A stretch of 64,000 nt of DNA from Kaistella soli (GTDB taxonomy: Bacteria; Bacteroidota; Bacteroidia; Flavobacteriales; Weeksellaceae): positions 1-64,000 of the forward strand of contig NZ_JAHOPF010000005.1 in assembly GCF_019038595.1 (NCBI RefSeq), read 5' to 3'. The translations under genes were made by a program, and so were the position numbers. A model generated the notes under the pieces. It had not been told where the DNA came from. It saw nothing but the letters and a program-made list of their open reading frames with translations, and did not search any database. Positions 1-64,000 of this stretch are shown here, piece by piece; positions within the stretch are counted from its first letter, which is position 1; each line of letters starts with the position of its first letter.

Positions 1-122
1 ACACTACACGGAAAAATCTTTGAAGGGATTTTCCCTATGTGGAAATTTGCAAAACTGTTACCCTCAAAACAAACAAAATCAAACTTAACTTTTACAATTT
101 ACTGTCCAAACTTTGGGGGGAA

Positions 123-491
123 CTATAATATCATTGTGCTGGCATATTCTTTTGTTATGAATCCATTGATTTCAGGATCTGTTAAAGTTTCTAGTTTTTC
201 TAATATTTCAATATTTTCAAAAGAATTAATCGAAGCTATTATTAAATCAACAATAAAATTTAATTCTAACTCATCAATTATATCATTTATGAAAAGATTA
301 CAGAGATTGGATAAATGAAATTTTGTAAAAACAAAGTTTTTATCTTTATTAATATTGAAATTAACCGATGAACCTTTTTTTAATATTTCCTTTTTATATT
401 GTTCGAAATCTTTATTATATGTATTAAAAATATTGCGGACTTTATCAAGTTCCTTTTCTGTTAAAATTAAGTATATATCAGATGTTTTCAT
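123..491 (-). CDS. Candidate immunity protein of the RHS toxin (122 aa, unknown family)
   Basis: This small, acidic, Asn/Ile/Leu-rich cytoplasmic-type protein has no signal peptide. I do not recognise its family. I start it at the ATG at 491 because that codon lies one base past the stop of the RHS gene; a longer in-frame reading would begin inside the RHS gene. In RHS and other polymorphic toxin loci, the gene directly after the variable toxin end normally encodes the cognate immunity protein. Position, size and very low GC fit that role. The function is therefore inferred from context only. It is the last gene of a four-gene operon that starts at 9502. Confidence 0.6.
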   Translation of the reverse strand: MKTSDIYLILTEKELDKVRNIFNTYNKDFEQYKKEILKKGSSVNFNINKDKNFVFTKFHLSNLCNLFINDIIDELELNFIVDLIIASINSFENIEILEKLETLTDPEINGFITKEYASTMIL

Positions 492-492
492 A

Positions 493-3400
493 TTAATTAG
501 GTAATTCTTTAGGTTTTCTATGTTGAATTTTATTTGCTCTATCATAAGAATCTTTAACATTTTTAATCACTTTTCCATCTTGATTTTTGTAGCGAATATA
601 TTCAGCACGTGATTGTCCTGGACCTTTACCTGGTCTTACTTCCGTAGTTTTGGTATATTTTCCCTCCTTACCAATGGTTGTTGTAGTTGTTGATTTTTCA
701 ACTTTAGATAACTTTGAATTATTATTAGATGAATTATTACTTTTATTTGACGAGGTACTGGAATTCTTATTACTCTGCATATTCTTAGAAGCGTTGCTCA
801 TTAAAGATGCTCCAACAATAACTTCTGCTGTACCTTTCAATATTAAGCTCCCACTAACAGCAGCACCTGGTCCTCCAATTACGGTTCCTCCTCCTGTTGT
901 TGATACTGCTGCGGATGCAACTAAGCCCACTCCTCCAGCAGTAATATTCCTAGTCCCATCTGCAGTCAATATTGCTCCTGAAACTGCAGATGCAACATTT
1001 CCTGATTGTACACCATTATTATAGGATACTGATCCATCATTATATCTTTGAGCTAAATTTCCACCAGTTATATTATCTATAACAGCTAACCCAAACCCTT
1101 TTAAACCACTACAACATCCATCTTCTACACCATCTTCAGGAGCTCTACCATCGGGATCGTTCAGCTTTATAGGATTATTGTAAACATAAGCATAAGGATC
1201 TTCAGTATCTTCAACTAATGGATCTAATTGCATCCAACGTCCTGTATCTGGCATGTAACTTCTCCATCCGTAATCATACATTCCAGTCTCTTGGAGTTCT
1301 TTACCGTTATACTTGTAGTTTTTATAATTACCCTGTCCGAAGGAAGAACCTGCAAGTGGGTCAAGATGGTTCATCCCGAATGGATAATAATCGTTTTTAT
1401 CAAGAACGTCTATGCTGTTGGTGGTGGTATTCCACGCGTAACTTACTCTGGTGTTTCCCAAATGGTCTTTGTATTGGTAAATATATTTATTTTCTACGAA
1501 ATCGTAAAATCCTTCGGCAGTGGGTACAAACTGCAATATGGCATTGTCAGTGCTACCACCTCCCGGTGGAGCAATTACTGCCCTGCTTTCGGGTGAAAAG
1601 GCTTCTCTTTCCATTGCCACTTCTGTCTCAAGTTCTCCCATAAGTCCTTGTGACCCGCCTCCATCAGATGGTTTTCTGCTTTCAAGATACTGAAAGCCGT
1701 CTAAATAATCGGTGGTATTTACCGTGGTAAGATCCCCACGTATTCCACCTATAGTAGTGATGTTTTCTTTTTTTATTTTTACCCCGTCAGCACGGTAGCC
1801 GGTTTTAATTAAGGTAGTCGTGTTGCTATCCGGGTTAATATCACATTGTTTCGGAAGATTAAGGTGATTATATGCAATAGCCATTATGCCCTTATCCGGC
1901 ATATCGGTCATATTACCGTTATTATCATAGTTGATTGGACTTCCGCCGCCTTCGTAGCCGTTACTGTCATGTGAATCATCAATAATAGAAGTAAATTTAT
2001 TACCCACATAACCTTTGTAAGTAAGATCATCAATAAGATCGGCAGCCGTTCCCATGAAATAGGCAGAACGCTTCAGAGTAATGATATTCCCATTCAGGTC
2101 ATAAGTTAATCTTTCGGAATGTTCTTTTGAGGTTTGTGTTAAATCACTTTGGTAAAGCCCCGCTAAAAGGCGGTTGAGTCCGTCGTACACATAACCATAC
2201 CTGTTGATGTGGGTATCACCATCTTTTTGCCACAAAACTTCGGCAATATTACCATTGTATCTTGGTTTGATAGCAGTAGAAAAATCCGGGTCAGGATTGG
2301 CTAATCCCTGTAAAGTATTGTTATAATTTATTTTATAATTAAACAGTTTTCCTGTTTGAAAATTTCCGCTGCTGTCCAGATTGATCCCGGTCATCCATCC
2401 GCGGATGTTGTATGCGTAATCAATGCTCTGAATATTATTACCTACTTTCTTATTGGTGAGCTGACCAATTTCATTATAAGTATTATTTGCTAGTAATTCT
2501 TCTGGTTGGGTATTGACTTGGTGATAGTGTTTCTCTAAAGCATTGGTGTACTGGTTATAAACAAATCGTTCTTTTACCTTTATTTCAGCATCGCTATCCA
2601 ATCTTTTGTGGTAGGTAAATGTTTTTTGCGGAACTCCGACAAAATCCAACTCAGACTCGGTTTTGGTGTAACCTCCCAAATAATTAAAACTGTAAACACC
2701 AATTGGCCTAGCTTCAATATCATAAAAGGTATAATTCTTCGTCCATCTATTTGCTTCTATATTGTTCACAAAACTTGCAGTGGGTAATCCCTTAGTGCTT
2801 CTAACAGAATTTCCGTATGTGGTATAATTTTCAGTAAGTAATTTTGGTGCAGGCACTTGAGCCAAAATATTATCAAAAAGTGGTGAACCTACAGGATAAG
2901 AGTCGTAATAATTAACAGAAAGCAGTTTGGTGGCTGCATTAATTATAGGAAATGCAGTATTGGTATAATATAAGGCTATCCCCGAATTGGCAATACGGGC
3001 AGTACTTCTGCTTTCGCTATTTTTTGCATTGCTATTATTGGAGTCTAAAGAACTTTGGAGTGTTGCTCTGTCTGATGGATCATTATGTAATCCGGTATAA
3101 ACAACTCTTCCGAACTGATCATATTTGGTAAAAAGCCATTGATCTGCCAATCTCAAGTTGGCATCTTGCGTTCCTACCAATCTGTCTTGTTGATCATACA
3201 ACATATGCTCCCAACCTTTGCCGGGAAGCTTTTTTTCTACAAGTCGCCCTCTGCCATCATACTTGTATTGGTAACACAAATTATTAAGAACGCTTGAGTC
3301 TGAAATTGTTGCTGCTACTGCTGCCAATGGAGGCACAACAAATGACAACTGATTATATTCATTGTAAACATAATAGGTATCAGCTTTTTCTGTGCCGCTA

Positions 3401-4098
3401 ATCATTTTTCTGACAAGTATAATTTGCCCTTGCTCGTTCTTATATTCAAACACTTCATTTCCATCTTCATCCATTATGGAATTTTTATAGAGTTGATTAG
3501 GGGCAAAATACCCATCCACATATCCAAAGAGCGTCCCAGAACCGTAGTAAAATTTTGCAACATACCTTCTTACCTCCAACTCCCCGTTTGTTAGAAAGCC
3601 AAAATTAATCGAATTTTGAGACCAACTGGTGCCTACGTTAATTTTTTGTGAAATACGATTCAATGGAGAGTTTTCGAAAAATTTTTCCGAGTAGATTTTT
3701 TCTCCCTTATAAACATTTTGTGAATCCGGAACTGGAAATGCTACTATCGGATCACTTTTTGAATTCTGTGGATAGATTCCCCCATCTTTAGATCCTAGTT
3801 GCGGAATGGGAAGGTAATCTAGTTTCTGCCTCCCAAAATCGTCATAAATTATGGGTGTGACTATGTCCTTGCCAGAATAAGAAGCCTTTACATTTACTAT
3901 CTGTTTTGGACGTCCTATACCATCGAAATATTGAACTCCGATTATTGGCAATTTTGGGTTTGTATCGCCGGATGTGGATAAATAACTTTTTGTATAAATA
4001 TAATTCTCGGTTGGTGTTGGTTGTGCCGGTAAAATGCCACACATTAAAAATATTAGGAAAGCCGTAAAAATAACCTTTGTACGATATAATTTTTTCAT
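493..4098 (-). CDS. RHS repeat-associated core protein with variable C-terminal toxin-like region
   Basis: This 1201-aa protein has an N-terminal signal peptide (Lys-rich start, hydrophobic core to about residue 24, then AQPTPTENY). A region typical of Bacteroidota RHS proteins (DUF6443-like: GVQYFDGIGRPKQ) and many YD repeats (YKYDGRGRLVEKK, YDQFGRVV, YDLNGNI) follow. The conserved RHS core spans about 870-982 (DHLGNTRVSYAW, YYPFGM, YGWRSYMPDTGRWMQLDPL, NDPDG). Beyond the core, residues about 983-1201 are variable: a Gly/Ala-rich hydrophobic stretch, an Asn/Ser-rich linker, and a basic end with GPGQSRAEYIRYKN and SYDRANKIQHRKP. In this family the core marks the end of the sugar-free beta shell that encloses a C-terminal toxin. 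The toxin activity here is not identifiable; a nuclease is a guess from basicity. It lies 23 bp after the large protein gene and is followed by a candidate immunity gene. Confidence 0.9.
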   Translation of the reverse strand: MKKLYRTKVIFTAFLIFLMCGILPAQPTPTENYIYTKSYLSTSGDTNPKLPIIGVQYFDGIGRPKQIVNVKASYSGKDIVTPIIYDDFGRQKLDYLPIPQLGSKDGGIYPQNSKSDPIVAFPVPDSQNVYKGEKIYSEKFFENSPLNRISQKINVGTSWSQNSINFGFLTNGELEVRRYVAKFYYGSGTLFGYVDGYFAPNQLYKNSIMDEDGNEVFEYKNEQGQIILVRKMISGTEKADTYYVYNEYNQLSFVVPPLAAVAATISDSSVLNNLCYQYKYDGRGRLVEKKLPGKGWEHMLYDQQDRLVGTQDANLRLADQWLFTKYDQFGRVVYTGLHNDPSDRATLQSSLDSNNSNAKNSESRSTARIANSGIALYYTNTAFPIINAATKLLSVNYYDSYPVGSPLFDNILAQVPAPKLLTENYTTYGNSVRSTKGLPTASFVNNIEANRWTKNYTFYDIEARPIGVYSFNYLGGYTKTESELDFVGVPQKTFTYHKRLDSDAEIKVKERFVYNQYTNALEKHYHQVNTQPEELLANNTYNEIGQLTNKKVGNNIQSIDYAYNIRGWMTGINLDSSGNFQTGKLFNYKINYNNTLQGLANPDPDFSTAIKPRYNGNIAEVLWQKDGDTHINRYGYVYDGLNRLLAGLYQSDLTQTSKEHSERLTYDLNGNIITLKRSAYFMGTAADLIDDLTYKGYVGNKFTSIIDDSHDSNGYEGGGSPINYDNNGNMTDMPDKGIMAIAYNHLNLPKQCDINPDSNTTTLIKTGYRADGVKIKKENITTIGGIRGDLTTVNTTDYLDGFQYLESRKPSDGGGSQGLMGELETEVAMEREAFSPESRAVIAPPGGGSTDNAILQFVPTAEGFYDFVENKYIYQYKDHLGNTRVSYAWNTTTNSIDVLDKNDYYPFGMNHLDPLAGSSFGQGNYKNYKYNGKELQETGMYDYGWRSYMPDTGRWMQLDPLVEDTEDPYAYVYNNPIKLNDPDGRAPEDGVEDGCCSGLKGFGLAVIDNITGGNLAQRYNDGSVSYNNGVQSGNVASAVSGAILTADGTRNITAGGVGLVASAAVSTTGGGTVIGGPGAAVSGSLILKGTAEVIVGASLMSNASKNMQSNKNSSTSSNKSNNSSNNNSKLSKVEKSTTTTTIGKEGKYTKTTEVRPGKGPGQSRAEYIRYKNQDGKVIKNVKDSYDRANKIQHRKPKELPN

Positions 4099-4121
4099 GT
4101 TCTACAAGTTTTTTTTTAAAC

Positions 4122-7100
4122 TTAATTCTTAGTATAAATAAAATTGTTAAGTAGAATGGGAATACCTGTATTTGGAACCACACTTCCATAAATTAAACGC
4201 ACCGTTAAATTCCCCGAAGGATATATCTTAATTTCCCATTGCCTATAAATTGAATCATGAGCTTCAACATATGATAAGGTCTTTAGAGTAGCAGGAATAC
4301 ACGAGTCTTGGATGGTTCCTAAATACACTTCTGTACTCCAGTTTGTTGCAGGTGGATTTAGGGCAATATTACCATAAATCTTGCTGCTTATATTTGTAAA
4401 TGTCCCGGACCAAACACTGAGAGAAGGATTTTTCAAAAATCCACAAGATAAGTTCTCTATGCATTCTCCGAGTTGGTTTGCCATCACTTGTCCATTTAAT
4501 GTAATCTCACCGATTGCTTTCTGATCGGCATCTATCTGACTAATGAACGAAGAATATCTATTTGCAGGCACTGAATATGTAAATTGCCCACCAGTATATC
4601 CAATTCCACAATTGCTTCGAGTAAAAGTTTGTTCTTGAATAGTATTAAAATGTAATAGAGAAGGACTAAGAGAATTAAAATTGTATAGAAATTCCTTTAC
4701 AGGATTTCCATCAGTATCAAGTATGGAACTTAACTTTCCCGAAGCATTGTACGTGTATTTTTCTTTAATCCCATTGGGTTTTATAATATTAGTTATTCCA
4801 ATCAAGGGATCATAAGTGTAAGCAGTAATTTGTGTTTTAGATAATTCTGGTTTCTTTTGAAAATCCATTAATGCATCTAATAATAGCTGTTCAGATTCTA
4901 AAGATGTTAAACCAAAGTATGCTGGGTTATTATCTTTGTTTGATGCATTTATGATTGTATTAATAAAATTATCAGGGATATCAGTTTCTAATCCGCTCCC
5001 TTGTGGAGCATTCGAATCGGGATAGGTTGCACCTTCAACTATTGCAATTGGTAACTTATTGTTGTAGCCCCACACTACTGCGACAGGAATCTTGTTATCC
5101 AAGGCATACTCTTGAAGATTACCGTACTTGTCATATTGGTCGAACCGAGATGTAGTATAAATATTTTGGGGTAAGATAAGCTCGTCTATTGATGTCAAAT
5201 TTAAATGGGTGAAGTTGTTATAATTATAAGTTTGTTTTGAAATTAATGTGTTATTTTTCACCAATTCCTTTGCGAAAATTTTAGAAAAAACATTATTAGT
5301 GAAAAACCTCGGAATTCTACTTGTGTAGAATGTTGTTTCCTTCACAATATCTCCAGATGAACCAAAGGTTGTTTTAGTTTCCGGGTAATTATAACTATTG
5401 TAGTTTGTCGTAACTTTGTTTATTATCACTCCCCCATCAAGATATTCTTTTGTTTCTGAGGAGGAAAGTAAACTTTCTTTATGAAATATTGGGAAGTGAG
5501 CAACAACTGAAAGGTTGATGAAGTGGTTTGGATTAGGATTACCTGCGGGACACGAGCCACCATTTGTGATACAAGTACAAACATATAACCCTTCATTTAT
5601 CATCGATAGTGTAGAACCATAGTAATTTTTTGAGAATCTTTCGATATACTGATTTGTGATTAGCTTCAAGAGTTTGTTGTCTTTGTTATAGATTGACTGC
5701 TCTAATATTTTCCCATTTTCAATTCCAGTACCCTTTACCGAAGGTATATTGACGGGCAGCTGATCATCGAAAAATTTATAAAATTGATCTGGAGTAAAAC
5801 TATACGTTGTAATTGTTTGTCCATTATCTTTATTGCTTTTATCTAATTCAATCCTTCTGACCTTTGTGTAACCTACATAATCTCCTGATGATAGTGGAGA
5901 CGCGCTGTAATTGTTCGTTGCATTCATTGATAAAACGGAAGCATTAAATCCTCCATTTACAGCTCCAGATTCTGTAGTGAAATTATATCGGTAAGTATAC
6001 CTTGTTATTAAATCTAGTGGATTAGTCGAAAATCCACCTTCATAAATTAACTTCGTTGTTCCTAATAAATTATCATTTGAATCGTAATTTTTTTGGGTTT
6101 TAATTCGTAAGCCCTTTCCTTCATTTAGCTTCGGTGAATAGTTCGATACAAATAGATTACTCGCATTGTTTAACTCATATTCAAATACTGAGTATCCTTG
6201 AGTAGGATAAATAATTCTGCTTATGGTGCCAGCGACACAATAGCTGATATCCGCTTTCTTTTTGTTATTATTAAACTGGTTATGAATTGGTAAGTTGTAG
6301 TATTCTGGAAAACCGAAATCAAGTGGATTTAAGAAATAGGTCTTGTTATCAATTCCGCCATTGCTAAATCCCCAATAGTCTACGGCGTAAGAGTTTTTTG
6401 CAGGTAGTTGATTATTTTCGTAATATTCAAAACGATACTGTTCATCTTGGTTGATACTCATGGATCTTAGCTTCAATCTTTTTTTTAGTCTGTTGTCGGG
6501 ATTAGAGGCATAATCCGGAGAAACAAAATAGTCATAGTTAAAGTTAATTGATTTTATACTTTTTGTTTCATCAGTTGAATATACTGAAATGTTGTCGACT
6601 TTTTTTGTGGGAAAATCATCTCTATTGCTATAATTGAACTTCACTTTCCCGAAATTTCCCGAAATTTCTGATATCAGTAAATAATTTTGCTTACTTCCAT
6701 AATTCGGGGTAATAGGGATTCTAAAAGTTCCCTCTGGTCCACTATCAAATGGAAAGCTGGAGTCTGAACGGTTTAGCTTGCCTGTCGCGACATATATATT
6801 ACCCCAGTATGCAGGTATTCCACCACAACTGTTTGTGCTATTTGTTAGACTATAAGTATAATTTAGATTACCAGAAAAAGGAGTTAAATTTATAATGTCC
6901 GTATAATTTTCATACATCAAATTAATAGTATTATTATCTAGATCAACAACTTTTGTTAACAGATAATTACGTGAAATGACACCAAATATCTTAATGGTTT
7001 CAGATTTTGAAAATTCGTAAACTAAACCATCTGGAGCTATAATCTTAAAGAATGAATTATTTTCGTAAGTAATTTTGTAGCCGTTAGCATTTAACGATGT

Positions 7101-7784
7101 AAATTGCCGAACAACTCCTTGCGTTTCAATATCTTTATGGTTTTCAATTATAAATTGCACTTTTTGACCAAATAAGTTTAATGAAAATATGTCTGGCGAC
7201 ACATCATATTGTTGACCAGTGCTATAGTTGTGAAATTGATTATTAACCGGTAAACAATAATTAGACGAGTAATAATAGGCGAATTTATCATTTTGCGGAG
7301 CATGTATATAGCCGGGGGGCTCAGGCATTTCCTTTGACTCAAGATATTTTCCTGAGAAATTGAGTGCTGGCCAAGGAGTATTCTCGTAATGTAAATCAAT
7401 CTTAAGATTCTGATGGTTCTCATCTACATCGAAATCGTCATAACCCATAACAGATTGTGTTATAGTCGGCAATCCTATATTCCAACCTAATCCGACGCTC
7501 CCCGACTCGTCAGCAACTTTTATACCGTTGCCTGAAATATAATCCAGAGATAAAGGAATTTCAATAGCTCCTTCCTTAATATTGTATATTGGTACCTGCG
7601 GTGTATTTGCACCTACAAATTCATTATTTTGGATATCACCATATCTTAAAAATGTTGCAGTCGAGGGCGAATTTGGAAAGTTTTTAAAATAAAACTGCAG
7701 ATTTTCACGGTGTGAAGGAGCTTGCGTTAAACAATGTACAAACACCACCAGAGAAATTAATATTATAATTTTTTTAGCGATCAT
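4122..7784 (-). CDS. Large secreted SpvB/YD-repeat-like protein with DUF5977-like end
   Basis: This 1220-aa exported protein has a hydrophobic signal segment at residues 3-20. The early part (about 25-110) carries the pattern GAIEIPLSLDYISGNGIKV ... SGSVGLGWNIGLP, which recurs in the large proteins encoded beside RHS genes in Bacteroidota and resembles SpvB/TcdB-type beta-propeller or shell starts. The middle has loose YD-like repeats (YDKYGNLQEY, YTYNASGKLSSILDTDGNPV). Near 1050-1110 a DUF5977-like segment is visible (FTRSNCGIGYTGG, then QIDADQKAIGEITLNGQ), followed by a C-terminal beta-rich tail. Its start overlaps the upstream T9SS gene by 4 bp (ATGA), so the two are probably translationally coupled. 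Likely role: surface or secreted partner of the RHS protein. This is inferred from gene order. Confidence 0.8.
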   Translation of the reverse strand: MIAKKIIILISLVVFVHCLTQAPSHRENLQFYFKNFPNSPSTATFLRYGDIQNNEFVGANTPQVPIYNIKEGAIEIPLSLDYISGNGIKVADESGSVGLGWNIGLPTITQSVMGYDDFDVDENHQNLKIDLHYENTPWPALNFSGKYLESKEMPEPPGYIHAPQNDKFAYYYSSNYCLPVNNQFHNYSTGQQYDVSPDIFSLNLFGQKVQFIIENHKDIETQGVVRQFTSLNANGYKITYENNSFFKIIAPDGLVYEFSKSETIKIFGVISRNYLLTKVVDLDNNTINLMYENYTDIINLTPFSGNLNYTYSLTNSTNSCGGIPAYWGNIYVATGKLNRSDSSFPFDSGPEGTFRIPITPNYGSKQNYLLISEISGNFGKVKFNYSNRDDFPTKKVDNISVYSTDETKSIKSINFNYDYFVSPDYASNPDNRLKKRLKLRSMSINQDEQYRFEYYENNQLPAKNSYAVDYWGFSNGGIDNKTYFLNPLDFGFPEYYNLPIHNQFNNNKKKADISYCVAGTISRIIYPTQGYSVFEYELNNASNLFVSNYSPKLNEGKGLRIKTQKNYDSNDNLLGTTKLIYEGGFSTNPLDLITRYTYRYNFTTESGAVNGGFNASVLSMNATNNYSASPLSSGDYVGYTKVRRIELDKSNKDNGQTITTYSFTPDQFYKFFDDQLPVNIPSVKGTGIENGKILEQSIYNKDNKLLKLITNQYIERFSKNYYGSTLSMINEGLYVCTCITNGGSCPAGNPNPNHFINLSVVAHFPIFHKESLLSSSETKEYLDGGVIINKVTTNYNSYNYPETKTTFGSSGDIVKETTFYTSRIPRFFTNNVFSKIFAKELVKNNTLISKQTYNYNNFTHLNLTSIDELILPQNIYTTSRFDQYDKYGNLQEYALDNKIPVAVVWGYNNKLPIAIVEGATYPDSNAPQGSGLETDIPDNFINTIINASNKDNNPAYFGLTSLESEQLLLDALMDFQKKPELSKTQITAYTYDPLIGITNIIKPNGIKEKYTYNASGKLSSILDTDGNPVKEFLYNFNSLSPSLLHFNTIQEQTFTRSNCGIGYTGGQFTYSVPANRYSSFISQIDADQKAIGEITLNGQVMANQLGECIENLSCGFLKNPSLSVWSGTFTNISSKIYGNIALNPPATNWSTEVYLGTIQDSCIPATLKTLSYVEAHDSIYRQWEIKIYPSGNLTVRLIYGSVVPNTGIPILLNNFIYTKN

Positions 7785-9502
7785 TTTTTTATGATTTTTA
7801 CATTAACATTTTTATTCTGCGTTTTAGCAGTGACGATGTACAATCCCTGCAACAAACTGCTAGTATTGATCTTGGTTACTCCTTTTTGAGTTTTCAGGGT
7901 CTGGACCAGTTTTCCGCTCAGGTCGTGTAAGGATATATCCGCCTCGCCCTGAAATTCAAATCCAATTTCCACATAAGCGTAATCCTCGACCGGATTAGGA
8001 TAGATTCTGATCTCCTGTTTTTCGATAAGGTTTTCCAACTCTTTGCTTCCCAGTTTGATGATCTTCCAGTTTTCCTGTCCCAATTCCTCTGCACTTGTTC
8101 CAGCTAACAAAAAATTACCGTCATTCTGCAGTTTTGCAGATACTAGGCGTTCTTCTTTTTTTCTGGATTTCCCTTCCACATGTTTGCGCCATTCCTCTTT
8201 TCCGTTGGTGTCGATGTAAAGCATCCAGAACTTTTCATCATCAGAATGTATTTTTTCTTCTGCCTGTGTATAGCCTCCTATTAAGAACCCTCTATCTTCA
8301 CTTTGGTTATTCTTTCCTGATTTCCGGAATACATCCAGACTCATTGCAATATCGCGGTTTCCAAAACTGTAGTTTTTCTGCCAAAGTTCATTGCCGTCTT
8401 TATCCAGAGAAATGACCCAGATATCTGTTCCTTCTTTGATGTTTTCCTTCTTGTTGCCTGACGAACTGCTGCGGCTTTCTCCGGAGATTAAATATCCTTT
8501 CTCCGTAAATGCAAGGCTTTTGGGCCGGTCATCCCGTGTCCCGCCATAGCTTTTCTGCCACTGAATTCTAGCGTTTTTGTCCAGTTTTACGATCCAGTAA
8601 TCTCCTGCTCCAAAATTATCTTCAGATTTACCCTGAAGCTGAATAGGATCTTGTGCCTGCTGGCTTCCCTGATCCGATGTCTGCTGTAAAGACATCAATA
8701 AATCCGCTGCAAAATTTTGTGTACTTTTAGAATCTGGTTTTTCTGCAGAAGTAGGGTAGTGCTGACCGGCGGGAGAGGTATAAACTTTATTTTCTGTTGT
8801 TCCTGAAGTGGAATAAATCGCAATGAGACTTCCTCCGTCTTCTGTCGGGATCATAGCGGTTACTTCATCCAGACCTTTTCCTCCTAAGACGGTTGTCTGC
8901 ATTAATTTCCCGTCTTTGTTCAGTTTTGAAACAAAGACATCTTTCGACCCAAATAACTGTTTGCTGGAACTGATGTTTCCGGCCACAAAAAATCCCTGAT
9001 CTGCCGCCTGTACTACCGCAGAGGCTTCATCATTGCCAGTGGTGCCCAGTGTCTGCTGCCAGAGTTCTTCTCCATTTTCATCCAGACGAATGATCCATAC
9101 ATCAGAACCTCCTATATTACTTGCCTTTTTTTCACCCGCCTGATTTGAAAAGGAGGTGCCGGCGAGGAGAAAACCGCCTTCCTGAGTAGCAACAGATGAG
9201 ATCAGGTAATCGTGCCTTGTGCCTCCGAAGTATTTGTCCCAAACAGTGTTTCCGTTCTGATCCAGTTTTACAACGTGGTAATCGTAACCTCTGTTCTGTT
9301 GTTGCAGGCCTGTGGCAAGCTGCTTTGGTTTTTGATTGATGGAACTCCCTGCAAGCAGAATCTGCCGGTCTAAGGTGGGAGTCATTGCTGAAAGAAAGTC
9401 CTGAGTGGAGGATTTGAGGTCTTTTTGCCAGACTGTTTTGCTTTCCTGTGCGAAAAACTGGAGGCTAAACAAAAAGAAAACACCGATAGAAATGTTTTTC
9501 AT
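7781..9502 (-). CDS. T9SS type A sorting domain protein with propeller-like repeats
   Basis: This 573-aa secreted protein has a signal peptide (residues 1-18, ending FFAQ). It carries repeated blade-like units in which a Trp-containing strand is followed by GGTRHDYLIS..EGGFLLAGTS, GTTGNDEASAVV, GGKGLDEVTAMI or GGTRDDRPKSLA. The repeats suggest an extracellular beta-propeller. The last ~75 residues (IYPNPVEDYAYVEI ... LHDLSGKLVQT ... GLYIVTAKTQNKNVNVKIIKK) are a classic type A C-terminal domain for export and surface anchoring by the type IX secretion system. It is the first gene of the RHS toxin operon and overlaps the next gene by 4 bp. The context suggests it helps place the toxin complex on the cell surface, but that is inference. 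Confidence 0.9.
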   Translation of the reverse strand: MKNISIGVFFLFSLQFFAQESKTVWQKDLKSSTQDFLSAMTPTLDRQILLAGSSINQKPKQLATGLQQQNRGYDYHVVKLDQNGNTVWDKYFGGTRHDYLISSVATQEGGFLLAGTSFSNQAGEKKASNIGGSDVWIIRLDENGEELWQQTLGTTGNDEASAVVQAADQGFFVAGNISSSKQLFGSKDVFVSKLNKDGKLMQTTVLGGKGLDEVTAMIPTEDGGSLIAIYSTSGTTENKVYTSPAGQHYPTSAEKPDSKSTQNFAADLLMSLQQTSDQGSQQAQDPIQLQGKSEDNFGAGDYWIVKLDKNARIQWQKSYGGTRDDRPKSLAFTEKGYLISGESRSSSSGNKKENIKEGTDIWVISLDKDGNELWQKNYSFGNRDIAMSLDVFRKSGKNNQSEDRGFLIGGYTQAEEKIHSDDEKFWMLYIDTNGKEEWRKHVEGKSRKKEERLVSAKLQNDGNFLLAGTSAEELGQENWKIIKLGSKELENLIEKQEIRIYPNPVEDYAYVEIGFEFQGEADISLHDLSGKLVQTLKTQKGVTKINTSSLLQGLYIVTAKTQNKNVNVKIIKK

Positions 9503-9896
9503 AGGTTGATTTTCAATTCACAAAAAGTAGATAAAAATTGTAACATGAAGAAGATTAAATCACTCCTCTTTATCTTTTCTACGAAAAAAAAATTGAACAG
9601 CAATACACTCCAGACTAATAACAATCTGTGGAATAGATAAATACGAATTAAACAGAAACAGTATTGATATAATTTGTTTTTACGGAACACCTGTTATTTT
9701 TTATAAAGTCCGTATTTCATTAACAAAATTTTATCATTAATTTATCATAATATAGCATCCTTAATTAACAAAATACTGCAACTCTGAACTAGAATTTCCT
9801 GAACCGGCGTTGAAAAGCGTTCAAAGAATCGATAATTGTTATAAATGGAAATTTGCTCAATCAAATAAAATCCTTTTCCCGTAGTAAGTTTTTAAC
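9503..9896. other. Intergenic region upstream of the toxin operon
   Basis: About 390 bases of AT-rich sequence with no convincing gene. It must hold the promoter of the minus-strand operon beginning at 9502, but I could not pick a clear -7/-33 pair. A short inverted repeat (TTGAA/TTCAA) lies near 9815-9830. Confidence 0.5.
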
Positions 9897-10085
9897 TTAA
9901 GATGGGTTTAATTCTGTGATATATCTGGGAGATAAGTTCTTTTGGTTTATCTTCCAAGTCTTCTGAATATCCATGCTTGCCACTTTGATTTTTTCTGTTC
10001 CCAATCTGCGATTCACATACTCCATGACCTGTAATAACCGTTTGTGCTTATCAAAATTATCTATTTCAAATAAGCTGGTCTTTCA
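9897..10085 (-). pseudogene. umuC: Decayed 3' end of umuC (Y-family DNA polymerase V)
   Basis: On the minus strand from 10079 to the stop at 9897-9899 a 60-residue reading frame gives TSLFEIDNFDKHKRL followed by VMEYVNRRLGTEKIKVAS and WKINQKNLSPRYITELNPS. This matches the C-terminal DUF4113-type tail of UmuC proteins (NxRxGxxxIxxAS, W.M.Q..LSPRYTT). Immediately upstream, VPETE is followed by an in-frame TGA where coding sequence would be expected, and other frames are broken. Only the tail of the gene survives. The remainder of umuC is absent, so this is a remnant and not a functional polymerase. Confidence 0.75.
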
Positions 10086-10493
10086 CTCAGTTTCAGGAAC
10101 AAAACTATGTTAGTTTTATATCGGAAGTATGAGAGATAAATATGGTATAAAGGCCTTTAGAGCGGGTTGGGACAGGTCTATTGCCCAATTAATAGAAGGG
10201 TATGCTAGAGTAAGAGTAATTGATTTGCTGTACGCATTTAATCATGCTTAAACCGGTGTCGCATTAATATGCCAAAATTAATGAAACGTTACATTACTTT
10301 TCTACAACAGAAATAGATGCAAAAATATTTTTTTGTAGGTTTTTATCGGAGACTTGCTGTACCCTAGCAACGAATATTATGACAAATATAAGCAATTCAT
10401 AAATCACTGATAATCAACAGCAGTAATTTTGTTTATTACAAACTATTATTACAATTATTGAATAACCAATTGATTATCAATATGTATTTGTGG
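10086..10493. other. Intergenic debris with one weak 40-codon ORF
   Basis: There are about 400 bases here without a recognised gene. A 40-codon plus-strand ORF runs 10129-10251 (starts MRDKYGIKAFRAGWDRS). It resembles no family I know and could be a gene fragment. The rest is AT-rich with no repeat or RNA that I can support. Confidence 0.35.
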
Positions 10494-10508
10494 TCCCTCC
10501 AACTCCAC
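10494..10508 (+). other. ssrA (tmRNA) 3'-end-like sequence, possible attachment-site remnant
   Basis: TCCCTCCAACTCCAC resembles the 3' T-arm/acceptor end of bacterial tmRNA. It is followed within 20 bases by a strong terminator hairpin, as at the end of a real RNA gene. No upstream tmRNA body is visible here, so it would be a duplicated 3' fragment such as an integrated element leaves behind. Similarity is short and judged by eye. Confidence 0.3.
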
Positions 10509-10522
10509 ATCATCTTTAAATA

Positions 10523-10550
10523 ACCACCTGTAAAACCGGTGGTTTTTTTT
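10523..10550 (+). terminator. Rho-independent terminator
   Basis: ACCACC, a short loop and GGTGGT form a stem followed by eight or more T on the plus strand. No plus-strand protein gene precedes it, which fits an RNA gene fragment upstream. Confidence 0.65.
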
Positions 10551-10667
10551 TACCCCTGTTTCTGTTCCCACCTTGTTCTCACATATCAAAGTTTGATAGG
10601 CCCGATCGTGTATAATATTGTGCCTTACTCAACTTTTTATACCCGATAAGGTATATTATATATAATT

Positions 10668-10734
10668 TTCATACCTTGATTTTGTTCAAATAAAATCTTG
10701 ATGATCTGAACTCTGAAAATTTACTGGTTTTCAT
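10668..10734 (-). pseudogene. IS3-family transposase OrfA N-terminal remnant
   Basis: From the ATG at 10734 the minus strand reads MKTSKFSE. After one frame change it continues SQIIKILFEQNQGMK, the start of the helix-turn-helix OrfA of IS3-family elements (typically MKxSKFTExQIxxxLxExxxG). The frame is broken after eight codons and nothing of the DDE transposase follows. It is therefore an IS scar. Confidence 0.65.
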
Positions 10735-10922
10735 AGTCTTCCAAATGTAAAAACTATATTTTCAAATGTTCCTCTTTTTGGGGAAGATTACAGTTTGATG
10801 TCGATATCCAAAACCTGCTCCCATTCCGTAATGAAAATTCGCTCTAAAATTTTAAGTTGCAGATTTTTCCGTTTAAGTAATGGCAGCATAATCTTGATTA
10901 CTTGTTTTTATTAGTATAAATA

Positions 10923-11639
10923 TTAATTCAAAACTATTTTAGAATAATCAAAAAATAGATGAAAAATGGAAAATTGAGAGTTGTCTTTTTTCTTGTGTCC
11001 GGATAAATAACAACCATCAAAACCATTTTTGATTATGTGATTTTCCAGTGCTTTAGTGGTTTCGATAGCAGAATTTGAAGAAAGGTTTTGGTTTATTTTT
11101 TCAGATAGTATTAAATGAGTTAGAGAAGAATTTTCTATAAAACCTAATTGACCTTCAAAAGGCAATCTCAATTTTGTATAATTTCTCTCAGTAAATTTTT
11201 TTGTATCTTTTATATATTCTGCGACAGTAGAGGATGTAAATCTTTTACACTCAATTGCAAAATATGGTTTAGTTGTTTTGCCCCACGAATCTTTTTGCGC
11301 TTTATCTACAATATGGATGTCAATAGGGTCGTTATGCAGTTCATTGTCTACCAAACTAATATATTCCTCAGATACTTCTTTATTGGCTGTAAATCGCTCT
11401 GTTCTGATTTCTAATACACTGAGTTCTTTTTCTAAATAGTCGTCGACTAAACGGTTTCTTAAATAATCTTCTTTTTTTATTTTTCCAATTATCTTTTTTG
11501 ATAAATCATAAGTCACTTTATCTTTGATGATTTTATCATAACTATTAATCACACAAATCAAAATATCTTTAACACGTTTTTGAGTCAAAGATATTTTTTC
11601 TCGTCTGTTTTTAATAAAATTAGAGGCGTTTAAGTTCAT
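10923..11639 (-). CDS. PD-(D/E)XK-type nuclease, partner of DNA methyltransferase
   Basis: This 238-aa cytoplasmic protein has a Lys-rich N-terminal helical half and a nuclease-like centre. Asp107 in NDPIDIHIVD is followed by AIECKRF with Glu130 and Lys132, which gives the D...ExK pattern of restriction-fold endonucleases. Its start overlaps the stop of the upstream methyltransferase gene by 4 bp (11636-11639), so the pair is one translationally coupled cassette. I read it as the restriction subunit of a two-gene restriction-modification system. Target site and subtype cannot be told from sequence. It could alternatively be a helper subunit of a type IIG enzyme. GC content is lower than in the core genes, in line with acquisition by transfer. 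Confidence 0.7.
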   Translation of the reverse strand: MNLNASNFIKNRREKISLTQKRVKDILICVINSYDKIIKDKVTYDLSKKIIGKIKKEDYLRNRLVDDYLEKELSVLEIRTERFTANKEVSEEYISLVDNELHNDPIDIHIVDKAQKDSWGKTTKPYFAIECKRFTSSTVAEYIKDTKKFTERNYTKLRLPFEGQLGFIENSSLTHLILSEKINQNLSSNSAIETTKALENHIIKNGFDGCYLSGHKKKDNSQFSIFHLFFDYSKIVLN

Positions 11640-14600
11640 TCAACAGATTTATTTAATTCATTTATTTCTGCTTCTTGTATTACTTTTTTAAATTCTGCTA
11701 CATCATACCACGCCATTGCTCTATGCCAACATTTATATTCGTTCGGTTTAATAATATAAAATGAATTGTCTTCGAACCCTTTAATATCCTTTTGAATAAA
11801 TAAATTTTTCTCGGGATTTTCTGTGTTAACTATTTCTGAAATACTTAAGCTATTTGCTAAAGTTTTTAAAACACTTTCAATATTTTTATTTTTAGAATAA
11901 ATAATAGATTCTTTTGGTTTCTCGTTTTTCATCACAAAGTTCATTGCAATAAAATGTTCCAAAGGATAAACCTCTACTTGAATATACTCATCTATATATA
12001 TATTTGAAAACTCATTTAGGTAAATTTCAGCATACTTTCTCAAAAAATCAATATCATCATTTACTTTATAAATGAATAAATCTTGTTTACTTTCTTGAAA
12101 CTGGTATCTTGAAACATTTAAAACATAATCTATCAAATCCTCTTCATATTCTTTAATATCATATATATCATTAATTATATCGTTAATATGGATTAATATA
12201 TTCTGATTTATTGGAGGGGTGTCTAAATTTTTTAAATTTATTGGTTTTAATTCAAATTCTTCCTCTTCCTTATTTGATTGATCTTCGTAAAACTGTTTTA
12301 TTGGTTCTAAAAAACTATTTACCAATGAAACTAATTTGTTGTTTGTATCATCATCGGTTTCAATTATCGGGAATGATAAATATTCATCTTCCCATTTGGT
12401 TTGTGGATGAGTTGCAACGCCCCAACCACCAGAAATGGAAAAAATATAATATGTATAAAATTTAGTAATTAATTTTGAATACAAAGTTATCAATTTTGTA
12501 TTATCCAAACTCGCAATGCCAAAAACACCTTTTACAAATACAGAAGGTTGTTGATTTAAGGAAATGGTTAAGTCCGTCCAATCAACTGCTTGTTCTTTAA
12601 AAAGTATTTTAGGTTTATCAAATTTTTCTATCTTCCTTCCTGCTTCTAAAAATAAGTCTTTTTCCTTAACGAAATTTTCTTTTTCATAAGTGAAAAATTT
12701 CTGCACTTTCTTATTTTCTATAAAAGGTAATCCTTGTAATTTAGGATATTTATTTTTCCTATTTCCTCTTAAAATACCTGAAGTTGCATAAAAATTTTTA
12801 TTGTCTATTAAATCTGTAATTTTATTATAATTTGTAAACCTTTTTAAAAAATGAAAATCTAAAGTGTTACCATATAATGCGACTTTAAACATCCAATCAT
12901 TTTCAATAAAATGTTTTTGAAGAATTTCTTTTTGATCAAACTTTTCAATAACTAACATCCTAAAATTCTTTAAAAAAGAATTTACTTTTAGACTATGATG
13001 TTTTACTATATTACTTAAGTGATTTGTATTCTCTGATAATCTAAAAAATATTATTGAGGTGGGGCTTTCCTGTGTTTCGAAGAGAGATTGTTTTACTGCG
13101 GATAAATCAAAAAATTTGTCTACGCAATAAGTATTTAATACCTCATTCTTGAATTTTTGTGTTGTTTTTGAAACATTATAAAACATTGTGCTGGTTAATA
13201 TTAGCGCACTATTTGTCTCATAATTCATAAAATCCTTTACTCTTAATAAAAAAGATTGTGCAATTTCATATCTACCAACCGTCTTCCCGTTGGATTTTAG
13301 CCATTTAGTGTGTACTAAATCATCTTTTTTACTTTTCCAAGGCGGGTTTCCAAGAATGAATTTCGGTTTTACTGTTTTAATTTTTTCTTCAAAATCGGCA
13401 GGTTCTAATCCATCTATATCATTTAATTTCCCAAAAAAATTGGAGTTAAAAAGATTTGTTTCTAGAAGTTTTGGAAAGAGATATTGATTAATATCCGCCG
13501 GATCCAAATAATCTAATAATGCGATATAAATGGAAAAACAAGTTACTTTTAATGCCTGTGGATTTATATCGATCCCGTAAAGATTGTTTTCTGCAAAACT
13601 TTTTATTTTTTCACTAAATAAATTTTTATCTGCATTTCCGTTCAGTTCAATTTCCTTTTCAATCATTCTTCGTAATGATTGTACTAGAAATATTCCGGAA
13701 CCCACTGCAACCTCAAAAATGGTGCAGTCTTCCGGTTTATTATATTTTAAAAATTCATCAACCGTATCTTTTAAAATATAATCTACTAAAAAAGATGGTG
13801 TATAAACCGCAGAATCTAATTTTCTTGTTTCTTCATTAATTAGAGATTCATAAATTCCCGAAATAACCTCTACTGGAATAATGGAGAAATCGAAAATTTC
13901 AAAATAAAATTCTTTATAATTACTATACAAAGAGCTTTCTCCATCAAATTCCCCTGCAAAAACATAAGATAGAAATTCCGAGTGATTTTCAGTTAAAATA
14001 AAATCTTCTTCCTTAAACAAAACACCGTTGAAACGGTCATTGAGTAATCTAAATAATTCATTTAGTCTTTCAGGTTCTCTAATAAGTTGGATGAAATTTT
14101 TGCGTCTTTCATTTGGGTTTAGAACGTCTCCAGGAATTAATTTATCATCAATTTTAACTTTTCTATCAATCAAATAGCGAATAAATATTAATCTTAAAAT
14201 TAATGAGTTTGCTTCGTTTTCATCTAGTGAATTATTATAGGTTAAATAGTTTCTAACTTCCTTAATATTACTAAATAAACGGTCATTTACCCTTTTTTTA
14301 TGATTTTTTCCTCTTTGGTTGTCTATGTATTTTTTTTGAAACCAATTCCAAGTTTTGCCACTTTCTAATTCCCAAAGATTGAAAAGTCTTTTTATTTCTT
14401 TTTCAGATAAATCTATTCTTTCAAGTGTGTTCTGTTTATTATCCTTAATGTAGTTTAAGGCATTGAAAATTTCAATTCCTGAATCTTTTATGATAAATAC
14501 TATTGATGTATTATCAAACGACCATACTTTTTTGTATAAATCATTTAAATCTCTATTTTTTTCTGTAAGGTCAAAAAATAAAATTAGGGGTTGGGAATTA

Positions 14601-14755
14601 AAAATGTAAACAGCATCTGGTAAAATTGATTCTATTTTCTGCCGAATATCTTTATGAAAATCAATAGCATAGGTGTTATTATCTCTATTTCTAAAGATAA
14701 CCTTTTCTTCCAAATTTAATTGAATTAAGAAATTATGTAATTGAGTTTTTTTCAA
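11636..14755 (-). CDS. N6-adenine DNA methyltransferase (Eco57I/type IIG-like)
   Basis: This 1039-aa protein has the layout of large N-6 DNA methylases. A ~300-residue N-terminal region is followed by YTPSFLVDYIL (about 316), SAM-binding motif I FEVAVGSGIFL (about 346-356), a YGIDINPQALKVTCFSIYIALL block, and catalytic motif IV NPPW (about 469-472). A long C-terminal half probably recognises DNA. Motif I departs from the usual DPACGSG by having EVAVGSG, but the GSG and the NPPW are kept. I see no clear PD-(D/E)XK in the N-terminal part, so cutting is probably done by the coupled nuclease gene downstream. The length and NPPW fit modification methylases of types IIG and I. The gene is AT-rich and sits between mobile-element scars. 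Confidence 0.85.
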   Translation of the reverse strand: MKKTQLHNFLIQLNLEEKVIFRNRDNNTYAIDFHKDIRQKIESILPDAVYIFNSQPLILFFDLTEKNRDLNDLYKKVWSFDNTSIVFIIKDSGIEIFNALNYIKDNKQNTLERIDLSEKEIKRLFNLWELESGKTWNWFQKKYIDNQRGKNHKKRVNDRLFSNIKEVRNYLTYNNSLDENEANSLILRLIFIRYLIDRKVKIDDKLIPGDVLNPNERRKNFIQLIREPERLNELFRLLNDRFNGVLFKEEDFILTENHSEFLSYVFAGEFDGESSLYSNYKEFYFEIFDFSIIPVEVISGIYESLINEETRKLDSAVYTPSFLVDYILKDTVDEFLKYNKPEDCTIFEVAVGSGIFLVQSLRRMIEKEIELNGNADKNLFSEKIKSFAENNLYGIDINPQALKVTCFSIYIALLDYLDPADINQYLFPKLLETNLFNSNFFGKLNDIDGLEPADFEEKIKTVKPKFILGNPPWKSKKDDLVHTKWLKSNGKTVGRYEIAQSFLLRVKDFMNYETNSALILTSTMFYNVSKTTQKFKNEVLNTYCVDKFFDLSAVKQSLFETQESPTSIIFFRLSENTNHLSNIVKHHSLKVNSFLKNFRMLVIEKFDQKEILQKHFIENDWMFKVALYGNTLDFHFLKRFTNYNKITDLIDNKNFYATSGILRGNRKNKYPKLQGLPFIENKKVQKFFTYEKENFVKEKDLFLEAGRKIEKFDKPKILFKEQAVDWTDLTISLNQQPSVFVKGVFGIASLDNTKLITLYSKLITKFYTYYIFSISGGWGVATHPQTKWEDEYLSFPIIETDDDTNNKLVSLVNSFLEPIKQFYEDQSNKEEEEFELKPINLKNLDTPPINQNILIHINDIINDIYDIKEYEEDLIDYVLNVSRYQFQESKQDLFIYKVNDDIDFLRKYAEIYLNEFSNIYIDEYIQVEVYPLEHFIAMNFVMKNEKPKESIIYSKNKNIESVLKTLANSLSISEIVNTENPEKNLFIQKDIKGFEDNSFYIIKPNEYKCWHRAMAWYDVAEFKKVIQEAEINELNKSVE

Positions 14756-15122
14756 GAAAAAATATTTTTACAAATCTAATATATTTAAGTCAATTTAAAA
14801 CTTAACATCATCCTCGAATTACGTAAAATACACTTTCTTAATAACCGTAGTATTCTTATCGGATACATAAACAACTAAATCAGTATTTCTTTAGCAAGAT
14901 GAGTCATATAAATAAAAGCTAATCTTTGAGGAAGAATAATTCCAAATGGATTTCGCTTTCCAATCCCTTCGTCCTCGCAAAATTGTTCCCAATCATAAGA
15001 AATCATCAGTAATATCAAGGAAAAAGTTATTGTATGATAAGTACTAATAGTGGAGAGCCTAGGTTATACCTGTGCCTTAATTCATAAAAAAACAATATTT
15101 AAAAACTTACATTATGTTTTCA
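14756..15122. other. Intergenic region between methyltransferase and XRE gene
   Basis: It contains the promoter side of the restriction-modification cassette and one short minus-strand ORF at 14875-15006, listed separately. I see nothing else that I can name. Confidence 0.4.
14875..15006 (-). CDS. Small hypothetical ORF (43 aa), probable gene fragment
   Basis: The frame runs MISYDWEQFCEDEGIGKRNPF ... PQRLAFIYMTHLAKEILI and ends with TAG. The composition is protein-like (balanced charge, Trp, aromatic residues), so it may be the surviving end of a larger gene. No family is recognised, no start signal is evident, and neighbouring frames are closed. It may equally be non-coding. Confidence 0.25.
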   Translation of the reverse strand: MISYDWEQFCEDEGIGKRNPFGIILPQRLAFIYMTHLAKEILI

Positions 15123-15158
15123 AAAAAAGGAGGCTGTCCAAAATGGCAGCCTCCTTTT
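15123..15158 (-). terminator. Rho-independent terminator of the XRE gene
   Basis: A 12-bp stem AAAAGGAGGCTG/CAGCCTCCTTTT starts 10 bases after the XRE stop. The A-run on the left reads as a T-run on the minus strand. Confidence 0.85.
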
Positions 15159-15168
15159 ATAGAATTCT

Positions 15169-15597
15169 TCACTCCCTCATCACCTTCCTCACCAACTCCT
15201 CAATCACCCTACTCTTCTCCCGTTCCGTTTCCAACAGTCGCTCATACAATCTCCTATTCTCCTCATAGGATTCCAGCAGTTTGTCTAGCGGATTGAATGT
15301 GGGTTGATAAATATCTGTCCTTAAAATCGCGATGCCATTATCATTCGTATTGAAGGTATTCGAAATAATATTAAAAAAAGCATCTTCCGAAAAATTCTTT
15401 AGTGCATCCAGAGGAATTTCTAGAGCTTTGGCAACAGGTTCCAGTTTGGTGTCTTCCAGTTCTTCGGCGTTTTCCAGCTGAGATACTTTTTGCTGGCTTA
15501 CGCCTAAAAGTTCGGCCAGAGTTTCCTGCTTCATACCGCGCATTTCCCTGATTCTTGAGATATTCCTCCCGATATGTTTGTGTGCTGTAGATTCCAT
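15169..15597 (-). CDS. XRE-family helix-turn-helix regulator
   Basis: This 142-aa DNA-binding protein has an N-terminal lambda-Cro/CI-type HTH at about residues 7-62 (IGRNISRIREMRGMKQETLAELLG, VSQQKVSQLENAEELE). The C-terminal third is a highly charged helix (LDKLLESYEENRRLYERLLETEREKSRVIEEL) that probably forms a coiled coil for dimerisation. It diverges from the sigma factor gene at 15743 across a 145-bp gap, so it may regulate both itself and the sigma-dCas12f operon. Proteins of this shape are common free-standing regulators in Flavobacteriia, so a link to the neighbour is inference. It has its own terminator. Confidence 0.85.
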   Translation of the reverse strand: MESTAHKHIGRNISRIREMRGMKQETLAELLGVSQQKVSQLENAEELEDTKLEPVAKALEIPLDALKNFSEDAFFNIISNTFNTNDNGIAILRTDIYQPTFNPLDKLLESYEENRRLYERLLETEREKSRVIEELVRKVMRE

Positions 15598-15742
15598 GGT
15601 AAAAGATTTAAAACAAAGATATAAAATTATTAACCATTATGACAGCCCGGTTTTTTACACCTCTATTTTGTATAATACACCAGACCGTGGTTCGGTACCG
15701 GCGCTTTTATGGCCAACTTGCTGAGCAATGTAGATAAAAACA

Positions 15743-16564
15743 ATGCCTATGAAAAAGACAGACGCTTTGCCCCGAAAGTTGACCGATCATCAGCTATACG
15801 CTTTGCTGAAAAAAGGCAATCCCTCCTCTTTGGAACAGGTTCATCTACGCTACAGAAGATTGCTGTTCTGGCTCGGAAAACAAATGCTTGAAGATGATTT
15901 CGCAGTCGAAACGCTCGTGCAGGATGCCTTCCTTAAACTCTGGCTGCACCGCGCCTCCATTGAAACCCCGGACCATGTGGTCTGCTTTTTAAAGTTGGTT
16001 CTGAAAAGGGATTGCATCTCATACTTTAATGCTCCTAAAAATAAATTCACCCGCTTAACCGCTTCCCTCGAAAGGTTTGAGAATTATCAGGATTATCTTG
16101 CCGGTTATGATCCTCAGCAGGACAAAGAACACCTCCTCACTCACGAATCTGATCAAAAAAAATTGGATGAAGTAAAGAGGGTTTTAAATCTACTGAATCC
16201 CAAAAGAAAACACCTGATTGAGCTTTGCCTTGAATATGGTTTTCACTACAAACCAATCGCAGAAGCAATGGGAAGCAGCGTGACAGGTATAAGCAATGAG
16301 GTGAGCAGAGCCATAGATGATCTCCGGAAAATCCTGAAAGAAAGTTCTTTTGACCAGACTCAGAAAAAAACGCACAGTGATCCCGGTCAGTCAGGTCAGC
16401 TCAGCAGTCAACAGCTCGAAATATTAAAAAGACGGTTTCAGCAGAGATCTTCTTTCACAGTGATTGCCCGCGAACTCCAACTTTCAGAAAAGGAAGTCCA
16501 CCGGGAATTCCTGATGGCCTATCAGCAGCTCCAAAATCAAAATACACCTGAAATAGCTTTTTGA
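15743..16564 (+). CDS. ECF-type RNA polymerase sigma factor linked to dCas12f
   Basis: This 273-aa protein has a sigma70 region-2 domain (about 15-95). Its core LVQDAFLKLW at 58-67 matches the DVFLKLW region that contacts RNA polymerase. A region-4 domain (about 138-197) includes the HTH HYKPIAEAMGSSVTGISNEVSRAI. Typical ECF factors end near residue 190-200. Here an extra ~75 residues follow, with a second helical, HTH-like stretch (SSQQLEILKRRFQQRSSFTVIARELQLSEKEVHREF, about 221-256). There is no anti-sigma factor gene nearby. Instead, the stop codon lies one base before the start of a nuclease-dead Cas12f gene. This indicates coupled synthesis and probably a complex in which the Cas12f-guide chooses the promoter. 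An in-frame ATG at 15749 is an alternative start. Confidence 0.88.
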   Translation: MPMKKTDALPRKLTDHQLYALLKKGNPSSLEQVHLRYRRLLFWLGKQMLEDDFAVETLVQDAFLKLWLHRASIETPDHVVCFLKLVLKRDCISYFNAPKNKFTRLTASLERFENYQDYLAGYDPQQDKEHLLTHESDQKKLDEVKRVLNLLNPKRKHLIELCLEYGFHYKPIAEAMGSSVTGISNEVSRAIDDLRKILKESSFDQTQKKTHSDPGQSGQLSSQQLEILKRRFQQRSSFTVIARELQLSEKEVHREFLMAYQQLQNQNTPEIAF

Positions 16565-16565
16565 G

Positions 16566-17660
16566 ATGGAAAAATCAACCATGACACTAACCAGAAAAAT
16601 TCAGCTGCTGATCGACCTTCCTGCAGCTGAACGGAACGCGATGTGGGAAAAACTCTATCGCTATCAGAACCGCTGTTTCCGGGCGGCAAATTTCATTGTT
16701 TCCCACTTGTACGTACAGGAAATGATCAAGGATTTCTTTTACTTCACTGAAGAAATCCAATATAAGCTCGCCGATGTGAAGAAAGATGAAATGGGATTGT
16801 TTAACCGTTCGAAAACAAACACAACGGCACGCATGGTTTTCGACCGCTTCAGGGGAGAGATCCCAACAGATATTCTGGGAAGCCTGAACAATACAATCCA
16901 GTCCAACTTTTCTAAAGACAGAGCCGACTACTGGCAGGGCTCAAAATCGTTAAGAAACTTTAAAAAAGACCTTCCCATACCGCTTCCGGTGAAATGCGTA
17001 ACCAAAATGCGGTATGATCCTGAAAAGAAAGCCTTTTGTTTTAATATGTTTGCTATTCCGGTGAAGACCTATTTAGGGAAAGATTTCTCTGATAAGCGGC
17101 TGATCATGGAACGGCTTTTAAGAAAAGAGATAAAGCTTTGTACCTCACAGGTCCAGCTGAAAGCCGGGAAAATATATTGGCTCGCCGTATTTGAATTTGA
17201 AAAAGAAAAACATCTGCTAAAACCTGAAATCATCGCAGAAGCTTCCCTGTCTCTGGAACATCCCATCGTAGCAAAAGCCAACAACGTAAGAATCAACATT
17301 GGCTCGAAAGAGGAGTTCTTATACCGCAGGCTGGCAATTCAGGCAGGTCAGAAAAGAATTCAGGCTGGCATCGCCTTCGCCCGTTCCGGACATGGAGCCA
17401 AACGCAAACAAAAGGCACTGTACAAAACAGAAAACCTGGAAAGCCGCTATGTAAGCCACCGGCTACATCTGTACAGCAGGAAGCTGATCGATTTCTGTAT
17501 TCAGCAACAGGCAGGCACATTGATTCTTAAAAATCAGGAGGATAAAATCGGCATTGCAAAAGAACAGGAATTCGTGCTCCGCAACTGGAGTTACTACGAC
17601 CTGCAGACCAAAATAAAATACAAAGCCGAAAAGGCAGGTATTGAACTGATCATCGGATAG
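16566..17660 (+). CDS. Nuclease-dead Cas12f/TnpB-like RNA-guided DNA-binding protein (dCas12f)
   Basis: This 364-aa protein shows clear Cas12f/TnpB likeness at its end: LRNWSYYDLQTKIKYKAEKAGIEL matches the conserved helix before the zinc finger of Cas12f. Catalysis is lost three times over. The RuvC-I strand (about 232-246, HPIVAKANNVRINIGS) has no Asp. The RuvC-II strand reads GTLILKNQED, with Lys322 where the Glu should be. The protein stops at ELIIG, just before the YTSQxCSxCG zinc finger and RuvC-III. The DNA- and RNA-binding front (about 1-225) and the linker helices (250-312) remain. It should therefore bind a guide and DNA without cutting. It starts one base after the ECF sigma gene, and three guide-like RNA modules follow its stop. 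Expected role: RNA-guided recruitment of sigma and RNA polymerase to chosen promoters. An in-frame Met at 16581 is an alternative start. Confidence 0.85.
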   Translation: MEKSTMTLTRKIQLLIDLPAAERNAMWEKLYRYQNRCFRAANFIVSHLYVQEMIKDFFYFTEEIQYKLADVKKDEMGLFNRSKTNTTARMVFDRFRGEIPTDILGSLNNTIQSNFSKDRADYWQGSKSLRNFKKDLPIPLPVKCVTKMRYDPEKKAFCFNMFAIPVKTYLGKDFSDKRLIMERLLRKEIKLCTSQVQLKAGKIYWLAVFEFEKEKHLLKPEIIAEASLSLEHPIVAKANNVRINIGSKEEFLYRRLAIQAGQKRIQAGIAFARSGHGAKRKQKALYKTENLESRYVSHRLHLYSRKLIDFCIQQQAGTLILKNQEDKIGIAKEQEFVLRNWSYYDLQTKIKYKAEKAGIELIIG

Positions 17661-17670
17661 CGGAAAAAAA

Positions 17671-17762
17671 TAACGAGGGTGCTTGTACACCCGCAGGGTG
17701 AGGTCATGAACACTCACTGAATGCTGAAGAGTATATACAACTGAGCGGTTTTCTTTTTGATG
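17671..17762 (+). ncRNA. Guide RNA module 1 (71-nt scaffold plus guide)
   Basis: The scaffold is 17671-17741, starting 10 bases after the dCas12f stop. It has three hairpins: GGGTG/CACCC (677-681/688-692), GTGAG/CTCAC (698-702/713-717), and ATGCT-GAAG-AGTAT (721-734). It ends in ATACAAC. The variable part begins at 17742 with TGAGCGGTTTTC and runs into T-rich sequence. The order scaffold-then-guide and the CAAC junction fit Cas12f/TnpB guide RNAs. The 3' end and guide length are inferred. Confidence 0.7.
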
Positions 17763-17828
17763 CAACAAAGGCAAGAATATGAATGTTTATTTCAGTTCAC
17801 CCGCTGTGGATAGGAAACAGATTAAAAA

Positions 17829-17920
17829 TAATGAGGGTGTTTGTACACCCGCAGGGTGAGGTCTTGAACACTCACTGAATACCCAAAGGTATATACAACG
17901 GGGCGGTTTTCTTTTTTTGC
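17829..17920 (+). ncRNA. Guide RNA module 2
   Basis: The scaffold is 17829-17899, the same length (71 nt) as module 1 with about ten substitutions. The third hairpin is ATACC-CAAA-GGTAT. Relative to module 1, one pair changes from U-A to C-G and another from G-U to A-U, so pairing is kept while sequence changes. The guide starts at 17900 with GGGGCGGTTTTC and then a long T-run. Homology to module 1 continues ~35 nt past the scaffold. Confidence 0.7.
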
Positions 17921-17942
17921 TATAAAGGCAGAATTTAGAATA

Positions 17943-18051
17943 GGCGTTGCAAAAGAAGAGGAATTTGTGCATCTCAACTGGAATTACTGCGACCTGCCGA
18001 CCAAATAAAACACAAAGCAGAAACGCGGCTATCGAACTGATCATCGGGTAA
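17943..18051 (+). pseudogene. Decayed duplicate of the dCas12f gene 3' end
   Basis: These 109 bases align with the last 111 bases of the dCas12f gene (17550-17660). Shared blocks include GCAAAAGAA.AGGAATT, CAACTGGA.TTACT.CGACCTGC and GAACTGATCATCGG, and it ends in a stop. Two single-base losses break the frame. It directly precedes guide module 3 just as the intact gene precedes module 1. The gene tail plus module was therefore copied as a unit. Confidence 0.85.
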
Positions 18052-18060
18052 TTAAAAAAA

Positions 18061-18152
18061 TAATGAGGGTGCTTGTACACCCGTAGGGTGAGGTCATGAA
18101 CACTCACTGAATACCCAAAGGTATATACAACGGCGTGGGCTCATTTTTTTCT
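18061..18152 (+). ncRNA. Guide RNA module 3
   Basis: The scaffold is 18061-18131 (71 nt), nearly identical to module 2, with the same ATACC-CAAA-GGTAT third hairpin and ATACAAC end. The guide begins at 18132 with GGCGTGGGCTCATTTTTTTC and differs from guides 1 and 2. A 6-bp inverted repeat GGCTCA/TGAGCC (18138-18143/18159-18164) spans the guide and the sequence after it. Confidence 0.68.
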
Positions 18153-18198
18153 AATACTTGAGCCTGGACTGAAAATAGCTGACGGAGTTTTGAAGAAA

Positions 18199-18960
18199 TT
18201 AGCCCTCTCCTCTATCCACCAAAACAGAGATAATGCGGACTCCGGTATGTGCGGTGTCCGGCACCAAATGTCTTTCACCGTTAACAGTTTGGTAAAAGGA
18301 AGCCCGCACTGCAGAAAAAAGCATACCCTCACCTCCCGGCACATCCGGACATGGGATGGTAAAAGCATCTTTTTGGAAATCGCGTGCAATAGCCAACGGA
18401 TCTGCAGAAACATGCTCATAAGCGAGGGTTTCAAAATCAAAGCGGAGCAAACCGACGCTGATCTCCATACAATCAGCCTCCTTTGGGAATTGGGCTTCCC
18501 TAATGTTAAAATCACTGACCTTAAACACAGGCGGATTCCACTCAAACTCACAGTGGCCACCAAAGAGATGCGGCCGCTCGGGTATGAAAACAAATGCTTT
18601 CACCAACTGTTGCCCTGTAGTGGTCGCAATCCCCTTACTTACTTTACGATTCCCGCGTTCAGAAACTGAATTACAGTCCTTAATATTCAGAAAAAGCTGC
18701 ATCAGCCTGGAGTGAAAAGTACCGTCTTTGTAACCCGACAGATACGGCTGCAAAGCAAGCTTAAAGGCTTTGTTCACCTTGGAACAGTGCGCAAACTCAG
18801 TATTGCTTTTCCTTACCGTTTCCATATTCGGACTTTCCTTGATGTTCTTACGCGAAAAACCTCCCCCCGCTCGGCGCGTGAGTGGCTCACCTTCCCGGAA
18901 ATAGTAATTAATGCCCCTCATTGTTCCTACAAAAAAGAGTGGCCCTATCGGCTTAGCCAT
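18199..18960 (-). CDS. Conserved hypothetical protein beginning MAKPIGPLFF.GT..G
   Basis: This 253-aa soluble protein has no signal peptide. I choose the ATG at 18960 over an upstream GTG at 18984 because the sequence then starts MAKPIGPLFFVGTMRGINYYFREGE, a pattern I recall from a Bacteroidota family of unknown function (MAKQxGPIxxxGTxxGxxFYK). Later segments include NTEFAHCSKVNKAFKLAL and HSRLMQLFLNIK, also typical of that family. The second half is rich in beta-type hydrophobic patterns. It runs convergently toward the guide RNA modules. It may be an unrelated neighbour, or it may be a gene controlled by the sigma-dCas12f system. The sequence does not decide this. Confidence 0.6.
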   Translation of the reverse strand: MAKPIGPLFFVGTMRGINYYFREGEPLTRRAGGGFSRKNIKESPNMETVRKSNTEFAHCSKVNKAFKLALQPYLSGYKDGTFHSRLMQLFLNIKDCNSVSERGNRKVSKGIATTTGQQLVKAFVFIPERPHLFGGHCEFEWNPPVFKVSDFNIREAQFPKEADCMEISVGLLRFDFETLAYEHVSADPLAIARDFQKDAFTIPCPDVPGGEGMLFSAVRASFYQTVNGERHLVPDTAHTGVRIISVLVDRGEG

Positions 18961-18994
18961 AGGTATAGTTTTTATGATATTCACTATTCATTGC

Positions 18995-19038
18995 AGTCCC
19001 CTTCACGGCAACTTGTAGTCCCCTTCATGGCAACTTGT
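18995..19038. repeat. Tandem 22-bp direct repeat upstream of the hypothetical gene
   Basis: Two adjacent 22-bp copies (AGTCCCCTTCACGGCAACTTGT and the same with one C-to-T change) lie 34-78 bp upstream of the ATG at 18960. The position in a promoter region suggests an operator, but no binding protein can be named. Confidence 0.75.
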
Positions 19039-19194
19039 AGTTTATGCCGACTTTACTTCATGGATAAAGTATCAGGCATTCATTACCACGTATAAAAAAA
19101 CTTCCGCATAAAATGAATGAACCCAATACGCTGTTAAGTTACAATTTTTTTATGATCCTGCAGGAAATAAGGAGATCCTGCCTGAGTAATTAAT

Positions 19195-19230
19195 AAAAAA
19201 ATTCCCCCAACCTTTTGGCCGGGGGAATTT
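19195..19230 (-). terminator. Rho-independent terminator of pckA
   Basis: The stem AAATTCCCCC/GGGGGAATTT has a T-run on the minus strand. It lies about 25 bases after the pckA stop. Confidence 0.9.
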
Positions 19231-19253
19231 CTATACAAAACAATTGATTAATT

Positions 19254-20858
19254 CTAAAGTTGAGGCCCTGCAGCAACCAGTCTCTGGCCTTCTTTCGTGT
19301 CGCAATACTGCTCAAAATTCTTGATGTATCTCGCGCCAAGATCTTTCGCTTTCGACTCCCATTCTGAAACATGAGCGTAAGTAGCTCTCGGATCAAGAAT
19401 GCCGTCGGTTACATTAGGCAATGCAGTCGGGATCTCAAGATTCATAACCGGGATAATGGTTTTATCCGCTTTATCAATAGACCCGTCGATAATGGCATCG
19501 ATGATCGCTCTGGTATCTTTCAGGGAAATTCTTTTTCCGGTTCCGTTCCAGCCCGTATTTACTAAATAAGCTTTAGCACCGTGCTCTTTCATTTTCCCGA
19601 TGAGGGTTTTAGAGTACATGGTTGGATGCAGCGTCAAAAACGCTTCACCGAACGCCGGTGAAAATGACGGTTGTGGTTCTGTAATTCCTCTTTCAGTTCC
19701 TGCAAGTTTTGAGGTATAACCGCAAAGGAAGTGATATTGCGCCTGATCTTCGTTCAGAATGGAAACCGGCGGCAATACACCGAATGCATCAGCAGAAAGA
19801 TAAACAATTTTCTTGGCGTGTCCGGCTTTTGAAGGCAGAACGATTTTGCTGATATGGTAAATCGGATAGGAAACTCTCGTGTTTTCAGTAATAGAGTTAT
19901 CGGTATAATCTGCTTCACCGTATTCGTTGACCACAACATTCTCTAAAAGTGAATCTCTTCTGATGGCTTTAAAAATGTCCGGTTCTTTTTCTTCTGTTAA
20001 GTCGATTACTTTGGCATAACAGCCGCCTTCATAATTGAAAACGCCGTTATTATCCCAGCCGTGCTCGTCATCGCCGATCAAGTATCTTTTAGGATCTGCG
20101 GAAAGTGTAGTTTTTCCTGTTCCCGAAAGACCGAAGAATAAAGCAACATCCCCGTCTTCACCAACGTTGGCCGAACAGTGCATAGAAGCCATTCCTTTCA
20201 GAGGAAGGTAATAATTCATCATGGCAAACATTCCTTTCTTCATTTCTCCGCCATACCAGGTTCCGCCGATAATCTGAATTTTCTGTGTTAAGTTAAACAT
20301 CACGAAGTTTTCAGAATTCAGTCCCTGCTCTTTCCAGTCCGGGTTGGTGGTTTTGGAACCGTTCATAACGATGAAATCAGGCTCACCGAAAGTTTCGAGT
20401 TCGAAATTGGAAGGACGGATGAACATATTGGTCACAAAATGGGCCTGCCATGCCACCTCCATAATGAATCTTACTTTAAGTCTTGTATCTGGATTGGTGC
20501 CGCAAAAAGCATCAACAACATATATTTTTTTAGAGGAAGAAAGCTGTTTCAGAACCAAAAGTTTGCAGCTCTCGAAAATTTCAGGGGTAGTGGGAAGATT
20601 CACATTACCGTCCCAGTGAATCGTATTCTCGGTAACTTCATCTTTTACAATAAACCGGTCTTTCGGTGAACGTCCAGTGAAAATTCCGGTTTTTACGGCA
20701 ACAGCACCAGACTCTGTCAACGCGCCTTTTTCAAATCCCTGGTTTTTAGTGGACATTTCAGCTTTGAAAAGCTCCTCATAACTTGGATTGTAAACGACCT
20801 CTTCATAACCGGTGATGCCTAAATCATGTAATTGCTGGATGATTCTGATGTTCTTCAT
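19254..20858 (-). CDS. pckA: Phosphoenolpyruvate carboxykinase (ATP)
   Basis: The enzyme converts oxaloacetate and ATP to phosphoenolpyruvate, CO2 and ADP, the entry step of gluconeogenesis, in the cytoplasm. The 534-aa length is normal for the ATP-dependent family. Visible signatures are the N-terminal [16 protein letters not shown] (substrate-binding Arg), a Lys-rich [10 protein letters not shown] segment with a metal-binding role, [18 protein letters not shown], and the P-loop [11 protein letters not shown] at about 243-253, followed by the GDDEHGWD metal motif. It is transcribed alone, with its own terminator and a 130-bp gap from the next gene upstream. Confidence 0.98.
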
Positions 20859-20988
20859 AATGACTTTTTAATTTTCTGATTCTTTTTAAAAAACAAATTT
20901 ACCTATTATAGGTTATTAATGTGGTTTTAAAACTACTGATATTCGTCAGAATTCACAAGAAAATCGGAAAGTTATAACAATTTGATTT

Positions 20989-21894
20989 TTAAGCAATTAA
21001 ATCATTCCATGAAAAAACGGAAGAAAAACCCCTGTCCGAAAAATAGGCCTCATAACCGGGAAATTTTGAACTCATCACAAAATCGCCTCCCCACGCACCC
21101 AGACTTTTCACAAATACAGGGCACTGATCAAAATATTTTTCTTTCACCGTTTCAATTCCGAGAAAATCTGACAGTTTTCGCTCATGAACTTCCATCAGTT
21201 GCGAAAATTTTTCTAAATCTTCACATTGCTGCACTTCTTTGGTAAGCCGGGAAAATGCTTCAATTAATTCCGGAGATTTTGTTTTCGAACGGTACAGTCC
21301 AATCCCTTCCCTGCTGTCCTGTTTCTGATTGAGATGGATGAAAATAAGCTCCTCCCTGAATGGAGGGCTGAAATTTACGGTTTCAACCGAGCGTCCTTTT
21401 TCAGAAATCTGATAAAGAAGAGCAGATTTTTCTTTTGCTACAGCAATATCATAACCGCTCCCTCCCAGGCTCATTTCATTCAGTTCAAAAGCATCATTTC
21501 CTGCCCATTCGGCAAGATTGTTCATCAGCGTCGAGCTGCTTCCCAAACCGTAATTGGCAGGAAACTGAAGATTTGTTTTTAAATGATAAGAAGAGTGGTC
21601 CCTGAATTTTACACCGGACAGTTGTTGGACGTTTTTAAGAACCTTAAGGATAAATTCGGCAGGTTGAAGAAAATTACAGTCAATAACTTTCCAGGTTCTG
21701 TAATCGATCTTTGCTTTGAGCCACAGCTGATTCTGATGGTAGGCTTCCCAGAGAATGACGGCATTACCATCCGGAGTTTCCTCAAAAAAAAACTCCTGCC
21801 CCCATTTGGTAGGTACGGCAAGAGCTAAGGCGCCGTCAAGGACGACATATTCTGAAGTGAGCAATAATTTTCCCGGTGAGAATATTTTACCCAT
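20989..21894 (-). CDS. GYDIA-family GHMP kinase (mevalonate kinase-like)
   Basis: This 301-aa sugar/mevalonate-kinase-fold protein has the N-terminal strand FSPGKLLLTSEYVVLDGALALAVPT, the GHMP ATP-binding motif GLGSSST near 115-121, and LGGSGYDIAVA, which gives the GYDIA family its name. GHMP kinases phosphorylate small molecules such as mevalonate, phosphomevalonate or galactose. In Bacteroidota this family often sits with mevalonate-pathway genes. Here it follows fabD by 6 bp and so is probably co-transcribed with a lipid-synthesis gene. The substrate is not settled by sequence. Confidence 0.88.
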   Translation of the reverse strand: MGKIFSPGKLLLTSEYVVLDGALALAVPTKWGQEFFFEETPDGNAVILWEAYHQNQLWLKAKIDYRTWKVIDCNFLQPAEFILKVLKNVQQLSGVKFRDHSSYHLKTNLQFPANYGLGSSSTLMNNLAEWAGNDAFELNEMSLGGSGYDIAVAKEKSALLYQISEKGRSVETVNFSPPFREELIFIHLNQKQDSREGIGLYRSKTKSPELIEAFSRLTKEVQQCEDLEKFSQLMEVHERKLSDFLGIETVKEKYFDQCPVFVKSLGAWGGDFVMSSKFPGYEAYFSDRGFSSVFSWNDLIA

Positions 21895-21900
21895 TATTTT

Positions 21901-22776
21901 TTAAATTGCTGTTGAAACCTCTACTTCACTGTTGATTTTTTTAATCAGACCCTGCAGTGTTTTTCCCGGACCTACTTCAATAAAAGTATCCGCGCCGTCC
22001 TTGATCATATTCTGTACAGACTGTGTCCATTTTACAGGACCTGTAAGCTGTTTGATTAAATTCTGCTTGATTTCTTCCGGATCTGAAATAGCGGTTGTAG
22101 TGATATTCTGGTAAACCGGAATCATCGCGTTTCTGAACTTGGTATTTTCAATCGCTGCTGCCAGTTTCTCCTGTGCAGGCTGCATCAGAGGGGAATGAAA
22201 TGCGCCGTTTACGGGAAGCATTAAAGCTCTTTTCGCGCCGGCTTCCTTCATTTTTGCACAGGCCATTTCTACTGCAGCAGTTTCGCCTGAAATCACAAGC
22301 TGACCGGGACAGTTATAATTTGCAGGAACAACAATTCCTTCTGTCGCTGCACAGATTTCCTCCACTTTTTCATCAGCTAATCCAAGGATGGCTGCCATTG
22401 AACTTGGATTTGCATCGCAGGCTTCCTGCATTGCTTTTGCGCGCGCTGAAACCAAACGCAAACCGTCGTCGAAAGACAGTACACCATTAGCAACCAGTGC
22501 GGAAAATTCGCCGAGTGAGTGGCCCGCAACCATCTCTGCACCCAAACCGTTTACTGTTTTTAAAACAGCTACAGAGTGAATGAATATCGAAGGTTGGGTA
22601 ACTTCAGTTTTTTTAAGATCTTCGTCTGTCCCTTTAAACATCATGGAAAGAATATCGAAACCTAAAATTTCGTTCGCAGACTCCATAAGATCTTTGATGT
22701 CTTTTCTGGAGTCATACAATTCCTTTCCCATCCCGACAAACTGTGAACCTTGCCCAGGAAATACAAGTGCTTTCAT
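21901..22776 (-). CDS. fabD: Malonyl-CoA:ACP transacylase
   Basis: FabD transfers malonyl groups from CoA to acyl carrier protein for fatty acid elongation. The 291-aa length is standard. Motifs seen: GQGSQ (8-12), the nucleophile Ser87 in GHSLGE (85-90), a conserved Arg in SARAKAMQ, and the catalytic His194 in NGAFHSPLM, with a C-terminal VGPGKTLQGL. It is the first gene of a two-gene unit with the GHMP kinase downstream. Confidence 0.97.
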   Translation of the reverse strand: MKALVFPGQGSQFVGMGKELYDSRKDIKDLMESANEILGFDILSMMFKGTDEDLKKTEVTQPSIFIHSVAVLKTVNGLGAEMVAGHSLGEFSALVANGVLSFDDGLRLVSARAKAMQEACDANPSSMAAILGLADEKVEEICAATEGIVVPANYNCPGQLVISGETAAVEMACAKMKEAGAKRALMLPVNGAFHSPLMQPAQEKLAAAIENTKFRNAMIPVYQNITTTAISDPEEIKQNLIKQLTGPVKWTQSVQNMIKDGADTFIEVGPGKTLQGLIKKINSEVEVSTAI

Positions 22777-22870
22777 ATAGTAAATTTAGAAAAAATTGAA
22801 TCAGCTGACCGCTAAGAATGGTCAGCCTAATATTTTATTTATCATTGATCCTTTCGGATATTGTGTCTTA

Positions 22871-24820
22871 TTAATTGGGAACCAGACGCACTACCCTGTA
22901 ACCCTTGTTCACATAGGCGCCGGATTTGGTTCTTTCAAACTCGAATTTGGTAGCAAGCTGTGTCTGCACCTTATTCATCTGCTTGAAGATCTCCCCTTTT
23001 TTATTTTCGCGGCTCAGCATATCGTTCACCACATCAAAACCGATGACCGAATATTTAGAAGGTACTTTACAGTACTTCTGTTTGTATGCGGCGAGGATTT
23101 CTTTTTCAAAATCACCATCAGTATTGATTTTTCTGTCCATCAAATATACCAGATTGGCCTGGCTGAGTTCGTCTACTTTTTTCTCGAAAATCGGTGAATA
23201 ATACATGCTGAACGATTTCACATTCTTCGTTTCACCGGCCAGGGCAATCATTCTGCTTCCGAACGCATCTCCTACCGAATCTTTATTATTCGCCAAAATA
23301 GCGATCACAGGAGCCGACTGACCTGTCATCATATTCTTATCCGCCTGAATGTCCTGCGCGGAATTAACGATCTCTACAACCGGATTCTTCAGCTCTTTTT
23401 GAAGATTGGTTTTCAGATAGTTTGCATTCGTTCTGTCATCATCAGCAACGATATAGATTTTCTGGTCGGAATAGGTATCCTTAACCTCCTTTACAATGCG
23501 GTCTGCATAAACAAGATCGTTTGTTTCAATAAGGATTAAGTTATCATATTTCAGCAGATCGTCCGAATTTGCAAATGGTGCTACAACAGGAATTTTCGCC
23601 GTTTTTACATAATCAAGAACCTGTAAAACACTTGATTTGAAAAATGGCCCGATAATAAGATCGGTATTATTCGCATTAATCTGCGTTAATGAGTTTTTGA
23701 AACTGGTTTCGTTACCCGCATCTACCACTTTTATATCCAGTTTCTGGCCTTTCCCGGCGTTTCTCTCAATGGCTAATTTGGCTCCTGAAAGAAAATCAAG
23801 GGAAAGCGTTCTGAATTTGGCATCATCCGTATCAAAACCAAATGGAAGCATGATAACCACATTCAGCGCGTCGCCTGATTTCTTAATATAAGCTGCGTCT
23901 AGTTTTTTGATCTTCAATACCATACCGGTTTTTAAACCCTGAGAAAGATTTGGATTTAAACTTAATAATTCATCCAGTGAAATCCCGAATTTGTTTACAA
24001 TACCGAAAACAGTATCACCAGCCTGAACAGTATACGTCACGTAATCATCCGCAACTGAAGTCGTGGTGTAAGAATTTACCTGCTCAGTCTGTGCAGCCGG
24101 AGCAGCTTTTGGCTCTTCATTTACCGTTGTAGCAGTTACTGTAGTTTCTCCCTTTACTTTAATGGATTCACCTGGCTGAAGACCTTTCGCTTCTAAACCT
24201 GGATTAAGGGCAAAAAGTTCCTTTTGGGTAAGATTGAACTTTCGGGTAAGTTTATAGTAATTGTCTTTGGCCTCGATAACATAAGAATCGTCGGATGCTT
24301 TTTTTACTTCAAGTTTTTCTTCAGCTGCAGGAGCCGGAGTTTTCACTTCCGCAGGCTTTGCAAACACCACCTGGCTTCCGCCAAATTTTTTAATATTTTC
24401 CAAAGGCAACACCACTTCATCACCGATCTTCATGTGTGCATCAAGATCCGGATTCAGTCTTCTCAATTCTACTTCAGAGATCTGATACTGCTTGGTAATA
24501 CCGTAAATGGTTTGCTTTGGCTGCAGTATTATTTTACCTAAATCGCCGGTAGCAGTTGCATTTCTGGAAGGCTGGGTTTTTGAACTTTCCCCACCTCCGG
24601 ATTTTGCCGGCACAGCGCTTTTATTCACCACTAAAAGATCGCCTAAAGTAATTTTTCCGTCTTTGGCTTTGGGGTTAAGGGCAAGCAATTCGTCCACGCT
24701 CAACCCATATTTTTTCGAAATATTATACGGGGTATCACCCTTCGCAACGGTATGGGTCTTTTGGGCAGAAACTCCCGAAACAGCGATTAAACCTGATATG
24801 ATGAATAATTTTTTGAACAT
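22871..24820 (-). CDS. LysM-repeat, PBP1-like envelope protein
   Basis: This 649-aa exported protein has a signal peptide to about residue 19 (VSGVSAQ). Four LysM-type modules bind peptidoglycan or related glycans: HTVAKGDTPYNISKKYGLSVDELLALNP at 22-49, then ones near 97-130, 180-208 (IEAKDNYYKLTRKFNLTQKELFALNP) and 260-295. The rest (about 315-640) resembles a type-1 periplasmic binding fold as in branched-chain amino acid receptors (NVVIMLPFGFDTD, LDFLSGAKLAIE, LIIGPFFKSSVLQVLDY, PVVAPFANSDDLLKYDN). The likely site is the periplasm, attached to the cell wall. The function is unknown, and an analogy to LpoA-like activators of wall synthesis is only speculation. Confidence 0.85.
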   Translation of the reverse strand: MFKKLFIISGLIAVSGVSAQKTHTVAKGDTPYNISKKYGLSVDELLALNPKAKDGKITLGDLLVVNKSAVPAKSGGGESSKTQPSRNATATGDLGKIILQPKQTIYGITKQYQISEVELRRLNPDLDAHMKIGDEVVLPLENIKKFGGSQVVFAKPAEVKTPAPAAEEKLEVKKASDDSYVIEAKDNYYKLTRKFNLTQKELFALNPGLEAKGLQPGESIKVKGETTVTATTVNEEPKAAPAAQTEQVNSYTTTSVADDYVTYTVQAGDTVFGIVNKFGISLDELLSLNPNLSQGLKTGMVLKIKKLDAAYIKKSGDALNVVIMLPFGFDTDDAKFRTLSLDFLSGAKLAIERNAGKGQKLDIKVVDAGNETSFKNSLTQINANNTDLIIGPFFKSSVLQVLDYVKTAKIPVVAPFANSDDLLKYDNLILIETNDLVYADRIVKEVKDTYSDQKIYIVADDDRTNANYLKTNLQKELKNPVVEIVNSAQDIQADKNMMTGQSAPVIAILANNKDSVGDAFGSRMIALAGETKNVKSFSMYYSPIFEKKVDELSQANLVYLMDRKINTDGDFEKEILAAYKQKYCKVPSKYSVIGFDVVNDMLSRENKKGEIFKQMNKVQTQLATKFEFERTKSGAYVNKGYRVVRLVPN

Positions 24821-24858
24821 CTTTTATGATAAATATTTACAAAAATACTGCTTTAAAA

Positions 24859-26445
24859 TTAAATGGAAACAATAATTAGTTCCGACTTTTCCACGTCCAT
24901 TTCCTCATAACAATATTGAAGCCATTCTTTTCCGTAATCTGCATAGAAGACGGAGAAATTATAAACCCTCTCCTGCCAGATCTTACCGGGATGAATTTTT
25001 AAAAACAAATTCTCAAGCCTTTCCAGCTTTTCATTCTGCTTGATTTTCTCCGCACGCAGAAGCCTCTTCCTCATTCTTTCAAACGATTTCAGCTGTCTTG
25101 TCTGTTCAGCGTTCACTAAATTTCCAAAACTTTTTTCGGTGGATTCTGCTTTTGCTGCGATCTGTTCAAACTGATTTTTCAGGGCAGTTTCGCTTTCATT
25201 CAGCAGCGGAAGTATTTCATTGTTTTCCAGTAAAACACCTTTGGTTACAGATGCAAAATTCCTGAAGAAATCTTTGATATTTAAACCCAGATTCGTCGCT
25301 TTATTCAAAGATTTATCCTCAATGAAAAGCAGAGAATTTCTCGGAATCAGAACCGGAAAAGGAAGCTGAAGTGATTGGAAATAATTCTTAAGTTCAAGCC
25401 AGTACATGATCTCCGCATTACCGCCGATATACACCAGATTGGGCAGAACGGCCTCCTGATAAACCGGTCTCATCAGTGCATTTGGACTGAATTTTTCAGG
25501 ATGACTACGGAGTTCTTCAAGAATTTCATCTTCAGTGAAAGAAATATTTTTATCAACAATATTGAATTTCTCACCGTCAGATTCAATCCTGTTTCTCGTG
25601 TCAGAGAGGTAAAACAGGTTGATCTCTCTTGGATTCACCTGAACTTTTCCGTATTTTTCAGTTAAAAGCGCTACGGTTTCCTGCGTGGATTCAAAAAGCT
25701 TTTGATGTGAAAGTTCATTTTTAAAAACTGCTTTCATTTCGTTTTTCAGACGGGCATCATCACCGTCGATAATCAGTAAACCGTAATCGGCGAAGAGTTC
25801 CTGAACTAAAATTCTCGTGGCCTCAGAAAGTGTATTGCCTTTTCTGTATGCTTTCTTCATCAGCAGGATCAATTCGGTTCCAAAAACAGAATCTTTAAAT
25901 TCGTTTTCGAACTCTGAAATGAAAAAATCATCTTCGACATGAATTCTGCCGACTGCACCGCCAGATTTGGCTTTGGTTTCGTAATAATGAGTTTCCGTTT
26001 TGAAATGGTTGATTTCCTCAAAATCATGATCTTCGGTCGCCATCCAGAATACCGGAACCGTTTTTCTTTCCGGGAATTTTTCATTAAGAAAATCCGCGAG
26101 TTTTATCGTCTGCAAAATTTTATAGATAAAGAACACCGGCCCGGAAAAGAGATTGAGCTGATGACCGGTCGTCACCGTAAAAGTGTTATCGTTCTGCAGA
26201 GATGCTAAATTATGTTTTTGCCTTTCACTGATCTCAAGCGCTGAATGCTGTTCATTCAGAACATTACACAGCACTGCTCTTTTTTCCCTGTCAAAGGATG
26301 CTTTTTTCAGTTCAAACTGCTTCTCAATATTTTCAGGATTAAAAATATACTGTTCGAAACCCGGAATTTTCTGCGTCAGAAAATCTTTGATGAGCAGAGG
26401 AATACTTTCAAGATCTGAAAAAGGTATGTTGGTAGTTTTTTTCAA
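24859..26445 (-). CDS. bshC: Bacillithiol biosynthesis cysteine-adding enzyme BshC
   Basis: The enzyme joins cysteine to glucosaminyl-malate, the last step of bacillithiol synthesis, in the cytoplasm. The 528-aa size matches BshC. Recognisable segments are VTTGHQLNLFSGPVFFIYKI, VPVFWMATEDHDFEEINHF, the central MRPVYQEAVLPNLVYIGGNAEIMYWLELK, and the C-terminal coiled coil with GKIWQERVYNFS. The gene lies just upstream (26445) of the LysM gene and 6 bp after the porin gene stop. The porin-bshC pair is probably one transcript. Confidence 0.95.
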   Translation of the reverse strand: MKKTTNIPFSDLESIPLLIKDFLTQKIPGFEQYIFNPENIEKQFELKKASFDREKRAVLCNVLNEQHSALEISERQKHNLASLQNDNTFTVTTGHQLNLFSGPVFFIYKILQTIKLADFLNEKFPERKTVPVFWMATEDHDFEEINHFKTETHYYETKAKSGGAVGRIHVEDDFFISEFENEFKDSVFGTELILLMKKAYRKGNTLSEATRILVQELFADYGLLIIDGDDARLKNEMKAVFKNELSHQKLFESTQETVALLTEKYGKVQVNPREINLFYLSDTRNRIESDGEKFNIVDKNISFTEDEILEELRSHPEKFSPNALMRPVYQEAVLPNLVYIGGNAEIMYWLELKNYFQSLQLPFPVLIPRNSLLFIEDKSLNKATNLGLNIKDFFRNFASVTKGVLLENNEILPLLNESETALKNQFEQIAAKAESTEKSFGNLVNAEQTRQLKSFERMRKRLLRAEKIKQNEKLERLENLFLKIHPGKIWQERVYNFSVFYADYGKEWLQYCYEEMDVEKSELIIVSI

Positions 26446-26451
26446 AATATT

Positions 26452-28380
26452 TTAGCTGAATAAGTACCATACGATTCCCAGATTCAGACGGAAATCGTAG
26501 ATGGGATAATTGGGCGCCGTGAAAGATTTGTTCTGCATAATAGTGGTGTCCAGATGCTGTGCTTCGATAAAAAAGAACATCCTTTTTACTTTTAAGTTGA
26601 AATAAACATCCACGATCGGCTGCCCACCGATAGAATAGGAATTGGCGTTGGGTAAAATAAATTCATTCAGCACCGGAAAATATTCGCGGGAGGCAAATTT
26701 GGTGAAGTAGTACACTTTAACACCGGCCTGAATTTCTGCCGCTTTTTTAAAAGCTTTCGACTGCCAGAAAAAGTTTGCTCTTCCGACAAAATTAGGCATC
26801 GGCAGCAGATCTTTATTCCCAATCGCACTCTGAAAAAGCACTTTGGGATTCAGATGGAAATTACCGTAAGAAAATGTAGCCTCGCCGCCAATCTGCGAAA
26901 TATTCAGAGAAGAAGCGCTCTGTTGCGGCATTGCCTGCGCATCGAGATAAGTATAGTTATTAATTCTGAAATAATTCGCAAAAACACTGCTGTTAAACCA
27001 TTTCAGATTAATATCGCCGCCGATTTCTGTAATGGTCTCATTGTTCGGATTTTTCAGATAATAATTAAACCGTTTGTACACCGAAGGATTCATCAGTAAG
27101 TTAAAACTCGGCGAAGCGGTTTGAAAGTTCACTTTTGCATTCGCGAAATAGCCTTCTACCGGTTCGAACTTCATTAAATTCTTAGAACGGATAAACGTTC
27201 CGAATTCACTTCCGTTTGAAAACTCCAGGTTTGAATTGAGTTCAATTTTATTCCAGAGCTTAATAGATAAGTTCCCTACTGCCCCGATCCTGTTCTCTGA
27301 AAGCTCCTGCGGAATATTCAGCGAATCTGGCACTGCCGTCCCCATTCCGAGTTTAATAAGCTGATGGCGGACCCCGGCATCAAGCTTGAAATTTTCTTTA
27401 TCGAAAAGTACACTTACCGTATTGCTCAGATTTTTGGAATATTTTTTTGAAGAAAGCGGATAATCAATTAAATCGGCTGCATTATCAAAATAGTAGGCTT
27501 CCGGCGCCGACTGATTGTAATAGTATTTATTTCCCTGATGAAAGATCGTGTGACGGATTTTGAACGGGAATTTTTCAGAAGCAAATGGCCTGAACTGCTG
27601 GCTGAAATAATATCTTCTGTAGCCAAATCTGGAATCTGAAGAATTGAGGTTTACCGGAAGATTCAGCCTGTTATTGAAATTGCTGTTTCCGTCGAGGAAA
27701 AGATTGATATCAGCTACACCTCCATTTTCCTGATTGTTGACATTCTGGTGAATATAATGGGCGAACGCTTCGTATTTGTTATTTTTAGAAGTATAATGCC
27801 CGGAAAATATCACATTGTTATTGGAAGCGAGGGAATGCTGATACATGCCCAGAGAACGGAGTCCCATATACTCCACCGAAAAGTTGAAGTTTTTGCCGAT
27901 GTTCTGCGTATAAGTTGACTGCAGTGCGGCACCGCTGCTCACGGAATTATGATAAATAAAAGCAGTGGTGGGAGTTTTTACATCATAGTATTTAATATCA
28001 TTGATGCCCAGGATAAAATAGGACTTTCGGGTGGGAAGCAGAGAAAGATTCTGCTCCGGATTAACCTCAAAAACCAGGGACTGAAACCCTGAACCGATAT
28101 TGGCAAACTGTATCTTCCCGAAATTATCACGGTTGTTATACTGTGAAAAAATGAACGTTTTGTCGTGGGTGAAAACCGTATCAAATATCTTTTTTTCAGA
28201 AAACTGAGTTTGATACTGATAATCGTAAATCGTAGGCTTAAAGATCACCAGTGAATCTTTCCGTCCGGAATCGATCACCAGCGTATCCTGTGGTTTCACC
28301 CGGTTGGAATCGGTTTTATTAACGACCTGTGCGCTAAGAGAAACCCCACATAAGAAGATACAGAGAAGAAGATATTTCAT
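26452..28380 (-). CDS. Putative outer-membrane porin
   Basis: This 642-aa protein has a signal peptide (residues 1-17, SLSAQ) and then about 600 residues of alternating polar and hydrophobic strands rich in Tyr, Phe and Asn. It ends IVWYLFS, with a terminal aromatic stretch. This is the build of a large beta-barrel and matches the Bacteroidota putative-porin family (KTDSNRVKPQDTL lead, FGYRRYYFSQQFRPF, INLKWFNSSVFANYF). It should form an outer-membrane channel of unknown substrate. It is followed after 6 bp by bshC. Confidence 0.82.
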   Translation of the reverse strand: MKYLLLCIFLCGVSLSAQVVNKTDSNRVKPQDTLVIDSGRKDSLVIFKPTIYDYQYQTQFSEKKIFDTVFTHDKTFIFSQYNNRDNFGKIQFANIGSGFQSLVFEVNPEQNLSLLPTRKSYFILGINDIKYYDVKTPTTAFIYHNSVSSGAALQSTYTQNIGKNFNFSVEYMGLRSLGMYQHSLASNNNVIFSGHYTSKNNKYEAFAHYIHQNVNNQENGGVADINLFLDGNSNFNNRLNLPVNLNSSDSRFGYRRYYFSQQFRPFASEKFPFKIRHTIFHQGNKYYYNQSAPEAYYFDNAADLIDYPLSSKKYSKNLSNTVSVLFDKENFKLDAGVRHQLIKLGMGTAVPDSLNIPQELSENRIGAVGNLSIKLWNKIELNSNLEFSNGSEFGTFIRSKNLMKFEPVEGYFANAKVNFQTASPSFNLLMNPSVYKRFNYYLKNPNNETITEIGGDINLKWFNSSVFANYFRINNYTYLDAQAMPQQSASSLNISQIGGEATFSYGNFHLNPKVLFQSAIGNKDLLPMPNFVGRANFFWQSKAFKKAAEIQAGVKVYYFTKFASREYFPVLNEFILPNANSYSIGGQPIVDVYFNLKVKRMFFFIEAQHLDTTIMQNKSFTAPNYPIYDFRLNLGIVWYLFS

Positions 28381-28501
28381 CCGTTCGTATTTGTTTTTTT
28401 AATGAGTTCAGATGGCACGCCAGAGAATTTTCATGATCTGAAAAAATCATCCTGCGTCTCATTTTTACTTTCGACTACAAATGTAAGAAATATGGGGAAA
28501 T

Positions 28502-28533
28502 AAAAAACCCTGCGGAAAAGCAGGGTTTTTTTT
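28502..28533 (-). terminator. Bidirectional-type terminator after the first susD
   Basis: The stem AAACCCTGC/GCAGGGTTT has A-runs and T-runs on both sides. It lies 17 bases after the susD stop. Confidence 0.9.
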
Positions 28534-28549
28534 ATCATGAAAACTGATT

Positions 28550-29974
28550 TTAGTAACCAGGATTTTGAATAACATTAGGATTGGTCTGTATCTCAGACAA
28601 TGGTATTGGCCAAACAAATTTATAATTGTCGGCTTCCGCAACAAATGTATTGCCGTTTTGCCCGCTTTTGTCTACTTTCTTATGATTTCTCTTAAGGTCG
28701 GTAAGCCTATGTCCTTCCAAAAAGAACTCAAATCCTTTCTGTCTTAAGATCTCATCCAGCAACGCCTGACCGGAAACAGCCGGAACTGTGTAAGCGGCAT
28801 CTCTGTATTCTCTTACCCAACTTTGTAAACCTGCAGCAGCCTGTGCCGGATTTAGATGGTAGTTTGCCTCGAACAAAATAAATTCAGCTTCTGTTTTTCT
28901 GAACAGAACGACATCTTTAGCTGGCGAAGTGTATTTCCTAACATCAATAGGTTTTGGAGTATCAGTCAAATTGTTCACAAACCCGCTTGAAGTATACCAG
29001 AATGTTTTTCTTGCGTCAGTTATTGGAAATGTATCCCAGAAACTTCTTCTCATCCAGTTCTGTTTATAAGTTCCGGCGGACGACCATGTTCCAGAAATGG
29101 CATCGTTAGCACCGATATTCACATTCGGTGATTCATAAATCTGAAATAAAGTTTCGTTGGTGTCATCATCACCTAAAAAATAAGACGAAAGTTTATTTTT
29201 TGGAAGTAGAGGAGTAGGTCCGCTCAGAGCTTCGTTTGCATACTGAATTGCCATTGGATAATTCTTCATGTAAAGATAAACCCGTGCAGTCAGCAACTGT
29301 GATGCTTCTGAATTAAACTTATTTTTTCCGTAACTGAAGCCTGGGTCAAAATTTGCATTTGCGATATTCAGATCGTTGATAATGGCATTATATACCTGAC
29401 TTACGGTAGATCTTGGTAATTTCTGAGTGATGTCGAAAGTAGTGGGATACGGAACGCCGAGAGATTGATCTCCTTCACCGTAATTAGGTGCAAAATACGC
29501 CATTAACACAGAATAACTATAAGCTCTTACTGCGTGCGCATGTGCAAATAAATCAGCAACAGGCGCTGTACCATTTTCGTCCTCAGGAATTTGACCTTCG
29601 TAGCCTAAGATAAAATTTGCATTCGCGATGATATTATAAAGACTGTTCCACAACCCGTCGCTTACACCATCAGCCGGACTGATATGTCCCCATCCGTTTG
29701 TCTGAGTAAAACGGCCGGAATTTACAGCACCTACAAATGCCAGATCACCTGTCAGCTCCTGATAAGTTTGGTGATTGGATCCGAAAGCAGCAGCTGAATT
29801 CATTGTGGCATACAATCCGTTAACAGCAACGGCAAGGTCGGTTTTCGTTTTTAAAGCCCCTGTAGGCGTAATAATAGTAGCGCTGGGCGGCAAATCGGTA
29901 AGGAAGCTGTCCGAGCATGAAGTTAATGCGGATACTGTAACAGTAGTTGCAATAAAAATATTTTTGAATTTCAT
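28550..29974 (-). CDS. SusD/RagB nutrient-binding outer-membrane lipoprotein (locus A)
   Basis: This 474-aa lipoprotein has a signal ending in the lipobox LTSC (Cys20). SusD proteins sit on the outer face of the outer membrane and hand ligands to the SusC channel. Family marks: SDSFLTDLPPSATI near the N-terminus, helical TPR-like segments (AHAVRAYSYSVLMAYFAPNYGE, LLTARVYLYMKNYPMAIQYANEAL), and the C-terminal EILRQKGFEFFLEGHRLTDLKR with KFVWPIPLSEIQTNPNVIQNPGY. It is encoded 17 bp after its SusC partner. The ligand is unknown, and no glycoside hydrolase or peptidase is adjacent. Confidence 0.95.
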   Translation of the reverse strand: MKFKNIFIATTVTVSALTSCSDSFLTDLPPSATIITPTGALKTKTDLAVAVNGLYATMNSAAAFGSNHQTYQELTGDLAFVGAVNSGRFTQTNGWGHISPADGVSDGLWNSLYNIIANANFILGYEGQIPEDENGTAPVADLFAHAHAVRAYSYSVLMAYFAPNYGEGDQSLGVPYPTTFDITQKLPRSTVSQVYNAIINDLNIANANFDPGFSYGKNKFNSEASQLLTARVYLYMKNYPMAIQYANEALSGPTPLLPKNKLSSYFLGDDDTNETLFQIYESPNVNIGANDAISGTWSSAGTYKQNWMRRSFWDTFPITDARKTFWYTSSGFVNNLTDTPKPIDVRKYTSPAKDVVLFRKTEAEFILFEANYHLNPAQAAAGLQSWVREYRDAAYTVPAVSGQALLDEILRQKGFEFFLEGHRLTDLKRNHKKVDKSGQNGNTFVAEADNYKFVWPIPLSEIQTNPNVIQNPGY

Positions 29975-29991
29975 TTTTCTAATTTGTTTAG

Positions 29992-32835
29992 TTAAAAATC
30001 AATCGTAATTCCAAATAGATACTGTTTCATATTTGGCTGGGTTTGATCATATACTCCCATTCCTCCGATAGTTCCCATTGTATTGGAATTCGCTTCAGGA
30101 TCGAAAGGCAGGTTTTTATCAAATGCATAGGTCCAGAGATTTACGCCTCGGGCATACACATAAAGTCCTTTTGGGCCACTTTCGCCCAATATCGATTTTG
30201 GCAGTCTGTAGCCTAATTCCAAGCTTTTCATTCTTATGTGGTCTCCTTTATAAAGATATCTTGTTGAATGCAGCCTCGTAGCTGTATTACCAGGAATAAA
30301 CTTAGGTCGGTCAGAAGTAGGATTATCTGGTGTCCAGCTGTTTAAAGCATCAGCAACCTGTACCCCCTGAATATCCTGTCCATCATTATTGAAGTATCTC
30401 TGCCATAAATCATATACATAGTAATCTCCCATGTAAGTAAATAAGAACGAAAGCGTTAAATTTTTATAGGTGAAATTATTTGTTAAACCAGCAGTATGTG
30501 TTGGTAATGCATTTTTACCGGTCATCATTCTCAGGGCCTTTGAAGTACTATTAGTGGTTTCGGTTTGTGCTTCGTTAGTATACCATAACGCATCTCCATT
30601 TGAATGATCCACTCCCGCATACGAATATAAATACCATTCGGTAGGGTTATGATCTACAAGAAAATGCTTTGCGAAAGATCTGTCAACAAAGGGACTCAAT
30701 AATTTTGTGATCTTGGAATCGTTGTAGGAATAATTTCCTGTTAAAGACCATTTAAAATTTTCCGTGTTAAAAATATCAGCACTTAGTGTAGTTTCAATTC
30801 CTTTCGAAACTGAAGATACAGCGTTACCTAATAATGTAGGGAATCCTGTTGAACCGGGGTTCGGCACATCACTGGTCAGCTGATTTACGACGTCATTCTT
30901 ATACCAGTCAACAGAGATACGATATCTGTTACTGCTGAAGCCTAAATCTACACCGAAATTCAGTTTTTTCGAATTCTCCCAACCTAAATCCTGATTACCA
31001 GGAGATATACTGTTTCCTGATTCTTCAAGATAAGTGTTTGGCGTTAAACGGTTATATTTTCTGTAGAGGAATGCATCCCCTCCTGTATTTCCAACTTCTC
31101 CATAACTTCCCCGTACCTGAAAGTTTTGAAACCAGTTTGAAATATTTCCAAAGTTATGCAGATTCACATTCGCACCCGCAGCCCAGAAATTACCGTATTT
31201 GATATTATCCCCAAAATGCGAATATCCATCACGTCGGAAAGAGCCAGTAACATTAAATAAGTTTTTGTAGCCATAAGATGCTCTGGCGATATATCCTATA
31301 AGATGCCATTCCGTATAGTCGGAATTCCCGTCTGCGATATTGGCCGCATTGGCCAAAGTATTCTGATCCCAGTGTCCTGAAAGATAACCCTGTCTGATGA
31401 CAAAAGTATTTTTATCTTGTCTGTTTGTAGCTTCAGCACCTGCAGAAATATTAATGTCATGATCGTCATCTTCTCCTAACTTGACACTGTAGTGAACTAA
31501 ATTAGACCAGTTCCACGTAGAGTAGCTGAAATCTGTTTTTATACCGTTTCCATCTCCCAATGGGTCCTGCGCATTCACACCATCAGCAAAATCGGGATTT
31601 TGCCATTCGAATTCGTCGTAATAATTGTAATCAATCCCAATATTGGACGAGAATCTGAAATTTCTTGCGAAATTATAATCTACTCCTAAGGATGATAAAA
31701 TCTTGGTAAAAGTTGATTTCCTCTTATTTACATCCTGAATCCCCACTAAATTAAAATCGGTCCCGATTCCGGAGATTAAACTTAAATTATAAGAGCCGTC
31801 AGGATTATAAATAGGCTGTGTCCCATTGATAAATCTTGCGCCTAAGATAGGGTTTTGAAAATATCCATAATCAAGCGGTCCCTTTTGATTTGCTCTTGAT
31901 AACATGTTAGACATTTGTACTGTCAATACATCAGACATTTTCCACGTGCCTTTCAAAGTGGCATTTAACCTGTTATATGCGGCATCTCTGGCAATACCCT
32001 GTTGGTCTGTATAACCTAATGATGCATATATATTGGCAACTTCATTACCGCCGGAATAGTTAATTGCATTCCGGTTGTATGAAGGAGCTGAATTTCTGGT
32101 AGCTTTCTGCCAGTTTTCATTAGTAACGCCATCCCAATTATAAAAGGATTTTGCTTTATCACTTGCTGCAGCTTGGCTGAAGCCTTGGTTGACGTAGCCA
32201 AGGGTAAGAAGCTTCACCATACCGGGCCCATCCAGTAGGTCATACTTTTCATAAGCTTCAGTTCCAGCTCCTACCTCAGAGTTAAAACTAAATTTGCCGC
32301 CTTTCTTTCCAGACTTCGTTTTAATAACGATAACACCTGCAGCACCTCGGGATCCATACAAAGAGGTAGTTACACCATCTTTCAAAACCTCAATAGACTC
32401 AATATCCGCCGGATTTATCATGGCCAGCGCGTTGGAAGTGGTTGCAATACCCGCCGCATCACCGGTAAGCACAGGAACACCGTCTACAATATATAATGGT
32501 TGAGTATTACCCGATAAACTGCTGATACCACGAATCAAAACCCGTGCATTTGAGCCTGGCTGCCCACTGTTAGAATTAATGACAACACCTGATGCCTGGC
32601 CGGCAATTGCTAAATCCAATGAAACAGCGTTCGGTTTTTCCAGAACTTTTGAAGTAATTAAAGAATAGGAACCTACTTTCTGTTCCTGAGACTCTTTAAT
32701 ACCATAAGATCCTAAGACTACTACTTCTTCAATGTCTCTTGTTTTGGTAGCCGTGTCTTTTTTTGCTTGAGCCATTAACGTATGTCCCGCAAAGAACAGT
32801 ACCCCAATACTTAAAACTCGTAATTTTCCATTCAT
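29992..32835 (-). CDS. SusC/RagA TonB-dependent outer-membrane transporter (locus A)
   Basis: This 947-aa protein forms the TonB-dependent barrel that imports ligand captured by SusD. I place the start at 32835 (MNGKLRVLSIGVLFFAGHTLMAQ). That gives a normal signal peptide and mirrors the start of the second SusC in the window; an ATG 30 bp upstream is less likely. After the TonB-box-like IEEVVVLGSYG come the plug domain (ARVLIRGISSLSGNTQPLYIVDGVP, DIESIEVLKDGVTTSLYGSRGAAGVIVIKTKSGKKG) and the barrel ending QYLFGITIDF. The N-terminal carboxypeptidase-like extension of many SusC proteins is absent, as it is in the paralogue at 34679. Confidence 0.95.
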   Translation of the reverse strand: MNGKLRVLSIGVLFFAGHTLMAQAKKDTATKTRDIEEVVVLGSYGIKESQEQKVGSYSLITSKVLEKPNAVSLDLAIAGQASGVVINSNSGQPGSNARVLIRGISSLSGNTQPLYIVDGVPVLTGDAAGIATTSNALAMINPADIESIEVLKDGVTTSLYGSRGAAGVIVIKTKSGKKGGKFSFNSEVGAGTEAYEKYDLLDGPGMVKLLTLGYVNQGFSQAAASDKAKSFYNWDGVTNENWQKATRNSAPSYNRNAINYSGGNEVANIYASLGYTDQQGIARDAAYNRLNATLKGTWKMSDVLTVQMSNMLSRANQKGPLDYGYFQNPILGARFINGTQPIYNPDGSYNLSLISGIGTDFNLVGIQDVNKRKSTFTKILSSLGVDYNFARNFRFSSNIGIDYNYYDEFEWQNPDFADGVNAQDPLGDGNGIKTDFSYSTWNWSNLVHYSVKLGEDDDHDINISAGAEATNRQDKNTFVIRQGYLSGHWDQNTLANAANIADGNSDYTEWHLIGYIARASYGYKNLFNVTGSFRRDGYSHFGDNIKYGNFWAAGANVNLHNFGNISNWFQNFQVRGSYGEVGNTGGDAFLYRKYNRLTPNTYLEESGNSISPGNQDLGWENSKKLNFGVDLGFSSNRYRISVDWYKNDVVNQLTSDVPNPGSTGFPTLLGNAVSSVSKGIETTLSADIFNTENFKWSLTGNYSYNDSKITKLLSPFVDRSFAKHFLVDHNPTEWYLYSYAGVDHSNGDALWYTNEAQTETTNSTSKALRMMTGKNALPTHTAGLTNNFTYKNLTLSFLFTYMGDYYVYDLWQRYFNNDGQDIQGVQVADALNSWTPDNPTSDRPKFIPGNTATRLHSTRYLYKGDHIRMKSLELGYRLPKSILGESGPKGLYVYARGVNLWTYAFDKNLPFDPEANSNTMGTIGGMGVYDQTQPNMKQYLFGITIDF

Positions 32836-32868
32836 ATTAACACTATTTAATATTTTAATGGGCAAATA

Positions 32869-32886
32869 TGTTAATTTAATTTAACA
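32869..32886 (-). promoter_or_regulatory. Inverted repeat and -7-like element upstream of susC (locus A)
   Basis: TGTTAA-N6-TTAACA lies 33 bases before the start codon. On the minus strand its right arm runs into ATATTTG, close to the Bacteroidetes -7 element. The same element occurs at the same distance upstream of the second susC (37583-37600). Confidence 0.6.
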
Positions 32887-33097
32887 TATACAAGTGTAAA
32901 TTTTTAAAAATAACAAATTATAAGAAATACATTGATGTTTTGTTATAGAAATAGATGATATATTAAACATTCAGAATAAACACTGTTAAAAACAAATATT
33001 TATAGCAATTCAAAAACCAACATTGTAATTGAAAGATAGCTAACAAAAACACCTTCAAATTGAATTATTAATTCCAAATTACGTTCGAGCACAAAAA

Positions 33098-33125
33098 AAC
33101 TGCATCAAAAAAAATTGATGCAGTT
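33098..33125 (-). terminator. Terminator after the susD remnant
   Basis: The stem AACTGCATCAA/TTGATGCAGTT has an A-rich left flank (T-run on the minus strand). It still follows the decayed susD end. Confidence 0.8.
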
Positions 33126-33158
33126 ACTAAAAAATTTAAATGATAATCTGATTAAATA

Positions 33159-33326
33159 TTACAGATCATTTTGAGTTACCAATCCTTTTGAGGCATCTAT
33201 TTCTGCCTGAGGAAGCAACCATGTCCATCTCTTATCACCTGCCGGAACTGTAATAAGGTTATTGATTACAACAGGTGCATAATTGGTCCCGAGAAAAACA
33301 GATATAGCATTCTGTAATTTAGACTT
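33159..33326 (-). pseudogene. Remnant of a SusD/RagB gene (C-terminal ~53 residues)
   Basis: The minus strand reads LQNAISVFLGTNYAPVV...TVPAGDKRWTWLLPQAEIDASKGLVTQNDL and then TAA. The WLLPQAEIDAS...LVTQN ending is the usual SusD C-terminus (W.iP..Ei..N..l.QN). A stop codon precedes it in frame and no upstream SusD sequence remains before the next operon's terminator. A third SusCD pair probably existed here and was deleted. Confidence 0.8.
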
Positions 33327-33423
33327 TTAAAAATTAGCTCGTTAGCAGTGAATAGAAGATTTTCAATGCATGTACAGATGAATTGTAACACCACATACCT
33401 TACACACTATCACTCGAAAATCA

Positions 33424-33460
33424 AATAAAAAAGGCCGCCTCACTTATGTGAAGCAGCCTT
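33424..33460 (-). terminator. Terminator after the second susD
   Basis: The imperfect stem AAGGCTGCTTCAC/GTGAGGCGGCCTT on the minus strand is followed by T7. It lies about 20 bases after the susD stop at 33480. Confidence 0.85.
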
Positions 33461-33479
33461 ATTATAACTAGGAAATCAA

Positions 33480-34667
33480 TTATTTCCCTAAAAGTTCATT
33501 AGCATCCATCGCTCCTTGAGGGAAAGGCAGTTTATACTTTTCACCTTTAAGCTTTAAATCAGACCATCTTACCCATTCGAATGAAAGCTCTAATCTTCTT
33601 TCATTATCCAGTGATAAGCTTGAATTACGGATATTTTGCAGTTCTGTCAATCTGGCAGTGTTTCCGGCTTCCGCAGAAATTAAGTACATCTCCGGAATTC
33701 TAGAGATTAACAAATCTGAATCGTCATTTGGGCTATATTTGTTTGAAAAAACAAACCCTCCTGTTGAAGGAGCTTCAGCAATATCAAACAAACTTCTTCT
33801 TGTATCATTTGCACCTAATAAAGCTAATAAATCATCAGCAGCCGCAAAACAATTCCATGTTCTTGCATCATAGCTCATGATCCATCCCCAAGATCCGTTT
33901 TCTTCAGCTTTGTTACCAGCAAATTTCAGGATTACTTCGGATTTATAATCTTTAGGATCAGCAGAGATACTGAATTTCCCGCTGTTAATAAGCGCTTCTG
34001 CTTCTACACCAGCACCAGCGATATCGCCGTTCATTCTTAGAACTCTAGCTAAAAGTGCCTGAGCAGCTTCTCTGGTTGGGGTTAACTGAACCAAACCTGC
34101 ATTCGATGCATCGAAAGGCTCAATAGCAGCTTTTGCAGCCTTTAAATCAGCAATGATAAATGCCAATACTTCAGGGCCAGTACTTGCTTTGATTGGGCCA
34201 GGAGCAGTATTCTCGTCAACCAAAGGAACTCCTTCATATAAATCATAAAGTCTCAGGTAAGAAAGTGCTCTCACATATCTAGCCTTACCTACTTGTGCAG
34301 CAGAGGCGGATGGCACTTTCATAATGGTGTTCGCTCTGGAAATCGCTGTATAGAAGTCTTTGTAGTAGTAACTCAACAAAATATCTCCCGGAGGAACTAC
34401 GTGTTCGAACAAATACTGCAGTTGGACAAACTGAAATTTAACCGGCTTAAAGTTGTCAGCCATAACTTCAGGAGCCATCACGTTAAAATACGGGTAACCG
34501 CTAGGCTCCATAATTCTTTTGTATGCCCCAGTTAATAATTTATCTACATCACTGGTCGATAGAGGTGAATTAGCATCAAGTGACGCAAACGATTCTGCCT
34601 CTAACGCTCTGTCACATGAGGTAAAAAGCATACCAAATGCAAGTAATAATATACTTAATTTTTTCAT
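33480..34667 (-). CDS. SusD/RagB-like outer-membrane lipoprotein, short form (locus B)
   Basis: This 395-aa lipoprotein has a signal with the lipobox FTSC (Cys18). It has SusD features: SPLSTSDVDKLLTGAYKRIM, a helix pair KARYVRALSYLRLYDLYEGVPLVDE, LTPTREAAQALLARVLRMNGD, and the late NERRLELSFEWVRWSDLKL. At 395 residues it is about 80-100 shorter than common SusD proteins, the reduction lying in the middle to C-terminal loops. It follows its SusC partner by 11 bp. It should bind a ligand at the cell surface; the ligand is unknown. Confidence 0.93.
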   Translation of the reverse strand: MKKLSILLLAFGMLFTSCDRALEAESFASLDANSPLSTSDVDKLLTGAYKRIMEPSGYPYFNVMAPEVMADNFKPVKFQFVQLQYLFEHVVPPGDILLSYYYKDFYTAISRANTIMKVPSASAAQVGKARYVRALSYLRLYDLYEGVPLVDENTAPGPIKASTGPEVLAFIIADLKAAKAAIEPFDASNAGLVQLTPTREAAQALLARVLRMNGDIAGAGVEAEALINSGKFSISADPKDYKSEVILKFAGNKAEENGSWGWIMSYDARTWNCFAAADDLLALLGANDTRRSLFDIAEAPSTGGFVFSNKYSPNDDSDLLISRIPEMYLISAEAGNTARLTELQNIRNSSLSLDNERRLELSFEWVRWSDLKLKGEKYKLPFPQGAMDANELLGK

Positions 34668-34678
34668 TTTTTTAATTT

Positions 34679-37549
34679 TTAGAAGTTAATGTTCATTCCT
34701 AAACTGTAAACTTTTACGTTCGGAATACCGTTCATATCTACACCGGATGCAATTTTTGTGGTATCAGCAACGGATTGAGTAGCATTGACTGATTGATCTA
34801 CATAATAAGTTTCCGGGTCAACACCTGAATATTTTGTGAATGTAAATGGATTTCTAACCTGAGCATAAATTCTCATTGATTTGACAAAGCCCAGTTGCTC
34901 TTTAGAAAGGTTTACTCCCAAAGTAATATCAGTGATTCTAAGATAATCTGCATCTTCTAAGAATCTTGTCGATCTTTGATTATTCCAAGAAGAAATTGCA
35001 CTTGCGTAATGAGGTCTCGGTACGTTAGTGTTGGTATTTTCTGGAGTCCAATAATTCATTTGCTCGCTGATCATATTCTCAGAGAATGAAGGGTAACCAA
35101 TTGCTGCACCACCTACTTGATCTTCTTTATACATCGCGTAGATTTTTTTCCCGATAGAATACTGTGCGTTAGCTGATAAATCTACAATTCCGTAAGCAAT
35201 TCTTGTGTTAATACCACCATACATTGGTGCGATACCTCCATTGAAGATCTGACGGTCAGAAGAATCGATCAGACCATCTCCGTTCACATCCTTATAAATC
35301 ATATCACCCGCCTGAACAACTTTAGTAACGGCTCCACTTGCGTTTTTATATTCATATCGCTCATTAGCAACACCTAAAGCTTCAATCAGATAGAAAGAAC
35401 CTAAGGATTCACCTTCTTTAACAATTGATGCAAACCCAGTCGTAAACAATCCGGCTTTTGTACCAATTTTTTCTACAGTATTTTCGTTGTAAGAGAAGTT
35501 AGCTCCCAGATCCCAGCTGAATTTTGAGCCCTTGATCACTTTAGTATCCAAAGCAACTTCAATTCCTTTGTTATTAATAGAGCCTACATTACTAAGCATA
35601 TTAAGGAAACCTGTTTCCTGGTTTACAGGAATTCTGTATAAAAGTTCATTTGTTGTTTTATCATACAAATCAACATTAAGGTTCACTCTTCGCTTGAACA
35701 TTGATAAATCCATACCTACATCCATCGATTCTCCTTTTTCCCATTGCAAGTTAGGGTTAAACAGATCGGTAACAGCCATTCCCGGATTCTGGTTATGGTT
35801 TTGTCCGGCGCTGATCAGATTTAGTCCAGCAGAGAATGGAATACCGGTTTGGTTACCTGTAAAACCGTAAGATGCTCTGAATTTAAGCTCATTAATAACA
35901 GGAACGTTAAAGAATGATTCGTTAGAAGCAGTCCATCCAATTGACGCTGCCGGGAAATTACCCCATTTATAGTCATTTGTGAATTTTGAAGAACCGTCAT
36001 AACGGGTAGACAGCATCAAGTTATACTTATTGTCCCAGTTGAACTGAACTCTACCAAAGAAAGACGCAAGAGACATCCAAGAAGGATATGCTCTACCTGC
36101 GTTAATTGTGGCGGCAGAAACCAACCATTGCAATTCATTTGACGGGAAGTTCTCTCCTTGTAAATAAGAATCTTCATAATCCCACCTTTGAAAAGACTGT
36201 CCTACAACAGCATTAACATTCAGTTTCCCGTCTACAAACTTGCTGTTATAAGTTGCCGTATTTTCAATTAAGTAATCTCTGTTATTCTGAGTACTGTAAT
36301 AACCATAACCGTATGGTTTTCCTGCAAGCTCACCTCTTCTTGTATTAGGTGCGTCAAAGCGGTTATATCTGTTTACAGAAAGATTTCCACTGATCGAGGT
36401 CTTTAAAGTTAGATCTTTGATAGGATTATAGGCAGCAAAGAAATTTGCACCTAACCTCTGCCATTTATCAGTAACAACTCTTTCAAAAGCGTGTAAAGGG
36501 TTATTTGTGCTCAAATTACGGTTGATTTTACCGTTAGCATCATAAGGAGTTTTATTAGGAGCTGCTGCCATTGCATTGCTGTAAGGCTGATAAGTATTGT
36601 TATCATCTACGATTGGCACTGCATCAGATTGTGTATAGTAAGAGTTAATCCCGATTTTAAATTTATCGGTCATCTTTTGTTCTACATTAAGTCTTACTCT
36701 TGCAACTTCATATTTATCCTGCTTGATGATCCCCTCCTGACTCACATGAGAAACAGAAAAGTATACTTTGGAATTTTCGTTACCAGCAGTAAAACCTAAC
36801 TGATTATTTGTAATAGCTCCGGTTCTCAGAATCTGATCCATCCAATTGGTATTGACACCTGTAGCGACCATGGGATTATTAAGAGCCATCCCGCCCGGGG
36901 AAGTTGCGCTAGGATTAGCCAATACTCCTTTTGCGATATCATTCAGATAATTCTGTCTGGCAACATCATGAATCTGCTTGTATTGGTCTCCGTTCAAAAG
37001 GTCTGGTCTGTTAATAATTTCCTGTATACCATACGAGGTATTGAAAGTAACAGTTGGTTTACTGTTGTATTTACCGGATTTCGTTTCTACCAAAACTACA
37101 CCATTGGACGCGCGTGATCCATAGATTGCACTTGATGCAGCATCTTTAAGAATCTGCATACTTACAATATCTTCAGGGGAAAGATTTCCTAAACTTTCCT
37201 GAGGAACACCATCTATAATATACAGTGGATTATTTGAAGCACTCAGTGAACCGTTACCTCTAATACTGATCTTGGTAGTATTACCGGCTCTTCCTCCTGT
37301 ACTTGCTACCTGAACTCCAGGTGCCTTACCTTGTAGTGCAAGCTCAACAGAAGCAACCGGCTGCTCCTGCAAAACCTCACTCTTGATTGTTGCGATCGCT
37401 CCTGTAACATCTGCTTTTTTCTGGGTTCCATAACCAACAAGTATTACCTCATCAATATTCTCCGTTTTTAACGAATCTTTTTGCGCCATAACTGCCTGTC
37501 CTGTAAAAAACAAAACTCCTGCAGTTAAAACTTTTAACTTTACATTCAT
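34679..37549 (-). CDS. SusC/RagA TonB-dependent outer-membrane transporter (locus B)
   Basis: This 956-aa channel partner of the SusD-like protein encoded 11 bp downstream begins MNVKLKVLTAGVLFFTGQAVMAQ (signal peptide). It has the TonB-box-like NIDEVILVGYGTQKK, a plug (TKISIRGNGSLSASNNPLYIIDGVP, DIVSMQILKDAASSAIYGSRASNGVVLVETKSGK), and a long barrel ending in VKVYSLGMNINF. Like the other SusC here it lacks the N-terminal carboxypeptidase-like domain. It shares with that gene the leader and inverted repeat upstream, so both are likely under the same control. Confidence 0.95.
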   Translation of the reverse strand: MNVKLKVLTAGVLFFTGQAVMAQKDSLKTENIDEVILVGYGTQKKADVTGAIATIKSEVLQEQPVASVELALQGKAPGVQVASTGGRAGNTTKISIRGNGSLSASNNPLYIIDGVPQESLGNLSPEDIVSMQILKDAASSAIYGSRASNGVVLVETKSGKYNSKPTVTFNTSYGIQEIINRPDLLNGDQYKQIHDVARQNYLNDIAKGVLANPSATSPGGMALNNPMVATGVNTNWMDQILRTGAITNNQLGFTAGNENSKVYFSVSHVSQEGIIKQDKYEVARVRLNVEQKMTDKFKIGINSYYTQSDAVPIVDDNNTYQPYSNAMAAAPNKTPYDANGKINRNLSTNNPLHAFERVVTDKWQRLGANFFAAYNPIKDLTLKTSISGNLSVNRYNRFDAPNTRRGELAGKPYGYGYYSTQNNRDYLIENTATYNSKFVDGKLNVNAVVGQSFQRWDYEDSYLQGENFPSNELQWLVSAATINAGRAYPSWMSLASFFGRVQFNWDNKYNLMLSTRYDGSSKFTNDYKWGNFPAASIGWTASNESFFNVPVINELKFRASYGFTGNQTGIPFSAGLNLISAGQNHNQNPGMAVTDLFNPNLQWEKGESMDVGMDLSMFKRRVNLNVDLYDKTTNELLYRIPVNQETGFLNMLSNVGSINNKGIEVALDTKVIKGSKFSWDLGANFSYNENTVEKIGTKAGLFTTGFASIVKEGESLGSFYLIEALGVANERYEYKNASGAVTKVVQAGDMIYKDVNGDGLIDSSDRQIFNGGIAPMYGGINTRIAYGIVDLSANAQYSIGKKIYAMYKEDQVGGAAIGYPSFSENMISEQMNYWTPENTNTNVPRPHYASAISSWNNQRSTRFLEDADYLRITDITLGVNLSKEQLGFVKSMRIYAQVRNPFTFTKYSGVDPETYYVDQSVNATQSVADTTKIASGVDMNGIPNVKVYSLGMNINF

Positions 37550-37582
37550 ATTAACACTTTTTTAATATTATCAGCACAAATA

Positions 37583-37600
37583 TGTTAATTAAATTTAACA
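37583..37600 (-). promoter_or_regulatory. Inverted repeat and -7-like element upstream of susC (locus B)
   Basis: TGTTAA-N6-TTAACA again lies 33 bases before the start codon and merges with ATATTTG on the minus strand. It is a near copy of the element at 32869-32886. The rest of the gap to 37792 shows no further feature. Confidence 0.6.
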
Positions 37601-37791
37601 ATAACAAACCCATAACGGCTTTCCGAAAAACGGAGAAATGCATTATTCATAAGGTTTTCGAGAGGGCGATAAGGTTAACTAAACAATTGTTTAAATAAAT
37701 TTCCTTTTCATTACCAAAAGCCTCGAAAAGCTCAAAATAAAATATTTTGATTTTTCTTCACTTTTTTTTATTTCAATATTTAGCGCCAACA

Positions 37792-37818
37792 AAAAAACCT
37801 GCAAAAAGCAGGTTTTTA
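37792..37818 (-). terminator. Terminator of the rimP-nusA-infB operon
   Basis: The stem AAAACCTGC/GCAGGTTTT has a T-run on the minus strand, about 20 bases after the infB stop. Confidence 0.88.
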
Positions 37819-37837
37819 TAATATATAGAAGGATTTT

Positions 37838-40708
37838 TTACTTCAGTTTCTTTTTTACAGCAACTTCTTCATACACTTCCAGGATGTCCCCAACTTCAAT
37901 ATCGTTGTATCCTTTAATGTTCAGTCCACATTCATATCCTTTCGTAACTTCTTTTACGTCGTCCTTGAAACGCTTCAAACTTTCAAGCTCTCCGTCAAAC
38001 TTCACGATACCGTCACGCAGTAATCGGATTTTTGAATTTCGGGTCACTTTTCCGGTAAGAACCATACAGCCTGCAATAGTACCGACTTTGGTAATCTTAA
38101 AGGTTTCACGTATTTCTACGTTACCGATCACCTGCTCCTGAATTTCCGGAGAAAGCATTCCTTCCATCGCTTCTTTCACTTCATCGATTGCCTTATAGAT
38201 AATGGAGTAAGTTCTGATCTCGATTTCTTCTTTGTCTGCAAGATCTTTTGCATTGACACCAGCTCTTACGTTAAATCCAATCATAATCGCATCGGATGCA
38301 GCTGCCAAAAGTACATCGGATTCGGTAATCTGACCAACTCCTTTATGAATAATATTGATGCTGATTTCTTCGGTTGAAAGCCTTTGTAACTGATCTGAAA
38401 GCGCCTCCACGGAACCGTCCACGTCACCTTTAAGGATAATGTTAAGTTCTTTGAAATCTCCAAGAGCAATACGTCTGCCCAGTTCATCCAGCGTAAGGTG
38501 TTTTTTAGTTCTGATCGATTGCTCTCTCTGTAACTGCTCACGTTTGGTAGCGATTGTTTTCGCCTCTCTTTCATCTTCAAAAACTCTGAATTTGTCTCCA
38601 GCAGTAGGCGCGCCGTCAAGACCAAGAATAGTAACCGGAATTGAAGGACCGGCAGTCTCCATTGGTTTCCCTCTTTCATCAAGCATTGCTTTCACTTTAC
38701 CGTGATTTTTTCCGGCAAGAATGTAATCTCCTACTTTAAGAGTTCCGCTCTGAACAAGAATGGTAGAAATATACCCTCTTCCTTTATCCAAAGAAGCCTC
38801 GATCACAACACCCTGAGCATTTTTATTGGGATTGGCTTTTAATTCCAACATTTCTGCCTGAAGCAATACTTTTTCCAGCAAAGCATCCATATTGTTACCG
38901 AATTTCGCAGAAACTTCCTGACACTGAACATTACCTCCCCATTCTTCTACCAGAACATTCATCGCAGAAAGCTGCTGGCGGATATTATCTGGGTTCGAGT
39001 TCGGCTTGTCCACTTTGTTTAATGCGATAATCATCGGAACTCCCGCTGCCTGTGCGTGGGAAATCGCTTCTTTCGTCTGAGGCATCACATCATCATCCGC
39101 TGCAATTACAATAATTGCGATATCGGTAATCTGTGCACCCCTGGCTCTCATTGCGGTAAACGCTTCGTGACCCGGTGTATCAAGGAATGTAATTCTCTGA
39201 CCGTTTTCAAGTTTCACGTTATAAGCACCAATGTGCTGGGTAATTCCTCCGGATTCACCGGCAATTACGTTGGTTTTTCTGATATAATCGAGTAAGGAAG
39301 TTTTACCGTGGTCAACATGTCCCATTACGGTAACGATTGGCGCACGCGGTAATAAATCTTCTGCTGTATCGGTATCTTCCTCGATCGCTGATTCTTCAAG
39401 ATCAGCATCAGAAAATTCAATTTTATATCCAAATTCGTCAGCTACGAGTAATAAAGTATCAGCTTCTAAACGCTGATTCATTGTTACCATAACGCCTAAA
39501 GAGAAACATGCAGAAATTACTTCTGTTGGGCTTACGTTCATTAAGCTCGCCAACTCTCCAACGGTAATGAATTCCGTTACCTTTAAAGTTCTGTCAGCTG
39601 CATCAATTTCCTGTTGGAGTTCATCCTGCTCTCTTCTGTAAACTCTTTTCTCTTTTCTGTATTTAGCTCCTTTATTTTTACCTCCCTTGCTGGTAAGTTT
39701 TTCTAAAGTTTCTTTAATCTGATTTTTTACCTGCTCATCAGTTAACTCAACAGGCATAGTAGGTGCTCCTCTTCTGCTTCCGCCTTTTCCGGCATTTCCT
39801 CCTCCCTGATAACCAGGACGGTTTCCTCCCTGGCCCGGACGGTTTCCTCCTTGTCCTGGAGGACGGTTTCCACCCTGTCCTGGAGGACGGTTTCCTTGAG
39901 TACCCTGACCCGGAGCATTAGTTCCCGGAGCATTCGGTTTTTCAATACGCTTTCTTTTCTTTTTAGCAGCAGCGCTGTTGGCTCCGCCCTGAGGCTTGGG
40001 CTTATTGAACTGAGAAAGGTCAACGGTTTGCTTTAAAATCTTAACCCCTTCCAATTTTTGATAAACTGTTTCAATTTTATCGGATCCAGCTTCAGCAGCA
40101 GGTGCTTCAGTAACCGCAGCAGGCGCCTCAGCAACGGGTGCCGGAGCATCAACTTTCGGAGCAGGAGTTTCTTCTGCTTTCGGAGCAGGCTTTTCTTCCT
40201 CTTTTTTAGGCTGATCTTTTTTAGCAGACTTCGGCTTGTTGCCTTCAATCTGGGAAAGATCAATCTTATCCAAAACCTTAAATTCCTGTCTTTCCGGTGT
40301 AGAAAGTGTTACCGGTGCTTCTACAACTTCCGCAGCTGGTGTTTCTACTTTTGGTGCCGGTTCCGGCTTTACTTCCTCCTGAACTTCAGGTTTTTTCGGG
40401 TCAAGATCTATCTTGCCCAAAACTTTTGTTTCAGGTCTCAGGCTTGCTTTGGCTCTTATTACCTCAGGTTTTGAAGGTTCAATTTCCAGTTTTTCTTCCG
40501 GAACTTTAATCATCACTACCTCATGAGAAGCTTTTCTCTGTTCACCATCTTTGGCGAACTCAGCTTCCAATGCAGAATATGCCGATTCTTCCAATTGAGC
40601 GTTCGGATTGCTTTCTACCTCGATTCCTTTGGACTGAAGAAATTCTACCAGTCTTGTCATCGAAATATTAAATTCCTTAACCGCTTTGTTTAATCTAATT
40701 TTGGGCAT
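37838..40708 (-). CDS. infB: Translation initiation factor IF-2
   Basis: This 956-aa GTPase brings initiator tRNA to the ribosome. The N-terminus has the IF2_N fold ([27 protein letters not shown]). A long, low-complexity charged and Pro/Ala/Gly-rich region follows, including repeated [12 protein letters not shown] units near 280-310. A second IF2_N region is followed by the G domain with GHVDHGKT (about 462-469), DTPGHEAF and NKVDKPN, and then the beta-barrel and C-terminal tRNA-binding domains ([35 protein letters not shown]). It is the last gene in the conserved order rimP-nusA-infB. Confidence 0.98.
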
Positions 40709-40780
40709 GTATAATTTATACTTTTATTTTAATTTTCGGTAAAGTTAACTCTTTTCCTTTAATGTATATATTTTTAAGGA

Positions 40781-42028
40781 TTAGTCTTCGAATTCCTCCT
40801 TCAAAATCTGTTTAACTTCTTCAATAGTTTCTTCTTCCAAATCAACCATTTTCAAAAGTGCGTCTGTTTCTTTGTCTAAAATACTTTTTGCAGTAGTAAG
40901 ACCAACTTTTTCGAATTCAGCGATAATCCATTCTTCGATATCTCCGGCTTCGCTACCTGCAAATTCTTTCAGTTCAACATCGTCATCTTCATTGGATTCT
41001 CTGTAAACGTCAATTTCATATCCGCTTAACCAGGAAGCCAGTCTGATGTTCTGTCCCTGCTTACCAATCACTCTTGAGATCTCTTCTACCGGCGTATACA
41101 CCATGGCGTACTGCGTTTCCGGATTGATTTCAATTTTATTGATGGTAATGTTTCCGAGAGCTCTCTTCACCATGATTTCAGGGTTTTTCGACCACTGAAT
41201 CACGTCAATATTTTCATTCTTCAGTTCACGGACAACACCGTGAATTCTTGATCCTTTCACTCCGACACAAGCTCCAACAGGATCTATTCTGTCATCATAA
41301 GCATCTACAGCGATTTTCGCTTTTTCACCCGGAATTCTCACCACTTTTTTAAGAATAATGGTTCCGTCCTGAATTTCAGGAATCTCAAGTTCCAGAAGTT
41401 TCTCCAAAAATTTCGGAGCCGTTCTGGAAACGATAATCTGTGGTTTTGATCCTTTGAAATCAACACTTTCTACAATCGCTCTTACATTTTCTCCTTTTTT
41501 GAAGAAATCGGACGGGATCTGATTTTCCTTTGGAAGAATAAATTCGTTATCCTCATCGTCAAGTAAAATTACATGTTTGTGACGGATGTGGTGTACTTCA
41601 CCTACAACGATCTCCCCGATTTTGTCCTTGAACTCTTCATAAAGCATTGCGTTATTATGCTCCTGAAGTTTTGTTGCCAAAATTTGTTTCAGGGTAAGGA
41701 TGCTTCTTCTTCCTAACTTCTCAATCGGGATCTCAACAGTGAAATCTTCACCTACTTCAAAAGTAGGGTCAATTTTTTTAGCTTCAGAAATTTCAATTTC
41801 CAAATCATCATCTTCGGACATCTCGTCTTCAACGATGGTTTTATTTAAAAATATCTGAAAATCCCCTTTATCAGGGTTTACGATAACATCAAAGTGATCA
41901 TCAGAATCAAATCTTTTTCTTAATAAAGTTTTCAATGAATCTTCAATAATCGCCATCAGATCAATCTTGCTGATGTTTTTATCTTCTTTGAAATCGCCAA
42001 ATGCTTCAATCAATGCTAAACCGTCCAT
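40781..42028 (-). CDS. nusA: Transcription termination/antitermination factor NusA
   Basis: This 415-aa RNA-polymerase-binding factor controls pausing, termination and antitermination. It has the N-terminal polymerase-binding domain (LALIEAFGDFKEDKNISKIDLMAIIEDSL), an S1 domain (GEVHHIRHKHVILLDDEDNEFILPKENQIPSDFFKKG), and KH domains with DPVGACVGVKGSRIHGVVREL and EEISRVIGKQGQNIRLAS. The C-terminus is acidic and lacks the AR repeats of E. coli NusA, as is usual in Bacteroidota. It is flanked by rimP and infB. Confidence 0.98.
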   Translation of the reverse strand: MDGLALIEAFGDFKEDKNISKIDLMAIIEDSLKTLLRKRFDSDDHFDVIVNPDKGDFQIFLNKTIVEDEMSEDDDLEIEISEAKKIDPTFEVGEDFTVEIPIEKLGRRSILTLKQILATKLQEHNNAMLYEEFKDKIGEIVVGEVHHIRHKHVILLDDEDNEFILPKENQIPSDFFKKGENVRAIVESVDFKGSKPQIIVSRTAPKFLEKLLELEIPEIQDGTIILKKVVRIPGEKAKIAVDAYDDRIDPVGACVGVKGSRIHGVVRELKNENIDVIQWSKNPEIMVKRALGNITINKIEINPETQYAMVYTPVEEISRVIGKQGQNIRLASWLSGYEIDVYRESNEDDDVELKEFAGSEAGDIEEWIIAEFEKVGLTTAKSILDKETDALLKMVDLEEETIEEVKQILKEEFED

Positions 42029-42156
42029 TATATCATGTTTTGTTTTTAATATCCCAAATTAATCCGGGAGAAGTTTAAAGATCTGAAACCCTTAAACTAA
42101 AATTTATTTAATATTCTTTTGATCATTGATAATCTGAAAATGATTACCAGTGTTAT

Positions 42157-42624
42157 TTAAAATTTTATAGCAACAAGTGCTTTCTTGATGTCGGTATAAG
42201 GAATTTCCTTTTCTTCCACTACATCTACTTTTCCTTTGCCGATATCTTTTGGTTTTCTATATTTCAAAACCAAAGTGATTTTGTCTTCATCCACTTTTGC
42301 CAGCTCACCTTCAATCTGGGTGGAATCGGTAAGTAAAATATCAAGTTCACGGCCGATATTTTTATTAAACTGTCTTAGAGTAACAAGCGGTTCGCTGAGA
42401 CCGGCACTCATCACCTGAAGGGAAAAATCATGCTCTTCACGATCCATATTAAATTCGATTGCGCGGCTCGCGTCCAGACAGTCCTGCAAAGTAACTCCGC
42501 TGTCACCATCAAGTATCACGGTGATATCGTCGCCCGATGAAAACTTCAGATCGATCAGAAACAAATCCTCTCTTTCCTCCAAAAACTGATGAAGCAGCTC
42601 TTCTATTCTTTTTCTAAATTCCAT
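42157..42624 (-). CDS. rimP: Ribosome maturation factor RimP
   Basis: This 155-aa cytoplasmic factor is needed for 30S subunit maturation. I use the ATG at 42624 (MEFRKRIEELLHQFLEEREDLFLIDLKF). A longer in-frame reading from 42705 adds 27 residues that do not look like RimP. Family features: VTLQDCLDASRAIEFNMDREEHDFSLQVMSAGLSEPL, then the C-terminal SH3-like part (IGRELDILLTDSTQIEGELAKVDEDKITL). It is first in the rimP-nusA-infB operon. Confidence 0.94.
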   Translation of the reverse strand: MEFRKRIEELLHQFLEEREDLFLIDLKFSSGDDITVILDGDSGVTLQDCLDASRAIEFNMDREEHDFSLQVMSAGLSEPLVTLRQFNKNIGRELDILLTDSTQIEGELAKVDEDKITLVLKYRKPKDIGKGKVDVVEEKEIPYTDIKKALVAIKF

Positions 42625-42776
42625 ATTCTTAATTTGAGTTACGAAAAAAGGCATTCTTGCGAAGGCCTTTTCATTGTTTTCCGTAAATCCGATGCAAATA
42701 TACATCTTTTAAATAAAACTGCAAAATTCACAGAATAATCAATTATTGAAAATCAGGCAACAAGCTGTAATTTATT

Positions 42777-42784
42777 TATATTTG
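42777..42784 (+). promoter_or_regulatory. Bacteroidetes -7 promoter element (TATATTTG)
   Basis: A perfect TAnnTTTG match lies 25 bp upstream of the TTG start at 42809. A TTG at 42746-42748 is farther than the usual ~20-bp spacing, so the -33 element is unclear. It is the likely promoter of the glycan cluster's first gene. Confidence 0.6.
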
Positions 42785-42808
42785 CACAGATTTATAAAAC
42801 TCAGAATT

Positions 42809-44119
42809 TTGAATATCACTATAGTTGGGACAGGTTACGTAGGTCTGGTTACAGGAACTACTTTGGCAGAATTGGGAAACACGGTTTACTGCGTGGATAT
42901 CGACGCAAAAAAAGTAGAAACCATGAAACAGGGCACTGTGCCTATTTATGAACCTGGACTGGAGGAAATGTTCTTAAGAAACATTCAGGCCCAGCGACTG
43001 TTTTTCACCACCGATTTAAAGGAAGCGCTGGATAAAAGCGAAGTCATTTATCTTGCACTGCCTACTCCGCCCGGAGAAGATGGCTCTGCAGATCTTTCCT
43101 ATGTGCTGAGCGTCGCCAACAATATCGGCGAACTGATGACGGAATATAAAGTGATCGTAAACAAATCTACCGTTCCCGTAGGAACTGCAGATACGGTGAG
43201 AGCAACCATTTCCGGAAAAACACAGATCCCTTTTGACGTGGTTTCTAATCCTGAATTCTTGCGTGAAGGTTTCGCGGTGGAAGACTCGATGAATCCTGCG
43301 AGAGTCGTGGTAGGAAGCGAATCTGAAAGAGCTAAAGAAATAATGGCAAAAATTTATCAGCCGTTTACCAACACGGGAATTCCCATTATTTTTATGGACG
43401 AGAAATCTTCGGAACTTACCAAATATGCAGCAAATTCATTTCTTGCCGTGAAAATTACTTTCATGAACGAAATTGCAAACTACTGCGAAAAAGTAGGCGC
43501 CGATGTAGACAAAGTAAGACTTGGAATGGGTTCTGACGACAGGATCGGTCACCGTTTTCTTTTTCCGGGAATTGGTTACGGAGGAAGCTGTTTTCCAAAG
43601 GATGTAAAAGCTTTAATCAAATCCGGAAAGCAGGAAGATTTTGATTTTCAGATTCTTGAAGCAACCGAAAATGTGAATCAGGCACAGAAAGTGATTCTCG
43701 TTTCGGAGATTGAAAAATATTTCGGCGGCAATCTTCAGGGTAAGAAAATTGCGATGTGGGGCTTGGCTTTCAAAGCAAATACAGACGACATCCGGGAAGC
43801 ATCTTCGCTCGACAATATCAAAATTTTACTCGAGAAAGGAGCGACCATTACCGCGTACGATTCCATTGCAGAAGAAAATGTGAGAAGGATTTTAAATGAC
43901 CAGATTTCTTATGCGCAGGACATGTATTCAGCGCTTGAAAATGCGGACTGTCTTTTAATCGCCACGGAATGGAGCGAGTTTAAGAATCCCAATTTTAATC
44001 TGATGGCTGAGAAAATGAACAACAAAGCCATCTTCGACGGCCGAAATATGTTTGCGCTTGAGCAGGTTGAAGACTCAGGGTTTTATTATAAATCAATTGG
44101 CCGGAAAACGGTAAAATAA
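42809..44119 (+). CDS. UDP-glucose 6-dehydrogenase
   Basis: The enzyme oxidises UDP-glucose (or a related UDP-sugar) twice with NAD to the uronate, a building block for surface glycans. From the TTG at 42809 the protein is 436 aa and begins NITIVGTGYVGLVTG, the Rossmann dinucleotide motif. The frame is open to an ATG at 42746, but that would place the start upstream of the predicted -7 element. Other motifs: NPEFLREG, the ELTKYAANSFLAVKITFMNEIAN helix, the catalytic Cys (about residue 260) in GYGGSCFPKD, and WGLAFKANTDDIREA. It heads the glycan gene cluster. Confidence 0.95.
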   Translation: MNITIVGTGYVGLVTGTTLAELGNTVYCVDIDAKKVETMKQGTVPIYEPGLEEMFLRNIQAQRLFFTTDLKEALDKSEVIYLALPTPPGEDGSADLSYVLSVANNIGELMTEYKVIVNKSTVPVGTADTVRATISGKTQIPFDVVSNPEFLREGFAVEDSMNPARVVVGSESERAKEIMAKIYQPFTNTGIPIIFMDEKSSELTKYAANSFLAVKITFMNEIANYCEKVGADVDKVRLGMGSDDRIGHRFLFPGIGYGGSCFPKDVKALIKSGKQEDFDFQILEATENVNQAQKVILVSEIEKYFGGNLQGKKIAMWGLAFKANTDDIREASSLDNIKILLEKGATITAYDSIAEENVRRILNDQISYAQDMYSALENADCLLIATEWSEFKNPNFNLMAEKMNNKAIFDGRNMFALEQVEDSGFYYKSIGRKTVK

Positions 44120-44149
44120 ATCCGCCGCCTTAATTAAAAACACAACAAT

Positions 44150-45118
44150 TTGAAATTTAATTTATTCTCCAGAATTGTGTTCGTTGCTTTATTGGCCTTC
44201 GTAGTCAACAGTTTCGTCTATTTTTCTTTCGGAAATATTTATTCTTCAAAAATTTTAAATTATAACGGTTTCACGCAACAGTTCAATTCAGGAATTTATC
44301 AGTACCGGGTTCTCAGCGGTTATTTTCTGATCTGGATTTATGAAACATTATCATACCTGAATATTGATTATCAGATATTTAAACTTAAATTTTTCGACCA
44401 CAACTCGGAACCTAAAATGTATCTCTCATTCTTCATTTTGAATACATTTTTCCTGATATTGAGTGCAGTAATGTTGACTTTAATTACGGAATCAAAAGCT
44501 TTTATCGCTACTCAGGCTGAGAAAATTCTGTTGACCGCAGTTGCTGTTTTTGTGATCTCATTCTCGCAGTTTGTCATTGTTCCTTATGACATTTCAGGCT
44601 ATTTTTTCCTTCTCGTTTTCTACTTTTTTCTGATGAAATACCTGGAAAAAAGCTCCAACCTGAATTTAATAATTTTAGCTGTAACCCTACTGATTTCTAC
44701 CCTGAACAGAGAATCTTCCGCACTTTCAATTTCTGTGGCTGCAACATTTCTGTATTCTAAATACGGCTCAAAAAAAGAAACTCTCTTTCCGTTAGCTGTT
44801 TTAGGAATTGCATTCGCCGCCATCTATTTTGGAATGAGAATTATGAATGAAAAATTCTCCACCAATGACGGAAATCTTTTAATTCAGAATTTCCGGGAAC
44901 CCAAAAATATTCTTGGATTACTGTTCTGGGCCGTATTCTTTGTTTTTACGTTAGTTTTAGCAAAGGACAAAAAAGCCGTTAATCATATTCTGGTTTTCCA
45001 TTTACTTTCTCTGCCTTATATTGCGATGTGCTTTTATACAGGAATAATTTACGAAATCAGGCTTTACATTCCGATATTTCTAATTTCTTTAGCGATTAGC
45101 AGGACAGAACTCACGTAG
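44150..45118 (+). CDS. Multi-pass membrane protein of the glycan cluster (unknown)
   Basis: This 322-aa protein has a TTG start. It has about nine hydrophobic segments separated by short loops (IVFVALLAFVVNSFVYFSF, FFILNTFFLILSAVMLTLI, ILLTAVAVFVISFSQFVIV, YFFLLVFYFFLMKYL and others) and an NRESSAL loop. Its placement suggests a role in glycan assembly at the inner membrane, such as an EpsG/polymerase-like or lipid-linked sugar enzyme. I see no diagnostic motif, so the function is open. Confidence 0.75.
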   Translation: MKFNLFSRIVFVALLAFVVNSFVYFSFGNIYSSKILNYNGFTQQFNSGIYQYRVLSGYFLIWIYETLSYLNIDYQIFKLKFFDHNSEPKMYLSFFILNTFFLILSAVMLTLITESKAFIATQAEKILLTAVAVFVISFSQFVIVPYDISGYFFLLVFYFFLMKYLEKSSNLNLIILAVTLLISTLNRESSALSISVAATFLYSKYGSKKETLFPLAVLGIAFAAIYFGMRIMNEKFSTNDGNLLIQNFREPKNILGLLFWAVFFVFTLVLAKDKKAVNHILVFHLLSLPYIAMCFYTGIIYEIRLYIPIFLISLAISRTELT

Positions 45119-45134
45119 TTTCAATAATTTAACT

Positions 45135-45142
45135 TATTTTTG
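45135..45142 (+). promoter_or_regulatory. -7-like element (TATTTTTG) upstream of the ABC exporter
   Basis: It matches TAnnTTTG 19 bases before the wzm start at 45161. The -33 part is not clear. Confidence 0.45.
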
Positions 45143-45160
45143 ATTAAACTATGATGAAAA

Positions 45161-46009
45161 ATGAGCGAAACTCAACAGCAATGGACCGAAACCATTGAAT
45201 CTAAACATTCCCTCTTCGATCTGAAACTCAGCGAGGTTTGGCGGTACCGGGATTTGGTTTATATGTTTGTAAAACGGGATTTTGTATCCAGTTTTAAGCA
45301 GACCATTCTTGGGCCTGTCTGGTTTTTCATCAATCCCATTTTAACCACTATTGTTTATCTTGTAATTTTCGGAAGCATCGCGAACCTTTCTACCGACGGC
45401 GCACCGAAAATTTTATTTTACCTTGCCGGAGTTACCCTTTGGAATTACTTTTCGTCCTGCTTAACCGGAACTTCCGGAGTTTTCACCAATAATTCAAATA
45501 TTTTCGGGAAAGTATATTTCCCGCGACTGGTGATGCCGCTAACGGTAGTGATATCGAATCTGATGAAATTTGGCGTTCAGTTTTTGCTTTTCCTTATTGC
45601 ATTCTTTTATTTTTTGTCAAAAGATCAGATCCAGCCGAACTTATGGATTTTGGCAACCCCATTTTTAATTTTCTTAATGGGAGCATTTGCACTGGGAGTG
45701 GGGATGATTTTTTCAGCGCTTACCACTAAATACCGGGATTTACAGATGCTTTTAGGATTTGGCGTCAGTCTTTATATGTACGCAACACCAGTCGTTTATC
45801 CGCTTTCAGCATTGTCGGGAATCTGGAAAAAACTCGCTTATTATAATCCGCTTACAGGAATTTTCGAATGTTTCAAATACGGCTGGCTGGGTTCGGGAGA
45901 TTTTTCCGCAGAACTTCTTCTGATCAGTACCGCCATCATTTTGTTTTTATTGGCGGTCGGAACACTGGTTTTTAATAAAGTGGAAAAAAGTTTTATGGAC
46001 ACTGTTTAA
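45161..46009 (+). CDS. Polysaccharide ABC exporter, permease subunit (Wzm-like)
   Basis: This 282-aa inner-membrane permease of the ABC-2 type exports lipid-linked surface glycans (O-antigen or teichoic-acid type). Near the N-terminus is LKLSEVWRYRDLVYMFVKRDFVSSFKQTILGPVWFFINP, the hallmark start of TagG/Wzm proteins. Six hydrophobic segments follow, with LTTKYRDLQMLLGFGVSLYMYATPVVYPLS in the second half. It is paired with the ATP-binding subunit 23 bp downstream. Confidence 0.95.
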   Translation: MSETQQQWTETIESKHSLFDLKLSEVWRYRDLVYMFVKRDFVSSFKQTILGPVWFFINPILTTIVYLVIFGSIANLSTDGAPKILFYLAGVTLWNYFSSCLTGTSGVFTNNSNIFGKVYFPRLVMPLTVVISNLMKFGVQFLLFLIAFFYFLSKDQIQPNLWILATPFLIFLMGAFALGVGMIFSALTTKYRDLQMLLGFGVSLYMYATPVVYPLSALSGIWKKLAYYNPLTGIFECFKYGWLGSGDFSAELLLISTAIILFLLAVGTLVFNKVEKSFMDTV

Positions 46010-46032
46010 ATTAAAACTGCAATCTTAAAAAA

Positions 46033-47265
46033 ATGCTCGCATTAAAAGCAGAAAATATTTCAAAACAATACCGCCTCGGACAGGTGGGAACAGGAACGCT
46101 CTCGCATGACCTGAACCGCTTCTGGCACCAAATCCGGGGAAAAGAAGACCCCTACTTAAAAATCGGGGAAGAAAACGACCGGAGTTCAAAAGGCGAATCC
46201 GATTACGTTTGGTCTCTGCGTGATATCAATTTTGAAATCGAAAAGGGAGACGCTGTGGGAATCATTGGAAGAAACGGCGCAGGAAAATCAACGCTGCTGA
46301 AACTTTTAAGCAAAGTCACCAAACCCACTACCGGAAAAATTTATACCAACGGCAGAATCGCTTCATTACTTGAAGTGGGAACCGGTTTCCATCCTGAAAT
46401 GACAGGACGCGAAAACATTTACCTTAACGGTGCGATTCTCGGAATGACAAGAAAAGAAATTACCCGGAAATTTGCAGAGATTGTAGATTTCTCAGGCGTT
46501 GAAAGATATATTGATACGCCGGTAAAAAGATATTCTTCAGGAATGTACGTCCGGCTCGCTTTTGCTGTTGCCGCACATCTCGAATCGGAAATACTCATTG
46601 TAGATGAAGTTTTAGCGGTAGGTGATGCGGAATTCCAGAAAAAATGTCTCGGGAAAATGGGTGATGTTTCCAAAGGCGAAGGAAGGACAGTTTTGTTCGT
46701 AAGCCACAATATGACAGCAGTTTCCCAGCTTTGCAAATCGGGGATTTATCTTAAAAACGGTGAAATTTTACATCAGGGAAATATTAAAAAAATTACAGAC
46801 CTTTATCTAAAAGACTCCGATAAAGGAAGTTCTATTTTTTCTTCTGAAGAAGACAGAAATGAAGACGTTTTCTTCAAAAAAATATCAATCCTTGACCAAA
46901 ATGAGAAATCGGAATCCTCCTTTGATTATGATGACGAAATCATCATCAGCTTTGAAATCTTAAATAAAAAAAGGATTGAAAAAGCCAATATATTTGTAAC
47001 CATACAGGACGCGCTTCAGAACAGAGTTTTTTCTGCGGAAGCAGCATTGAATCCCAATAAAGATCATTATCAGCTTGTTATTGAACCCAGATTTTTATCT
47101 GCAGGATCGTACAACATTACTGCGTTTATCCACATTCCGCAACTGTTCAGGTATGACGAGTTAGAAAATGTGTGTCATTTTGATGTGATTGATACGGGGT
47201 CTCAGTTTGCTATTCACGGCGGATATCATCACGGTGTCGTTTTCGGAAAATTTGAATGGAAATAA
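46033..47265 (+). CDS. Polysaccharide ABC exporter, ATP-binding subunit (Wzt-like)
   Basis: This 410-aa ATPase drives export through the Wzm-like channel. It has Walker A GIIGRNGAGKSTLL (about 75-88), LLEVGTGFHPEMTGRENIYLNG (a typical H/Wzt Q-loop neighbourhood), the signature YSSGMYVRLAFA, Walker B ILIVDEVLAVGD, and the switch His in VSHN. After about residue 250 a C-terminal domain of ~150 residues resembles Wzt_C, a beta-sandwich that recognises the finished glycan in some systems. It therefore may set which glycan is exported. Confidence 0.95.
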   Translation: MLALKAENISKQYRLGQVGTGTLSHDLNRFWHQIRGKEDPYLKIGEENDRSSKGESDYVWSLRDINFEIEKGDAVGIIGRNGAGKSTLLKLLSKVTKPTTGKIYTNGRIASLLEVGTGFHPEMTGRENIYLNGAILGMTRKEITRKFAEIVDFSGVERYIDTPVKRYSSGMYVRLAFAVAAHLESEILIVDEVLAVGDAEFQKKCLGKMGDVSKGEGRTVLFVSHNMTAVSQLCKSGIYLKNGEILHQGNIKKITDLYLKDSDKGSSIFSSEEDRNEDVFFKKISILDQNEKSESSFDYDDEIIISFEILNKKRIEKANIFVTIQDALQNRVFSAEAALNPNKDHYQLVIEPRFLSAGSYNITAFIHIPQLFRYDELENVCHFDVIDTGSQFAIHGGYHHGVVFGKFEWK

Positions 47266-47266
47266 T

Positions 47267-48043
47267 ATGAAAATACATTTGCTTAAAAAAGATCAGGTAG
47301 TTTTACCGACAGCAGAGTTGAAAAAGATCGCTTTGGCTGAGGAATACCTCAACAATAAATTTCATACTGATGCTGAAACGCTGTCCAATGCAGAAATTGC
47401 GAAAACGCCGTTAAGGTCTGATATCATTAATTTTCTTCTGGCAACTTTTGCAAAAGAAACCCATTATTTGGAAATAGGCGTCCGTCATACTGAGGAAAAT
47501 TTTGATCTGATAAATGCGACAAAAAAATACAGCGTTGATCCCGGTTACGAATCTGAGATCAATAATGTGGATTTCAAAATGACCAGTGATGAGTTTTTCG
47601 ACGGGTTGAGAAAAGGGGAATTCTTAAATCCTGAAATTAAATTCGATATTATATTTATTGACGGATCACATCTCGCGGATCAGGTAAAAAAAGACATCAG
47701 TAATTCGCTTGACTTCATCTCGGAAGAAGGTTTTATCGTTATGCACGACTGCAATCCACCGACAGAATTTCACGCTTCCGAAAATTACTATTACCGCCTT
47801 TCACCTTCCGGCGGATACTGGAACGGAACGACCTGGAAAGCTTTTTTTAACGCCAGAAAAAGGAAAGATATTTCAAGCTGCTGTATCGATACGGACTGGG
47901 GAATTGGCGTGATTTCTAAAACCAAAAATTTAGGTAAACAATCTACCGTTGAAAATGAATTCTTCGAATTCAATGTTTTTTCACAACACAGGAAAGAAAG
48001 TCTGAACTTAATTTCATATCAGGAATTTAAAGCCTTATTTTAA
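47267..48043 (+). CDS. Class I SAM-dependent methyltransferase-like protein
   Basis: This 258-aa cytoplasmic protein begins at MKIHLLKKD (47267), 1 bp after the Wzt stop; an upstream in-frame ATG lies inside the Wzt gene. Its core THYLEIGVRHTEENFDLI ... YSVDPGYES ... FDIIFIDGSHLADQVKKDISNSLDFISEEGFIVMHDCNPP fits the Methyltransf_24 type Rossmann fold (SAM-binding glycine region and acidic residue, then DGSH, then HDC). It probably modifies a sugar in the exported glycan. The target is unknown. Confidence 0.8.
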   Translation: MKIHLLKKDQVVLPTAELKKIALAEEYLNNKFHTDAETLSNAEIAKTPLRSDIINFLLATFAKETHYLEIGVRHTEENFDLINATKKYSVDPGYESEINNVDFKMTSDEFFDGLRKGEFLNPEIKFDIIFIDGSHLADQVKKDISNSLDFISEEGFIVMHDCNPPTEFHASENYYYRLSPSGGYWNGTTWKAFFNARKRKDISSCCIDTDWGIGVISKTKNLGKQSTVENEFFEFNVFSQHRKESLNLISYQEFKALF

Positions 48044-48940
48044 TTGCTCACCATTATTATTCCATATTACAAAATCACCTTTTTTAAAGAAACGCTGTTA
48101 TCTTTGGAACAGCAGACGTGCAAAAAATTCAGCTTATTTATAGGAGACGATGCAAGCTTGGAAAACCCCGAAAACCTCATCAGGGAAACGCTGAAAACAA
48201 CGCAGTTTACTTATAAAAGATATGAAGAGAATTACGGCTCAAAAAACCTTGTTAATCAATGGAAAAGATGCATCGGAGACAGTGATGCGGGAGAATGGTT
48301 CATGATTTTGGGTGACGACGATTTAATATCCTATAATCTTGTGGAAGAATTTTATGAAAAATTACCTGAGATCAATACAAATAAATGCAGTGTAGTGAAA
48401 TTTTCCCAATGCTGGATTAATGAAAAAGGTTATAAAATAAGAGATTTCACCCAATATGATCAATTAATTTCACCCATAAAAAACTGGGAGAAAAAATACA
48501 TTCACGGCCATCAGTCGAGTCTTTCTGAGCATATTTTCCGGAAGAGTTCTTACTTAAAATACGGCTTCCGCGATTTTCCTCTCGCTTGGGGAACGGATGA
48601 CATTGCGGTGCTGGAATTCAGTGAAGGCAAAGAAATTTTATTTATTCACGGAGCAAAAGTTTATGTACGAATAAGCAGCGAAAACATTTCCGGTAAAACT
48701 GATAACATGAAAGAAAAAGAAGCGGCTGTCCACCAGTTAGAAGAATATCTGCTGAAAAACCACTACAGAAAACTCCCGGAAAATTATGTTGCACAAAAAG
48801 TTCAGCAGCACCTTCATTATGCTTTCATTAACAAACCGTCAGATTTAAACATCAATCTGTTGAAACTCTACTGGCATCTAAAGGATTACAGAAAAATTCT
48901 AACTTTACCTAAAACGTATTTTCACCTCTATTCCCAATAA
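48044..48940 (+). CDS. Family 2 glycosyltransferase
   Basis: This 298-aa GT-A-fold sugar transferase uses a TTG start that directly abuts the preceding stop. The first strand is LTIIIPYYKITFFKETLLSLEQQ, with SLFIGDDASLENPENLI (nucleotide Asp pair) and EWFMILGDDDLISYN, the DxD metal site. The C-terminal half has WGTDDIAVLEF. It adds one sugar during glycan assembly; donor and acceptor are not predictable. Confidence 0.87.
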   Translation: MLTIIIPYYKITFFKETLLSLEQQTCKKFSLFIGDDASLENPENLIRETLKTTQFTYKRYEENYGSKNLVNQWKRCIGDSDAGEWFMILGDDDLISYNLVEEFYEKLPEINTNKCSVVKFSQCWINEKGYKIRDFTQYDQLISPIKNWEKKYIHGHQSSLSEHIFRKSSYLKYGFRDFPLAWGTDDIAVLEFSEGKEILFIHGAKVYVRISSENISGKTDNMKEKEAAVHQLEEYLLKNHYRKLPENYVAQKVQQHLHYAFINKPSDLNINLLKLYWHLKDYRKILTLPKTYFHLYSQ

Positions 48941-48943
48941 GCG

Positions 48944-49804
48944 ATGCCTAAAGTCTCCGTTATCATTCCCTGCTATAATCAGTCGGCGTTCCTGGAAGCT
49001 TGCCTAGAGTCGGTTTTGAACCAAACCTTTACCGATTGGGAATGCCTTTTAATAGATGACGGAAGCACGGATGACACAGAAGAAACCGCAAAAAGATGGA
49101 CTGAAAAAGACAGCAGATTTTCTTATCATAAAAAACAGAATGAGGGCGTTACCAAAACAAGGAATTACGGGCTCGACATTGCAAAAGGAGAATGGATTCA
49201 GTTTCTGGATGCGGATGACATTCTGGATCAAAACAAACTAAAAAAATCTCTGGAAAATGAAAACGGCGAAAATATGATGATTACCAATTTCGCTATGATT
49301 TTCGGCACTGAAATAAAAGAACCTTTCTGCGATCTTTCAAGATATGACATCACTTTTGAAAATCTGGTTTCACGTTGGGATATCGATTTTAATCTGCCCA
49401 TACTTTGTGTTTTAATTAAAAAAGAAATCATTGGAAACACTCGTTTTCCTGTCAACCTTAAAGCGAAAGAAGACTGGATTTTCTGGCTTGAAATTTTCCG
49501 AAAACCAAAAGTGAAATCTAAATTCATCAATGAAAAACTCGCTTACTACAGACACAACCCGGATGGAGCTTCGAAAAACTTCTCTTCAGTTTTTCAGGAT
49601 AATTTTGATGCCAATCAATTTATATTCAATCATTACGATGATAAAACTAAATATTTAGTTTTCCAAAAAATCAATAATCAGAATTTAACTTTAAACACAT
49701 CCAATTTAGACCAGAAAAACTATATACTCAAACTACAAAGCACAAAAATTCTGAAGTATTATCTGCGATTCCGGGAGAGGTTTTCAAAAATTTTTAAAAA
49801 TTAA
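48944..49804 (+). CDS. Family 2 glycosyltransferase
   Basis: This 286-aa GT2 enzyme has the textbook start KVSVIIPCYNQSAFLEACLESVLNQTF, then WECLLIDDGSTDDTEE, and WIQFLDADDILDQNKL (DxD), with EDWIFWLEIF as the catalytic base region. It lies 3 bp after the preceding transferase and is co-transcribed with it. Confidence 0.92.
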   Translation: MPKVSVIIPCYNQSAFLEACLESVLNQTFTDWECLLIDDGSTDDTEETAKRWTEKDSRFSYHKKQNEGVTKTRNYGLDIAKGEWIQFLDADDILDQNKLKKSLENENGENMMITNFAMIFGTEIKEPFCDLSRYDITFENLVSRWDIDFNLPILCVLIKKEIIGNTRFPVNLKAKEDWIFWLEIFRKPKVKSKFINEKLAYYRHNPDGASKNFSSVFQDNFDANQFIFNHYDDKTKYLVFQKINNQNLTLNTSNLDQKNYILKLQSTKILKYYLRFRERFSKIFKN

Positions 49805-49807
49805 GTC

Positions 49808-50728
49808 ATGAAAACTTCGATCGCAATCTGCACATATAACGGCGAAAAATTTATAAAAGAACAGCTCGACAGTATTCTTGAACAGACCGTTCAGGTAGAT
49901 GAAATTATCGTTTGCGACGATCATTCCACTGATCAAACCCAGGAAATTCTTGCCGAATATCACTCGAAACTTCCGGAAGTTTTTAAAATTCACTACAATG
50001 AAAAACCGTTGGGTGTAATTAAAAACTTTGAAAAAGCCGTCAATCTGTGCCAAAACGAAATTATATTTTTGTGTGATCAGGACGACCTGTGGAAACCCAA
50101 CAAAGTGGAAACCGTTCTCTGTTATTTTAAAAACAATCCGGATAAAGAAGCGGTTTTTCATGATCTCGAGCTTTTAGAAAACGACAACATCTTAAAATCC
50201 TCGAATTGGGAAAGCATTTATTTTCTTCCCGAAAACACGGACGGAATAAGCGTTCAGCATTATCTGTTTCTATTTGGAAATATCGCTACAGGCGCTTCTT
50301 TTGCCTTTAGAAATCCGAAAAAGAAATGGAATTTTAATGCTTCATCAGTTCTTTTATTGCACGATTACCAATTGGCGATGCATTTTGCCGCGGCAAATAC
50401 ACTGGGATTTGTTGATGAAAAGCTGGGTGTTTACCGTCTTCATGATAATCAGCAGGTCGGAACCGATCAGAATAACAGGCAGAAAAGAAAAGAAATTTAT
50501 GACACTTTTGTCAACAGCAGTAATTTGGAAAAACTTAAATATTACGAGGCAAAATCGAAATATTGGAAAGGTAAACTGAATCCGGATGACGAAAAAAACA
50601 TAATAAAGTTTATAGAAAGAGAAACGGATATTCTGAAAAGAAAACATTTGCAAAGTTTAACTTTAATCGAGCGAAATTATACTTCTTTCTACTGGGCGTT
50701 GACCAATAAATTTCAAATCAAAACTTAA
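49808..50728 (+). CDS. Family 2 glycosyltransferase
   Basis: This 306-aa GT2 enzyme begins KTSIAICTYNGEKFIKEQLDSILEQT. It has EIIVCDDHSTDQTQEIL and EIIFLCDQDDLWKPNKVE, the CDQDD/LWxPxK form seen in rhamnosyl- and related transferases of this subfamily. LLLHDYQLAMHFA and GVYRLHDNQQVG form the acceptor side. A rhamnosyltransferase role is plausible but unproven. Confidence 0.9.
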   Translation: MKTSIAICTYNGEKFIKEQLDSILEQTVQVDEIIVCDDHSTDQTQEILAEYHSKLPEVFKIHYNEKPLGVIKNFEKAVNLCQNEIIFLCDQDDLWKPNKVETVLCYFKNNPDKEAVFHDLELLENDNILKSSNWESIYFLPENTDGISVQHYLFLFGNIATGASFAFRNPKKKWNFNASSVLLLHDYQLAMHFAAANTLGFVDEKLGVYRLHDNQQVGTDQNNRQKRKEIYDTFVNSSNLEKLKYYEAKSKYWKGKLNPDDEKNIIKFIERETDILKRKHLQSLTLIERNYTSFYWALTNKFQIKT

Positions 50729-50729
50729 A

Positions 50730-51533
50730 ATGCTTTCCATTATTATTTCAACATATAAACCGCACAATTTCACTGCTCTGGAACAGAATATCACAGAGAC
50801 AGCAGGGATTACGTTTGAAATAATAAAGGTTGAAAATCCTGGCACAATGGGAATCTGCGAAGCATACAATTCCGGAGCAGAACAGGCAAAGTTTGAAAAC
50901 CTGCTTTTTCTGCACGACGATGTTTCGTTTCAGACAAAAAATTGGGGACCGCTATTAATTCAGCACTTAAAAGATCCTGAAACCGGAGTTTTGGGAGTCG
51001 CAGGTTCTAACTATGTTCCGTCAGCGCCGTCAGGATGGTTTATCGGAAAACAACAGAAAGAAATAACAGGAAATAAAAGTCTCGCCATCGCTTTGGACGG
51101 CGTTTTTCTGAGCTGCACAAAAGCCAAATTCGATCATGTAAGATTTAACGAAGAACACATTAAAGGATTTCATGGCTACGACTGCGATTTCAGTTTAAGA
51201 ATGTCCAAGTTATATCAAAATTATATCGTTCATGATATTAAAATTGAACATTTCTCCGGCGGAAATCCGGATAAACTGTTCATAGATAACAATATTAAAA
51301 TCCGGCTGAACCTTGGAAGCAATTTCAATCACCCTTCAAATTCAGCAACAGAAAAAGCTGCTTTCAAAAGTTTCGTCAGGTTTTACTTTAAATATTATCC
51401 GGTTACAGTCAAGAATCTTTGTTTTACACTGAAATTTTTTCCGTTTTCAAAAACCAGGCTTAAGGATCAGTTTCAGATTTTAAAAACATATTTGCAGGTT
51501 ATCAAGTACAGAAAACATCAGCGCAGTTTATAA
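50730..51533 (+). CDS. Glycosyltransferase, GT2-like
   Basis: This 267-aa protein starts MLSIIISTYKPHNFTALEQNI. It shows NPGTMGICEAYNSGAEQAKFENLLFLHDDVSF, in which HDD takes the place of the usual DxD, and then GVLGVAGSNYVPS and GFHGYDCDFSLRM as the catalytic region. This form is common among small glycosyltransferases in Bacteroidota glycan loci. It overlaps the next gene by one base. Confidence 0.82.
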   Translation: MLSIIISTYKPHNFTALEQNITETAGITFEIIKVENPGTMGICEAYNSGAEQAKFENLLFLHDDVSFQTKNWGPLLIQHLKDPETGVLGVAGSNYVPSAPSGWFIGKQQKEITGNKSLAIALDGVFLSCTKAKFDHVRFNEEHIKGFHGYDCDFSLRMSKLYQNYIVHDIKIEHFSGGNPDKLFIDNNIKIRLNLGSNFNHPSNSATEKAAFKSFVRFYFKYYPVTVKNLCFTLKFFPFSKTRLKDQFQILKTYLQVIKYRKHQRSL

Positions 51534-52357
51534 TGGAAACCTTTAAGCACATCATATCAACCCGTTTTAATGTTCCTACGGAAATATGGACGACGACCCG
51601 TGAAGGAAAAAAACCGCTCAGCGACGAATGGCTGGAAGACCGTTTCGGGATTTTTCTCAAATACTGTCTTCCTTCCTTTAAAAATCAGAGCCAGAAAAAT
51701 TTTGTGTGGCTGGTTTTCTTTGATATCCATACTCCAAAAAAATACGTCGGAATTATAAGTGATATAGAGAAGGAATGTAAACAGTTTCACCCGGTTTTTG
51801 TTCAGGATTTTCAGGAAATGAGTACCCGACTTTTAGAAATGATTCCTCAATTTTTTGATCACAAAACTGAATATATAATTACTACCGACATTGATAATGA
51901 TGACATGATTCACCGGTCGTTTGTCGCCGAGGTTCAAAAAAGCTTCAGGCCTGTCCATAATCTGGTTATTGATTTGCGCTTGGGACTTCAGATAACCAAA
52001 ACCGGCGTAAATAAAGGGATTGCCAATTACTACTATCAGGTTGCGAATCCATTCGTGAGTTTAGTGGAAAAAACTACAGATTTCAGAACCGTGACGAAAG
52101 AAAACCATCTGAATTACAGGAATTATCCCAATATCGTGATGGCTGACAAAACACCGCTTTTCATACAGTTCATCCACAAAAACAATCTGATGAATGACAC
52201 ATTTCAAAATTCCAAAAGAATCTCCAAAATCAATTATTCTGATTTTGGAATCAGCAAAGAAAACGAACTGTTATTGTCAGATATTACTACTTTTGTATTT
52301 AACACAAAACGTTTGTTGAAAAATGCGGTGAAAATACTTTCAAATAAACACCAATGA
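51533..52357 (+). CDS. Putative rhamnosyl transferase family protein
   Basis: This 274-aa protein matches the putative rhamnosyl-transferase family (PF11316-type). Marks are FKHIISTRFNVP, EWLEDRFGIFLKYCLPSFKNQSQKNFVWLVFFDIHTP, and the metal site ITTDIDNDDMIHRSFV near residues 117-131. It probably transfers a deoxysugar to the growing glycan; substrate assignment is by family only. It overlaps the following FkbM gene by 4 bp (ATGA), indicating coupled translation. Confidence 0.85.
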   Translation: METFKHIISTRFNVPTEIWTTTREGKKPLSDEWLEDRFGIFLKYCLPSFKNQSQKNFVWLVFFDIHTPKKYVGIISDIEKECKQFHPVFVQDFQEMSTRLLEMIPQFFDHKTEYIITTDIDNDDMIHRSFVAEVQKSFRPVHNLVIDLRLGLQITKTGVNKGIANYYYQVANPFVSLVEKTTDFRTVTKENHLNYRNYPNIVMADKTPLFIQFIHKNNLMNDTFQNSKRISKINYSDFGISKENELLLSDITTFVFNTKRLLKNAVKILSNKHQ

Positions 52358-53139
52358 AAAATTTAGTTTCGGATTTACTTTTTACGAATTACCGTCTGCT
52401 GAAAAAAAGATTCAACAGCAATCTTGAAAACGGCAAAACCGGCATTTCCGATACCGAAAGGGAAAGAATTTTAAAACCTCAGTTTATTGAAAACCATACC
52501 GCTCAAATTTTCGGTAAACCTTTTTCATATTCCAGTGCTACGGCAATGCTGCATTCCCTGGACGAACTTTTTCTGGAAGATCTATATTTATTCAAATCCG
52601 ACACCGAAACTCCCTACATCATTGATTGCGGCGCGAATATGGGCTTAAGCGTTCTTTATTTCAAAAGACAGTATCCGAAAGCGAAAATTACTGCATTCGA
52701 ACCGGATCCAGGGATTTGTAAGCTACTCAAAAAAAATGTAGAAACCTATTTTCATTCGGAGGACATCACAGTTTATGACAAAGCGGTGTGGACAGAAGAA
52801 ACAACGCTCGAATTTTATTCCGACGGAGGTCTTTCCGGATCTACCGTTCTCGATTTTTCAAATACCAACACCACCACAAAAGTCGAAACGATAGATCTGA
52901 AAAAATTCCTTACCCAAAATGTCGATTTCTTGAAAATTGATATTGAAGGAGCCGAAAATACAGTTATTTTTGACATTGAACCTCAGCTTGTTAACGTGAA
53001 AAATCTTTTTCTGGAATACCACGGTATTAAAGGTGAACCGCAGAATTTAGGTGAAATCCTTAATTTACTCAAAAGATCGGGATTTAAGTATTATATTAGA
53101 GTTGCGGGGGGAAACAATAAGGTTTCCGTTCTGCCGTGA
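52354..53139 (+). CDS. FkbM-family methyltransferase
   Basis: This 261-aa SAM-dependent O-methyltransferase has motif I YIIDCGANMGLSVLYFKRQ (about 88-106), ITAFEPDPGICKLLKKNV, and VDFLKIDIEGAENTVI (about 190-205), all standard for FkbM. In sugar clusters such enzymes methylate hydroxyls of deoxysugars. Its start overlaps the putative rhamnosyl transferase stop, so it may methylate that residue; this is inferred from position. Confidence 0.92.
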   Translation: MKNLVSDLLFTNYRLLKKRFNSNLENGKTGISDTERERILKPQFIENHTAQIFGKPFSYSSATAMLHSLDELFLEDLYLFKSDTETPYIIDCGANMGLSVLYFKRQYPKAKITAFEPDPGICKLLKKNVETYFHSEDITVYDKAVWTEETTLEFYSDGGLSGSTVLDFSNTNTTTKVETIDLKKFLTQNVDFLKIDIEGAENTVIFDIEPQLVNVKNLFLEYHGIKGEPQNLGEILNLLKRSGFKYYIRVAGGNNKVSVLP

Positions 53140-53197
53140 AGAACCTAAAAATTTCAACCAGCAACTCAATATTTTCTGTTACCGCCAACAATAGCTT

Positions 53198-54121
53198 ATG
53201 CCAAACATTTACTTCATTATCGTTACTTACAACGCCATGCAATGGGCAGAAAGATGTTTTTCAAGTCTGAGGAAATCATCTGTTCCGATAAATGTACTCG
53301 TGGTGGATAACGGCTCTACCGACGGTACACAGAATTTTATCAAAAGAAATTTCACTGAGGTAGAACTCATTCAGAATGATAAAAACCTGGGATTTGGAAA
53401 AGCAAACAATATCGGAATTGAAACAGCCTACAGAAAAAATGCAGATTTTTTCTATCTGATGAATCAGGATGCGTGGGTTTTTGAGAATTCGGTTGCCGAA
53501 CTTTTAAAAGTTTATAACAGCTATCCCAACAAAAGCGATATTGGGATTTTAAGTCCGGTGCATCTGGATGGAACCGAAAAAAAACTGGATATTTTCATTG
53601 ACAAATACATTGCTATCAATTTCAAAACCCGGATGATTTCCGATTTTTACCTGAATTCGCCAAAACCTTATTACGAAATAAGTTTTGTAAACGCCGCACA
53701 CTGGCTGATTCCTAAAGAAACCATAGAAAAAGTGGGCGGTTTTAATCCCTATTTTTTCCATTACGGTGAGGATAACGAATATATTAACCGCGTTCATTAT
53801 CACAAGAAAAAGATATTCTTGGTTTCCGGAAGTAAAGCAGTTCATGACGGGAAACAGGACCTGGAGAAAGTAGATTATCAGCGGTTTGAAGAGTTAAGTT
53901 TAGAAACGCGAATTTTAGATCCGAACCTGACTGACGAATATCAAAAAATAAGGAGTTCATTATTAAAAAGTACGGTTAAGAATTTAGTTTTGACCGATTT
54001 TAATTCAGCAAAAAAAATGTATAAACTATTCCGCCGGATCAGTTCCCAGAAAAAACTTTTACAGGACAATAAAAAATTCTTAACTTCAAATTCTCATCCT
54101 TTTTTGAACCTTCAAAATTAA
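53198..54121 (+). CDS. Family 2 glycosyltransferase (rhamnosyltransferase-like)
   Basis: This 307-aa GT2 enzyme has NIYFIIVTYNAMQWAERCFSSLR, INVLVVDNGSTDGTQNFI, and NLGFGKANNIGIETA, a run typical of WbbL/RfbF-type rhamnosyltransferases. Its DxD-like motif is MNQDAWVF, and GGFNPYFFHYGEDNEYINRVHY forms the catalytic block. It sits after a 58-bp gap, so it may be less tightly coupled to the genes before it. Confidence 0.92.
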   Translation: MPNIYFIIVTYNAMQWAERCFSSLRKSSVPINVLVVDNGSTDGTQNFIKRNFTEVELIQNDKNLGFGKANNIGIETAYRKNADFFYLMNQDAWVFENSVAELLKVYNSYPNKSDIGILSPVHLDGTEKKLDIFIDKYIAINFKTRMISDFYLNSPKPYYEISFVNAAHWLIPKETIEKVGGFNPYFFHYGEDNEYINRVHYHKKKIFLVSGSKAVHDGKQDLEKVDYQRFEELSLETRILDPNLTDEYQKIRSSLLKSTVKNLVLTDFNSAKKMYKLFRRISSQKKLLQDNKKFLTSNSHPFLNLQN

Positions 54122-54142
54122 TCTGAACTTTAAAATATTTCT

Positions 54143-55939
54143 ATGTGCGGAATTGCCGGGATAATTTCTCATAATGCTAAAAATTACGCTGAAGAAATTC
54201 AGAAAATGACCGATGCTATTGCGCACCGCGGTCCGGATGCCTCACACCATGAATTTTATGAAAATGCCGCTGTAGGACACCGGAGACTTTCCATTATAGA
54301 CCTTTCAGAAACAGGAAAACAGCCAATGTTTTCGGATTATAAAAGGGAATGCATTGTGCTGAACGGTGAGATTTATGGCTATCAGGATTTAAAGAAAAAT
54401 TATGCGGATTATCCTTACCGCGGAACTTCCGATACCGAAGTTATTCTGGCGATGTATCAGAAAAAAGGGAAAGAATTACTCAATGAACTTCCCGGAATGT
54501 TCGCTTTTGCCATCTGGGATGATGAAAAACAGGAATTATTCTGCGCACGCGACCGTTTCGGCGAAAAACCTTTTTATTATGCAACCGGAAAAAATGGTGA
54601 ATTTATCTTCGCTTCGGAAATAAAAGCCATTCTCGCTTCAGGATTAGTGACTCCGAAAGTAAATAACGAAGCACTTTATCACTACCTGCAGTACGGTTAT
54701 GTAAGTGCTTATCAAAGTATTTATTCGAACATATTTACTCTTCCGCCGGCTCATCAGTTGACTTTTTCAAAGGGAAAAATTTCAGTGGAAAGATATTACC
54801 GCATCCCGGAAAATAATACACATATTACATTGTCAGAGGCAAAGGAAAATTTCAGTCATTTACTGAAAACTGCTGTTAAGAAGCAATTGGTTGCGGATGT
54901 TGAAGTGGGCAGTTTTCTAAGCGGCGGTTTGGATTCATCAACAATCGTTGCGATGGTGAATGAATTTAAACCTAAACAGACCACCATCAGCTTTGGTTAC
55001 CTCGGCGAAACCAGTGAACTGAAATATGCTGATGAAATATCCGCAAAATACCACACCAATCATATTGAAATTCACGAAAACCGGCGAAATATTGCCCCTG
55101 AACTTTTAAAAATTTCCCCCTATTTCGATGAACCGTTTGCCGACATGAGCTACACGCCGCAATATAAAATCTGCGAGGCTGCCGCAAGACATCTCAAAGT
55201 GGTCCTAGCCGGTGACGCTGGTGATGAACTTTTCGGTGGCTACGATTTTTACAGCATTGAAAATAAATTGAAAAACCATTTTAGCTACCATAATATCCTC
55301 GTGAAATTTGGCTTAAAGCAATTCGGGAAATTCCGCGAAACCTCTTACATCACCAAAGAAAGCATCAGTCATAAAAACATTCTTGATTTCCATCAGAATA
55401 AAGTGCGCAACTTCTTTTCTTCTAAAGAAATAGCTGCATTGGGCATTAAGACGAGATATCATCAGGAATACAGTTTCAGCATCGATCCTGATTCGCTGAA
55501 CGACATGATGCGGATTGATTTGGAAAAATATGTTCCCGGAAATATGCTCGTAAAGTCTGACCGAATGGCCATGGCAAATTCGCTGGAAGTAAGGACACCG
55601 TTTCTTGATAAAGATTTTGCCGAATTCTGCATTAAGCTTCCTGAAAATTTAAAACTGGATGGTGAAAGAGATAAAATTATCCTCCGGGAAGCCATGCAGA
55701 ATTACTGGACGGAAAATATTAAAACCCGCAACAAACAGGGCTTTGGCTCTTCTGTTGAAAATTGGTTTGAAGAAAAAAGTCTTAATGATCTTTCAGATGT
55801 TTTACTCAAGGATAAAACCCAGCAAATTTTTCATTTTATTGATTTTAATGCTGCGCAGAAATTTCTGAAGAAAGACAAAAAACACTGGAACCTGCTTCAG
55901 CTGGCACTTTGGGCAGATAATTACGGGAAATATATTTAA
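54143..55939 (+). CDS. asnB: Asparagine synthase (glutamine-hydrolysing)
   Basis: This 598-aa two-domain amidotransferase begins MCGIAGII, with Cys2 as the glutaminase nucleophile. HRGPDASHHEF, GHRRLSIIDLSETGKQPM and LNGEIYG complete the Ntn domain. The synthetase domain has the ATP pyrophosphatase loop FLSGGLDSSTI (about 258-268) and YFDEPFADMSYTPQYKICE, with GDAGDELFGGYDF. Inside glycan loci, AsnB-type proteins often amidate a uronic acid or another sugar carboxylate rather than make free asparagine. With a UDP-glucose dehydrogenase in the cluster, that reading is reasonable but inferred. Confidence 0.93.
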   Translation: MCGIAGIISHNAKNYAEEIQKMTDAIAHRGPDASHHEFYENAAVGHRRLSIIDLSETGKQPMFSDYKRECIVLNGEIYGYQDLKKNYADYPYRGTSDTEVILAMYQKKGKELLNELPGMFAFAIWDDEKQELFCARDRFGEKPFYYATGKNGEFIFASEIKAILASGLVTPKVNNEALYHYLQYGYVSAYQSIYSNIFTLPPAHQLTFSKGKISVERYYRIPENNTHITLSEAKENFSHLLKTAVKKQLVADVEVGSFLSGGLDSSTIVAMVNEFKPKQTTISFGYLGETSELKYADEISAKYHTNHIEIHENRRNIAPELLKISPYFDEPFADMSYTPQYKICEAAARHLKVVLAGDAGDELFGGYDFYSIENKLKNHFSYHNILVKFGLKQFGKFRETSYITKESISHKNILDFHQNKVRNFFSSKEIAALGIKTRYHQEYSFSIDPDSLNDMMRIDLEKYVPGNMLVKSDRMAMANSLEVRTPFLDKDFAEFCIKLPENLKLDGERDKIILREAMQNYWTENIKTRNKQGFGSSVENWFEEKSLNDLSDVLLKDKTQQIFHFIDFNAAQKFLKKDKKHWNLLQLALWADNYGKYI

Positions 55940-55950
55940 TTGTACTGTGG

Positions 55951-56892
55951 ATGTTAATGATTAGCGTCATCATACCTGTTTACAATGCAGAAGCTTTTCT
56001 AAAAAAAGCCGTAGCATCTGCTTTGCAGTTTGATGAGGTAAAAGAAATTATTTTAATTGAAGATCAGTCTACCGATAATTCCCTGGAAATCTGTAAAAAA
56101 TTAACTGCTGAACATTCTAAGATCCTTTTTTATCAGCATCCCGACAAAGGAAACCACGGCGCCGGAGCTACCCGAAATCTCGGTCTGGAAAAAGCTTCGC
56201 AGGATTTTATTGCTTTTCTGGATGCGGATGATTATTATCTTCCGAACCGCTTTGATGCTGAAAAAGAACTGTTTAAAAACCCGCATATTGAAGGCGTTTT
56301 CGGAGCGATTGGAACTGAATTTCTCACTGAGAAAGGAAGAACCGAGTTTCAGGAAAAATTTCGGGATACTCAACTTACCACTGTAAATCATCCTGCCGAA
56401 GGGAAAGATGTTTTTTACGGATTACTGGGGCTGGATAAGCGTTTTGGTACATTTTTCCATCTTAATGGTTTGACGGTAAGAAACGAAAGCCTCAGGAAAC
56501 ATCACTTGGAATTCAATGAAAACCTCACAGTACATCAGGATACCGATTTTATTATTAAATTATCTTATCTCTGCTATCTGAAATCGGGAAAAATAGAAGC
56601 AGCAATAGCGGTCCGCGGCGTTCATGACGATAACCGGATTACGAAGATCAAATTATATTCGGAAAAATACAATCAAAGACAGTTGCTTTTATGGGAATCG
56701 GTTGATGATTGGGCTCAGGGAAAAGAAATTAAAAAAGAACATCGAGAACATATTTTTTTAAACCGGAGATCTTTCGCGCTGGCCAATGAAAAGGGATTGC
56801 TGAGATACTCGAAAATAATTACAGCGATTATCCGAAACCCAAAAATACTAAAAACCCGTTACCGCTTTACCTACACGCATCATGAAGCTTAA
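55951..56892 (+). CDS. Family 2 glycosyltransferase (paralogue A)
   Basis: This 313-aa GT2 enzyme has ISVIIPVYNAEAFLKKAVASALQFDEVKEIILIEDQSTDNSLEI, GNHGAGATRNLGLEKASQDFIAFLDADDYYLPNRFDAE, and HQDTDFIIKLSYLC. An alternative ATG two codons in (55957) gives the more usual MISVII start. It is strikingly similar to the enzyme at 57888, with an acyltransferase gene between. Its 3' end overlaps that acyltransferase by 11 bp. Confidence 0.92.
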   Translation: MLMISVIIPVYNAEAFLKKAVASALQFDEVKEIILIEDQSTDNSLEICKKLTAEHSKILFYQHPDKGNHGAGATRNLGLEKASQDFIAFLDADDYYLPNRFDAEKELFKNPHIEGVFGAIGTEFLTEKGRTEFQEKFRDTQLTTVNHPAEGKDVFYGLLGLDKRFGTFFHLNGLTVRNESLRKHHLEFNENLTVHQDTDFIIKLSYLCYLKSGKIEAAIAVRGVHDDNRITKIKLYSEKYNQRQLLLWESVDDWAQGKEIKKEHREHIFLNRRSFALANEKGLLRYSKIITAIIRNPKILKTRYRFTYTHHEA

Positions 56893-57886
56893 CAATATTC
56901 AAATATTGAGAGGAATCGCGGCTTTGCTGGTGTGCTGTTTTCATTCGCGTGAGGATCTTAATTTCGGAAACTTATCTATCGGAAATTTTTTATTTGGAAA
57001 AGGAAGCGTTGGCGTACCCGTTTTCTTTGTAATCAGCGGGTTTATCATGGCTTTTACGACCAAAAAAATAAGGTTTGGAGAATCATCGCAAAACCTGAAC
57101 GAACTAAGTCTTTTTTACAGAAAAAGAATCATTAGGATTGTTCCGCTTTATTACATCCTTACATTTGCATGGATTCTAATGGGCGGAACCTGGCTCTATT
57201 ACTTCGGCGGCGGAGGTTTGTCACGGCTTTTACACTCGTTACTGTTCTTTCCGCAGAAGGATGTTTTTCCGGTTTTATATCTCGGCTGGTCACTAAATTA
57301 CGAAATGTTCTTCTATTTTATCTTTGGAATTTCCCTATTATTCAGGGAAAAGACATACTTTTTTATTGGTGTATTTTTTCTGCTCACTTACCTGTTGGGA
57401 CATTTTATCAAGACAGAAAACGCATTTCTTCTGATGATAATGAACACACTGAATCTTTATTTTGTCATCGGAATTCTGTTTGCCCTTTTCCTGAATGAAT
57501 TCTACATCCCGAAGAAAGTTGCCGAATTCATTTCTGTCTCAGGAATTCTTCTTTTTATTTTAATGCTTTTGGGCCTGATCAATGTAAATCATGAACTGAT
57601 CATGCTTTTTATTGTATCCCTTTTTGTATTTTCATTTCTGCTTTTTGATTACAGCCTAAAATTTAAGGGTAACAGAGCACTGATTTTTTTAGGCGACATT
57701 TCGTATTCTCTTTATCTTTCACATCCTTTTGTTGAAATAATTCTCCGGAAAATAAAACCTGAAGGTTGGCTAAATATTCCCTTTTTTATTTTTAAAATCC
57801 TGCTTTCTATAGGATTTGCCGCAATAATATACTTTTATGTAGAAAAAAAACTTTCAAAATATTTAAAAATTAAACTTAAAGCATAA
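56882..57886 (+). CDS. Acyltransferase 3 family membrane protein
   Basis: This 334-aa inner-membrane protein has about ten hydrophobic segments. It starts KLNNIQILRGIAALLVCCFHSRED, with the conserved RGIAA and catalytic-type His, and contains GVPVFFVISGFIM, YRKRIIRIVPLYYILT and LYLGWSLNYEMFFYFIFG. It ends with GDISYSLYLSHPFV. Such proteins O-acetylate or otherwise acylate sugars of surface glycans. It overlaps the preceding transferase by 11 bp, and the next starts one base after its stop. Confidence 0.93.
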   Translation: MKLNNIQILRGIAALLVCCFHSREDLNFGNLSIGNFLFGKGSVGVPVFFVISGFIMAFTTKKIRFGESSQNLNELSLFYRKRIIRIVPLYYILTFAWILMGGTWLYYFGGGGLSRLLHSLLFFPQKDVFPVLYLGWSLNYEMFFYFIFGISLLFREKTYFFIGVFFLLTYLLGHFIKTENAFLLMIMNTLNLYFVIGILFALFLNEFYIPKKVAEFISVSGILLFILMLLGLINVNHELIMLFIVSLFVFSFLLFDYSLKFKGNRALIFLGDISYSLYLSHPFVEIILRKIKPEGWLNIPFFIFKILLSIGFAAIIYFYVEKKLSKYLKIKLKA

Positions 57887-57887
57887 A

Positions 57888-58826
57888 ATGAAAATTTCCG
57901 TCATCATTCCCGTCTACAATGCCGAACGTTATGTTTCCAATGCGGTGGAATCTGCGCTTCAGTTTCCTGAGGTGCACGAAATTATTCTTGTGGAAGATAA
58001 ATCACCTGATAACGCTCTTGAAATCTGTAAACAGTTGGCAAAAAAGCATGGGCGGATAAAGCTCTTCCGTCATCCGGACGTCGAAAACCACGGTGCGGGC
58101 GCTTCCCGGAATCTTGGAATACAGAAATCAACAGGAGATTTTATTGCTTTTTTGGATGCGGATGATTTCTACCTGCCCAACCGCTTTGACGCAGAAAAGC
58201 AGCTGTTCGGTAATCCTGAAGTGGACGGAATTTACGGCGCACTGGGAACCCATTACTACACCCAACAAGCGCAGGAACAGAACTTCCCCATTTACGGAGA
58301 TCGGCTTGTTACAGTGTATAAAAATCATTCACAACAAGAGGTATTTCGCGGACTGCTAGGAATGAACGGCAGTTTCGGATTGATTCACCTCGATGCATTA
58401 ACGGTGAGAAAATCCGCTTTGGATAAATTAAATCCGCTGATGAAAACCCATCTCCGTCTTCATCAGGACACCGAATTTCTGTTTCGCCTTTCCTATTACT
58501 GTAATCTGTATCCCGGAATTTCAGATGAGCCAATTGCTGTACGAGGCATTCATGAGGAAAACCGTATTACCAAAATAGATTCAGGGAAAATAAACCCGGC
58601 TTCAACAAAAGTGCTGCTTTGGAAGGAAATGGAAAAATGGGCTGATAACAATCCAGATCTTCCGCAAGATATTAAAATTCATATCCGGAGGATGCACAGA
58701 AGTTTTGAAATTGCGAATGCTTCCACAGTGAAGAAATGGAGAATGATCGGGAAATATTTAATGTTGGATTTCCAAAGCATCCGCTCAGGACTTTATAATA
58801 TCAACTTCCGAAAAAATCTTTTTTAA
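57888..58826 (+). CDS. Family 2 glycosyltransferase (paralogue B)
   Basis: This 312-aa GT2 enzyme parallels the 55951 protein nearly motif for motif: ISVIIPVYNAERYVSNAVESALQF, EIILVEDKSPDNALEICKQL, ENHGAGASRNLGIQKS, FIAFLDADDFYLPNRFDAEKQLFGNPEV, HQDTEFLFRLSYYC and RGIHEENRITKI. The pair most likely came from gene duplication. They may add similar sugars to different acceptors. Its end overlaps the end of the opposite-strand methyltransferase gene by 4 bp. Confidence 0.92.
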   Translation: MKISVIIPVYNAERYVSNAVESALQFPEVHEIILVEDKSPDNALEICKQLAKKHGRIKLFRHPDVENHGAGASRNLGIQKSTGDFIAFLDADDFYLPNRFDAEKQLFGNPEVDGIYGALGTHYYTQQAQEQNFPIYGDRLVTVYKNHSQQEVFRGLLGMNGSFGLIHLDALTVRKSALDKLNPLMKTHLRLHQDTEFLFRLSYYCNLYPGISDEPIAVRGIHEENRITKIDSGKINPASTKVLLWKEMEKWADNNPDLPQDIKIHIRRMHRSFEIANASTVKKWRMIGKYLMLDFQSIRSGLYNINFRKNLF

Positions 58827-59596
58827 GATTTCACAAAAGCTCCTACAAACTTTCCTTCAAAATCCACGATGGTCGGTTTGATATTTTCTTTTTCACAAAA
58901 ATCCTGAAAGGCCGAATTATCGCCGATATCATCGCTGATGAAAACACCGCCCTTTTTTAAATGTCTGTGTAATTCCACATAAGCCCACGCTCTTCCCTCA
59001 TAACTTTTATCGGAATCATAATGCACCACATCGACTGATATCGCTTCAACGAAAATTTTCGGTAAAGATTCCTTATCCGCATGACGGAAAAGTTTCCAAT
59101 GGGATTTAAGATCCTCAGGAACAACAGATCCGACATACCGGTCTCCGTCCTGACTTAAATACGGCATATCCGAACTGTATAAAACGCCCGTTCTCTTCTG
59201 AAGCGAAAGCAGTGCGGCCAAAGAAGACCAACCATAAGCAACGCCGGTTTCCACCACACTTTGCGCATGGGTAAATTCACAGGCTGCATAAATAAGCTCC
59301 AAAGCTCCTGCGCCGCCCATCTTTACCGGGCATTCGGCTTCTCTCTTTTTAGCGGTGCGAAGTTCCTCAGGAAAAAGCAAGTCGAACGGTTTCATTTCTA
59401 TCCCGAAAAGTTCAGCAATGGCTGTTTCCTGCGATACAGCATTACTTTTAGCCCAGGCAAGCGTTTTTTCTTTCCCGCGGAAAGCACTTTTTCTATTGAA
59501 AATATTCTTGATGACTTTTCTGCCCAGTTCAGGGTATAAATCGGGGCGCTTAAGATAACCCGTAAAAGTCTTCGTTACTCTTTGTAATTCGCTCAC
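58823..59596 (-). CDS. Class I SAM-dependent methyltransferase (opposite strand)
   Basis: This 257-aa protein has an N-terminal helical part and a Methyltransf_24/TylF-like fold: FTHAQSVVETGVAYGWSSLAALLSL (motif I region), VLYSSDMPYLSQDGDRYVG, VHYDSDKSYEGRAWAYVELHRHLKKGGVFISDDIGDN, and a terminal VDFEGKFVGAFVKS. It is the only gene of the glycan cluster on the minus strand, convergent with the 57888 gene and divergent from 59712. A sugar or small-molecule O-methyltransferase is likely; the substrate is unknown. Confidence 0.85.
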   Translation of the reverse strand: MSELQRVTKTFTGYLKRPDLYPELGRKVIKNIFNRKSAFRGKEKTLAWAKSNAVSQETAIAELFGIEMKPFDLLFPEELRTAKKREAECPVKMGGAGALELIYAACEFTHAQSVVETGVAYGWSSLAALLSLQKRTGVLYSSDMPYLSQDGDRYVGSVVPEDLKSHWKLFRHADKESLPKIFVEAISVDVVHYDSDKSYEGRAWAYVELHRHLKKGGVFISDDIGDNSAFQDFCEKENIKPTIVDFEGKFVGAFVKS

Positions 59597-59648
59597 TTTG
59601 TGTTTATTTACATCAAAAATAAGTAATTTAGATTAATAAAGAAACTAT

Positions 59649-59656
59649 TATATTTG
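59649..59656 (+). promoter_or_regulatory. Bacteroidetes -7 promoter element (TATATTTG)
   Basis: A perfect TAnnTTTG lies 56 bp before the ATG at 59712, in the gap between two divergent genes. It marks the probable start of the second plus-strand transcript of the glycan cluster. Confidence 0.6.
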
Positions 59657-59711
59657 TGTAGCAGTCACTTTTTGTTTTTAAAATAAAATTATTACAACAC
59701 ATTTTTAGCTG

Positions 59712-60548
59712 ATGAAATTTTCTATCCTCATTGCCAATTATAATAACGGAAAATTTTTTCATGACTGCTATGAAAGCATCCTTGCACAAACCTATCAGAA
59801 CTGGGAAGCGGTGATTCTCGATGATGCTTCAACTGATCAGTCGGTGCAGATCATCACTGATATAATAAAAGAAGATTCCCGGTTCCGTTTTTATGAAAAC
59901 AGTGAAAATAAGGGCGTTGGCTTTACAAAAGGAAAATTAATCCATCTTGCGGATGGAGAAATCTGTGGTTTTCTGGATCCGGATGACGCGTTACTTCCAA
60001 ATGCTTTACGCGCTTCTATAGAAATGTTTCAGAAGAAAAAAGATACCGTTCTCACTTACTCGAGGCTGATGAAGTGTGATCAAAACCTTCAGCCTTTAAA
60101 GGAATTTCACTCTGCGATGCAGGTTCCGAATGGTGATTTGAATTTTTTCAACTGTCCTGTTCAGATTGCGCCTTTTGTAGGTTTCAAAAAAGAAGTTTAC
60201 CTGAAATGCGAGAAAATAAATCCGGATTTAAAAATTGCAGAAGACCAGGATTTGTATTTTAAAATGTACGAACAAGGAAATGTCGTTTTTATTAATCAAA
60301 CCGATTATCTTTATCGGGCCCATGCTGGTGGAATTTCACAGAACGAAAACAAAAAAAATTCTTACGCATATTTCGCAGAGGCCATTTTTTTGGCGATGAA
60401 AAGAAGAAAACTCACTGAAATTAACGGTCAGAAGATTCCGGACAAGTATAGGGATCCACAGGAAATTTTTGATTTGCTTGATTATCAGAATTCCATTCCG
60501 CACCGTATCGTAAAAAAACTGAAAGTTATTCTCCAAAGCATTTTCTAA
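59712..60548 (+). CDS. Family 2 glycosyltransferase
   Basis: This 278-aa GT2 enzyme has KFSILIANYNNGKFFHDCYESILAQTYQNWEAVILDDASTDQS and then GVGFTKGKLIHLADGEICGFLDPDDALLPNALRA (DPDD metal site). IAEDQDLYFKMYEQG is the catalytic region. It is first in a five-gene run (59712-64000) with spacings of a few bases. Confidence 0.92.
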   Translation: MKFSILIANYNNGKFFHDCYESILAQTYQNWEAVILDDASTDQSVQIITDIIKEDSRFRFYENSENKGVGFTKGKLIHLADGEICGFLDPDDALLPNALRASIEMFQKKKDTVLTYSRLMKCDQNLQPLKEFHSAMQVPNGDLNFFNCPVQIAPFVGFKKEVYLKCEKINPDLKIAEDQDLYFKMYEQGNVVFINQTDYLYRAHAGGISQNENKKNSYAYFAEAIFLAMKRRKLTEINGQKIPDKYRDPQEIFDLLDYQNSIPHRIVKKLKVILQSIF

Positions 60549-60552
60549 ATAA

Positions 60553-61713
60553 ATGTCAGAAAACAAAAAAATAAAAGTCCTTTTTCGCCACCGTTCCATG
60601 GAAATGGGCGGCGTTGAAAAAGTGATGTTGAGTTTATTAAACAATCTCGATACAGAAAAATTCGAGATGACGGTTTGTCTGAACCTGAATCAGGGAGAAC
60701 TTCGCGATCAGTTTCCTTCACATGTTAGAAAAGTATATCTAACTCAGGGGAAAGAAGATTTTTCCAAAAACACATTCCTAAAGAAAATTCAGCTTTTTCA
60801 ACGAAAAACCAAGCTCGAAAAACTTAGGAAAAACCCTCAAATTATTGACAGAGAATATCTGAAACAGGATTTCGACATCGAAATCGGAATGACTTACAAT
60901 GATTTTGAGTCCGTATTAAATTCATCCAATAAAAACTCAAAAAAAGTTGGCTGGTTTCATTCGGAAATTGATCTGCCAAAACTTCAGCCTTTAGTACCGA
61001 AAATTCTGGAGCATTTTCCACAGTTTGACCACATGATTTACTGTTCCGAAAAAATAAGGAAAATCATGCACGACACTTATCATAAACTCAATTATCCGGA
61101 TGAAAATGTCATTATTAACGCAATTCCTATAGAAGAAATCCGAAAGAAAAGTGAAGCGAAAATCCCTGAATTTACCCAAAATCCAGTTTTCGTTTCGGTT
61201 GGCAGGCTTCACACCAGAAAAGGTTATCATAAACTCATGGAGGCACATCAACAGCTTCTGAAAGACGGATTTGACCATTCCGTAATGATTATCGGTGACG
61301 GCGAAGAACTTCCAAATCTGCTCGCACAACAGAAAAAGCTCGGCTTGGAAAAGACTTTCATTTTCGCAGGCAATAAAATGAATCCGTATCCTTATATAAA
61401 AAACGCAGATTTTTTTATCATGCCTTCGGAATCTGAAGCGTGGCCTTTGGTTTTAGCCGAAGCATTAATCTTACAGAAGCCCACCATCGCAACAGATACG
61501 GGCGATGTAGCCACGATGATGCAGCATCGCGAAACCGGTTATCTCATTCAGTACAGTACGGAAGAAATGTATGCCGCAATGAAGGAATTTCTCACGAATA
61601 AAGACCTTGTACAGAAAATTCAGTTTAATCTGAAAACCATCGACAAAAACTTCGATAACCACAAGATTTTCATGGCTGTTGAAGAAATCCTTCTTAATTT
61701 AGTAAAAAAATAA
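60553..61713 (+). CDS. Family 4 glycosyltransferase
   Basis: This 386-aa GT-B enzyme has an N-terminal acceptor lobe starting RHRSMEMGGVEKVMLSLLNNL. The donor lobe has PVFVSVGRLHTRKGYHKLMEAHQQLL, MIIGDGEELPNLLAQQKKLGL, and the EX7E site in MPSESEAWPLVLAEALILQKPTIATDTGDV. It resembles the 62288 protein across its length. It transfers a nucleotide sugar to the growing glycan; the donor is unknown. Confidence 0.93.
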   Translation: MSENKKIKVLFRHRSMEMGGVEKVMLSLLNNLDTEKFEMTVCLNLNQGELRDQFPSHVRKVYLTQGKEDFSKNTFLKKIQLFQRKTKLEKLRKNPQIIDREYLKQDFDIEIGMTYNDFESVLNSSNKNSKKVGWFHSEIDLPKLQPLVPKILEHFPQFDHMIYCSEKIRKIMHDTYHKLNYPDENVIINAIPIEEIRKKSEAKIPEFTQNPVFVSVGRLHTRKGYHKLMEAHQQLLKDGFDHSVMIIGDGEELPNLLAQQKKLGLEKTFIFAGNKMNPYPYIKNADFFIMPSESEAWPLVLAEALILQKPTIATDTGDVATMMQHRETGYLIQYSTEEMYAAMKEFLTNKDLVQKIQFNLKTIDKNFDNHKIFMAVEEILLNLVKK

Positions 61714-61715
61714 GC

Positions 61716-62276
61716 ATGCTTCTCCTCTATAGACTGATTTTAAAAATCCATACGGCTTACCAATATTTTATTCAGCAGATTTATCTTAAAATCTGTCTGG
61801 CCAAAGGGCTGAAGGTGGGGAAAAACGTTCGGTTTGTTGAGGTCCCTCAATTTGGTACAGAACCTTTTCTTATCGAAATTGGGGACGAAACCACTTTCTC
61901 CAATAATGTAAGATTTGTAAACCATGACGGCGGACAGAATGCACTGCATTTCTTTGAAAAATATAAAGACATCAGAACTTTCGGCAGGATAAAAATCGGC
62001 AAACGCTGCTTAATCGGTGCTGATACGATTATAATGCCCGGAGTTGAAATGCAGGATAACTGCCTTCTGGGCGCGGGATCAATTTTAACCACCTCAATGC
62101 CTGCGGGAACTGTGTTTGCAGGTGTTCCGGCCAAGTTTATCTGCACGCTGGAAGAATATGGCGAAAAGCTTCTCGCTCATAATGTAATGTATCCGCGGGA
62201 ACTCGAGCGTGACCGTCATAAGCTAGAAGAATACATCAAAAACAATCTTCCCCACACTTACAAACCTGTAAAATAA
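61716..62276 (+). CDS. Hexapeptide-repeat acyltransferase
   Basis: This 186-aa protein has a left-handed beta-helix: IEIGDETTFSNNVRFVNHDGGQ, then IKIGKRCLIGADTIIMPGVEMQDNCLLGAGSIL, GTVFAGVPAKFI and a C-terminal helix. It fits the CatB/WbbJ-type O-acetyltransferases that use acetyl-CoA to modify sugars. It lies between two related GT4 genes with 2-bp and 11-bp gaps. Confidence 0.9.
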   Translation: MLLLYRLILKIHTAYQYFIQQIYLKICLAKGLKVGKNVRFVEVPQFGTEPFLIEIGDETTFSNNVRFVNHDGGQNALHFFEKYKDIRTFGRIKIGKRCLIGADTIIMPGVEMQDNCLLGAGSILTTSMPAGTVFAGVPAKFICTLEEYGEKLLAHNVMYPRELERDRHKLEEYIKNNLPHTYKPVK

Positions 62277-62287
62277 GTCTGTAAAGA

Positions 62288-63460
62288 ATGTCAAAGGAAA
62301 GTAAAACAGGCAAAAAGAAAATCCTCATCCGGATCGGTTCGCTGCGTCACGGCGGAGCGGAAAAAGTGCTGGTCACTTTCCTGAAAAACCTTCCCGCGGA
62401 CAAATATGAAATTGATCTGTTGCTGAATCTTTATTCGGGGAAATATTTAGCTGAAATTCCGGCCTGTATTAAGGTTTTTTACCTGAACAGAGGCGAAATG
62501 ATTACGACCAACCGCCCGAAAGATCTGCCGGAAAAAATCTACAGAAAAATCTATCAGGGAATTCTGAAAAAATTTCCGAAACTGCTTTATTCAACAATTT
62601 TAAAAGGAAAAAACTACGATGTGGAATTTGCTGCGATCCACGGAATGCGCGATGAAATATTGAATTCGCCGTTAAAGTCTTCAAAAAAAATCATCTGGAT
62701 TCATAATGATCTTAAAAAAACTGAATTCAAAAATTATACAAAGGAAGAAATAAGGAAGTTTTTTGGGTTTGACAGAATAATGGTGATTTCTGAAAAAATT
62801 CAGCAGGATTTTGAGTCGGCAGCAGAAAACGCAGAGGAAAAAGAAAAAATAGTAAGAATTTACAATCCTTTAGACACTGAAGAAATTATTGAAAAATCAA
62901 ATTTACCCGTTATCAATTACGAATTCAGCAAAGTGGTGAAAACCGTTGTTTCAGTAGGAACCGTTTTTCCGCAGAAAGGTTTCGACCGGCTTTTACGCGT
63001 TCATAAAAAGCTGCTGGATGAAGGTCTTAAGCATAATCTCTTAATTCTAGGTAACGGCTATGATTTCGAAAATATAAAAAAACTGAGAGACAGTCTCCGC
63101 GTTTCCGCAACTGCGGTAATGCCTGGATTTACCGATAATCCTTATCCTTATTTCAGACAAGCGGATTTCTATGTTTTAAGTTCCAGATATGAAGGTTTTC
63201 CAACCGTTCTGTCAGAAGCAATTGCACTGAAAAAGAAAATTATCGCCACGGAAGTTTCCGGTGTTCGTGAAATTCTCGAAAACGGAAAACTGGGTTTAAT
63301 CACAGAAAACTCTGAGGAGGGAATTTATTCAGGAATGAAAAAAGCGCTCACGAATCCTGCAAGTTTTAACAGATATGACGAAGCATTAAAGACCTACAAA
63401 ATGCCTTTCAATCTAGAAAATTCCGTGCATTCTATTACAAAAATTATCGACAGTTTATAA
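62288..63460 (+). CDS. Family 4 glycosyltransferase
   Basis: This 390-aa GT-B enzyme has KILIRIGSLRHGGAEKVLVTFLKNLPADKYEI, KTVVSVGTVFPQKGFDRLLRVHKKL, and the EX7E site in SSRYEGFPTVLSEAIALKKKIIATEVSGVRE. It is a likely paralogue of the 60553 protein. It is followed after 15 bp by a serine-acetyltransferase-like gene. Confidence 0.93.
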   Translation: MSKESKTGKKKILIRIGSLRHGGAEKVLVTFLKNLPADKYEIDLLLNLYSGKYLAEIPACIKVFYLNRGEMITTNRPKDLPEKIYRKIYQGILKKFPKLLYSTILKGKNYDVEFAAIHGMRDEILNSPLKSSKKIIWIHNDLKKTEFKNYTKEEIRKFFGFDRIMVISEKIQQDFESAAENAEEKEKIVRIYNPLDTEEIIEKSNLPVINYEFSKVVKTVVSVGTVFPQKGFDRLLRVHKKLLDEGLKHNLLILGNGYDFENIKKLRDSLRVSATAVMPGFTDNPYPYFRQADFYVLSSRYEGFPTVLSEAIALKKKIIATEVSGVREILENGKLGLITENSEEGIYSGMKKALTNPASFNRYDEALKTYKMPFNLENSVHSITKIIDSL

Positions 63461-63475
63461 TCTTATCTAGTTATC

Positions 63476-64000
63476 ATGTCAAACCCTTCAACCATCCAGA
63501 AAGATTTTTACAGAGAGAGCGGCAAAATGCTTTCCTCAGCGCAAATCTGGGCGAAATGCATCAATCCGAATCTGCATTTTATATATCTTCTGAGAAAGAC
63601 TCAACAGTACAGAAAGTCCGTGTTCGGTAAATTCTGGCGGTTGATTTTAAGACATTATCAGATCAGATACGGTTTCCAGATTTATCCAGAAACTCAGATT
63701 GGGGAAGGTTTTTACCTCGGTCACTGGGGATCTTTGGTCATCAATCCCAAAGTGAAAATCGGTAAAAACTGTAATATCGCTCAGGGCGTTACCATTGCGC
63801 AGGCCAACCGGGGGAAAAACGAAGGTGTCCCTGAAATTGGTGATGAAGTGTGGATCGGACCGAACGCAGTTATCGTAGGAAACATCAGAATTGGCAGCAA
63901 CGTTCTCATCGCTCCGAATGCGTATGTGAATTTCGACGTTCCGTCCCATTCAGTGGTTATTGGGAATCCTGCACAGATTACTCCCAATGAAAACGCGACA
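63476..64000 (+). CDS. Serine acetyltransferase-like hexapeptide protein (cut by window end)
   Basis: The 175 codons visible from the ATG at 63476 run open to the last base, so the stop lies outside. The protein begins MSNPSTIQKDFYRESGKM. A helical part is followed by a left-handed beta-helix with FYLGHWGSLVINPKVKIGKNCNIAQGVTIAQANRGKN, GDEVWIGPNAVIVGNIRIGSNVLIAPNAYVNFDVPSHSVVIGNPAQI. This is the CysE-like class often found in glycan loci, where it acylates sugars rather than serine. Which of the two it does cannot be told. Confidence 0.85.
   Translation, partial: MSNPSTIQKDFYRESGKMLSSAQIWAKCINPNLHFIYLLRKTQQYRKSVFGKFWRLILRHYQIRYGFQIYPETQIGEGFYLGHWGSLVINPKVKIGKNCNIAQGVTIAQANRGKNEGVPEIGDEVWIGPNAVIVGNIRIGSNVLIAPNAYVNFDVPSHSVVIGNPAQITPNENAT

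What the first reader, a model, noticed from the sequence alone, without database searches (positions are those of the whole stretch)
15743..18152. ECF sigma factor coupled to a nuclease-dead Cas12f with guide RNAs: probable RNA-guided transcription system
Seen: an ECF sigma gene ends one base before a Cas12f-like gene. That gene has lost the RuvC-I Asp, carries Lys322 at the RuvC-II Glu position, and stops before the zinc finger and RuvC-III. Three structured, guide-like RNA modules follow. Known: Cas12f/TnpB proteins find DNA using a guide RNA whose guide part is 3' of the scaffold. From memory (not looked up), dCas12f-sigma pairs were recently reported in Bacteroidota to recruit RNA polymerase to guide-matched sites without ordinary -35/-10 motifs. 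Inference: this locus is such a system, with the guide replacing promoter recognition.
Basis: partly seen in the sequence, partly recalled or inferred. Interest (0 to 1): 0.95.

Follow-up and report, generated by a model that had tools for sequence, protein, structure and literature searches.

The report
RNA-guided sigma factor targeting leader RNAs
This stretch encodes a bacterial sigma factor paired with a dead Cas12f and three guide RNAs, a recently described kind of RNA-guided gene switch, and one of its guides matches a conserved two-state leader element found upstream of nutrient-receptor genes and, in many related bacteria, of the switch itself.

Summary
An ECF sigma gene (15743-16564) ends one base before a 364-aa Cas12f homologue (16566-17660) with Ser227 for the RuvC-I Asp, Lys322 for the RuvC-II Glu and no zinc-finger/RuvC-III end. 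Three guide-RNA modules follow. The protein matches the solved nuclease-dead Cas12f (PDB 9n9c/9n9m/9n9o/9n9q) and the sigma matches the RpoE chain of 9n9q: a new member of the dCas12f-sigmaE kind. New here is a probable target. In 65 of 81 loci one guide begins (G)GCGTGGG; in the window it is GGCGTGGGCTC. The same 11-mer is arm B of a leader RNA that is not in Rfam, found upstream of the sigma gene in 58 of 80 relatives and, elsewhere, upstream of SusC receptors, TlpA-like proteins or an unnamed family. Two mutually exclusive folds, A:B and a terminator-like B:C, both show compensatory changes. The window locus lacks this leader, but the 11-mer's only other place in its genome is a leader upstream of a TlpA-SusC operon. 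Proposed mechanism: guided initiation downstream of arm B bypasses the terminator. The other two guides have no convincing target, and in 12 of 45 relatives the guide mismatches the adjacent leader's seed. All function is inferred.

The parts
15743..16564 (+). ECF sigma factor (sigmaE), 273 aa
   Evidence: Pfam PF04542, PF08281, PF04545 above cut-off; PDB 9n9q_C RpoE E 9e-75; upstream of dCas12f in relatives
16566..17660 (+). nuclease-dead Cas12f homologue, 364 aa; Ser227 at RuvC-I Asp, Lys322 at RuvC-II Glu, no zinc finger/RuvC-III
   Evidence: PDB 9n9c E 7e-160, alignments
17671..17758 (+). gRNA module 1: scaffold 17671-17741, guide TGAGCGGTTTTC... (guide end not known; drawn to the T-run); no convincing target found
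   Evidence: CM R2 95.0 bits; guides
17829..17918 (+). gRNA module 2: scaffold 17829-17899, guide GGGGCGGTTTTC... (guide end not known); no convincing target found
   Evidence: CM R2 93.1 bits; guides
18061..18152 (+). gRNA module 3: scaffold 18061-18131, guide GGCGTGGGCTC at 18132-18142, then a T-run; matches arm B of the leader RNA
17936..18131 (+). duplicated dCas12f 3' end plus gRNA (84% identical to 17543-17741): the array grew by segmental duplication
15169..15597 (-). divergent XRE-type HTH gene; a minus-strand ORF also stands close upstream of 37 of 42 leader copies elsewhere (HTH-like in many, by my reading)
   Evidence: Pfam HTH_3; layouts
15598..15742 (.). intergenic region upstream of sigma; the leader RNA of 58 of 80 relatives was not found here
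   Evidence: no R1 match in the window; own-genome matches only on C17 and C12

Best explanation
The locus is an RNA-guided transcription activator. dCas12f binds a gRNA from the downstream modules, recognises guide-matched DNA next to a 5'-G, and brings sigmaE and RNA polymerase, so that transcription starts a short way downstream. The third guide (GGCGTGGGCTC) targets arm B of a conserved two-state leader RNA gene. In this genome that is the leader upstream of a TlpA-SusC operon on another contig; in 48 of 80 relatives a guide of this type and a leader upstream of the sigma gene occur together, so there it could also drive its own operon. Transcripts begun downstream of arm B lack B and cannot form the B:C terminator, so guided initiation bypasses the attenuator. 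Shown: the genes, the lost catalytic residues, the gRNA family, the guide-leader match, both conserved folds. Inferred: RNP assembly, DNA binding, initiation, termination and its bypass.
For: Homology of both proteins to solved dCas12f and RpoE chains. 65 of 104 gRNAs, in 65 of 81 loci, have guides starting (G)GCGTGGG; 48 of these loci also carry the leader. In the last module of 58 Chryseobacterium-type loci guide positions 1-8 are the same in 57, while 9, 11 and 12 vary, as expected of a TAM-proximal seed. L064 and L065 guides agree with their own leader arm B at 15 of 16 positions; the L080 guide agrees with a leader upstream of a SusC-like gene of its genome at 17 of the first 18. GGCGTGGGCTC has two places in the 3.1-Mb own genome, the gRNA and the C17 leader, against 0 for the reversed control; that leader lies upstream of TlpA-like and SusC genes on the same strand. 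Over 47 leaders fold A:B has 93.7% of cells paired with double changes at 14 of 32 pairs, and B:C 95.4% with 6 of 14; 0 of 500 shuffles reach these values. 14 of 14 genomes of more distant dCas12f loci tested carry the leader.
Against: No expression, binding or initiation data. The window locus has no leader of its own. Two of its three guides have no convincing target. Of 45 loci with a B-type guide and an aligned leader, 12 mismatch the leader within the first 7 guide positions (e.g. L010, L022, L062); 13 match 10 or more in a row. 16 of 81 loci have no B-type guide. Arm B is conserved in genomes without dCas12f, so dCas12f does not maintain it. The A. taeanensis guide found no convincing 13-14-nt target in its genome. 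The own C17 leader ends 1.56 kb before the TlpA start.
Confidence: 0.68

Rival explanations
1. The gRNA acts on RNA: its guide (a copy of arm B) pairs with arm C of the nascent leader transcript and prevents the B:C terminator, a trans antitermination that dCas12f merely carries.
For: Arm C is complementary to the guide (duplex -16.9 to -23.3 kcal/mol in five leaders) and is followed by a T-run.
Against: The guide equals DNA arm B without bulge, whereas the duplex with arm C has a one-base bulge. The solved relative binds DNA (9n9m). The constant guide start next to a 5'-G in the leader fits DNA targeting. It leaves no role for sigmaE.
Confidence: 0.1
2. dCas12f-gRNA is a roadblock or repressor at the leader (TldR-like), and sigmaE acts elsewhere.
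For: TldR proteins are nuclease-dead TnpB-like RNA-guided transcription factors that repress a gene (PMC13418256, passages seen).
Against: The sigma gene stands upstream of dCas12f in all 80 relatives, directly so in nearly all, and the matching RpoE and dCas12f are in one PDB entry.
Confidence: 0.12
3. The match of guide and leader is by descent: the gRNA 3' end was copied from the leader and is kept as a terminator or scaffold part, not as a guide.
For: The B-type sequence is nearly constant across genera and, in the Chryseobacterium-type clade, runs into a T-run.
Against: 39 of 104 modules have other sequences there, though a few of these are near-variants. In L064, L065 and L080 the match extends along arm B instead of a T-run.
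Confidence: 0.1

Closest known systems
dCas12f-sigmaE RNA-guided transcription (Allomuricauda/Flagellimonas taeanensis; PDB 9n9c, 9n9m, 9n9o, 9n9q; primary paper not found in the library, recalled only)
   Same: Same two genes in the same order, about 64% identical dCas12f, gRNA directly downstream, nuclease-dead, truncated C-terminus
   Different: Three gRNAs here, the last with guide GGCGTGGGCTC matching a leader RNA gene; L058 shows one gRNA in its 13-kb stretch with another guide (TTGTGGGATATACG), although it too has the leader
TldR (TnpB-like nuclease-dead repressors)
   Same: Nuclease-dead TnpB/Cas12 lineage used as RNA-guided transcription factor (PMC13418256, passages seen)
   Different: Described there as repressor; here a sigma factor is in the operon and activation is expected
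Active Cas12f (Al3Cas12f 9nzr/9nzo, AsCas12f 7wju/8j12)
   Same: Homologous over roughly 250-280 residues
   Different: Catalytic residues and C-terminal part missing here
Transcription attenuators and riboswitch leaders
   Same: Mutually exclusive antiterminator-like and terminator-like folds
   Different: No Rfam 15 match for the leader in the sources given; its middle arm doubles as the guide match; termination not shown

Membership tests
dCas12f-sigmaE RNA-guided transcription | ECF sigma gene directly upstream of a Cas12f homologue | tested here: met
   One-base gap in the window; 79 of 80 relatives within 1.2 kb, 63 of 79 with a one-base gap
dCas12f-sigmaE RNA-guided transcription | RuvC catalytic residues lost | tested here: met
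   Ser227, Lys322, no RuvC-III
dCas12f-sigmaE RNA-guided transcription | Full-length homology to the solved dCas12f and its RpoE | tested here: met
   E 7e-160 and 9e-75
dCas12f-sigmaE RNA-guided transcription | gRNA scaffold with 3' guide encoded next to dCas12f | tested here: met
   Three modules in the window; at least one gRNA in 45 of 45 family genomes with a dCas12f match
dCas12f-sigmaE RNA-guided transcription | Guide matches DNA upstream of a gene, beside a 5'-G TAM (TAM recalled) | tested here: inconclusive
   Met by sequence for guide 3 and the C17 leader upstream of TlpA-SusC; not found for guides 1 and 2
dCas12f-sigmaE RNA-guided transcription | Guide-dependent, promoter-motif-independent transcription | not testable with these tools
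   Needs experiments
Active type V-F CRISPR-Cas12f | Intact RuvC catalytic residues | tested here: not met
TldR | Repression of a gene by a guide-matched block | not testable with these tools
   Needs experiments
Any Rfam 15 family (leader RNA) | Match at gathering score, or a credible weaker match | tested here: not met
   L005 and L103 at gathering score; L005:4850-5190 down to E 10 gave two snoRNA chance matches

The most novel reading that the evidence does not exclude
A conserved two-state leader RNA, not in Rfam and not met in my two literature searches, serves as a shared landing site for RNA-guided sigma factors across Bacteroidota. One guide can address every matching leader in a genome (SusC, TlpA and unnamed operons, and often the regulator's own), and initiation downstream of arm B escapes the leader's terminator, so a whole set of surface-nutrient genes is switched through a single guide.
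Probability: 0.5. Interest if true: 0.85.

Novelty: new member of a known kind. Interest (0 to 1): 0.65.

Why it matters
It suggests what many of these natural RNA-guided activators are for: the B-type guides point at one conserved leader element rather than at unrelated promoters. That makes candidate regulons predictable from genome sequence, links RNA-guided initiation to bypass of an attenuator, and suggests positive self-control in relatives that carry the leader beside the sigma gene. The leader family is itself a candidate new regulatory RNA of Bacteroidota.

Tried and rejected
SusC genes in the window (28550-37549) as targets: no guide match upstream of them. Guide 1 at C14:115995 (1 mismatch over 17 nt): it lies in what reads as the terminator hairpin of the preceding gene (my reading), so not counted. 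GRGCGGTTTTC in the own genome: 9 non-self places on both strands against 5 for the reversed control; none is a convincing intergenic site beside a 5'-G. Positive control with the A. taeanensis guide failed: a 14-mer with up to 1 mismatch gave only the gRNA itself; a 13-mer with the TAM gave 6 one-mismatch places, the gRNA included, against 9 for the reversed control. Better conservation of arm B in dCas12f-bearing genomes: not seen; I count exact arm B in 9 of 14 other copies in bearing genomes against 19 of 20 in the rest. Of the 85 leader-positive, dCas12f-negative genomes 79 were re-searched with the profile, 0 hits; the tool notes that an empty answer without a known positive shows little. 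The AlphaFold model is poor (mean pLDDT 65.5, pTM 0.45; TM 0.49 at rmsd 16 to 9n9m) and was used only for entry titles. The orphan row was misregistered by my pattern and is not used. My first guide parser found nothing because of a pattern error and was replaced. Literature searches for the leader (listings only) showed nothing I recognised as it.
Full report
What is there. The sigma ORF (15743-16564) and the Cas12f-like ORF (16566-17660) are separated by one base. The sigma has regions 2 and 4. The Cas12f-like protein is 364 aa; against active Cas12f chains 9nzr and 9nzo its RuvC-I Asp position is Ser227, its RuvC-II Glu position Lys322, and the match ends about 92 residues before their end. 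None of 24 aligned rows has the Asp. In 73 of 80 relatives the frame is 364-366 codons to its first stop; 5 are interrupted. Three gRNA modules follow. The own-genome search found these three and no others, with the tool's stricter filters. The stretch 17543-17741 (dCas12f 3' end plus gRNA) recurs at 17936-18131 with 84% identity, so the array grew by duplication.

Known kind. The protein matches PDB 9n9c, 9n9m, 9n9o and 9n9q ('Nuclease-deactivated Cas12f', E 7e-160) and the sigma matches the RpoE chain of 9n9q (E 9e-75). Titles seen: dCas12f-gRNA complex, and dCas12f-gRNA-DNA complex (partial R-Loop). By eye the PDB protein equals the one encoded at L058, Allomuricauda taeanensis. The primary paper was not found in the library; I recall from it RNA-guided initiation without promoter motifs and a 5'-G TAM, and saw nothing of it. 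Of the 80 loci kept from GTDB genomes (91 found, best 80 kept), sigma is upstream within my 1.2-kb limit in 79, with a one-base gap in 63 of them; in L070 it lies about 0.5 kb upstream.

Guides. In the window and the 80 loci 104 gRNAs were found. 65 have a guide beginning (G)GCGTGGG, one in each of 65 of 81 loci. In the last module of 58 Chryseobacterium-type loci (window included) positions 1-8 are the same in 57, while 9, 11 and 12 vary. The scaffold helices are 97.9% paired over 99 distinct sequences, with double changes at 4 of 17 pairs. All 45 family genomes with a dCas12f match, two of which hold only a fragment of it (G069, G119), have at least one gRNA; at least one gRNA, G133:C5:9496, has no dCas12f match beside it.

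Leader RNA. The 11-mer GGCGTGGGCTC recurs upstream of the sigma gene in many relatives, inside a structured element. A covariance model (R1) finds the element upstream of sigma in 58 of 80 loci; its end is 51-250 bp before the sigma start in 56 of 58, median 95 (L040 364, L073 966). Two of the 58, L049 and L074, are weak matches. It has no Rfam match. Arm B is exactly GGCGTGGGCTC in 40 of 55 of these leaders and in 28 of 34 other copies aligned. On 47 sequences fold 1 (P0-P4, with A:B) has 93.7% of cells paired and double changes at 14 of 32 pairs; fold 2 (B:C, followed by a T-run) has 95.4% and 6 of 14. For cells paired, pairs and cells with double changes, and covariation score 0 of 500 shuffles reach the observed values; for further pair types 164 and 1 of 500 do. 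Slid controls reach at most 39.7% and 56.3% paired; the structures were written on one of the sequences, which favours them there. Some changes suit both folds, for example GGTGTGG in B with CCACACC in C (L059, L062). The B..C hairpin folds at -25.8 to -36.5 kcal/mol in five leaders. A and C compete for B, the layout of an attenuator; termination is not shown.

Where else the leader is. It is in 127 of 197 family genomes; dCas12f matches are in 45 of 197. 42 of 45 dCas12f genomes and 85 of 152 others carry it (my count from the two tables; Fisher p 9e-7; not corrected for relatedness, and partly due to the linked copy). I inspected 42 copies away from dCas12f: 40 that I picked from the listed matches and two of the own genome. 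In 39 of 42 the first ORF of 140 aa or more on the same strand within 2.5 kb belongs to one of three families: SusC-size receptors (13), TlpA-like thioredoxin proteins of about 430 aa (12), or a mostly ~180-aa family (14). Representatives checked: SusC/RagA TIGR04056, thioredoxin PF00085, and no Pfam or NCBIfam hit for two of the small family. A minus-strand ORF of 80 aa or more ends within 500 bp upstream of 37 of 42 copies. All 14 genomes of the more distant loci tested carry leaders. So the leader occurs without dCas12f; the guide seems to have fitted itself to the leader, not the reverse.

The match in this genome. GGCGTGGGCTC has exactly two places, the third gRNA and the leader on C17; the reversed control has none. 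Guide 3 and that leader agree at 12 contiguous bases. Downstream on the same strand, starting 1.56 kb on, lie a TlpA-like gene (L171:7000-8298) and a SusC gene (8337-11516). The second leader, on C12, has GGCGTGGGCGCTC. No leader was found at the window locus itself.

Matches elsewhere. L064 and L065 agree with their own leader arm B at 15 of 16 positions. In the L080 genome the guide agrees with a leader upstream of a SusC-like gene at 17 of the first 18 positions, though L080 has no leader of its own. Among 45 loci with a B-type guide and an aligned leader, 33 match over the first 7 positions and 13 over 10 or more; 12 differ within the first 7, among them L010, L022 and L062.

Mechanism. 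The guide has the sequence of the non-template strand, with a G just 5' of GCGTGGGCTC in the C17 target, and the genes lie 3' of it. If initiation is downstream of the R-loop, as in the known system (recalled), the new transcript lacks arm B and cannot form the B:C terminator, whatever the exact distance. In the 48 of 80 relatives with both a B-type guide and the leader the same could drive the sigmaE-dCas12f operon, a positive loop. This is inference.

Open. Guides 1 and 2 (GAGCGGTTTTC, GGGCGGTTTTC) recur in related genomes and so may matter, but I found no convincing target. What switches the leader is unknown.

Noticed in passing
L193:4548-5078, L206:4629-5165: A mostly ~180-aa family with no Pfam or NCBIfam hit (two members scanned) follows 14 of 42 leader copies inspected.
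   Followed up: partly
L073, L078, L079, L082 (gRNA guides): A second guide family, close to CCTTCCCCTAAAGATTAAAGGAACTGG, is shared by Salegentibacter and Gramella loci and, in part, by a Leeuwenhoekiella locus; target not sought.
   Followed up: no
L261, L262, L263: In two related genomes a guide reads AGCTCACTTATCGTT or GGCTTACTTATCGTT, like leader arm B shifted by about 6 nt; no exact match seen among the few leaders of those genomes that I printed.
   Followed up: partly
window:28550-37549: Two SusC/SusD-like gene pairs (my reading of the ORFs) with no guide match upstream and no leader in the window.
   Followed up: partly
window:17743-17753, window:17901-17911 and L244-L246: Guides GAGCGGTTTTC and GGGCGGTTTTC each recur in two of three related genomes, GAGCTCCTCAC in two, GAGCGCCTTTC in one; targets unknown.
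   Followed up: partly
L172:5449-5584: The second leader copy of the own genome lies upstream of a small ORF that reads like a receiver-domain protein (my reading), in what may be a mobile region.
   Followed up: no
window:493-7784: Two long ORFs (1201 and 1220 aa) that look like YD-repeat/Rhs-type proteins (my reading, not searched).
   Followed up: no
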